A stretch of 34,079 bases of DNA from Desulfurococcales archaeon (GTDB lineage: Archaea; Thermoproteota; Thermoprotei_A; Sulfolobales; WAQK01). The DNA is taken from the NCBI GenBank assembly GCA_027083135.1, contig JALWQH010000054.1, positions 70,648 to 104,726 of the forward strand, written 5' to 3'. Below the pieces are notes generated by a model that saw nothing but the letters and a program-made list of their open reading frames with translations, had not been told where the DNA came from and did no database searches. The stretch's first letter is position 1, and the number at the start of each line of letters is the position of its first letter. The translations under genes and the position numbers were made by a program. Shown piece by piece: positions 1 to 34,079 of the stretch.

Positions 1-734
1 ATGCGCAGCCTTGAAGCAGCTGCAGCAATGCTTCCCCCACTGTTTTCTGCGAACTCGTTGAGCACCCTGTACCCGCCATGCCTATTGTTGACAAGGTATT
101 CAAGCTTTCCTAACGCTGAGGGGTTGGAGGCCCTCCTCCTAGCCTCCCTTAAAGCCTCATCATGCAGCTCCTTGTCCATTAAGTGTAGGATTCTATCCTG
201 TTCTTGTTCAGGCACTCCTGCCTCACGCATGATGGATCTATGTATACCCACATCATCGATCTTGATTCGGCGTTCCCCTAGCCCTATGGTATCGTAGTAT
301 TCATTAAGCATCATTATAAGCTCTACATCTGATTCAGGATCATCCGAGCCTATTAGCTCGGCTCCAGCTTGAAAGAACTCCCTATATCTTCCACGCTGCG
401 GCTCATCATACCTAAAACAATTAGCTACATATATTAGTCTTACAGGCTTAGCCCTCCCTCTAAGAAGCCTCAAATATATTCTCGCCACGCTGGCTGTAAC
501 CTCTGGGCGCAGCGCCACTTCTCTTCCAGCCTTATCAGCGAATACATACATTGTCCTCCTAATCTCTTCACCCGACTTGAGGGCGAAGAGCTCGAATCGC
601 TCGAGGGTGGGCGGTATAACCTCCTTGTAGCCGTATAGGCTTGCAACCCTCCTGAAAGAGGATGCTAGTGCCGCTAGCTCGGCTGATTCCGGATCAACTA
701 TGTCTCTCATACCTCTAAGAGGCTTAAGCTCCAT
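1..734 (-). CDS. hisS: histidyl-tRNA synthetase (N-terminal part, cut by window edge)
   Basis: The enzyme attaches histidine to tRNA-His in the cytoplasm. The gene reads leftward and runs off the window, so only the first 244 residues are seen; the anticodon-binding C-terminus is missing. The protein begins MELKPLRGMRDI, typical of HisRS. It shows the class II motif 2 (FRYDEPQRGRYREFFQ, near residues 105-120), preceded by LRPEVTASVAR, the segment that binds ATP and histidine in this family. The ATG at 734 directly follows the stop codon (735-737) of the upstream endonuclease-subunit gene, so the two are probably cotranscribed and translationally coupled. The HisZ paralogue is less likely given intact motif 2, but it cannot be fully excluded without the C-terminus. 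Confidence 0.93.
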   Translation of the reverse strand, partial: MELKPLRGMRDIVDPESAELAALASSFRRVASLYGYKEVIPPTLERFELFALKSGEEIRRTMYVFADKAGREVALRPEVTASVARIYLRLLRGRAKPVRLIYVANCFRYDEPQRGRYREFFQAGAELIGSDDPESDVELIMMLNEYYDTIGLGERRIKIDDVGIHRSIMREAGVPEQEQDRILHLMDKELHDEALREARRRASNPSALGKLEYLVNNRHGGYRVLNEFAENSGGSIAAAASRLR

Positions 735-1250
735 TCAACCACCCTCAACCTGGAATTTGCTGATGCTATAATATGTTACATCACCGTGCCTGTCAACTAT
801 GGCCAGCACAGGCAGTCTATCGTTCCTCAGAGAGGAATCCATGTATTCAGCTATCTCTGAAAGACTCGTCATACGGCTTTCTTCAAGCACATATACTTCT
901 ATCCTCCTACCATTGGGGCTAAGGTAAACTAGGCTGTTATCCCTAGGACCCGGTGAGACACGTCTCCCCCTGTTCCTGAGATCATGGTACACTGTGAACT
1001 TAACCCACAGCATCTCATCCCTCCTGGAGAAGAAGGCCATGAGATCCTTGAATGATAGCGCGGAGCCCTTTAACTCAACGATAATCCTCCCCCTATAGGC
1101 TAGATACAATGCTTCAAGAGGCCTCAACATCAAACCTCCACCCGACTGCACGCCGTATCCCTCGCGTAGAAGCATGCTGGCGTGAGAGGGATTAACCACT
1201 ATTACCCCGCTATCCGTCAGCCTAGCCTTGAAAGCCTTGTTCTCACCCAT
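735..1250 (-). CDS. tRNA-splicing endonuclease, probable structural (non-catalytic) subunit
   Basis: Archaeal tRNA introns are cut by EndA-family proteins at bulge-helix-bulge motifs; crenarchaea use a catalytic and a structural subunit. This 171-aa protein has the family layout: an N-terminal half, then VYHDLRNRGRRVSPG (about residues 88-101) and the C-terminal strand LAIVDRHGDVTYY (149-161). The family's catalytic triad is Tyr, His, Lys. A Tyr is present (LVYL, Y109), but the usual HxKYLV segment is replaced by EVYVLEES without His, and the Lys before LAIVD is replaced by RNDR. That suggests the structural partner. I chose the ATG at 1250 over an upstream TTG because a TATA-like CTATAAAG lies at 1267-1274, fitting leaderless transcription. 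It is followed immediately by hisS. Confidence 0.8.
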   Translation of the reverse strand: MGENKAFKARLTDSGVIVVNPSHASMLLREGYGVQSGGGLMLRPLEALYLAYRGRIIVELKGSALSFKDLMAFFSRRDEMLWVKFTVYHDLRNRGRRVSPGPRDNSLVYLSPNGRRIEVYVLEESRMTSLSEIAEYMDSSLRNDRLPVLAIVDRHGDVTYYSISKFQVEGG

Positions 1251-1310
1251 ATCTAGTACCAACGCTTTATAGCCAGGCTTACGCCTTAATATCTTGTCGC
1301 GGTGTATAGC
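1251..1310. promoter_or_regulatory. divergent promoter between endonuclease subunit and mtnA
   Basis: This 60-bp gap separates two divergent genes. On the minus strand CTATAAAG (1267-1274) lies about 20 nt before the ATG at 1250. On the plus strand CTTAATAT (1285-1292) lies about 22 nt before the ATG at 1311. Both spacings fit TATA boxes of leaderless archaeal transcripts. Longer starts (TTG 1349, GTG 1302) would make the two coding regions overlap head to head and are less likely. Confidence 0.5.
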
Positions 1311-2372
1311 ATGGCTCACGAGTATGGGCTTAAGATAAAGCCTATTCAATGGGATAATGGAGTTGTCAGATGGATAGATGTGTCCAGGCTACCGTGGGAG
1401 GAGGTTTGGAGGGAGACTAGAAGCGTGGAGAGACTGGCCAGAGCCATAGAGTCCATGGAGATCAGGGGAGCTCCAGCCATAGGAGTAGCTGCAGCGCTCG
1501 GCATAGCCATGGCTGCCTACAATTCTAATGCCTCAAGCCTAGAGGAGCTTAGGAGAACAGTGCTTAACGCTGCTGAAAGGCTTAGGAGGACGAGGCCTAC
1601 CGCCTACAATCTATTCTGGGCTATAGATAGAATGCTGGGAATACTTGGAAGAGATGCTGCGGGTCCTGAGGAGATGGTTGATATGCTTGTAGAGGAGGCG
1701 CTGCGTATAATGCGGGAAGATATTGAGACAAATATGCGTATGGGACGCATAGGGGCTGAACTCATAGAGGATGGAGATATCGTGCTTACACACTGTAACA
1801 CAGGGGCATTAGCCACTGCAGGATATGGGACGGCATTAGGGGTGATAAGGGCGGCGTGGAGTGAGGGGAAACATATACAAGTTATTGCAACTGAGACCAG
1901 GCCTCTCCTCCAAGGCGCAAGGCTCACAGTATGGGAGCTTGTGAAGGAGGGGATCCCTGTGAGACTAATAACTGATAGTATGGCAGGCTACGTAATGTCG
2001 AAGAACATGGTGTCCAAGGTGCTTGTAGGGGCTGATAGAATTCTTGTAACAGGCCATGTAGCCAATAAGATTGGGACATATATGCTGGCCGTCCTAGCCG
2101 AGAGGCATAGAATACCATTCTACGTTGTGGCTCCGACTTCCACCATAGATCCATCAGGCGATCCAGGCAGCATGGTGATAGAGGAGAGGAGTCCCGACGA
2201 GGTTAGAACCATTCTGGGAAGAATGCTCATCACTGTGCCAGAAGTAGAAGTGTATAACCCAGCCTTCGATATAACGCCGCCCGAACTGATAACAGGCATA
2301 ATTACAGAGAAGGGTGTAGCTAAGCCTCCCTACACTGAGTCTCTTAGAAGGCTTATGGGGAAAGACTCCTAG
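1311..2372 (+). CDS. mtnA: S-methyl-5-thioribose-1-phosphate isomerase (aIF2B/MtnA family)
   Basis: MtnA isomerises 5-methylthioribose-1-phosphate to the ribulose form in methionine salvage, using methylthioadenosine left over from S-adenosylmethionine. The 353-aa length fits the family. Both catalytic residues are visible: Cys162 in THCNTGALATAGYG and Asp242 in VGADRI, followed by VANKIGTY. The N-terminus KPIQWDNGVVRWIDVSRLP is the usual opening, so the ATG at 1311 is chosen over a GTG nine bases upstream. Related aIF2B subunits and ribose-1,5-bisphosphate isomerase lack this combination of HCNTGALAT and ANKIGTY, so MtnA is the best call, though some archaeal members act on other phosphosugars. 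The last 20 bp overlap the 3' end of the convergent epimerase gene. Confidence 0.9.
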   Translation: MAHEYGLKIKPIQWDNGVVRWIDVSRLPWEEVWRETRSVERLARAIESMEIRGAPAIGVAAALGIAMAAYNSNASSLEELRRTVLNAAERLRRTRPTAYNLFWAIDRMLGILGRDAAGPEEMVDMLVEEALRIMREDIETNMRMGRIGAELIEDGDIVLTHCNTGALATAGYGTALGVIRAAWSEGKHIQVIATETRPLLQGARLTVWELVKEGIPVRLITDSMAGYVMSKNMVSKVLVGADRILVTGHVANKIGTYMLAVLAERHRIPFYVVAPTSTIDPSGDPGSMVIEERSPDEVRTILGRMLITVPEVEVYNPAFDITPPELITGIITEKGVAKPPYTESLRRLMGKDS

Positions 2373-3315
2373 CGTTGACGCAACAGTCTTGAAGCAATCC
2401 TGCAAGCCCCTCTTCCAGCCTCACCGCAGGCTTAAAGCCGAGAAGCCTTGAAGCCTTTTCAATATTAGCATAGCTATCCCTAATGTCTCCAGGCCTTGGT
2501 AAAGAGTACTGGGGCTCAGCATCGATCCCAGCTAATCTCAGTATAATGTATGCCAGCTTCTCTATGGATGTAGGGGTTCCCGAGCCTATATTATAGGTTT
2601 CATCAACCATGCTTGTATTAACAGCCAGCTCAATGGCCCTTGCAACATCTCTTACATGTATGAAGTCCCTGGTCTGCTTTCCATCACCATATATTATGGG
2701 GGCCTCCCCCCTGCATACATTGAAGACAAACCTGCTTATCACGCCGCTATAAGGGCTGGAGGGATCCTGGCCAGGCCCATACACGTTAAACAATCTGAGA
2801 ATAATGTAGTTTGGCCTGCCATAAGCTCTCCTAAAAGCCTCTACATATACTTCGCCTGCGAGCTTGCTTGCCCCATAGGGGGAGAGGGGTCTAAGGGGAT
2901 GATCCTCATGGATTGGTAGATGCTCAGGCTCTCCGTAAACAGATGCCGAGCTCAGGTAGATGATCCTCTTCACCCCGGCTTTAAGGGAGGCATGAAGCAC
3001 AGCGACAGTCCCGTCAACATTGTTAGATGCATACAGTAATGGATTCCTCATGGATTCGGAGACGCTCACCAGGGCAGCAGTATGGATAACTGTGTCGACA
3101 TCTCCTAGTATTCTGGAGACCTCATCTATATGCCTCACATCAGCCTTGTATACAGGTATGCCCAGCTTCTCAATAATGCTTTTAGCCCTAGGCGAGGGAC
3201 GCGAGAAGTTATCTATTCCGACGACATGGTAGCCCGTGGATGCTAGGTGCTCAGCTATATTATGGCCTATGAACCCCATAATCCCTGTTATAGCAATTGA
3301 TATTTCTCCGCCCAA
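2353..3315 (-). CDS. NAD-dependent sugar-nucleotide epimerase/dehydratase (GalE-like, extended SDR)
   Basis: This is an extended short-chain dehydrogenase of 320 aa. The Rossmann NAD-binding motif GIMGFIG is at residues 11-17, an acidic residue for NAD specificity follows at D35 in GIDNF, and the catalytic SSAS (122-125) and YGASK (Tyr147, Lys151) are intact. RPGDIRDSYANIEKA near the C-terminus is typical of UDP-glucose 4-epimerase-like and dTDP-glucose dehydratase-like proteins. It probably makes an activated sugar for surface glycans or N-glycosylation; the substrate cannot be told from sequence. The only in-frame start before a TAG stop is TTG at 3315. A TATA-like ATTAATAA lies about 40 bp upstream, implying a short leader. 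The 3' end overlaps mtnA tail to tail by 20 bp. Confidence 0.88.
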   Translation of the reverse strand: MGGEISIAITGIMGFIGHNIAEHLASTGYHVVGIDNFSRPSPRAKSIIEKLGIPVYKADVRHIDEVSRILGDVDTVIHTAALVSVSESMRNPLLYASNNVDGTVAVLHASLKAGVKRIIYLSSASVYGEPEHLPIHEDHPLRPLSPYGASKLAGEVYVEAFRRAYGRPNYIILRLFNVYGPGQDPSSPYSGVISRFVFNVCRGEAPIIYGDGKQTRDFIHVRDVARAIELAVNTSMVDETYNIGSGTPTSIEKLAYIILRLAGIDAEPQYSLPRPGDIRDSYANIEKASRLLGFKPAVRLEEGLAGLLQDCCVNARSLSP

Positions 3316-3423
3316 CTCTGAGCACTACTCATGGAGGATGGGGAGAACAGCGATTATTAATGTTTATCCGAGGATTATCTTGATCCAACGCCTTGCATAG
3401 CTCAAGCCGTATTTCCCGCAGTG

Positions 3424-3660
3424 TCAGTGGGAAAGCCTATAAACACTGCTGCTCCACCTCACAGCTAAGCCCATTCTTTCCATAGAGGCTAGTATCTTCC
3501 CGGCTGTGCGTCTAGATACTCCGAGCATTAGCGCTACATCCTTAACTCTAAGATACCTCCTACCATTCCGCGAGAGGCTGGCGGCAAGCCTGGATATATC
3601 AACCTTAACCAGCATCACCTGTCTATCCCTATATTCATGGTGCTTCACAGCTGCTCCCAC
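3424..3660 (-). CDS. small winged-helix DNA-binding protein
   Basis: A 78-aa protein whose middle and C-terminus read as a winged helix: helices DISRLAASLSRNG, then YLRVKDVALMLGVSRRTAGK as the helix-turn-helix (about residues 36-55), then a wing ending WSSSVYRL. Such small stand-alone wHTH proteins are common in crenarchaea as transcription regulators or chromatin-like proteins; the target is unknown. The start is GTG 3660, with an ATTTAAAT TATA box around 3675-3684; an ATG at 3615 (MLVKVDISR) is an alternative. It lies alone between the epimerase and tiaS, all on the minus strand. No diagnostic family motif is recognised beyond the fold. Confidence 0.65.
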   Translation of the reverse strand: MGAAVKHHEYRDRQVMLVKVDISRLAASLSRNGRRYLRVKDVALMLGVSRRTAGKILASMERMGLAVRWSSSVYRLSH

Positions 3661-3713
3661 CCATACAGGGATACTATTTAAATCCGAGGGAGGCGGCTGA
3701 AAGTATTTGGATC

Positions 3714-5063
3714 TCAGCTATAATAGAACCATTTCTCGGGTGGCGGAGGAGGCCTCTTCTTCTCCCAGCCTATCCTTGAGAGGGGTTTTAGAAGATGGCC
3801 TGATGCTCTTGGGGGTGCTGTGAAAACCCCTAGCTTCAGCCTGCGGGGGATCCTCACAGCAATCTTCGACGCGTTTTTAACCCTGTATCCGCATTTAGGG
3901 CACTTAAAGCCCTTACCTCTTCCAGCAGACTTCATCGTATGTCCGCATCTAGGGCATGTTGGATTTCTGTACACTATCTTAGGGGCTAATTTAAGGACCT
4001 CTATCTTCTCGACGTTTATTGTCTGAGGCTCGTGGAGTGAGGGAGGACGTACTACTCCCTGAACAATGATCTCGTCCCCCGGCCACAGCTTCTCTCCTAT
4101 TAGTGTTAAAGGCTTTGCAGGCTCGTATATGCATGCCTGATGTTCTCCTCCCTGATCTTTAATGTTGAAGCATACGTGTCCTCCCCTAATGATCCTAGGT
4201 TTGCCTGACACTACTCCTCTAATGCATGCTGTTTGATAGGGCCTGAGTTCTGAGAGCTTTCTTAAAATGCAGTGAGCGTCCGTTCCCTGGTTGCTTCTAT
4301 AAATGATCCATGCATCTATGGGTTCCTCGATCTCCAGCATCTCCAGCGATTTCCTGAGGATCCATGGGTAATTCCCCCTGATTCCAAGCAGTACAGGGTC
4401 AGGGCCTCGCGGAGCTATGAGGGGCTTCTCCTTGATGAAATCATAGTTGCTGAATGTGAGGGGCTCTGTGGCCAAAGCCATCCTCCTCACACTTCCACCT
4501 GAAATTCTCCGCGGCTCGCCCCACATGTCGGGAACCCTATATGCTAGGAGCTCATATGTGTAGTCCTCGCCGCTAATGAGGCCTCCAAGAGCAGCTAAGG
4601 CTCCTATCACCCCCCTCCCCCGCACCTCCTTGGGAATAAGTATGCTATGCTTCTCAGCATATCGTATAGCTATATCCGGGGTAACAACATCGGTGAGCGC
4701 CTTTAGATATAGAGGACGCATTCTCTCAGCTTTTCCTCCCATAAGCACAGCTAAGCCTGGGCTGCTTGTCCTGCTTTTGAAGGCTGATGAATATTCTATG
4801 CTCGTCTGAACAGCCAGCTCAACTAGGTCTTTCTCCCTGCCCCTAGGAACAGATAATCTGAGGACAACCGCTCCATTACCCCTAGTCTTCCAAGGAACAC
4901 CTGGATTAAGCCTTATGAGAAGAGGGTAGTCGAGGAAAAGGGGATTAATTGATGTTTCTTTCAATAAAATATAAATAAATAAAGATACAAGATGTGTGGT
5001 GCATCCCCCTCGCGGAGAGTCGTGGTCATCGAAGGCTACGTGTATCTCGACAGCATCGCTCAT
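3714..5063 (-). CDS. tiaS: tRNA(Ile2) 2-agmatinylcytidine synthetase TiaS
   Basis: TiaS modifies C34 of the CAU anticodon of tRNA-Ile2 with agmatine so that it reads AUA rather than AUG; it is an archaeal essential enzyme. The 449-aa protein begins with the family signature FDDHDSPRGGCTTHL (residues 11-25), has a central region with NQGTDAHC, an OB-fold segment (LWPGDEIIVQGVVRPPS), and a C-terminal zinc ribbon with Cys370, 373, 388 and 391 (CPRCG/CPKCG). All expected domains are present. The ATG at 5063 overlaps the stop of the upstream RAM-domain gene (ATGA), indicating coupling. A CAU tRNA lies at 24.3 kb in this window. AUA codons are abundant in the neighbouring genes, which fits the need for this enzyme. 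Confidence 0.95.
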   Translation of the reverse strand: MSDAVEIHVAFDDHDSPRGGCTTHLVSLFIYILLKETSINPLFLDYPLLIRLNPGVPWKTRGNGAVVLRLSVPRGREKDLVELAVQTSIEYSSAFKSRTSSPGLAVLMGGKAERMRPLYLKALTDVVTPDIAIRYAEKHSILIPKEVRGRGVIGALAALGGLISGEDYTYELLAYRVPDMWGEPRRISGGSVRRMALATEPLTFSNYDFIKEKPLIAPRGPDPVLLGIRGNYPWILRKSLEMLEIEEPIDAWIIYRSNQGTDAHCILRKLSELRPYQTACIRGVVSGKPRIIRGGHVCFNIKDQGGEHQACIYEPAKPLTLIGEKLWPGDEIIVQGVVRPPSLHEPQTINVEKIEVLKLAPKIVYRNPTCPRCGHTMKSAGRGKGFKCPKCGYRVKNASKIAVRIPRRLKLGVFTAPPRASGHLLKPLSRIGWEKKRPPPPPEKWFYYS

Positions 5064-5308
5064 GATTTAAACTCCTTTCCCTCAACGACGATCATTGTGA
5101 GCGTTGACCTAACCTTCGGAAGCTTCCTAATCCTGCTGGCTACTATTTCCTTAAGCTTATCCATGGTGTCTGACTCCAGCTTAACGACTATGTCGTAGAC
5201 GCCGTAGACTATGTAAGCCTCTTTAACGCTCTCTATTCTTGAGAGCTCGTCGAATACTTCCTGCTCTCCACCTATCTCTGTATTTATGAGAATTATTGCC
5301 ATGGGCAT
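5060..5308 (-). CDS. stand-alone Lrp/AsnC ligand-binding (RAM) domain protein
   Basis: An 82-aa protein made of a single alpha/beta RAM domain: MAIILINTEIGGEQEVFDEL, the central VKEAYIVYGVYDIVVKLE strand pair, and MDKLKEIVASRIRKLPKV before STLTMIVVEGKE. The DNA-binding HTH of Lrp is absent. Such SL-RAM proteins form oligomers that bind amino acids or join full-length Lrp proteins; this is known for the family, not shown here. I chose ATG 5308 because a TATA box (TATATAAT on the minus strand, 5327-5334) lies about 23 nt upstream, so the message would be leaderless. The stop overlaps the tiaS start by 4 nt, so both are probably one transcript. Confidence 0.82.
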   Translation of the reverse strand: MPMAIILINTEIGGEQEVFDELSRIESVKEAYIVYGVYDIVVKLESDTMDKLKEIVASRIRKLPKVRSTLTMIVVEGKEFKS

Positions 5309-5370
5309 TATGCTGCCACCACTCACATTATATATTGGGCCATATAATTAAAGCCTTCTATGGGGGTAAT
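5309..5370. promoter_or_regulatory. divergent promoter for RAM-domain gene/tiaS and tsr3
   Basis: In the gap between two divergent genes, the minus strand has TATATAAT (5327-5334), about 23 nt before ATG 5308. The plus strand has CATATAATTA (5341-5350), about 25 nt before GTG 5371. The two TATA boxes are only some 15 bp apart, so TBP binding on one side may affect the other. Confidence 0.5.
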
Positions 5371-5883
5371 GTGCCGCGAATATATGTGGTAGCATTATCC
5401 GAGGACGATCCCTCGAAATGCACTGCTGAGAAAATGCTGCGGGTAGGAGAGGCACGTAGGATTAGGGCTTCAAAAATACATCCTAGGGCAATAGTCCTTA
5501 ACCCCTACTCTGCCACCAGGATTTCCCCGAAGGATAGAATGCTTGCAGAGAAGGGAGGCATAGTAGTGGTTGACGCATCTTGGCGTAAACTCACCCCCAA
5601 TAAATTTAAACGGATAATTAGGAGAGGCGAGCCTAGAAGCCTCCCATACCTCGTAGCAACTAATCCCGTAAACTATGGTGTCCCAAGAGCTTTGAGCAGC
5701 ATAGAGGCTGTTATAGCCTCCCTATACATTCTCGGATACAGGAGCGATGCTCTCAGAGTCTCAGGTCTCTACAAGTGGACCCATCATTTCATAGAGCTTA
5801 ACAGGGAGCCACTAGAAGAATACTCCAGGGCCGCGGATGCTGACCAAATAAGGAGGATAGAGTCTCTATACACCCCTACCTAA
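5371..5883 (+). CDS. tsr3: rRNA aminocarboxypropyltransferase Tsr3
   Basis: Tsr3 transfers the aminocarboxypropyl group of S-adenosylmethionine to a methylated pseudouridine/uridine in helix 31 of small-subunit rRNA during ribosome maturation. The 170-aa protein carries the family blocks EDDPSKCTAEKML (11-23), AIVLNPYS (40-47) with the downstream ISPKD, IVVVDASW (64-71), and the C-terminal LVATNPVNYGVP and SSIEAVIASLYILG. Length matches archaeal Tsr3. The reading frame is open further upstream, but the GTG at 5371 sits about 25 nt downstream of a TATA box and begins just before the conserved RIYVVALSEDDPSK, so it is preferred. RNase P RNA follows on the same strand. Confidence 0.9.
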   Translation: MPRIYVVALSEDDPSKCTAEKMLRVGEARRIRASKIHPRAIVLNPYSATRISPKDRMLAEKGGIVVVDASWRKLTPNKFKRIIRRGEPRSLPYLVATNPVNYGVPRALSSIEAVIASLYILGYRSDALRVSGLYKWTHHFIELNREPLEEYSRAADADQIRRIESLYTPT

Positions 5884-5910
5884 TATTAGCCTTAATGCAT
5901 CAGATTTCTA

Positions 5911-6240
5911 CCGGCCGGCCCCGGCTGGCGGCCACGGGTCCTACAGGGACCTGAGGAAACTCCGCCCTCCCCGCGGCACCGGGGCCCCGCAAGGGGCGCG
6001 GGTAACACCCGCGGCAATGGCACAGAAACGACACGGCCACCCATGAATGGCTATGAGGCGGAGAGGCAGGCCTGGCGACAGGCCTGCAGCAACCCGCTGA
6101 GAACATGGGTGGAAGCGTTGAAACGGCCATCCCCCGGGGAGCAAGGCCCACGCCGATGAGGCGCCGCGTGAAGACGTGGGGGACCGCTAAGCCTAATGCC
6201 GCCGAAGTACAGAAGGCGGGTTATAGCCGGGGCCGGCCGG
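5911..6240 (+). ncRNA. rnpB: RNase P RNA (archaeal)
   Basis: This is the catalytic RNA that trims 5' leaders from pre-tRNAs. Recognised in order: a 5' strand CCGGCCGGCCCCGGC (from 5911) that pairs with the 3' strand GCCGGGGCCGGCCGG (ending 6240) as helix P1; conserved region I as GAGGAAACTCC (about 5953-5963); GGGTAACACCC; an ACAGAAACGACACGG block; GGAGCAAGGCC (about 6138-6148); and the conserved region V block ACAGAAGGCGGGTTAT near 6209-6224. The order and wording match the RNase P core, and about 330 nt fits archaeal type A RNAs. A TATA-like CTTAAT lies about 20 nt before the 5' end. The boundaries are set from P1 and may shift by a few bases. Translations across this stretch are spurious. 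Confidence 0.9.
6221..6226 (+). promoter_or_regulatory. putative TATA box of the transglutaminase gene inside rnpB
   Basis: TTATAG at 6221-6226 belongs to the conserved 3' core of RNase P RNA, yet its centre lies about 26 nt upstream of the ATG at 6250. This is the canonical distance from TATA to transcription start for a leaderless crenarchaeal mRNA. No other promoter-like sequence lies between rnpB and the gene. Cotranscription from the rnpB promoter is the alternative. Confidence 0.35.
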
Positions 6241-6249
6241 TGTAGAGCC

Positions 6250-7941
6250 ATGAGAGGAAAGCTCTGGGCTGCAGCCCTGCTGCTAATACTGGTGGCAGTA
6301 TCAGTAGTCTATGTAGATTATAGTATGGCGAGTCCTGCAAGCCTAAGGAGAACATCGTCCAGCATAGGCCCCATGCTTGAAGCCCCTACCCTAGGAGCAG
6401 ACTCCAGGTTTCCCAGCATCCCTACATCCAGCTTGAATGCCACGCTGGCCGTGCTAATCACCCACAAAGATGAACCCGCATATATTCCAGCCTGGATTTA
6501 CAGCTACCCGCCAAGCATCATTGTAAGCGAGGAGAAGGCGATAAAACACCTCTCTACAGGTAGGCAGGGAGAAAACAACGTGCTTGTAATAAAGCCTCTC
6601 AGCGATTTCTACGTGTATGCAGGCAGCGTGGAAGGCGTTGAAGGACCATGCACCTATATGATCTCCCTTACAGAGGATACTGTTCACGGACACGTGGAGC
6701 AGCGAATAATATATGCCAATTGTAGCAGAGCATCAATATATGTGAAGCCTCTGAGTCTCGGAGGCAAGCTGCCATCCATACCCCTGAAATCCTACGTTAA
6801 AGAGGCTGAAGCGAAACTAGGAGAATTATATTATATGTACACTAGTATTCCCCACCAGGACGAAGTGTTTCTCTCATGGTGGATGAAATATATTATAGGG
6901 ACTAGTGCTCCGGAAAACATGAGCTTGAATAGGGTTGTGGAAAAACTACTAGGATACATAGAGGCAAACACATATTATGAGAGAACATCATTTAACCCTG
7001 AATCCCCTGCTAGAAGCCTTCTCCTAGAAGGGAAGGGAGACTGCTTCCTAGCATCCCTCGCCCTAACAGACATGCTTAGATACCTAGGCATACCTGCACG
7101 CCCTGTCACAGGCTACTACGTGTCAGCGTACCGCGAGGTTAGCGGAGGATACGAGGCTAAGATAACGGCTAGGAATCTCCACATGTGGGTTGAAATATAC
7201 ATGGAGAGTAGGTGGGTTCAATTCGACCCTACGCCTCCTCGTAGGAGAGGTGGAGGAGGCTGGGCTGCAGGAAGCCCTACGGGCAACGCTAGCTCCAGTG
7301 GCTCGGAAGCGCAAGGTGGAGTAAGTGGGCAGGGCGAAGCACCTGTGGGCAGCAGCTCCCAGGGCTCAACATCTATGAGAACCACTGTAGGTAATATTCC
7401 AGCACTTGAAAACATATCAACACCATGGGTAAACGGCTCAGCACACACCAATCAAAGCACCCCGCATTCTCCGCCGAGAACATCGAAGTCACCTACACCT
7501 AGGCATAGCGGGGAGAGCGTAGCTGAATCATGGATTATACTGCTAGTCATCATAGGCGCCGTACTCCTACTAGTCTCCGAGCACATGCGGAGAGAGGAGG
7601 AAGCCCTAGTAGAAGCTGAAATACGTTCAGCCTATAGTCCCATCGACACTCTTAGAAATGCCTGGAGAATGCTTGCAAACAGTATGTACAGGGATGCATT
7701 GATAGAAGCATATAGGGCTATAAGAGCATCCCTAGAGAAACATGTATCCATACAGCCGTCAGACACAGCTAGGGAAATACTGCTGGATAAGCTTAGAAGC
7801 CTGATGGGGACAGGTTTCCCGTACTCCTTGTTGGAGATACTGGAACGCGTGGTTTATGGGGGTAAGGAGGCTGGGAGAAAAGAGGTTGAGAAATGGTTAA
7901 AGGAGGCGGAGAAGCTTGTATACAGGCTCACAGGCAGGTAA
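6250..7941 (+). CDS. membrane-anchored transglutaminase-like protein with DUF4129-like C-terminus
   Basis: A 563-aa protein with an N-terminal membrane segment (about residues 5-22), a long extracytoplasmic region, a transglutaminase-like core, a low-complexity Ser/Gly/Pro/Thr linker (about 335-425), a second membrane helix (about 428-446) and a charged helical tail resembling DUF4129. The catalytic triad of the papain-like transglutaminase fold is visible: Cys265 in GKGDCF, His311 in NLHMWVEIY, Asp326 in QFDPTPP. In bacteria and archaea such proteins sit next to DUF58 proteins, as here, and may be peptidases or cross-linking enzymes of the cell surface; the substrate is unknown. The ATG at 6250 is just 9 nt beyond the end of RNase P RNA. 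The gene overlaps the next one by 26 bp. Confidence 0.85.
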   Translation: MRGKLWAAALLLILVAVSVVYVDYSMASPASLRRTSSSIGPMLEAPTLGADSRFPSIPTSSLNATLAVLITHKDEPAYIPAWIYSYPPSIIVSEEKAIKHLSTGRQGENNVLVIKPLSDFYVYAGSVEGVEGPCTYMISLTEDTVHGHVEQRIIYANCSRASIYVKPLSLGGKLPSIPLKSYVKEAEAKLGELYYMYTSIPHQDEVFLSWWMKYIIGTSAPENMSLNRVVEKLLGYIEANTYYERTSFNPESPARSLLLEGKGDCFLASLALTDMLRYLGIPARPVTGYYVSAYREVSGGYEAKITARNLHMWVEIYMESRWVQFDPTPPRRRGGGGWAAGSPTGNASSSGSEAQGGVSGQGEAPVGSSSQGSTSMRTTVGNIPALENISTPWVNGSAHTNQSTPHSPPRTSKSPTPRHSGESVAESWIILLVIIGAVLLLVSEHMRREEEALVEAEIRSAYSPIDTLRNAWRMLANSMYRDALIEAYRAIRASLEKHVSIQPSDTAREILLDKLRSLMGTGFPYSLLEILERVVYGGKEAGRKEVEKWLKEAEKLVYRLTGR

Positions 7942-8866
7942 GGTTGCAGTAGCCCTACTAATAGCCGCAGTGCTGGCATCACTTCTACTACCAGTAGGAC
8001 TGCCTAATATTGAAAAAGAATACAGCATACTCCTCAGGGCGGCGCCTCACGTATTAATGGTTGGAGGAGGCCCCATGATCCTGGGGGAAAGGGAGAAAGG
8101 AGTCCTCCTAATACCCCCTGCATTCACCCCTTACTCCCAGGAGGAGGTGCTGAGAATAAAGGAGCTTGCATCTTCAGGCTGGATTATCGTAATCCTCTGC
8201 GGACCAGGGTTTGAGAGAATAGTGGCCGAGGCGCTAGGGTATACGGTGTCTACAAGGCCTCTCCGCCAATATGGTGTGCAGGGCATGCTTGTATACTATG
8301 ATGACATGCGGATAAGGACCCCTCCCTTATATTCGATCTCAACGCACAGTGGCAATGCATCGGTATTAGCATCATCCCCCTACTCCTGGATCGACTATAA
8401 TGATAACGGCATATATGATCCTGGAGAGAATCTTGGAATGCATGCAGTGGCAATGGCGGCTAAGATTAATGAAGGAGTAGTTGTAGCAGTATCGGCTCCA
8501 ACACCACACCCCCTAAGAGATGCTGGTGAAGGATGGAACGAGATGCTTCTAGGCCTGCTTAGAAGATATGGGGGAAACTCAACGATATACGTTGACCTTT
8601 CAAAACAGCCCCGCCCCTCAGCAATAATGCTCCTAGCCGCGGCCTATATTATGGTGCATAGGTATGGCATACTCCTATTATCATTCACCTACCTCTCTGC
8701 AGCCACGGTGCTTGCAGGCCTTACATCCAAGCCTAAGCTTAAATCCTCTAAGACAAGAGGCGTGTGGAGGGAGAAGTATTCCTGGGGAATCCTGCCTTCA
8801 GGCCACGTTGAACTCGACGAGAAGCGTAGATCCCGCTTAGAGGCGTTATGGATTGAAGAAGTATAA
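7916..8866 (+). CDS. DUF4350-like membrane protein
   Basis: A 316-aa protein with an N-terminal hydrophobic helix (residues 9-27), an extracytoplasmic domain resembling a glutamine-amidotransferase/ThuA-like fold (HVLMVGGGP, VLLIPPAF, then SGWIIVILCGPG), and a pair of hydrophobic segments near residues 235-270 before a short cytoplasmic tail. DUF4350 proteins occur next to DUF58 and transglutaminase genes, which supports the assignment more than any motif does. The middle contains WIDYNDNGIYDPGEN, an Asp/Asn-rich stretch like a calcium-binding loop (D-N-D-N-G-x-Y-D). The TTG at 7916 has GGAGG about ten bases upstream and overlaps the preceding gene; no closer ATG exists. The function is not established. 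Confidence 0.7.
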   Translation: MYTGSQAGKVAVALLIAAVLASLLLPVGLPNIEKEYSILLRAAPHVLMVGGGPMILGEREKGVLLIPPAFTPYSQEEVLRIKELASSGWIIVILCGPGFERIVAEALGYTVSTRPLRQYGVQGMLVYYDDMRIRTPPLYSISTHSGNASVLASSPYSWIDYNDNGIYDPGENLGMHAVAMAAKINEGVVVAVSAPTPHPLRDAGEGWNEMLLGLLRRYGGNSTIYVDLSKQPRPSAIMLLAAAYIMVHRYGILLLSFTYLSAATVLAGLTSKPKLKSSKTRGVWREKYSWGILPSGHVELDEKRRSRLEALWIEEV

Positions 8867-8867
8867 T

Positions 8868-10262
8868 ATGAGTTTGCAGCGCATAGGCCTGGGGCCAGGA
8901 GTCCTAAGCCTCAGCATAGTGGTAGCAATACTTATGGCGGGTTCACTCTTCTATGAAAGCCTGCTTTCACTTCTAGCCTTAACCATGATTCTATCCCTGA
9001 TCACAGGACTCTGGGCATTGTTTAGCAGAAGTGTAGGCATGGTGGAAATGTATGTAGAGGCTGCGCCCTCCAGAATACATGCTGGGAGAACCCTTAGGCT
9101 AACGCTGAGGCTGCATAATTCCTCGCGCCTCCCCCTTATAGTTCGTGTAAGAGTTGAAAGCCCTTATAACGCGTTTTACAGGGACTATGGCTTCAAGCCC
9201 AATGTCTTGGAGGAAGTCGTTATACTCAGGCCTTTAAGCACTGCTGAAAAGCTCCTAACATTAGAGGGGCTTAAACGGGGAAGATACCTGTTAGAAAAAA
9301 TAGCGGTGAGGATCTCGGATGTCCTGGGAGTAGCAGTTGCCTCAGGCTTCTTCACCCCTCTCAATGAACCTCTAGAAATGCTGGTTATGCCTAGAATAGA
9401 GGTCATAGAGACAGCCTACCATGCGTATCGATCAGCCCTAAGGCTTCACGGCTCAGGCCTGCAGACTAGGAGAATGGGCTACGGCGTCATCTTCGCAGGG
9501 CATAGGGACTATCAGCCTGGCGATGATGCAAGGCTCATAGACTGGAAAGTCTTCGCTAGGCTTAGAAGGCTTGCAGTAAAGATGCATGAGCTTGAAGAGG
9601 AGGCCCTCTCACTCATAGTGGTAGATGCCACTAGGAGCATGATGCTAGGCCCTCCAGACAGATCAGCCCTGGACACATCTCTCTCGCTAGCCCTAAGCCT
9701 ATACGAGTACTCGAGGAGCAGGGGATCCAGGACAATGCTAGGAGCGTATAATGAGGAGCAGATCTGGATTGCAAGGGATCCCAGGCTTATTCCAATACTT
9801 CTAGCCGAGATCTATCCTGCTCCAAGGGAAGACCTGTACAGCAGATATGCTGACGTCTGGGAGAAGGCTAGAAGCGATGTAAAGCACATACAGCTCCTAA
9901 GAGTTCTGAGAGAGGCCGTTGTCCTGAATCCCCGTAGGATGAGAATACTGCTGATAACTGATCTCCCAGTAGTCTCGAATCCAACATCATTCCGCCTATA
10001 CCTTGAAAACATATTATCTGTGCTTAAAAGCAGGAGGCATGAGCTAATCATGGTTGCACCTGTCTCACCACTATTCGAACTCCGCTCGCTCAGCCATATT
10101 GATCTCAAGGGAGCGGAGCAGGCCATCAGAATATTCTCAAGAGGCTATCTTGACAATAAGAGGGTTGCATGGAGCATTGGGTATCCAGTATATTCTATGC
10201 CTCCCTCAATGAGTGTGGGCAGCATAATGCTCAAAATACTTGGCTGGCTTGCAAGGGGATAG
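8868..10262 (+). CDS. DUF58 domain protein (vWA-like, membrane anchored)
   Basis: A 464-aa protein with two hydrophobic helices near the N-terminus (about residues 10-55), a beta-rich segment (VEAAPSRIHAGRTLRLTLRL), and the DUF58 signature YQPGDDARLIDWKVFARLRR at residues 215-234. After it comes a von Willebrand A-like domain: LSLIVVDATRSMMLG carries a MIDAS-like DxTxS pattern, and LLITDLPVV a second strand. DUF58 proteins usually work with a MoxR AAA+ ATPase; no MoxR gene is present here. The ATG at 8868 follows the previous stop (8864-8866) by one base, so coupling is likely. It is probably part of one operon from 6250 to 10777. Confidence 0.88.
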   Translation: MSLQRIGLGPGVLSLSIVVAILMAGSLFYESLLSLLALTMILSLITGLWALFSRSVGMVEMYVEAAPSRIHAGRTLRLTLRLHNSSRLPLIVRVRVESPYNAFYRDYGFKPNVLEEVVILRPLSTAEKLLTLEGLKRGRYLLEKIAVRISDVLGVAVASGFFTPLNEPLEMLVMPRIEVIETAYHAYRSALRLHGSGLQTRRMGYGVIFAGHRDYQPGDDARLIDWKVFARLRRLAVKMHELEEEALSLIVVDATRSMMLGPPDRSALDTSLSLALSLYEYSRSRGSRTMLGAYNEEQIWIARDPRLIPILLAEIYPAPREDLYSRYADVWEKARSDVKHIQLLRVLREAVVLNPRRMRILLITDLPVVSNPTSFRLYLENILSVLKSRRHELIMVAPVSPLFELRSLSHIDLKGAEQAIRIFSRGYLDNKRVAWSIGYPVYSMPPSMSVGSIMLKILGWLARG

Positions 10263-10264
10263 CC

Positions 10265-10777
10265 GTGGAGCCAATATATGATGGGAGAGCAGCCATAAGC
10301 CTTGCAGCAGCTCTTTACCTGGCAGTACTCCTAATCCTAGGCTACTCCTGGATGATGGTGCTGCTAGGCCTGCTAGGCGTAGCAGCATATCTGCTTAAAC
10401 CTAGGGAGAGCCGGGGTGTGGGGGCAGTGCTCCTAGCATTATCCTCAATAACGCATTCCCCCGCCAATGCTTCATCAGCCTGCATTCAAGCCATACTGGC
10501 AGTCATCCTATTTGCATTAGTGGTTATCATGCTGATCCCCCTAGGCCTAGTAGGAGGCATTCACAGTGACCTAGCAGTAGTAATCATGGCCTCAGCGCTT
10601 CTAGCACTAGTAGCGTCAGCCGATATGCTGCTCCCCCCCTCCACATGGATGTATGAGGCCAGAGATGTTGCTACACGCATACTCATAACTCCGCCAATAG
10701 CTGCAGCCTCGTGTTACGCCTTGATGAGGCTTAAAGCGGAGCACGAGGCTTCGGGGAGAAGAGCCGAGGAGAAGTAA
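10265..10777 (+). CDS. small multi-pass membrane protein
   Basis: A 170-aa protein of mostly hydrophobic helices: about 11-27 and 30-48, then about 74-95, 99-114 and 135-151, ending in a charged tail (KAEHEASGRRAEEK). I recognise no family. It begins at GTG 10265, two bases after the DUF58 stop, and shares strand and spacing with the three genes before it, so it is probably the last member of the transglutaminase/DUF58 operon. Its role there could be a membrane platform for that complex; this is inference from context. The frame is open upstream inside the DUF58 gene, but that part reads as a shadow. Confidence 0.65.
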   Translation: MEPIYDGRAAISLAAALYLAVLLILGYSWMMVLLGLLGVAAYLLKPRESRGVGAVLLALSSITHSPANASSACIQAILAVILFALVVIMLIPLGLVGGIHSDLAVVIMASALLALVASADMLLPPSTWMYEARDVATRILITPPIAAASCYALMRLKAEHEASGRRAEEK

Positions 10778-10816
10778 TAAAATATTAATAGGGCCTCATT
10801 ACCGACTACTTATCCC

Positions 10817-11234
<418 letters not shown>

Positions 11235-11279
11235 TTATAAATGCCTGCATTCATGGTATATGTAATGATCGGCATATTT

Positions 11280-11312
11280 ATATTTATAAATATTTATGAC
11301 CATATAATATGG
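11280..11312. promoter_or_regulatory. two palindromes in the padR-ino1 divergent promoter
   Basis: ATATTTATAAATAT (11280-11293) is a perfect 14-bp palindrome overlapping the expected TATA box of ino1 (about 26-43 nt before its ATG). CCATATAATATGG (11300-11312) is a 13-bp palindrome with a single central base, just downstream at the likely transcription start. Both lie in the 88-bp gap between the divergent regulator and ino1 and would suit a dimeric winged-helix repressor. AT-rich DNA yields short palindromes by chance, so this is suggestive only. Confidence 0.4.
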
Positions 11313-11322
11313 TGGTGGAAAT

Positions 11323-12429
11323 ATGGGTAGGATACGTGTAGCATTGGCGGGTGTTGGGAACTGTGCCTCCGCACTGGTGCAGGGCACATTCTACTACAGA
11401 GAGGTAGACGACGACTCCTTTATTCCAGGCTTAATGCATCCGAGGCTGGGAGGATACCATGTTTCTGATATAGAATGGGTTGCAGCATTCGATGTATCTG
11501 AGAATAAAATAGGAAGAGACCTAGCTGAAGCAATATTCGCTGAACCCAACATAACACCCCGCTTCGCAGACATTCCCGAGAAGCTGGGAGTAGAGGTGAG
11601 TCCAGGGCCTGTGCTTGATGGAGTGGCACCTCACATGCAGGGGGTTTTCAAACCCCACGACGATGATGTATCAATGGATGACGTAGTAGATGTTCTGAGA
11701 GAATCTAAGGCCGACATACTTGTAAACCTGCTGCCCGTGGGCAGCGAGGAGGCAACACGCTTCTACGCTGAGGCTGCTAGGAGGGCGGGAGTAGCCTTCA
11801 TTAACGGCATGCCTGTATTCATAGCCAGTGACCCTACAGGGGAATGGCCGTCGAAATACGAGGAGGCAGGCCTCCCCCTCATAGGCGATGATATTAAGGG
11901 GCAGGTGGGAGCCACAATCCTTCATAGAACCCTTGTAAGGCTATTCCACTCCCGCGGAGTAAAAGTAGTTAAGACATATCAGCTGAACATAGGAGGCAAT
12001 ACAGATTTCCTTAACATGACTGTGGAGGAGAGGCTTAAAAGCAAGAGGATAAGCAAGACAAGAGCTGTTACAAGCATACTACCATACGGTGATGAGCTTG
12101 AGGCGAATAAAATGGTTAGAATAGGGCCAAGCGACTATGTTCCCTTCCTAGGGAACACGAAGATAGCCTACATATATGTTGAGGGGAAAAGCTTCGGCGA
12201 CTTCCCGATAACCGTGGAGGCAAAGCTAACAGTAGACGATAAAAGCATGTTCGCTGGAGCAATGATCGACGCTATAAGAGGAGCCAAGATAGCCCTAGAT
12301 AGAGGGGTAGCAGGACCCGTGCCTAGCGTGTCAGCATACCTGTTCAAGCATCCACCCGTACAGGCCAGCAGCGACGAAGAGGCTAGGCTCTGGTTCGAGG
12401 AGTTCGTTGAAGGTAAGCGGCCCCGCTAA
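11323..12429 (+). CDS. ino1: myo-inositol-1-phosphate synthase
   Basis: This enzyme converts glucose-6-phosphate to L-myo-inositol-1-phosphate with NAD in the cytoplasm. In hyperthermophilic archaea this feeds di-myo-inositol phosphate, a heat-protective solute, and inositol phospholipids. The 368-aa length suits the prokaryotic type. The protein opens with the Rossmann motif [16 protein letters not shown] (residues 6-21), has [12 protein letters not shown], and shows the family's NIGGNTDF and [11 protein letters not shown] blocks. The ATG has GGTGGTGG 5 nt upstream as a ribosome binding site. IPCT and DIPPS, the next two enzymes, lie at 28-29 kb. It is transcribed divergently from a PadR-like regulator. 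Confidence 0.95.
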
Positions 12430-12450
12430 CCAAACTTATTTATAGCCCTT

Positions 12451-12469
12451 CGCCGCCATAACGGCGGCG
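12451..12469 (+). promoter_or_regulatory. GC-rich hairpin in the leader of the pyr operon
   Basis: CGCCGCC (12451-12457) and GGCGGCG (12463-12469) form a perfect 7-bp stem with loop ATAAC, ending 7 nt before the pyrF start codon. A TATA-like TTATTTATA lies at 12437-12445, so the hairpin would be at or near the 5' end of the message and would cover the ribosome-binding region. It may control pyrF translation, or be a terminator for ino1; no T-run follows, which speaks against the latter. Confidence 0.4.
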
Positions 12470-12476
12470 GGCTTTC

Positions 12477-13154
12477 TTGACCCTAATAGTAGCCTTGGAT
12501 CCAGGGCCTGGCGTGGAGGGAAGCCGGGCCTATGAGTGGGCTAGAAGAATATGCACTGAAGTTAAACCCTATGCGGCAGGCTTTAAGATAGGGCTGCCAG
12601 CCCTCCTAAAAATAGGTGTGGAGAGGCTTAAAGAGGTAACCAGCAGTTGCCACGCCGAGCTAATGATCGCTGACCTCAAGCTTGCTGACATAGGGTATAT
12701 TATGAGCCTAGTAGCCGACGAGTTGTTAAACATGGGGTTTAACGCGGTAATAGCCCATGCCTTCACAGGCTACAAGGATGCACTGGAAAATCTATCAGCT
12801 ACTCTAAGAGGCCGCGGCAAGCTAATCACCGTGGCGGCCATGAGTCATAAGGGATCAGAGGAGATTATGGATAAAGTTGTAGAAGACCTGCTAGACGTAT
12901 CTATCAGGGCGGGTGCATGGGGCGTAGTCATGCCTGCAACAAGGCCTAAGCTAATAGGCTTTGGGAAGAAGAGGGGATTAACCATCCTATCACCCGGAAT
13001 AGGGGTTCAGGGGGCAAAACCTGGCACAGCGCTTTGCAGCGGAGCAGACTACGAGATAGTTGGGAGAAGCATAACAGGTAGCCCTAATCCAGGGGAAGCA
13101 GCTAGGAAAATAGTGGAGGCGCAGAGGGAGGCGATGGCTGAATGCAGGGCCTAG
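12477..13154 (+). CDS. pyrF: orotidine 5'-phosphate decarboxylase
   Basis: The enzyme decarboxylates OMP to UMP, the last step of de novo pyrimidine synthesis. The 225-aa protein has the catalytic DLKLADI motif (Asp66, Lys68, Asp71), the N-terminal IVALDPG (4-10), GFKIG with Lys37, and the phosphate-binding end (ILSPGIGVQG, then DYEIVGRSITGSPNPGEAA). All catalytic residues are present. It starts at TTG 12477; no ATG is close. It is the first gene of the pyr cluster and overlaps pyrE by 13 bp. Confidence 0.95.
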   Translation: MTLIVALDPGPGVEGSRAYEWARRICTEVKPYAAGFKIGLPALLKIGVERLKEVTSSCHAELMIADLKLADIGYIMSLVADELLNMGFNAVIAHAFTGYKDALENLSATLRGRGKLITVAAMSHKGSEEIMDKVVEDLLDVSIRAGAWGVVMPATRPKLIGFGKKRGLTILSPGIGVQGAKPGTALCSGADYEIVGRSITGSPNPGEAARKIVEAQREAMAECRA

Positions 13155-13717
13155 AAGAATGGCTTGCCAAAGAACTGTATGGGAAATCAATGCTGCTTCT
13201 AGGCAGATTTAAGCTTTCCTCAGGAGGCTACAGCACCTATTACTTCGACCTGAGAAGAATGTACAGCTACCCCGACATATATAGGCGTATTATAGAGGCC
13301 TTCGGAGACCTCGTATGCCTCAACGGGTGCCCCGACATGCTTATAGGAGTGGCTACCGCAGGCATACCTCTAGCAGCCATGACGGCTTGGCTTAAAGGCC
13401 TGTCCATGGGATATGTGAGGATAGAGCGGAAGAGCCATGGTGGAGGACGTTTCGTGGAAGGCGTGGTGGAGGGGCGCAGCATCATCGTGGTAGATGATGT
13501 TGCCACCACTGGCAGAAGCATAGCTGAAGCAGTGGAGAAGGTGAGGAAAAGCGGTGGGATGGTTCGTGGAGCAGCAGTAATTATTGATAGAGAGGAGGGG
13601 GCAGAAGAGCTTCTAGGCAAAATGGGTGTGAAGCTATATAGCTTAGCCAAGGCTCCCAATATTCTTAGGATACTAGGCGTAAATCCTGGGAGCCTTGGAG
13701 AGGGAGGGAAAAGCTAA
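13142..13717 (+). CDS. pyrE: orotate phosphoribosyltransferase
   Basis: The enzyme joins orotate and PRPP to give OMP. The 191-aa protein shows the PRPP-binding motif IIVVDDVATTGRS (114-126), the catalytic-loop Lys in YVRIERKSHGGG (Lys97), and the N-terminal KLSSGGYSTYYFDLRR, which forms the orotate site. The length is normal for archaeal PyrE. ATG 13142 lies inside the end of pyrF, so the two are coupled; OMP passes directly from PyrE to PyrF. Confidence 0.95.
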   Translation: MQGLEEWLAKELYGKSMLLLGRFKLSSGGYSTYYFDLRRMYSYPDIYRRIIEAFGDLVCLNGCPDMLIGVATAGIPLAAMTAWLKGLSMGYVRIERKSHGGGRFVEGVVEGRSIIVVDDVATTGRSIAEAVEKVRKSGGMVRGAAVIIDREEGAEELLGKMGVKLYSLAKAPNILRILGVNPGSLGEGGKS

Positions 13718-13750
13718 TAAGCCTGCTCCCCACTCATCAAGGTCGGGCTT

Positions 13751-14467
13751 TTGGATTCAGGAGTAGATGCGAGGGAGCCTGAAGCAAGGGATTATACTAG
13801 GCCTCCGCGCCTTCTCCACGGGATTCCACGACCCTTTAAGATTACAAGTATTAGGGAGGAGAGCCTGGGAGAGGCGGGTTTCCTTGAAGTAGAGGCTGTT
13901 AGCCTTAGTGAATTAATAGAGGGTTGGGAGGGGCCTCCGCAATTCGCGCTGCTTGCCTCTCCAGGATTATGCGAGGATAAGGCTCCCATATTAGAGGCAG
14001 GTAACAATAGGGTGCTCATAGCTGTTAGCATGAATAGCGTATGCGCCGAGCAGCTGTCTGACGCTTACATACTTCTCAAGCTCCCCTTAGGGCGACGCGT
14101 ATCTTTCAATGAGGGGAGAATCGCACTAATAGCTGAGTCTAAGAAGCAGGTTGTATGGCTTGCACCATTCTCTAGGAGGAGCCGAGACCACATGGTAGTA
14201 TTCGCCCCTAAGCCCGGAGAGGTTGATGAGATTATAGGTGGAGGAGGGGTTGACGAGTTCGTAGTGGCAGGCAGCGTAGGATACCTGAGGAAAATGGCAG
14301 AAGTATTCATTGCTAACGGCGTAGATCCATTGATGATCGCTGACACGCAGGTTAAATGCGGCCTAGGCCTCTGTGGAAGCTGTTTGATAGAGGGGACAGG
14401 CCTTCTAGCATGCGTGGAAGGACCTGGGCTGCGGGCATCCCTGCTTATAGGGGGTGATAGGAGATGA
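13751..14467 (+). CDS. PyrK-like electron-transfer subunit of dihydroorotate dehydrogenase, divergent
   Basis: PyrK carries FAD and a [2Fe-2S] cluster and passes electrons from PyrD-type 1B enzyme to NAD. This 238-aa protein has the C-terminal [2Fe-2S] motif CGLGLCGSCLIEGTGLLAC with four cysteines in family spacing, followed by EGPG. The flavin motif RxYS and the nucleotide motif GGGxGxxP of standard PyrK are not evident: the region reads LPLGRRVSFNEG, and IIGGGGVDEFVVAGSVGYL instead. It may therefore use a different cofactor arrangement or acceptor, such as ferredoxin. The TTG start at 13751 is uncertain. The stop overlaps pyrC (ATGA), and pyrD is in the same operon, which supports the role. 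Confidence 0.75.
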   Translation: MDSGVDAREPEARDYTRPPRLLHGIPRPFKITSIREESLGEAGFLEVEAVSLSELIEGWEGPPQFALLASPGLCEDKAPILEAGNNRVLIAVSMNSVCAEQLSDAYILLKLPLGRRVSFNEGRIALIAESKKQVVWLAPFSRRSRDHMVVFAPKPGEVDEIIGGGGVDEFVVAGSVGYLRKMAEVFIANGVDPLMIADTQVKCGLGLCGSCLIEGTGLLACVEGPGLRASLLIGGDRR

Positions 14468-15780
14468 GCGTCTGCGTAGAGGCAAGAGCCCTGCTGAGAG
14501 GCAGAGTTATGCCTGTAACTCTGGTCATAGAGAACGGTGTTGTGATCGAATCGTGGTTCGGGAATTCCTGTCCCCCAGGCTACGAGAAATTCTCGTTCAC
14601 CCGTGAAGGCTTAGTTCTCCTACCTGGACTCATAGATCTACACGTACATCTCAGAGGGCTTAATCAAAGCTATAAGGAAGACGAGTATACGGGGACAGCA
14701 GCGGCTGCGGCTGGAGGCTATACTGGAGTAGTCGATATGCCTAACACTTATCCGAAGATCAATACTTTAAGCACACTTAGATCTAAGGTTAAAGCCTATG
14801 AGGATAAGGCGCTGGTAAACTATGGGATCCATGTGGGTGTTCCCGTGGAGAGAGCTTACGAGCTGCTTAGAAGCCCTGTGGTTATGGGGCTTAAAATATA
14901 TCCCTACGACTTATATAATGCCGAGTCTGTGAGAGAAGCTTCTAGAGCTGCAGGAATGCTGGGTAAGCCTGTTATAGTTCATTGCGAGCATCCCGCCGCC
15001 ATAAGGGAGGGGTGTAGGGCGGGTGAGAGATGGATATGCAGGGGCCTGGAAGCCGAGAAGCTCTGTTTAAGGGAGGTGCAGAGGCTTATTGATCCTCAAG
15101 CCCATGTTCACGTAACCCATGCAACATCCCCTGAACTCGTGTATGGTGCTAGAAGCCTGGGCTTCACGGTTGACACCTGTCCCCACTACTTCATGCTTTC
15201 ATCAGATGATGAGAGGAAGCTTGGATGCTTAGGCAAGGTTAACCCTCCGCTGAGGCCGAGGAGCATTGCTGATAAAATGCTGGAGCTTGTCGTCGACGGG
15301 GGGGTTGATGCCCTGGTGAGCGACCATGCACCCCACACTGTGGAGGAGAAGAACATGGGCTTCGACATATGCCCTGCAGGCATGACTGGGCTTGAAGCAT
15401 ACTCGAGGATAATGTTAGACCTCGCCCTAAGAGGGCTGATTAGGCTGGAGCTTATGGTGAAGCTCATGTCAACGGGGCCTGCAAGAATACTGGGTATTAG
15501 GAGATATGGATGCATTGAAAACGGATGCAGGGCTAATTACACTATAATAAATATTAAAAAGGGAGGCGTGATAAGGCCCTGCCTCTTCTACAGTAAGGCT
15601 AAGTACTCCCCCTTCGAGGGGTATAGGCATAGGGGAGATATAGAGGCAACCATTGTGAACGGCCTCCCCATATACCTGGATGGAGAATTAATCCCTGAGA
15701 ACAGGTTACCCGTGCCTCTAGGTGAGTGGACATGTTCCTTGAGACGCAGGTTATGGGTCTTAGACTCAGAAACCCGCTAA
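14464..15780 (+). CDS. pyrC: dihydroorotase
   Basis: The enzyme cyclises N-carbamoylaspartate to dihydroorotate; it is a zinc amidohydrolase. In 438 aa the metal ligands and catalytic residues are visible: His60 and His62 in LIDLHVHLRG, the candidate carboxylated Lys144 in GLKIYPYD, His173 in VIVHCEHP, His219 in HVTHATS, and Asp287 in VSDHAPHT. MPNTYP (92-97) is also typical. ATG 14464 overlaps the stop of the PyrK-like gene by 4 nt. Its last 49 bp are shared, in another frame, with the start of pyrD. Confidence 0.94.
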   Translation: MSVCVEARALLRGRVMPVTLVIENGVVIESWFGNSCPPGYEKFSFTREGLVLLPGLIDLHVHLRGLNQSYKEDEYTGTAAAAAGGYTGVVDMPNTYPKINTLSTLRSKVKAYEDKALVNYGIHVGVPVERAYELLRSPVVMGLKIYPYDLYNAESVREASRAAGMLGKPVIVHCEHPAAIREGCRAGERWICRGLEAEKLCLREVQRLIDPQAHVHVTHATSPELVYGARSLGFTVDTCPHYFMLSSDDERKLGCLGKVNPPLRPRSIADKMLELVVDGGVDALVSDHAPHTVEEKNMGFDICPAGMTGLEAYSRIMLDLALRGLIRLELMVKLMSTGPARILGIRRYGCIENGCRANYTIINIKKGGVIRPCLFYSKAKYSPFEGYRHRGDIEATIVNGLPIYLDGELIPENRLPVPLGEWTCSLRRRLWVLDSETR

Positions 15781-16640
15781 TGAACGCCAGCGGGATCCTC
15801 GGAGATAAGGGAGAATTATTGGAGAGGCTGGCTGACTCGGGATTAGGAGCCGTTGTTTCGAAAACCATAACTCCCGAGCCGCGTAGAGGCTATGATCCCC
15901 CCATAATCTTAGCCCTACCTAGTGGAGGAGTGCTTAACGCTGTTGGCCTAGCTAATCCCGGGATGAATGCATTAGATGAGCTGCTCTCAAGAATTAGAGA
16001 TAGAGATGTGCCTGTAATAGTGAGCGTTGGGGGTAGAACCCCTGAGGAATACGCGGCTGTTGCAGGCAGGGCTGAGGAGGCTGGAGCCAGTGCAGTGGAG
16101 ATCAATCTGAGCTGCCCTCACACAGAGGGGTATGGGGCAGACACAGCGTCAACCATAGATATGATTAGAAGAATAGTTGGAGCAGTAGCCTCCACCATAT
16201 CGATACCTGTGTCAGCTAAGCTTGGCTGGAGTCCACAGCTAGTATCAGCAGTCAGCACAGCGCTTAGCTCAGGGGCCTCGGCAGTCACACTGATAAACGT
16301 TTTGAAGGCCATGTATATAGACGTGTATACGGGGAGACCTGTCCTCACACACGGCATCGGTGGGTTGGGAGGCCCGCCAGTACACCCTGTTGCCGTAGCC
16401 TCCGTCTACATGGCGTACAGGGAGACGGGCGCAGATATCATTGGGGTTGGAGGAGTATACGATTGGAGAAGCGCTGTAGAGCTGATCCTTGCAGGGGCGA
16501 AAGCCGTTGGAATAGGCAGTATGATTCTAGGCAGAGAACGCATACTAGTTAAAGAGATCACAGATGGAATGAGGAAATGGCTTAAGGAGATGGGACTAGC
16601 ATCCATCAAGGAAGCCGTAGGATTAGCGCATAGAAGATAG
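15732..16640 (+). CDS. pyrD: dihydroorotate dehydrogenase, class 1B-like catalytic subunit
   Basis: This FMN enzyme oxidises dihydroorotate to orotate. The 302-aa protein has NPLMNASGILGDKGEL (14-29), LNAVGLANPG (68-77), and the class 1 catalytic cysteine in VEINLSCPHTEGYG (Cys128). FMN phosphate binding is at IIGVGGVYDW and AVGIGSMIL. A catalytic Cys rather than Ser marks class 1, and the neighbouring PyrK-like gene suggests 1B. ATG 15732 has GGTGAG five bases upstream; GTG 15726 is an alternative. Either start lies inside pyrC, giving an overlap of about 50 bp. It is the last gene of the operon. Confidence 0.94.
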   Translation: MFLETQVMGLRLRNPLMNASGILGDKGELLERLADSGLGAVVSKTITPEPRRGYDPPIILALPSGGVLNAVGLANPGMNALDELLSRIRDRDVPVIVSVGGRTPEEYAAVAGRAEEAGASAVEINLSCPHTEGYGADTASTIDMIRRIVGAVASTISIPVSAKLGWSPQLVSAVSTALSSGASAVTLINVLKAMYIDVYTGRPVLTHGIGGLGGPPVHPVAVASVYMAYRETGADIIGVGGVYDWRSAVELILAGAKAVGIGSMILGRERILVKEITDGMRKWLKEMGLASIKEAVGLAHRR

Positions 16641-16769
16641 ATGAGCAGAAGCAAGTATTTAGCATTACAGATTGATTAGGGCAGAAACATTAGATTATAG
16701 CTTCTTTTATATTGATTTGTATCCTTTTTACGGGTGGGGAGGATTCATATGCATCGTCGGCTACAATAC
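16641..16769. other. intergenic, downstream of the pyr operon
   Basis: There is no convincing coding region. The stretch contains AT-rich segments (TTTTATATTGATTTG near 16702-16716) and ATTCATATGC at 16743-16752, which could be a TATA box for the GC-rich element that begins near 16770. Nothing else was recognised. Confidence 0.4.
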
Positions 16770-16962
16770 TTTCCGGGCCCGGCTGGGTGATGGGGGCTTT
16801 GCTTCGAGCCCCCGGCTAAGAGTAGATGCGGGGCCCGGGTGCCGCTGGGCTTCTAGGCCCCATAAACCAAGGGATGAGCCTTAGTGGAGAGCCCCCAGGA
16901 GCGAGGAGAGAACCAGTGAAAACCGCACCACAATGAAACCAGGAAGAAACAGAGCGGTACGG
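16770..16962 (+). ncRNA. candidate structured RNA, unknown family
   Basis: This GC-rich, stop-containing stretch stands out between pyrD and a minus-strand membrane gene. CCGGGCCC near 16775 can pair with GGGCCCGG near 16831-16838. Inside lies a second hairpin, GGGGGCT...AGCCCCC, with loop TTGCTTCG. Further 3' the sequence is purine-rich with AACCGC and GCGGTT able to pair over about 50 nt. An ATTCATATGC element sits about 25 nt before the proposed 5' end. I compared it with SRP RNA, RNase P RNA and C/D or H/ACA guides and found no convincing match. Strand and ends are guesses. Confidence 0.3.
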
Positions 16963-17229
16963 TCAGAGGAAGCGGTTAATACCAGTACTCTTGAATAAGA
17001 TAAGATACGCAGCAACTACAACTATGGTTAACACTACTCCAAGAATGGTGAGAATCTTAGCTGCCCCAGGACTGCTGCCAATAACTATTGGGAAAGGACC
17101 TATAATTATAACAGCTCCCCCTTCAACCTTGCCCCCCCTACTCCAAGCCTCACTTATAAGCCCCACTATAACTAAAAGCAAGCCGGCAAACACAAGTATA
17201 AAGCCGAGGGCAGTCAGCCTAGCATCCAC
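16963..17229 (-). CDS. DUF131 family small membrane protein
   Basis: An 88-aa protein with two hydrophobic helices (about residues 5-24 and 58-80) and, between them, GGAVIIIGPFPIVIGSSP, the conserved block of the archaeal DUF131 (TIGR00304) family, which I recognise from memory. The function of the family is unknown. The start is GTG 17229; a TATA-like CTATATTTG lies about 18 nt upstream. It sits alone between the candidate RNA element and the origin-like region and points away from the latter. Confidence 0.78.
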   Translation of the reverse strand: MDARLTALGFILVFAGLLLVIVGLISEAWSRGGKVEGGAVIIIGPFPIVIGSSPGAAKILTILGVVLTIVVVAAYLILFKSTGINRFL

Positions 17230-17400
17230 GTACAGCCACCATCAAATATAGGGGCTGCAGCAGAATATATAAACATACGTTAATGTTGCATGCCATGCAA
17301 AACACCTTCAATGCGTATGGAGCCCACTACTTCCACTCCAAGAGGCATACAAATGACAGGCATACAAAAACTTATATACTATGAGGACTTGTCCCATCAA
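17230..17400. other. non-coding left flank of the origin-like region
   Basis: No gene is visible. Repeats: TTGCATGCCATGCAA (17285-17299), an inverted repeat with a short centre; two direct copies of AGGCATACAAA at 17343-17353 and 17358-17368, 15 bp apart; and GGAGCCCACT at 17319-17328, which recurs in the inverted repeat at 17.7 kb. On the minus strand GGAGTGGAAGTAGTGGG (about 17322-17338) may be a degenerate ORB element. Confidence 0.4.
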
Positions 17401-17402
17401 GT

Positions 17403-17431
17403 CCCCCCCACCCCTCGGCTTCCTATGGAAC
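17403..17431 (-). repeat. ORB-like element A
   Basis: On the minus strand this reads GTTCCATAGGAAGCCGAGGG followed by G-rich TGGGGGG. The TTCCATAGGAA dyad and the G-string match the archaeal ORB pattern. It marks the left edge of the AT-rich stretch. Confidence 0.6.
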
Positions 17432-17486
17432 TCTGGATATCTAATATATCATGAAAATTGTATGAGAAGGGGTTTGTATAAACTAT

Positions 17487-17506
17487 TTTAGATCAGCTGA
17501 TCTAAA
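17487..17506. repeat. 20-bp perfect palindrome in the AT-rich stretch
   Basis: TTTAGATCAGCTGATCTAAA is self-complementary over its whole length. It sits between ORB-like elements A and B, in the presumed unwinding region. It could be a binding site for a dimeric protein. A weaker hairpin (TCTCTGC and GCAGATCTC arms) follows at about 17540-17570. Confidence 0.7.
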
Positions 17507-17598
17507 TACTCATTCAATATCATCAAATAACATATTATGATCTCTGCTGTATTAGCCATGCAGATCTCATGATGTTATGTAATAGCCTTATCTGAGCG

Positions 17599-17625
17599 TC
17601 TTCCACAAGAAGAGAGGGGAGGGGG
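17599..17625 (+). repeat. ORB-like element B
   Basis: The plus strand reads TCTTCCACAAGAAGAGAGGG then GAGGGGG. It has the TTCCACA half of the dyad, a degenerate GAAG half and a long G-string. Orientation is opposite to element A across the AT-rich stretch. Confidence 0.55.
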
Positions 17626-17633
17626 CTCATTAT

Positions 17634-17707
17634 AGTGGGCTCCACACGAAGCCATGGGGTCAGAGAAGCACGCCTTTTAAACCCCATGGTTTCCTGTGGA
17701 GCCCACT
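17634..17707. repeat. nested inverted repeat formed by ORB-like elements C and D
   Basis: Outer arms AGTGGGCTCCACA (17634-17646) and TGTGGAGCCCACT (17695-17707) are perfect 13-bp complements. Inner arms CCATGGGGT (17652-17660) and ACCCCATGG (17681-17689) are perfect 9-bp complements. The 5-bp segments between the arms (CGAAG and TTTCC) differ. The arms read as two head-to-head ORB elements: C (17639-17661, GCTCCACACGAAGCCATGGG plus GTC) and D (minus, 17677-17702, GCTCCACAGGAAACCATGGG plus GTTT). Confidence 0.7.
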
Positions 17708-17749
17708 CATCCTCCTAATAAGTCTTCTCCTAGACGTGGTTGCTGATAC

Positions 17750-17765
17750 GGTAATACGTATTACC
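17750..17765. repeat. 16-bp perfect palindrome downstream of the XRE-CBS gene
   Basis: GGTAATACGTATTACC is perfectly self-complementary. It ends 4 bp beyond the stop codon of the XRE-CBS regulator gene (3' side). It is a plausible operator or part of a terminator; no T-run follows on the minus strand. Confidence 0.6.
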
Positions 17766-17769
17766 TGTA

Positions 17770-18375
17770 TTATTGCTTTGATGCTTCAGGTGACAGTATT
17801 CTACTCTTAATGACATCTATCTTTGCTATGATTCCCTTGACTAGTCCTTTTTCAACTACTAGTACTGCGGGATATTCTGTGAGCATCTCTACTACCAGGT
17901 CTACTGGTGTTGAAGGGGCTACTATTGGTAGTGGTTCCTCCATAATGTCACCTACTTTAAGCATGGATGGCTTAGGAGTAGCTGAGAGGGCTTTTAGAAT
18001 GCTTGTTTCATGTATTGTTCCAAGTATTCTTCCTTCATAGTCAACTATAGGGATCTGGGAGATGCCGTATTGCTCCATGAGTTCTACAGCCTTATTTACA
18101 TCATCGTCGGGATGCAGTGTGATTACGGGTTGATGCATAATATCTTCTGCCTTCATGGATGGGCCTAGAGCCTCCTCAAGAACCTTGACTATTCTTTGAA
18201 GGGTTGAAAGCCTAGGATTTACAGCTCCACTTTCAATCCGCGCTATAAGGGCCTGGCTGACCCCTGCTCTCATGGCAAGTTCCTTCTGAGTTAAGCCTGC
18301 CTTAAGTCTGAGTTCCCTCAGCCGCTGAGGGAACCTCAGTATCTCTGTTAGGACGCTCATCTCTCCCCTAATCAT
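17770..18375 (-). CDS. XRE-type HTH regulator with tandem CBS domains
   Basis: A 201-aa protein. Residues about 15-70 form a helix-turn-helix (LRELRLKAGLTQKELAMRAG, VSQALIARIESG), and residues about 77-195 form two CBS motifs (AEDIMHQPVITLHPDDDVNK...GISQIPIVDYEGRILG and VGDIMEEPLPIVAPSTPVD...). CBS pairs bind adenosyl ligands such as AMP, ATP or S-adenosylmethionine, so it is probably a DNA-binding sensor of nucleotide state. Fusions of this kind are widespread in archaea; targets are unknown. ATG 18375 lies about 22 nt downstream of an AT-rich TATA-like AAATCAAATTAA. It is divergent from porG and borders the origin-like region, so either could be its target. Confidence 0.88.
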   Translation of the reverse strand: MIRGEMSVLTEILRFPQRLRELRLKAGLTQKELAMRAGVSQALIARIESGAVNPRLSTLQRIVKVLEEALGPSMKAEDIMHQPVITLHPDDDVNKAVELMEQYGISQIPIVDYEGRILGTIHETSILKALSATPKPSMLKVGDIMEEPLPIVAPSTPVDLVVEMLTEYPAVLVVEKGLVKGIIAKIDVIKSRILSPEASKQ

Positions 18376-18512
18376 ATAGTACCTGTGGGTTAATTTGATT
18401 TTAGAGGGATTAACATGGCTGCATTGATAATTTCTATAAATAAGCTCTCTCCAAAATGATAAACATTTATTATTTTAGATATCATAGATATTATGTTGGT
18501 GGCCATAGCGTC

Positions 18513-19061
18513 TTGTTGGTTGAACTGGTGTTTCACGGAAGAGGCGGCCAGGGCGCAGTAACTGCGGCTAGATTATTGGTGGGCGCTGTCCATAGGGAAG
18601 GACTTGAAGGACAGGCATTCCCGCACTTCGGCGCTGAGAGGCGTGGAGCACCTGTAAGGGCCTATGCAAGAATATCCGACAGGCCTATAAGAATACACGA
18701 GGAGGTGCGTAGACCAGACATTGTAGTGGTGCTTGACCCTGATCTCCCTAAACTGGTTGACGTAACCCGGGGCCTTAAGAACAATGGAGTCATTGTGATA
18801 AACTCGAAGACCCCAGTGTTATTTAACGGCTATAGAGCCTACTTTGTGGATGCTACGGGAATAGCCCTGGAACTCGGCTTAATAGTGGCTGGATGGCCTG
18901 TTGTAAACACATCTATGCTAGGCGCCCTAGCTAAAGCCACAGGCCTCGTCAGCATAGAATCAGTGATGCGAGAGATAAAGGAGTATTGGCCTGGAAGGAT
19001 AGGTGAGGCGAACGCCCGGGCCGCCGAGCTGGCCTATAGCAGGGTGAAGAAGGTTGAGTGA
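18513..19061 (+). CDS. porG: 2-oxoacid (pyruvate):ferredoxin oxidoreductase, gamma subunit
   Basis: Gamma subunit of the four-subunit enzyme that oxidises pyruvate and CoA to acetyl-CoA, CO2 and reduced ferredoxin. The conserved opening LVELVFHGRGGQGAVTAARL and the block PHFGAERRGAPVRAYARIS are diagnostic. About 182 aa are expected from the TTG at 18513, which has GGTGG about ten bases upstream; an ATG at 18456 is in frame but would add an atypical Tyr-rich leader. It is the first gene of an uninterrupted operon gamma-delta-alpha-beta, overlapping the next by 8 bp. Confidence 0.9.
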   Translation: MLVELVFHGRGGQGAVTAARLLVGAVHREGLEGQAFPHFGAERRGAPVRAYARISDRPIRIHEEVRRPDIVVVLDPDLPKLVDVTRGLKNNGVIVINSKTPVLFNGYRAYFVDATGIALELGLIVAGWPVVNTSMLGALAKATGLVSIESVMREIKEYWPGRIGEANARAAELAYSRVKKVE

Positions 19062-19335
19062 GCAGGAGGAAGACCATTTGGTTCTACCCGTCTCCCACCC
19101 GTCTCCAGGGGCAATGGGGCCTACAGGGTACTGGAGAAACTTTAAGCCCGTCATAGATCAGGAGAAATGCATCAAATGCCTTCTCTGCTGGCTCTTCTGC
19201 CCTGAAGGCACAATAATACGCCATGAGGATAACAGCGTCTCAGTAGACTATGATTACTGTAAGGGGTGCGGTGTGTGTGCGAACGAGTGCCCGGTAAACG
19301 CTATAAAAATGGTTCCAGAAGGTGAGGAGCAGTGA
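19054..19335 (+). CDS. porD: 2-oxoacid:ferredoxin oxidoreductase, delta subunit (2x[4Fe-4S] ferredoxin)
   Basis: This 93-aa ferredoxin-like subunit carries electrons from the thiamine site to external ferredoxin. Both clusters are intact: CIKCLLCWLFCPEG and CKGCGVCANECPVNAI, with the spacing CxxCxxCxxxCP. The N-terminal GYWRNFKPVIDQEKC is typical of PorD. It starts at TTG 19054 within the end of porG, and its stop overlaps the GTG of porA. Confidence 0.92.
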   Translation: MSEQEEDHLVLPVSHPSPGAMGPTGYWRNFKPVIDQEKCIKCLLCWLFCPEGTIIRHEDNSVSVDYDYCKGCGVCANECPVNAIKMVPEGEEQ

Positions 19336-20498
19336 CTGTGAAGCTGCTCACAGGAAACTACACTGTAGCCGAGGCAGCAAGGCTTGCTAGAGTGAAGGTT
19401 GTAGCGGCTTTCCCCATAACACCTCAAACCACCATTGTTGAGAAGATAGCTGAGATGATAGAGCACGGCGAGATGGATGCCGAGATGATACATGTTGAGA
19501 GCGAGCATTCAGCACTAGCAGCAGCATATGGGGCTGCAGCAGGGGGAGTTAGAGCGTTCACAGCTACTTCTAGTCAAGGCCTCCTCTACATGCATGAGGT
19601 TGTATGGTGGGTTGCGGGTTCAAGGATCCCCCTAGTAATGGCAATTGTTACAAGGGCTATAGGTCCCCCATGGAACATACATGTAAGCCACGAGGACATA
19701 ATGGATCAGCGGGATACAGGCTGGATAATCTCCATAGCCGAGGATAACCAGGAGGTCCTCGACCTGACATTACAGGCCTTCAGGATAAGCGAGGATCCAA
19801 GAGTCTATCTCCCTGCAATGGTGGGTTTAGACGGCTTCATACTCAGCCATACAACAATGCCTGTAGATGTTCCAAGCCAGGAGGAGGTTGACTCCTGGCT
19901 CCCTCCTAGGAGTCCAGGCCCCTATGTTATTGAGCCTGGCAGCGGAGTGATTATGGGCAACATCCCCCCCGATGAGGACTACATGAGAATGCGGAAAGCC
20001 ATGCAGACAGCCATGAGGAACGCAGAGCGCGTGATAATGGAGGTTGAAGAAGAATACTACAAGCTTACTGGCCGCAGATACGGGGGGCTGCTGGAATGCT
20101 ATAGGTGTAGCGACGCTAAGTATGCGGTGGTATTGATGGGGACTTGGGCTGGAAACGCTAAGGAAGCTGCGGATAGGCTGAGGGAGAAGGGTTACCCTGT
20201 AGGAGTGGCCAGAATACGCTACATAAGGCCTTTCCCCTCAATGCTTCTCAGAGAGAAGCTCGGAGGTATGAAGGGTGTAATGGTGATGGATCGATCAGTC
20301 TCTATGGGTAGAGGAGGCCCTCTGTTCTTAGAGGTTGCTGAAGCCCTTAGGTCGAAGCCATCCATGATGAGCGTAATAGCGGGTGTTGGAGGAGTAGATG
20401 TAGGTGTAGATGATATTTCAAGCCTCGTTGAAAAGTTTATTGGAAAAGTGGAGGAGAGGGGCCACGTATACATCGATGAATACTGGTACGGGGTGTAA
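19332..20498 (+). CDS. porA: 2-oxoacid:ferredoxin oxidoreductase, alpha subunit
   Basis: The alpha subunit (388 aa) holds the pyrimidine side of thiamine diphosphate and the substrate pocket. LLTGNYTVAEAARLARVKVVAAFPITPQT (positions 5-33) and HVESEHSALAAAYGAAAGGVRAFTATSSQGL are the PorA signatures; GVARIRYIRPFP and VMDRSVSMGRGGPLF form the C-terminal domain. The phrase AFPITPQT resembles pyruvate-type rather than 2-oxoglutarate-type enzymes, but the substrate range is not settled by sequence. GTG 19332 overlaps the porD stop. Confidence 0.92.
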   Translation: MTVKLLTGNYTVAEAARLARVKVVAAFPITPQTTIVEKIAEMIEHGEMDAEMIHVESEHSALAAAYGAAAGGVRAFTATSSQGLLYMHEVVWWVAGSRIPLVMAIVTRAIGPPWNIHVSHEDIMDQRDTGWIISIAEDNQEVLDLTLQAFRISEDPRVYLPAMVGLDGFILSHTTMPVDVPSQEEVDSWLPPRSPGPYVIEPGSGVIMGNIPPDEDYMRMRKAMQTAMRNAERVIMEVEEEYYKLTGRRYGGLLECYRCSDAKYAVVLMGTWAGNAKEAADRLREKGYPVGVARIRYIRPFPSMLLREKLGGMKGVMVMDRSVSMGRGGPLFLEVAEALRSKPSMMSVIAGVGGVDVGVDDISSLVEKFIGKVEERGHVYIDEYWYGV

Positions 20499-20501
20499 AT
20501 A

Positions 20502-21413
20502 ATGGTTAACATAAAGGAACTACCCTCTAAAACCCTCCTCATGCCAGGCAATGCAGCCTGCCCTGGATGTCCTGAAACCCTTGGACTACGCTACGTCAGC
20601 ATGGCTCTGGGAGATAAGGCCGTCCTAGTAATACCCGCCGGGTGCTCCTCGGTTATTCAGGGAATATATCCTAAGAGCGGAATAGGGTTCCCCATACTCA
20701 ACATAGTCTTCGCCGCGGCAGCCTCGGCAGCCTCAGGGCTTGCAAGAGCCTATAAGATACGTGGCCTTGAAGACGCCCAGGTAGTAGTATGGGCAGGGGA
20801 TGGTGGAACAGGGGATATAGGGATACAAGCCCTAAGCGGCGCGGCTGAGCGTAATGAGAACATCATATACATATGCGTCGACAATGAGGCCTACATGAAC
20901 ACAGGCATTCAGAGGAGCAGCCTCACACCCTATGGTGCATGGACAACCACCACGTGGACCGGTAAGAAGGAGCATAAGAAGGATGTACCCTTAATCATGA
21001 TAGCCCACGGCGCACCATATGTAGCCACGGCAAGCGTAGGTTTTCCGACAGACTTCATAGAGAAGCTTAGGAGAGCAGCCAGCATCAAGGGCTTAAAATA
21101 CATTCATCTACACGCGCCATGCCCTGTAGGATGGCGCTTCGATCCGTCCAAGACAGTGGAGGTAGCTAAACTAGCAGTCCAGACAGGCATCTGGGTACTC
21201 TACGAGTATAGGGGCGGCGTGTTCAGAATAAGTCCTCTAAGCAGGCCCTACGCCAAGAAGGAGCGTAGGAAGCCGCTTAAAGAGTACTTAAAGCTGCAGG
21301 GGAGGTTCAGGCATCTGGGAGAAGATGATGTAAAGGTGCTTGAAGCCTATATTGAGGAGAGATGGAAGCTATACTTAAACATGGAGAAAACCCTGGGATC
21401 CAAGGCTACATAG
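20502..21413 (+). CDS. porB: 2-oxoacid:ferredoxin oxidoreductase, beta subunit
   Basis: The beta subunit (303 aa) binds the thiamine diphosphate tail with Mg2+ (WAGDGGTGDIG followed by VDNEAYMNTG) and a [4Fe-4S] cluster through CPGCPE and further cysteines (CSSVIQG; HAPCPVGW). GIQRSSLTPYGAWTTTT is typical of PorB. It begins 3 nt after porA stops. Its final 8 bp overlap the convergent sec61-beta gene. Together with porG, porD and porA it makes a complete enzyme linking glycolysis products or acetyl-CoA assimilation to ferredoxin. Confidence 0.93.
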   Translation: MVNIKELPSKTLLMPGNAACPGCPETLGLRYVSMALGDKAVLVIPAGCSSVIQGIYPKSGIGFPILNIVFAAAASAASGLARAYKIRGLEDAQVVVWAGDGGTGDIGIQALSGAAERNENIIYICVDNEAYMNTGIQRSSLTPYGAWTTTTWTGKKEHKKDVPLIMIAHGAPYVATASVGFPTDFIEKLRRAASIKGLKYIHLHAPCPVGWRFDPSKTVEVAKLAVQTGIWVLYEYRGGVFRISPLSRPYAKKERRKPLKEYLKLQGRFRHLGEDDVKVLEAYIEERWKLYLNMEKTLGSKAT

Positions 21414-21621
21414 GTGCAACCATCTCCACTATGAGGACAGCCACTGCAAATATGACTGCTATAGCTACAACCGCCACAGGACCCAGCTTAACTACGGCGT
21501 CAAAGTCCTCGTAGAACGACATTAGGCCTGCAGCACTCATGGTAACAGGGTTCTTATCCTTCTTTTTCTTCTTCTTGCTGGGCACTATACCACCATATCC
21601 CTCATAGGCGGCAGGCCTCAT
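21406..21621 (-). CDS. secG: preprotein translocase Sec61-beta subunit
   Basis: This 71-aa single-pass subunit belongs to the archaeal SecYE-beta protein channel. It has a Lys-rich cytoplasmic start (SKKKKKKDKNPVTM), the conserved SAAGLMSFYED, then VVKLGPVAVVAIAVIFAVAVLIV as the membrane helix at the C-terminus. ATG 21621 lies about 27 nt downstream of a CATATAGG TATA-like box; a GTG twelve codons later is the shorter alternative. The gene symbol follows common archaeal usage. Confidence 0.9.
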   Translation of the reverse strand: MRPAAYEGYGGIVPSKKKKKKDKNPVTMSAAGLMSFYEDFDAVVKLGPVAVVAIAVIFAVAVLIVEMVAPM

Positions 21622-21683
21622 ATATAGGTTTCCACCAGCTATGCCTATATGCCATGGGCTTCAAGCTATGTGAGGGGTAGGAA

Positions 21684-21929
21684 GTGGAGCTGAGGAGGCT
21701 TCAAAACATTATGAGGGAGAAATACTATGAGCGGGATCGTGGTAGAGGGCTGCATGCAACGTTTACATGGCTCGTGGAGGAGGTTGGAGAGCTTGCTAAA
21801 GCGATAAGAGAGGGAAAGGGAGTAGAGGAGGAGGTGGCTGATGTCCTGGCATGGCTTCTCTCAGTAGCGAATCTTCTAGGAGTAGATGTGGAGAACGCTG
21901 TGAAAGCTAAATACATGCTGGATGAATAG
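21684..21929 (+). CDS. MazG-like nucleotide pyrophosphohydrolase
   Basis: An 81-aa all-alpha NTP pyrophosphohydrolase of the single-domain MazG type. The Mg2+-binding motif is visible: EEVGEL (ExxE) followed after about 20 residues by EEEVADVLAWL (ExxD). Members hydrolyse non-canonical or excess nucleoside triphosphates; the exact substrate is unknown. GTG 21684 is preceded by GAGGGG as a ribosome binding site. It is convergent with the GGGPS gene, 6 bp apart. Confidence 0.85.
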   Translation: MELRRLQNIMREKYYERDRGRGLHATFTWLVEEVGELAKAIREGKGVEEEVADVLAWLLSVANLLGVDVENAVKAKYMLDE

Positions 21930-21935
21930 GTTTAA

Positions 21936-22685
21936 TCATATAGTCTTAATCGCTCTAACTATGCTTACAGCCCTTCCAGGATCCTCCTCAACCACTGTGC
22001 CTGTAACTATTATGTCCGCTCCAGCCCTAGCAGCTTTAACTGCGTCTTCAGGGCTTCGTATGCCTCCCCCCACCAGGATCCTCGCATCAGAGACTGCCTC
22101 CTTAACAGCCCTCACTATCTTGGAGGGGACGGGGGTTGGAGCGCCTGACCCTGCCTCTAAATATATGTACCTCATTCCAAGCATCTCTGCAGCCGTAGCG
22201 TAGGCTACAGTGATTTCAGGCTTATCTAAGGGTAGAGGCCGTGCTTTCCCCACATATCCTGCTGCTCCTCCATGGCCTACAATTAGGTATGCTGTTGGAA
22301 GAGCCTCAAGCCTATATCTGCGTATTATGGGGGCTCCTTGCACCTGGGCTCCTATAATATAGTAGGGATCATCGCTGTTAAGCAGGGACATGAAGAGTAT
22401 GGCGTCAGCCTTCATACTTATCCCGTTAATATTGCCTGGAAACAGCACTATCGGTAGGCCTAGGGGCTCCAGAACATCTATTACTGCATCTAGATCATGC
22501 TCGGTGACTCCTAGGCTTCCACCCAGCAGGAACACATCTGTCCCAGCATCTGCCATTTTCTCAGCGACGCTTAGGGTAGCCTTAGGATTAGTTATTTCGT
22601 CTGGATCCAGCAGGGTGAAGTGTAGAGGCTTCCCTGAGCTCAGTTTCCCCTCAATGTATTCCTTAACTCTCCCCCTCCACTTCAT
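21936..22685 (-). CDS. geranylgeranylglyceryl phosphate synthase
   Basis: The enzyme forms the first ether bond of archaeal lipids, joining geranylgeranyl diphosphate to sn-glycerol-1-phosphate. The 249-aa TIM-barrel protein has HFTLLDPDE, FLLGGSLGVTEHDLD, IVLFPGNINGIS, MRYIYLEAGSGAPTPV and ILVGGGIRSPEDA, all standard GGGPS blocks. The moderate length and YLEAGSGA favour the archaeal GGGPS over bacterial PcrB. ATG 22685 lies 23 bp inside the upstream elf1 gene, the last of a leftward run rpiA-SWIM-elf1-GGGPS. Confidence 0.94.
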   Translation of the reverse strand: MKWRGRVKEYIEGKLSSGKPLHFTLLDPDEITNPKATLSVAEKMADAGTDVFLLGGSLGVTEHDLDAVIDVLEPLGLPIVLFPGNINGISMKADAILFMSLLNSDDPYYIIGAQVQGAPIIRRYRLEALPTAYLIVGHGGAAGYVGKARPLPLDKPEITVAYATAAEMLGMRYIYLEAGSGAPTPVPSKIVRAVKEAVSDARILVGGGIRSPEDAVKAARAGADIIVTGTVVEEDPGRAVSIVRAIKTI

Positions 22686-22968
22686 GCTCTTCCTCCTCTA
22701 CGGGAATGATCCTGTAGTTCAGTCTCCCAGAGTTATATAAATCCACTATTAATCCATAGACATCGACAGCCTGGTATATCGGGGGTACGTCTAGCTCAGC
22801 ATAGAAGCCGCAGTGTCCGCACCTAGCTGTGGCTTTCCCCTTAACCCTGTTGATACTTATGGTTAAAGCCTGGGCTCCACAGTGAGGGCACTGGAAGATC
22901 GATGGAATCGTCCTCCTTACCCGCACTACTTTTCTCCGCTTCTTTCTCCTCCGCCCCATGCTGCTCAT
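22663..22968 (-). CDS. transcription elongation factor Elf1-like zinc-ribbon protein
   Basis: A 101-aa protein with a basic start (MGRRRKKRRKVVRVRR), a zinc ribbon CPHC...CGHC (about residues 28-52) and the Elf1-type continuation FYAELDVPPIYQAVDVYGLIVDLY. Elf1 binds RNA polymerase and helps elongation through obstacles; the archaeal version is inferred to do the same. The acidic C-terminus (VEEEEHEVEG) overlaps the start of GGGPS. ATG 22968 or 22959 are equally plausible starts. Confidence 0.87.
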   Translation of the reverse strand: MSSMGRRRKKRRKVVRVRRTIPSIFQCPHCGAQALTISINRVKGKATARCGHCGFYAELDVPPIYQAVDVYGLIVDLYNSGRLNYRIIPVEEEEHEVEGES

Positions 22969-22993
22969 CCTCTAGGAGCCTAGAGTCAATTGC

Positions 22994-23452
22994 TCATAAT
23001 TTAGGGTTATTGTCTTCCAGCCTGTTTTGAGGCATTCTTGCAACAGCTTTGCGGAGAGTCCTGCTGAACTCGTGATCCAGTATCTCCTCCACCACCATCC
23101 ATACATTCTGCATCCATGTGAGATCCCTGTAGAGATTGTTCTTCTCTGCTAGGACCTGTGCTACAAGGTGGTAGCATGGCCTAGGCTTCATTCTACCCAC
23201 AGTGTTCACGAGGAAGTCCCTGCAGGAACAATAGGTTCGAGGAATCACGAGGTAGTCACGGGTTCTACCCATATAAACCCATAGTTCAGGGTTTCTGGAG
23301 ATGAGGACGAGCCTTTTATCCTTTAGGGCTGAGGCTAGCTTAGAGTGCCTGTAGGCTGACAGGAACTCCTGGGATGATAGCTGGGCTTCTAAGTCCAGGA
23401 TCCTATAGGAGGCCTCTCCTCCTCTTAAACTCCTTGACCACGGCCTCGCCAC
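22994..23452 (-). CDS. SWIM zinc-finger protein
   Basis: A 152-aa protein with a SWIM-type motif: CSC (in RTYCSCRDFLVN) followed by CYHLVAQVLA, i.e. CxC-x(n)-CxH, around residues 75-103. SWIM domains in archaea and eukaryotes (for example Sws1/Shu2 relatives) bind DNA or recombination proteins; the archaeal role is not established. The GTG at 23452 is the only in-frame start before the conserved part and overlaps rpiA by 50 bp. It is cotranscribed with rpiA and elf1 by position; the link between these functions is unclear. Confidence 0.75.
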   Translation of the reverse strand: MARPWSRSLRGGEASYRILDLEAQLSSQEFLSAYRHSKLASALKDKRLVLISRNPELWVYMGRTRDYLVIPRTYCSCRDFLVNTVGRMKPRPCYHLVAQVLAEKNNLYRDLTWMQNVWMVVEEILDHEFSRTLRKAVARMPQNRLEDNNPKL

Positions 23453-24101
23453 TCCTCATCCCCACTACTAGTCGATCCACGTATCCTATGAACAGCCCCG
23501 TATCCACTACTCCAGGTATGCGTAGCAGCCTGGCTTCAAGTCCTTCAGGATCCTCTATGACTCCTACCTGCAAATCTATAATAACGCCACCGTTATCGCT
23601 TATGCATGGCCCATCCTTGCATCTGCTGCTCCGTATAGAGGCGTTTAAACCCATGCTTCTAAGCGCTTTTAAAACATGGCTTACAGCATTGGGTAGAACC
23701 TCTATTGGCAGAGGCTTGCCTCCCAGCTTCCCCACGAGCTTAGACTCATCGACCACAAATATATTTCTCCTCGAAATATATGCAAGCATCTTCTCCCTCA
23801 CATGGGCTCCGCCACGCCCCTTGATCATGTTTCCCTCAGCGTCAACCTCGTCAGCACCATCAATGTATACGTCCACGTGATCCACCGTGGATAGATCCAG
23901 CAGCCTGGCCTCCATCTCTCTGAGCTTTAGGGCTGTATCCAGGGAGGAGGCAACAAACATTCTTCCATGCATGAGGTTCTTCTCCCTAAGAGCCTCGATG
24001 AAAAATGCAACGGTGGATCCTGTACCCACACCTATGATCCTATCCTCATCGAGTATCATATCTGCAGCCCTATAACCTGCGGCCCGCTTAGCCTTCTCCA
24101 C
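23403..24101 (-). CDS. rpiA: ribose-5-phosphate isomerase A
   Basis: The enzyme interconverts ribose-5-phosphate and ribulose-5-phosphate, supplying ribose for PRPP and so for the pyr pathway. The 232-aa protein has IGVGTGSTVAFFIEAL (phosphate loop), HVDVYIDGADEVDAEGNMIKGRGGAHVREKML (active-site Asp, Lys), and VDESKLVGKLG. GTG 24101 lies about 24 nt downstream of a TTTAATG TATA-like box. It heads the leftward operon rpiA-SWIM-elf1-GGGPS. Confidence 0.95.
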   Translation of the reverse strand: MEKAKRAAGYRAADMILDEDRIIGVGTGSTVAFFIEALREKNLMHGRMFVASSLDTALKLREMEARLLDLSTVDHVDVYIDGADEVDAEGNMIKGRGGAHVREKMLAYISRRNIFVVDESKLVGKLGGKPLPIEVLPNAVSHVLKALRSMGLNASIRSSRCKDGPCISDNGGVIIDLQVGVIEDPEGLEARLLRIPGVVDTGLFIGYVDRLVVGMRSGEAVVKEFKRRRGLL

Positions 24102-24292
24102 GCCCCATCAACTCGTAGATCATTAAAGGCGTAGCGGAAAATAAAAACCGGCGGACTCCGCTATTCACGGACCCCCGTATAGTTGGAGATTGCGCTAATG
24201 AAAGCGTCGTAAAGATACTAACTGCAGTTTCATTTCATCCCACATCGTGAATGGACCTGCATGGATATAAGGCTCTAGCGGCTTGGCGGGCT

Positions 24293-24369
<77 letters not shown>

Positions 24370-24410
24370 CGGTTTCAGTGTGTTTATCAGTGCATTTAAA
24401 GAGTTTTCTG

Positions 24411-25661
24411 CTAGGTTCCCAGCTTCCAGGATTCCAGGTATCTGCGCTGCTCCTCTGTGAGGCTGTCTATCTCAACTCCCATAGCCTTGAGCTTAAGGCT
24501 CGCTACGAGTCTATCCTGCTCCAAGGGGACTCTATGAACCCCTGGCTTAAGGCCTCCCTCCCTGTAAAGGTATACTGCTGAGAGATACTGGTTGGCAAAG
24601 CTCATATCCATGACTTCGCTTGGATGGCCCTCAGCAGCCACCAGGTTAACTAGCCTTCCCTCTGCCGCCAGATATATGCGTCTTCCATCAGGAAGCTTAT
24701 ATTCGTCGAGGTGGGGTCTTATCCTCCTCTTCTCAACGGCCATTTCCTCAAGGTCCTTCACGCTTACCTCGACGTTGAAGTGGCCTGAATTGGCTAGGAT
24801 GACTCCATCCTTCATCCTCTCTATGTGTTCCCGTCTAATGACATCGCGGTTCCCTGTGGCTGTTATGAATATGTCCCCTATCTCAGCTGCCTTTATCATA
24901 GGCATAACGGTGTATCCATCCATGTAGGCTTCAAGGGCTCTTATGGGGTCAACCTCCGTTACTATTACGCGGGCGCCCATCCCCCTAGCCCTCATAGCTA
25001 TTCCCCTGCCACACCATCCATATCCTGCAACCACGAAGTTCTTCCCAGCTAGCAGTATGTTGGTGGCTCTGAGAAGGCCGTCTATGCTGCTCTGCCCGGT
25101 CCCATACCTATTATCGAATAAATGCTTGGTGTAAGCATCATTCACAGCTATTACAGGGTATTTTAACAGCCCCTCCCTCTCAAGGGCGTGCAGCCTCACC
25201 ACACCTGTTGTCGTCTCCTCCGTTCCACCCCTAACCTTCTCAGCTACATCCAGGGCCTCTGAATGAAGATATGCGTGTAGGTCGGCACCATCGTCCAACA
25301 CCACGTGAGGCTTGAATTCAGCCACCTTGGATATAGCCCAATAATACTCCTCCTCTGTTTCACCTCTCCAAGCATAGACATGTATTCCCTCCTCTACAAG
25401 TGCTGCTGCAACATCATCCTGCGTGGAGAGAGGATTGCTTCCAGCCAAAGCTATCTCAGCGCCTGCAGCCCTAAGCGTCTTCATGAGGACAGCCGTCTCC
25501 TTAGTTACATGAAGCACAGCTCCTATACGGGCCCCTCTAAGAGGCTTCTCCTCCAAAGCCTTCTCCCTAAGCATAACCAGTACAGGCATGTGTTTTTCAG
25601 CCCAGGATATCTGGCTCCTACCCTTAGATGCTAACCCGAGATCCCTGACCTTATAATCCAA
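24411..25661 (-). CDS. ahcY: S-adenosylhomocysteine hydrolase
   Basis: The enzyme splits S-adenosylhomocysteine, the product of methylations, to adenosine and homocysteine. The 416-aa protein has the NAD-binding [18 protein letters not shown], the substrate-binding [14 protein letters not shown] and [31 protein letters not shown], and the C-terminal [17 protein letters not shown]. This is the length of archaeal and thermophile-type AhcY without the eukaryotic insertion. TTG 25661 is the only reasonable start; CTTTATAGC about 35 bp upstream is TATA-like. Confidence 0.95.
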
Positions 25662-26242
25662 GACTAATCATCAACTATGCCTCAAGAGAAGTACAGCTAT
25701 AAAGCCTTTCCTAGGCTTAGGGGCATGCTGTATATTGTTCGAGGCTAAAGAAACCGAACTATCATTTCCTCATATCAGCGTGTCTTAGTTGCATTGTATT
25801 TGAAATAACGAGGCTGTTCTACTAGGTCTAGCGGAGTAGTGAAGGCCTTGTTTGTTAGGCTTAGCGTCTGCCTGTGGTCCAAGCCCTAGTGGAAGAGAGG
25901 CATGGTAGGTAAGGCTGGAATCTCGAAGATCATGCCTATGGAGGAATGCTTTGAGGCATGGGAACAACCTGCTGGTAATAAAACGCAAACAGTGCGGATT
26001 AATCTACCTAAACGGATAGCTCCGTGCCCTCGAACTCCGAAGCCACCATCCCAGGGAAGAAGTTTCTGCACCCCAGGGATTCAGTAACGCAGGGCTACAT
26101 CATGGCTAGCGCTCAGAGTCGGAGGTTAACATCACTCCACACGAGGCATATTTCCAGCAGGCCTCTATAAGTGCTTAGGCCTCAGTAGCACATGGTTTGA
26201 CGCACTATGTTATAAAGAGCGGGGGAGCCTATCTTCATGTGA
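25662..26242. other. 581-bp intergenic region without an assigned gene
   Basis: The left end holds the ahcY promoter and the right end a TATA box (GTTATAAAG, 26208-26216) for the glcD-like gene. Between about 25840 and 26090 is an open stretch in plus frame reading GISKIMPMEECFEAWEQPAG and, in the next frame just upstream, LGLASACGPSPSGREAW. These look like pieces of one frameshifted, stop-interrupted protein, vaguely like the tail of a TnpB-type transposon protein, but I cannot confirm it. GAGGCATGG occurs twice (about 25896 and 25952), as does CCCAGGGA (about 26052 and 26073). A long non-coding RNA is another possibility. Confidence 0.3.
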
Positions 26243-27694
26243 ATGCAGGGTGATGCAGAGGTGGATGAGGCTTCTCGGAGAAAATTGTTGAAGAGGCTTA
26301 GGAAGATCCTGGGCTCGGAGAACGTGCTTGATGATGAATATATTGTGAGCATATATTCGAGGAACGCTGCAGGCATGTCCTCCAATGCCCTGGCAGTAGT
26401 GTTTCCAAGCAGCGTGGAGCAGGTTTCAAGCATTGTCCGCCTAGCGTATAATGAGAACATATCCCTATATCCGCAGGGCTCTGCTACAGAGCTTACAGGA
26501 TCCTCCATTCCCTCTGAGGGAGGCTTGGTTGTAAGCTTCCAGAACATGAATAGGATAAAGGAGACAAGCGTTGTAGATGGATACGTTGTGGCTGAGCCTG
26601 GAGTTATTCTAAGGGAGCTTGACTCTCATCTCTCCCAGCATGGATACATGTTCCCAGTGGATCCGGCGAGCATAAGGGCTGCCACCGTGGGGGGTGCTGT
26701 CAATACTGGTGCCGGGGGGATGAGGGGGGCCAAGTACGGCACCATGCGTGAATGGGTTATGGGGCTTCAAGTAGTGCTGCCCGACGAGGAGGGAACAGTT
26801 ATGAGGATAGGGTGTAGGACAGCTAAATGCAGGCAGGGATACGACCTGGTGAGACTCATTGTGGGTAGTGAGGGGACACTAGCCCTGGTCACAGAGACGA
26901 CTCTCAGAATAACGCCTATCCCTGAAAACACGGTTACGCTTCTCGGATTCTACGAGGAGCTGGAGGATCTAGTTAACACTGTTGTAGGGGTGAAGGAGAA
27001 CAGGCTTTCACCCTACATAATGGAGTTCATAGACGCTGAAACAGTTGACATAACAATTAAGGCTGGAGGCTCAAGGATAAAGGGCGAGGGACACGCATTA
27101 ATAGTCAGCCTTGATGTTCCACCTGAAGCCTCCTCACGCTATGCTGGGATCCTTAGGAGCATTATGGAATCCAACAATGCCTCCCAGATACATGTAGCTG
27201 AAAACACCGATCAGGCGGAAAAGCTAGGATTATTTGACATTAGGAGGGGGTTCCACCCAGCCACGGTGAAACTCGCTGCGGAGGCATCCAGGCATAGTAA
27301 GGGCAGGATACTGGTATATGTGGAGGACATAGCTGTACCCCCATCAAGGCTTGCCGAAGCCATCAGGAGAATAAGGAGAACCTCAGATGAGATGAATATT
27401 CCCCTAAGCCTCGCAGGCCATGCGGGAGACGGCAACATACATCCTGTTACATGGTTTGACACGGGGGACCCAGAGTCTAAGGAGAGGGTGGAGAGATGGG
27501 TTGGGGAGATAATGAGGATAGCCGTGGAGCTAGGGGGGACTGTTAGCTCGGAGCATGGCATAGGTTCATCTAAGAAAGAGGGGCTTAGAATGGAGCTGGA
27601 AGCTATAGGCGGTTTAAAGGCCCTTGAACTCATGAGGAGGATAAAGGAGATCTTTGATCCTAAGGGCATTCTGAATCCAGGCAAGGTTGTTTAG
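26243..27694 (+). CDS. FAD-linked oxidase, glycolate/D-lactate dehydrogenase type (GlcD-like)
   Basis: A 483-aa flavoprotein of the FAD-binding type 4 family. The N-terminal FAD domain shows VVFPSSVEQVSSIVRLA, PQGSATELTGSS, and VDPASIRAATVGGAVNTGAGGMRGAKYG; the C-terminal substrate domain shows GHAGDGNIHP (around residues 392-401) and SSEHGIGSSKKEGL. These are standard for GlcD and D-lactate dehydrogenases, which oxidise 2-hydroxyacids. The acid used here is unknown. ATG 26243 is about 30 nt after TTATAAAG. A small Fe-S gene follows 12 bp downstream and is probably its electron acceptor. Confidence 0.9.
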   Translation: MQGDAEVDEASRRKLLKRLRKILGSENVLDDEYIVSIYSRNAAGMSSNALAVVFPSSVEQVSSIVRLAYNENISLYPQGSATELTGSSIPSEGGLVVSFQNMNRIKETSVVDGYVVAEPGVILRELDSHLSQHGYMFPVDPASIRAATVGGAVNTGAGGMRGAKYGTMREWVMGLQVVLPDEEGTVMRIGCRTAKCRQGYDLVRLIVGSEGTLALVTETTLRITPIPENTVTLLGFYEELEDLVNTVVGVKENRLSPYIMEFIDAETVDITIKAGGSRIKGEGHALIVSLDVPPEASSRYAGILRSIMESNNASQIHVAENTDQAEKLGLFDIRRGFHPATVKLAAEASRHSKGRILVYVEDIAVPPSRLAEAIRRIRRTSDEMNIPLSLAGHAGDGNIHPVTWFDTGDPESKERVERWVGEIMRIAVELGGTVSSEHGIGSSKKEGLRMELEAIGGLKALELMRRIKEIFDPKGILNPGKVV

Positions 27695-27706
27695 AGGCGC
27701 ATCCAT

Positions 27707-28036
27707 ATGGATGCAGATGATCTGGTGAGAATAACCCGTATGTGCGGTTTCTGCGGCTTCTGCGAGCACGTATGCCCAACCTACAGCATAGTTAGGCGGA
27801 GGCATTATAGTCCTAGGGGACGCGTAGCCGCGGTGGAGCGTGTGGCGCGGGGAGGCTCGACAACCAAAGCTGTGTTGGAGTCACTTTACACCTGTCTTCT
27901 ATGCCATGCATGCCTCTACGAGTGTCCCACAGGAATAGATGTAGCTGAGCTTGTAAGGGATGCTAGGGCACTGCTTAGAGGGGGCGGGGCAGAGCAGCAC
28001 GACGCTGGGAAAGCCGTTGCTCAAGCCTTAAAGTAG
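27707..28036 (+). CDS. short 2x[4Fe-4S] protein, GlcF/HdrC-like N-terminal domain only
   Basis: A 109-aa protein with two intact clusters: CGFCGFCEHVCP (Cys13, 16, 19, 23) and CLLCHACLYECP (Cys63, 66, 69, 73). The order, spacing and the RGR between them match the N-terminal ferredoxin domain of GlcF and GlpC. The two cysteine-rich CCG domains that normally follow (about 250-300 aa more) are absent, and the downstream DNA belongs to a gene on the other strand. It may be a functional electron carrier for the GlcD-like protein just upstream, resembling HdrC, or a truncated GlcF. No frameshift is visible at the end. Confidence 0.8.
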   Translation: MDADDLVRITRMCGFCGFCEHVCPTYSIVRRRHYSPRGRVAAVERVARGGSTTKAVLESLYTCLLCHACLYECPTGIDVAELVRDARALLRGGGAEQHDAGKAVAQALK

Positions 28037-28662
28037 AGTACTGCAGCCATGTATACTACGTAACTGTGGGTTAGGATAGCCAGGGTTACCAGGGTCTCCA
28101 ACGGCCTGTATACGAGGCATCCAATGAATATTATAAATAACCTTACATCCCTCCCAGCAGCCCCCCCAAGCTTTGAAACCATTATTGGGTGGAGGCCTAG
28201 ATCATGAAGGCTCCTCGCATGCAGGTAGCTGACCATTATGTCTCCGGCGAGGGCAGCCATAGCTATGATCATTGTCGTAGGCGATGGGTTCAGGCTGTAG
28301 GCATATGACGCGAGTCCAAGCATCACCGCTACATCAGCATAGCGATCCAGTATGGAGTCAACGAAGCCCCCGCTCCTCGAGGCTACGCCCCTAGCCCTGG
28401 CAAGCTCCCCATCCACGCCGTCTATTATGGAGGAGGCCTGGGCTAGTATCCCGCCGATCCACAGGTACCCCCATGCCAGCACTGGGAGGCAAGATACGGC
28501 TAGGAGGAAGGCTATAAGGGATACCTGGTTAGGTGTTAGAGGAACATTGTGTTTCAGGATGAAGCGTGTTATATATCTCGACACTTTCCTGTTAATGTAT
28601 TTTGACACGGGGCCGTCGAGGGGCTTTCCCCTTATCTCAGCCTCGCTCCTCTGCCCCTCCAC
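28021..28662 (-). CDS. CDP-alcohol phosphatidyltransferase, probable di-myo-inositol-phosphate phosphate synthase (DIPPS)
   Basis: DIPPS condenses CDP-inositol with inositol-1-phosphate to give phosphorylated di-myo-inositol phosphate. The 213-aa integral membrane protein carries the complete CDP-alcohol transferase motif: Asp84-Gly85-x2-Ala88-Arg89-x8-Gly98-x3-Asp102-x3-Asp106. Several hydrophobic helices surround it (about 48-63, 67-80, 112-145, 175-205). The upstream overlapping gene encodes a matching cytidylyltransferase; in some archaea the two are one fused protein. GTG 28662 overlaps that gene by 31 bp. An alternative is archaetidylinositol phosphate synthase, which belongs to the same superfamily. 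Confidence 0.82.
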   Translation of the reverse strand: MEGQRSEAEIRGKPLDGPVSKYINRKVSRYITRFILKHNVPLTPNQVSLIAFLLAVSCLPVLAWGYLWIGGILAQASSIIDGVDGELARARGVASRSGGFVDSILDRYADVAVMLGLASYAYSLNPSPTTMIIAMAALAGDIMVSYLHARSLHDLGLHPIMVSKLGGAAGRDVRLFIIFIGCLVYRPLETLVTLAILTHSYVVYMAAVLYFKA

Positions 28663-29384
28663 TCTCTAACCACCTCTTCGACAACCTTCCTCCTACGTCC
28701 CTCTAGGGCTTCGCGGAGATCAGTGGGGGTATCTATCTCTGTCCAAGGCTTCCCCCTCACATCGATTACATTGATATCCATGGATCTAGCGGCACATGTA
28801 ATTATATCTGAGAATCCCAGCTTCTCCTGGAAGCTGCAAGCATAGGCGGCTTCGGCAGGCATTTTATGCACGCCTATGTCTACATGTGTGTAGTTCTCCA
28901 GGTGCTTGCCGATCCCCCTGATCCTCTCCTCCTCAACCCTTATCCTTGTGGCTTCGCTGAGATCTATGTAGAGGGGCTTAGAGTCTGCGCCTATTGAGGG
29001 GCCTATGCTCTCTAGAAGCGCCTCAGGTATTGAAGGAGGGTAGATGTGATCAGCCATTGATACAAGTATACATCCTCTCAGCCCTGCCTCCTCGACGGCT
29101 AGAAGGAAGCTGTAGCCATTCCCCCTCTCAGGCTCCTCGTTGACGATGAACAGTGTTTCAGGCAGGCTTCCCAGAATCTTCTCAGCAGTCTTTAAAGCTT
29201 CCTCCACTATGCTTAGTGTCTCCTTGTTTGAAACAATTATCAGCCTTACGACTCCTATGAGGGCTAGGCTTACGAGGGGGTAGGATGCTAGGGGAATGCC
29301 CCATATCTTCACGGAGAGCTTATGAGGCAGCCCTGCCCTCTTAAACCTCGTAGCCCTCCCTGCAGCCAGAATTACTGCATCCAT
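28632..29384 (-). CDS. nucleotidyltransferase, probable CTP:inositol-1-phosphate cytidylyltransferase (IPCT)
   Basis: IPCT makes CDP-inositol from CTP and L-myo-inositol-1-phosphate. The 250-aa protein begins with the nucleotidyltransferase signature VILAAGRATRFKRAGLPHKL (residues 4-23) and has the metal-binding SMADHIYPP in its middle and TEIDTPTDL near its end. The family assignment to IPCT rests on the overlap with a CDP-alcohol transferase gene and on an ino1 gene in the same window. Other sugar-phosphate nucleotidyltransferases share the fold. ATG 29384 follows the upstream gene's stop by a few bases, so all three genes form a leftward operon. Confidence 0.82.
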   Translation of the reverse strand: MDAVILAAGRATRFKRAGLPHKLSVKIWGIPLASYPLVSLALIGVVRLIIVSNKETLSIVEEALKTAEKILGSLPETLFIVNEEPERGNGYSFLLAVEEAGLRGCILVSMADHIYPPSIPEALLESIGPSIGADSKPLYIDLSEATRIRVEEERIRGIGKHLENYTHVDIGVHKMPAEAAYACSFQEKLGFSDIITCAARSMDINVIDVRGKPWTEIDTPTDLREALEGRRRKVVEEVVREWRGRGARLR

Positions 29385-29390
29385 TTCCTG

Positions 29391-29777
29391 CTACCTCTCA
29401 GCCCCTCTTACTCCGCCTGCCTTGCTGGTAGCCTCAACTCTTCTTAGGAGTTCAACTACCTCCATTATCACGCTGCTCACATAGTCAGCCTCTCTGTAGA
29501 TATTTCTCGCCCCATATCTCTGGTATCTGAGGCGGAGTGCATGGGTATACTGGGCCAGCAGTTCAAGCCTTGTTGCAGCCTCATGTAGCTGTGCTCTACG
29601 CGCATCACGCACACCCCTACTCTGATCCTCGAGATCTAAGGCTATCTGTGCAAGCATTCTCTCAAGCTCCCCTGAGAGCATAAGGCTTATAACATGGTCC
29701 AGTATTCCAGCAAGCTTTCTAGCAGCCTCCTCTAAGCCCTCCAAGCTTCTCCCCCGTAACATTGGTTTAGGCTTCAT
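29391..29777 (-). CDS. unknown alpha-helical protein upstream of IPCT
   Basis: A 128-aa (from ATG 29777) Arg/Leu/Glu-rich protein predicted to be almost entirely helical, with heptad-like stretches (ARKLAGILDHVISLMLSGEL; ARRAQLHEAATRLELLAQYT; VSSVIMEVVELLRRVEATSK). No membrane segment and no motif I recognise. It lies 6 bp upstream of IPCT on the same strand, so it is probably transcribed with IPCT and DIPPS. A TATA-like TTTAATAC at 29783-29790 is too close to ATG 29777 but about 25 nt from ATG 29762 (MLRGRSLEGL), so the true start may be 29762. Confidence 0.65.
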   Translation of the reverse strand: MKPKPMLRGRSLEGLEEAARKLAGILDHVISLMLSGELERMLAQIALDLEDQSRGVRDARRAQLHEAATRLELLAQYTHALRLRYQRYGARNIYREADYVSSVIMEVVELLRRVEATSKAGGVRGAER

Positions 29778-29885
29778 AGGATGTATTAAAAGTGAAGCCG
29801 TGGCGGGGAGGCATACATCATGCAATTAGGGCTGAGGCCAGTGATTCATAGCGTAATATACTGCACTTAGCCTTAGAGGATGCTC

Positions 29886-30086
29886 CTAGCCTTGCTTCCT
29901 CATAAAAACAAAGATTCTTTCCCCATAGGAGGCCCTCTTAACCACCAGCCCCTTCTCTAAGAGCCTGGCCAGAGCCTTTCTAGCTTCACGTGGATCCACA
30001 CCCCTCCTCCCTAGCTCTTCAACTATACTGGTTGAAGATAGGGGCTTGCCAAGCAGCTCCAGGATCATCTGCTCCGCGTCAACCAT
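29886..30086 (-). CDS. small winged-helix DNA-binding protein
   Basis: A 66-aa protein that is only a winged helix: MILELLGKPLSSTSIVEELG, RRGVDPREARKALARLLEKG as the recognition part, then LVVKRASYGERIFVF as the wing. It resembles MarR/ArsR-like or minimal crenarchaeal regulators; the target is unknown. ATG 30086 lies about 23 nt downstream of CTTTATTAAC (30104-30113). An 11-bp inverted repeat brackets this promoter, a likely site for autoregulation. Confidence 0.68.
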   Translation of the reverse strand: MVDAEQMILELLGKPLSSTSIVEELGRRGVDPREARKALARLLEKGLVVKRASYGERIFVFMRKQG

Positions 30087-30089
30087 GAT

Positions 30090-30156
30090 GGCGTCCTCAT
30101 GGTTGTTAATAAAGGCCTGAGAGTATTAATAGTTGAGTGGAGCCTATGAGGACGCC
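30090..30156. promoter_or_regulatory. 11-bp inverted repeat around the winged-helix gene promoter
   Basis: GGCGTCCTCAT (30090-30100) and ATGAGGACGCC (30146-30156) are perfect complements 45 bp apart. The first copy lies between the TATA box (30104-30113) and the ATG at 30086; the second lies upstream of the TATA box. This is the expected geometry for two operator half-sites or two sites of a dimer that loops DNA. Confidence 0.5.
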
Positions 30157-30205
30157 CTCGATCACCGATGGGCGGGTATGAGGAGGGCAGGGTTTACCCG
30201 AGGCT

Positions 30206-31603
30206 TCAGGAAGTAGAGGACTGGTGCTTTGCTTCGCTCCATATCTTCTTAAGCTCCTCTTCAATGATGTCTACAGCCTTATCAGCGACTTCTAGGGGTA
30301 TTACTAGTGGGGGAGCTATTCTCAGCACTGATAGGCCTGCCGATATTACTAGGACTCCTCTCTTAAAGCATCTTTCAAGTAGGGCTGCTATTTCCTTCTT
30401 TGCAGGCTCCTTAGTTCTACGATCCTTGACCAGCTCTACTCCTATCATGAGGCCCTTACCCCTAACATCGCCTATAAGATCGATTGTATCCATCATCTCC
30501 TTAAACCTCTTCAACAGGTGTCCACCCACCTTCTCGGCATTCTCCAGCAGCCTCTCCTCCCGTATTACATCTATTACTGCGCTGGCAGCAGCGGCTGAGA
30601 CGGGGTTGCCGCCGAAAGTGCTTGCATGGCTTCCCCTAGGCAGATCCATGATCTCAGCCCTGCCGACTACAGCGCTTAGAGGCATGCCTGAGGCTATCCC
30701 CTTAGCTATGGCTACTAGGTCAGGCTCCACTCCCCAATGCTGGATGGCGAACCATCTGCCCGTTCTACCCATACCTGCCTGAACCTCATCGTCGACTAGG
30801 AGTATGCCATACTTGTCTGCTAGGCGCCGTAGCTTGGGCAGAAAGTTGTCGGGGGGCACAACATAGCCTCCCTCTCCCTGAATAGGCTCGAAGACTATTG
30901 CAGCTGTCTCCTCGGGGGGCACGTATTTCCCGAACACCCAGTCCTCCATGAATCCTATTACAGCATCACCGCACTCCTCAGGCTCCTCAGCCTTAAAGGG
31001 ACATCTATAAGGATAGGGGTATGGTATATGAACCACGTTGGGTACGAGGGGTGAGAACCCTGCCCTCTGGACAGGCTTGCTTGCCGTCAGGCTCATGGCT
31101 CCAAAGGTCCTGCCATGAAATGCTCCTATGAATGCTATGATGTAGGGCCTAGCATTCCTAAAATGCCCTCTGGATATCTTCATGGATGCTTCTATAGCCT
31201 CAGCCCCGCTATTACCGTAATACACCTTCTTATTACTGCTGATAGGAGCTATACTCATAAGCTTCTCAGCTAGTTCTACTGCAGGGCTATAGTAGAAGTC
31301 GGTTATAGAGTAGTGTAGTAGCTTCTCAGCCTGCTTCTTTATGGCTTCAACCACTCTCGGATGAGAATGCCCCACATTCATAACCGCGAGCCCCGAGTTG
31401 AAATCAATGTAAATGTTGCCGTCAACATCCTCCACTAGTGCACCGTAACCCCTCGAAGCTACGAGGGGATACCACCTCCCAAAGGACTGCATTAGAAGCC
31501 TGTGGTCGCGTTCTATGATCTCCTTAGCTCTGGGCCCAGGAGGCTCAACCCTGATCAAGGGAGCCCCTCTGTAGAGTTCCTCAAGGTTAAGGCTGCTCAC
31601 CAA
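30206..31603 (-). CDS. class III PLP aminotransferase (4-aminobutyrate/acetylornithine type)
   Basis: A 465-aa fold-type I PLP enzyme. Key features: NSGAEAIEASMK (131-142, cofactor phosphate), GAFHGRTFGAMSLTASKP (160-177), the cofactor Asp in LLVDDEVQAGMGRTG (268-282), and the Schiff-base Lys301 in AIAKGIASGMPLSAVV. DGNIYIDFNSGLAVMNVGH and FEPIQGEGGYVVPP are common to 4-aminobutyrate aminotransferases and related archaeal enzymes, including broad amino-acid racemases. The exact substrate cannot be read from sequence. The start is TTG 31603, or GTG 31600 right after. The gene stands alone, divergent from a 54-aa gene. Confidence 0.88.
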   Translation of the reverse strand: MVSSLNLEELYRGAPLIRVEPPGPRAKEIIERDHRLLMQSFGRWYPLVASRGYGALVEDVDGNIYIDFNSGLAVMNVGHSHPRVVEAIKKQAEKLLHYSITDFYYSPAVELAEKLMSIAPISSNKKVYYGNSGAEAIEASMKISRGHFRNARPYIIAFIGAFHGRTFGAMSLTASKPVQRAGFSPLVPNVVHIPYPYPYRCPFKAEEPEECGDAVIGFMEDWVFGKYVPPEETAAIVFEPIQGEGGYVVPPDNFLPKLRRLADKYGILLVDDEVQAGMGRTGRWFAIQHWGVEPDLVAIAKGIASGMPLSAVVGRAEIMDLPRGSHASTFGGNPVSAAAASAVIDVIREERLLENAEKVGGHLLKRFKEMMDTIDLIGDVRGKGLMIGVELVKDRRTKEPAKKEIAALLERCFKRGVLVISAGLSVLRIAPPLVIPLEVADKAVDIIEEELKKIWSEAKHQSSTS

Positions 31604-31673
31604 GCAACACCGAGAAAATGCTGGGGGAGCGACTAATTAATACTCTACGGTTAAATGTAACTCGAGGGCGGCT

Positions 31674-31838
31674 ATGAGGGAGCTGGAACTCATAGAGGAG
31701 TATAGGGCTGTGGATGAGACTAGGTATAGGTTTGCCGTGAAGGGTAGCAGCATAGTGATAAACGTGTCGGCTGCAAGCAGGGATGAGGCGTTGGAGAAGG
31801 CTCGTAGAATAGCATTGGGGCTGGGGCTTATAGGCTAG
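31674..31838 (+). CDS. small conserved-looking protein of 54 aa, unknown function
   Basis: ATG 31674 starts a 54-aa protein that begins MRELELIEEYRAVDETRYRF and continues with a beta strand (SSIVINVSAAS) and a helix (RDEALEKARRIALGLGL). The beta-beta-alpha pattern suggests a small folded domain. GAGGGCGG stands 5 nt before the ATG, and a TATA-like CTAATTAATA lies about 35 nt further upstream, so expression is plausible. The codon style matches neighbouring genes. It lies between the divergent aminotransferase gene and convergent tatC, overlapping the latter by 4 bp. Confidence 0.6.
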   Translation: MRELELIEEYRAVDETRYRFAVKGSSIVINVSAASRDEALEKARRIALGLGLIG

Positions 31839-32656
31839 GAGGCCTTAGCTTCAGGCTTACATGTACCCTTATTGAGACAAGCCCTCTCCCCCAGCTTAAC
31901 CGCCGCAACGTATAGAGCGAAGTAGGGTATGGCTAGTAGGAGCATGGTTATACCTGTGGGGTCGGGGGATATTATGGCTGCAATAATCATTATGATGAGG
32001 AAGGCATACTTCATGTTCTCCCCCTTAAGCCTCTCTGGGCTTACAACACCGTAGGCTACAAGGTAGTATACTACTAGAGGCACCTCAAAGGAAATGCCTA
32101 CTGCCCCTAGAAGCGCAAGCACCATGTTGTATATCTCCCTCACATCGGAGAAGCATGTGAGAGGTACTGAGGGGGGAGATGAGGCAACTATGAGTATGAA
32201 CATCATTTTTATGGCTACAGGTATAACTAGATAGTATGCTATCAATACTCCTAGGAGGAATAGGAGGAAGCCTGCTATTGATAGCTTCTTAAGGGCTTTC
32301 GCCTCATGGGGATAGAGAGCGGGGGCTATGAAGGCATAGATCTCGTGGACTATGATAGGTGAGGCTCCCAGCACTCCTAGGAGCACAGCAGTCTTTATCA
32401 GTATGTCGAAGCCGCTGAAGGGCTTGTACTGGCATAGAGTCACATTGTAATGTATGCCTAGGAATGAAACCTTCTTTGGGACAACGTGGTTGAGAAGCAT
32501 TGATGGGAAGGCTGATATGAGAGGCATATAGCTCTGGGTCTCCATGGGTATGGCGGAGAGGATTACTGCTGCGAGGCCTACTGCCATAAGTATTCTTCTA
32601 AGCCTGTATACAAGCTCCTCGGCATGCTTGAGAAGCGGCTTCTCCTCTCCGCTCAT
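31835..32656 (-). CDS. tatC: Sec-independent (Tat) protein translocase subunit TatC
   Basis: TatC is the multi-pass receptor for folded proteins with twin-arginine signal peptides. The 273-aa protein has about six membrane helices, the conserved IYAFIAPALYPHEAK after the second helix region, a long extracytoplasmic loop (CFSDVREIYN), and IIAAIISPDPTGITMLLLAIP near the end. A larger than usual first external loop (QSYMPLISAFPSMLLNHVVP and onward) is typical of archaeal TatC. ATG 32656 is preferred over TTG 32662. It lies 34 bp downstream of tatA, probably one operon. Confidence 0.93.
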   Translation of the reverse strand: MSGEEKPLLKHAEELVYRLRRILMAVGLAAVILSAIPMETQSYMPLISAFPSMLLNHVVPKKVSFLGIHYNVTLCQYKPFSGFDILIKTAVLLGVLGASPIIVHEIYAFIAPALYPHEAKALKKLSIAGFLLFLLGVLIAYYLVIPVAIKMMFILIVASSPPSVPLTCFSDVREIYNMVLALLGAVGISFEVPLVVYYLVAYGVVSPERLKGENMKYAFLIIMIIAAIISPDPTGITMLLLAIPYFALYVAAVKLGERACLNKGTCKPEAKAS

Positions 32657-32690
32657 AAGCAACCACTAGTGCTCCCCGTAGCTTAAGAAA

Positions 32691-33032
32691 TTAGATCAGG
32701 CCTTTCTCCTTAGCCTTCCTTATAACCTCGTCGAGCAGCTCATCCCTGCTTTTACCTTCAGGCTCTACTCCCAGCTTCTCAGCCAATCTGCGGAGGGTCT
32801 CGTCATCGATCCTTGACTCGCCTCTCCTTTCCTCCCTTCCGCTCCTCCTTCTTTCCTCTTCTTCTTCTCTTAGCAGCTCCTCATCATATAGTCCGGCACT
32901 AGCCTTCCTGAACTCCCTTATAGCCTGGCCAAGCCCTTTCGCCAGTTGCGGTAGCTTTGAGGGACCGAAGATTATTAGAATAATAACAAGTATGATTATC
33001 CATTCAGCCCCCTGAAATCCTAGGAAGGACAT
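32691..33032 (-). CDS. tatA: Tat translocase pore subunit TatA
   Basis: A 113-aa protein with the TatA N-terminus: a short membrane helix (GAEWIIILVIILIIFG, residues 8-23), the FGPSKLPQL hinge, and an amphipathic helix (AKGLGQAIREFRKA). It continues with a strongly charged linker rich in Glu and Arg and a C-terminal 36-residue helical segment (DETLRRLAEKLGVEPEGKS) longer than in typical TatA and reminiscent of SAP or Rho-N-like helix pairs. ATG 33032. tatC follows on the same strand, so a two-gene Tat system is complete. Confidence 0.92.
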   Translation of the reverse strand: MSFLGFQGAEWIIILVIILIIFGPSKLPQLAKGLGQAIREFRKASAGLYDEELLREEEEERRRSGREERRGESRIDDETLRRLAEKLGVEPEGKSRDELLDEVIRKAKEKGLI

Positions 33033-33129
33033 TTCAGGCTTCCCTCACAACACTATCAACCAGATCCCCTAAATATTAGTTCCGCAGACTCTAGGATTCC
33101 TCCACATTAAAATACTGCTATGCTCTTAG

Positions 33130-34079
33130 TTGACTGGGGGACGAGGCATAAGCTCTTATCCACGCGTGCTTGTGATTGATGCCTCCAAGCAGAGCGTCGA
33201 GGATGCTGCGGAGGAGATTCTAGGAATGCTGGAGGGAGGAGTGATCATAGAGGCTAGGAATGCTCCTCCAGACTACTGGGCAAAGCTTCTGGGGAGGATT
33301 AGGCGTAGAGGGGGAAACTGGCTTACAGCCAGGTACATAGATGCTGACAGGGATGCTAGGCTGCTGGGAGGACTTGAGCTAAGAATCCTTGAGGAGGCGT
33401 TGAAAACCTACCTAATATCCGCTGGTGAAGCCCGTAGACCCGTCTCCAAGCAGAGCTTATCGAAGCCTGTATCAAGGAGGGATCTTTTAAGGAGGCCTCT
33501 CACAGCGCTCGCAGAGTATACCTCTATACCGCTGGTAGACTCAGATAGCTGTGCCTCCAGGTATACCTACTGCGGGGAATGTGCGGGCTCCTGCCCCTAC
33601 AATGCCCTCTCAGGAAAACCCCCAGCAATCGATCCCGACAGGTGCCTGGAATGCGGGCTATGCACCAACTCCTGTCCCATGGGGCTTATAAGAAGCCCGC
33701 AGGCAAGCCTAAACGGCTACTACTCCTTCCTCAGGAGCCTTTCAGCCCAGGGGGGCTCAGCCTCCATACTCGCCTTATGCCCAGCCACTAGGGCTAAACT
33801 CTACGAGGACCTGGACTCTAATCCTGGATGGAAGCCCGCCATGCCTCTAATACCCTTCGAAGCAGACTGCTACCCATCCCTAACATACTATCACATAGCC
33901 TTATCCAGTCTTACTGGATTACCCCTCTCCTACTATTGCCCCGATGAAGTGCGGGCGAAGTGCAGTAAGCGTGAAGCCATGGATACCTACCTGGAGATCC
34001 TAGGCGAGGTCGAAGAAGTGCTGGGGGTTAAGGCTCTCGTAGCTCGCAGCCTCTCCGAGCTGAAGCCTGCCCCCAGGCC
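33130..34079 (+). CDS. 2x[4Fe-4S] ferredoxin-domain protein, partial (runs off window)
   Basis: At least 316 residues; the end is beyond the window. Two ferredoxin clusters are seen: Cys141, 148, 151, 155 (with CGECAGSCPYNAL) and Cys172, 175, 178, 182 (CLECGLCTNSCPMGL). The first has a longer gap (CASRYTYC) than standard. Downstream, SILALCPATRAKL, IPFEADCYPSLTYYHIALSS and LPLSYYCPDEVRAKCSK give a cysteine-containing domain loosely similar to the MvhD/hydrogenase delta fold. SRRDLLRR near residues 115-122 resembles a twin-arginine motif but is internal. The TTG at 33130 follows an in-frame stop and lies about 21 nt after CATTAAAATA, so it is the likely start. It is divergent from tatA. The pathway is unknown. 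Confidence 0.75.
   Translation, partial: MTGGRGISSYPRVLVIDASKQSVEDAAEEILGMLEGGVIIEARNAPPDYWAKLLGRIRRRGGNWLTARYIDADRDARLLGGLELRILEEALKTYLISAGEARRPVSKQSLSKPVSRRDLLRRPLTALAEYTSIPLVDSDSCASRYTYCGECAGSCPYNALSGKPPAIDPDRCLECGLCTNSCPMGLIRSPQASLNGYYSFLRSLSAQGGSASILALCPATRAKLYEDLDSNPGWKPAMPLIPFEADCYPSLTYYHIALSSLTGLPLSYYCPDEVRAKCSKREAMDTYLEILGEVEEVLGVKALVARSLSELKPAPR

Follow-up and report, generated by a model that had tools for sequence, protein, structure and literature searches.

The window analysed here, a stretch of 34,079 nucleotides (G000:C54:70648-104726), belongs to a draft genome of 1.75 Mb in 57 contigs, all of which were taken and joined for the genome-wide scans. One of these contigs, C14, consists of N over its whole 1605 bases. 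The region between a small membrane-protein gene (TIGR00304) and a gene coding for an HTH-CBS (hereafter CBS-HTH) protein is gene-free and carries most of the features of Table 1. Beyond the CBS-HTH gene lie the operon of a 2-oxoacid:ferredoxin oxidoreductase (POR) and the gene of ribose-5-phosphate isomerase A (RpiA), and a perfect 16-bp palindrome, GGTAATACGTATTACC, is found just past the 3' end of the CBS-HTH gene (17750-17765). On the opposite side, the TiaS gene is separated from the cluster by an interval (5064-16962) containing the RNase P RNA (5916-6235), a tRNA-Ala, and transglutaminase/DUF58, pyrimidine and other genes. The annotated neighbours in the window are metabolic, HTH-CBS or membrane-protein genes.

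Table 1. Features of the ORB cluster and of its neighbourhood, in window coordinates.
Feature	Position	Strand	Sequence	Score or remark
TiaS gene	3714-5063	-
Small membrane-protein gene	16963-17229	-		TIGR00304
Degenerate outer ORB	17303-17322	-	CTCCATACGCATTGAAGGTG	7.4 bits; outside the initially annotated range
ORB beyond the unwinding segment, other side	17411-17430	-	TTCCATAGGAAGCCGAGGGG	31.7 bits, rank 2
Candidate duplex unwinding element	17437-17536			100-bp stretch of lowest stability in the region; nearest-neighbour stability z = 4.46
ucm-like element	17472-17482	-	TTTATACAAAC	10/11 match to Sulfolobus ucm
Perfect 20-bp palindrome	17487-17506		TTTAGATCAGCTGATCTAAA	within the AT-rich segment, beside the ucm
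Weak ORB-like copy	17601-17620	+	TTCCACAAGAAGAGAGGGGA	10.8 bits, rank 15 genome-wide
ORB, inner half of facing pair	17640-17659	+	CTCCACACGAAGCCATGGGG	27.0 bits, rank 3
ORB, outer half of facing pair	17682-17701	-	CTCCACAGGAAACCATGGGG	33.6 bits, rank 1 (strongest)
HTH-CBS protein gene	17770-18375	-		Pfam
POR operon	18456-21413	+		Pfam
RpiA gene	23403-24101	-

The initial annotation had described four ORB copies in the gene-free region. All four lie in the claimed range and orientation, and the copy quoted as the best one reads exactly as given, on the minus strand at 17682-17701. Three are strong, but the copy at 17601-17620 is weak and credible by position only. A first genome scan relied on YTCCANNGGAAACNNNGGGGT, which we took to be the Aeropyrum-type ORB consensus. 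The only sites scoring 16/16, 15/16 and 14/16 in the 1.75 Mb genome were three of the four copies in the window, and five randomised genomes yielded nine 14s in total and none above. Searching 197 genomes of the order with the pattern revealed many matches (in 47 genomes), often paired a few hundred bases apart, versus few with a reversed control. We then scored the genome with a position matrix trained on 115 ORBs, none of them from the family to which the window belongs (consensus AGTGGGCTCCACAGGAAACAGAGGGGTGTG). The three highest-ranking sites of the genome fall inside the window, within 291 bp of each other, whereas the best score elsewhere was 14.6 bits and ten random strands reached at most 18.9. 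No equal-scoring cluster, nor any second ORB cluster, was found elsewhere in the genome by this matrix scan, which leaves the origin reading standing. The ORBs at 17640-17659 and 17682-17701 form a 27-bp inverted repeat (17634-17660/17681-17707) that is 93% complementary. A fifth, weak copy at 17303-17322, absent from the initial annotation as was the ucm-like element, occupies the position of the second tandem ORB of relatives, and its GTGGGCTCCATACGCAWT is kept in both sister-genus genomes.

The candidate duplex unwinding element is flanked by the ORBs at 17411 (-) and 17640 (+), which have opposed polarity. Segments as unstable as this one represent 0.11% of those in the genome, at 21 loci. 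The Sulfolobus ucm with which the element inside this segment was compared, ATTATACAAAC, was read off wild-type and control oligonucleotides (PMC12141716). In Sulfolobus the ucm is bound between the two ORBs by the protein UBP, the product of SiRe_1573, and its mutation abolished detectable oriC1 activity in S. islandicus. Matches of 10/11 occur at 7 sites of the present genome and 11/11 at none. A match of 9-11/11 between the ORBs was found in the origins of all 17 relatives (shuffled expectation 2.8), and the orientation of the element relative to the layout is the same here as in most of them. The ubp gene was found neither by residue pattern nor among five basic small proteins compared with solved structures, from which we do not conclude that it is absent. 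The 20-bp palindrome is one of 17 palindromes of at least 20 bp in the genome; it was rejected as a conserved origin element, the origins of relatives being devoid of any palindrome of at least 14 bp. Cumulative GC skew was uninformative: it does not turn at 17.5 kb, and its maximum on this contig of a draft assembly is located about 4 kb away and tracks gene direction. No plasmid match to the region was found, hence there is no sign of a plasmid origin.

Most of the 17 relatives, including Aeropyrum pernix, share a single layout consisting of a facing ORB pair, an AT-rich segment with the ucm, and outer tandem ORBs, that is '+ - [AT] + +' or its mirror image. The window fits this layout once the weak copy at 17303 is counted. 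A protein of the G027 genome matches the 2v1u chain, which we take to be A. pernix Orc1-1, with 100% identity across 144 residues. In this A. pernix genome, four ORBs (35.9, 32.4, 29.0 and 23.9) surround an AT-rich segment at C1:444.9-445.2 kb, beside an RpiA-family gene. Marker frequency analysis showed that both A. pernix origins are active and that one corresponds to the Orc1-1-dependent oriC1 of Sulfolobus (PMC10769869). We infer that the ORB cluster is that oriC1, because it is the only place in that genome matching the pattern.

The genes flanking the cluster vary across relatives (POR, RpiA, TiaS or CBS-HTH) but the layout remains constant. The CBS-HTH gene adjoins the ORB cluster in four families (f1, f2, f4 and f8), the POR operon lies beside it in relatives too, and in A. 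pernix the cluster directly adjoins the gene of an RpiA relative. In the two sister-genus genomes the cluster has this same CBS-HTH gene on one side and TiaS on the other. In other families one flank is occupied by CBS-HTH together with POR, by POR without CBS-HTH, or by RpiA, and the opposite flank usually by TiaS. The window shares the neighbourhood formed by CBS-HTH, POR, TiaS and RpiA with ORB clusters in several other families; with A. pernix it shares RpiA. A TiaS relative directly flanks the cluster in most relatives; the roughly 12 kb that separate it from the origin here are a lineage-specific insertion or rearrangement. A sequence search with the CBS-HTH protein returned distant relatives only and nothing on origins.

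Two Orc1/Cdc6 genes above the cut-off were detected in the genome, on contigs C53 and C18. The absence of such a gene near the element, reported initially, extends to the whole of the window's contig. The orc1-1 gene (C53:658-1887) encodes a protein 62% identical to A. pernix Orc1-1, whose best solved-structure match is 2v1u (E 5e-143). Its nearest counterparts are A. pernix Orc1-1 and Sulfolobus Cdc6-1, whereas that of the C18 protein is 1fnn. Since orc1-1 lies on another contig, it is not adjacent to the origin, from which it must be at least 16.4 kb distant if it lies to the right and 88 kb if it lies to the left. The initial annotation had regarded the missing initiator gene as noteworthy, yet such a situation is usual outside the Sulfolobaceae-like family: in those relatives whose assemblies are contiguous, orc1-1 generally lies tens to hundreds of kb from the ORBs (113 kb in A. 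pernix, ~122 kb in G074, ~300 kb in G045 and ~390 kb in G061). In A. pernix, neither cdc6 gene is located next to an origin (PMC5333045). The distance is 0.1-0.2 kb in G135, G154 and G178, which belong to family f11, most likely the Sulfolobaceae. An adjacent orc1-1 is not a defining requirement of oriC1, as the oriC1 of A. pernix has no such neighbour. In seven genomes of family f11 the CBS-HTH gene is found 3-9 kb from orc1-1, which makes it plausible that CBS-HTH, oriC1 and orc1-1 were neighbours ancestrally and were separated later.

Judging from its sequence, the element at 17303-17701 is very probably a chromosomal origin of replication that depends on Orc1-1 and is the orthologue of A. 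pernix and Sulfolobus oriC1. As such it is a well-formed, ordinary oriC1, an already-known type of origin. The origin reading proposed initially is supported by the unique ORB cluster, the unstable segment between ORBs, the ucm, the Orc1-1 gene, and a layout, location and neighbourhood conserved in relatives including A. pernix, all of which are observed here. Counting against it are the weakness of one inner and one outer ORB, the lack of a skew turn at the site, and the negative search for ubp among five candidates. By analogy with work on Sulfolobus and Aeropyrum, from which binding, helicase loading and firing are inferred, Orc1-1 monomers encoded on the other contig would occupy the ORBs to either side of the AT-rich segment, each with a fixed polarity. 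In its ATP state, Orc1-1 would recruit the MCM helicase to this segment. A ucm-binding protein sitting on the ucm between two helicases would then aid their departure, giving rise to two forks.

The weakness of two ORB positions (10.8 and 7.4 bits) would also be expected of a dormant or former oriC1, whose sequence has been kept while another origin, for instance a WhiP-type oriC3, does the work; dormant origins are known from haloarchaea (PMC4595724). We nevertheless consider such a state very unlikely, as the three strong ORBs score within the range seen in the A. pernix cluster, neither the ucm nor the unstable segment has been lost, and the genome holds no other ORB cluster. Even less credible, to the point of being nearly negligible, is that the cluster is not an origin but a set of sites through which Orc1 or another regulator controls the flanking TIGR00304 and CBS-HTH genes. 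The 16963-17229 gene does start a short way downstream of the weak copy at 17303, the inverted repeat at 17634-17707 could be an operator, and Orc1/Cdc6 binds outside origins in Pyrococcus (PMC5333045). However, it is the 3' end of the CBS-HTH gene that faces the cluster, which consequently is not its promoter, and the flanking genes differ between relatives while the layout is unchanged. Both the ucm and the unwinding segment are features of origins.

The CBS-HTH protein contains two ligand-binding CBS domains. Its gene is linked to oriC1 as a conserved neighbour, and a regulatory role of the protein in firing is speculation: its position by the origin possibly links metabolic state to replication, or is merely conserved gene order. 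A broader proposal, that the site of oriC1 by CBS-HTH and POR is older and stabler than the link with the initiator gene and that the CBS-HTH protein helps control firing by energy charge, strikes us as improbable. The assignment of 17303-17701 as an origin locates oriC1 in a lineage of which very few relatives have been sequenced. Across the order, ORBs, ucm and gene neighbourhood stay together as the initiator gene moves away. Consequently, finding origins from sequence alone becomes practical in uncultured relatives, and the proximity of an initiator gene is ill-suited as an origin criterion in this group.

Compared with known origins, the element most closely recalls the oriC1 of A. pernix, with a facing pair, an AT-rich segment and a tandem pair built on the same ORB consensus, a ucm-like site between them, and an orc1-1 gene that is not adjacent. 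It differs by the extra weak ORB at 17601 and by its degenerate outer ORB. Moreover, whereas an rpiA-family gene adjoins the A. pernix origin, the POR operon and the CBS-HTH gene separate that of the window from rpiA. Opposed ORBs around an AT-rich segment and a central ucm are likewise shared with the oriC1 of Sulfolobus and Saccharolobus (PMC12141716), although the Sulfolobus origin contains three ORBs and has orc1-1 directly beside it. The WhiP-dependent oriC3 also possesses a ucm (PMC12141716), as does the present element. Yet oriC3 is defined by WhiP and adjoins whiP, whereas no gene identified as whiP figures among the annotated neighbours of the element described here, which bears strong ORBs of the Orc1-1 type.
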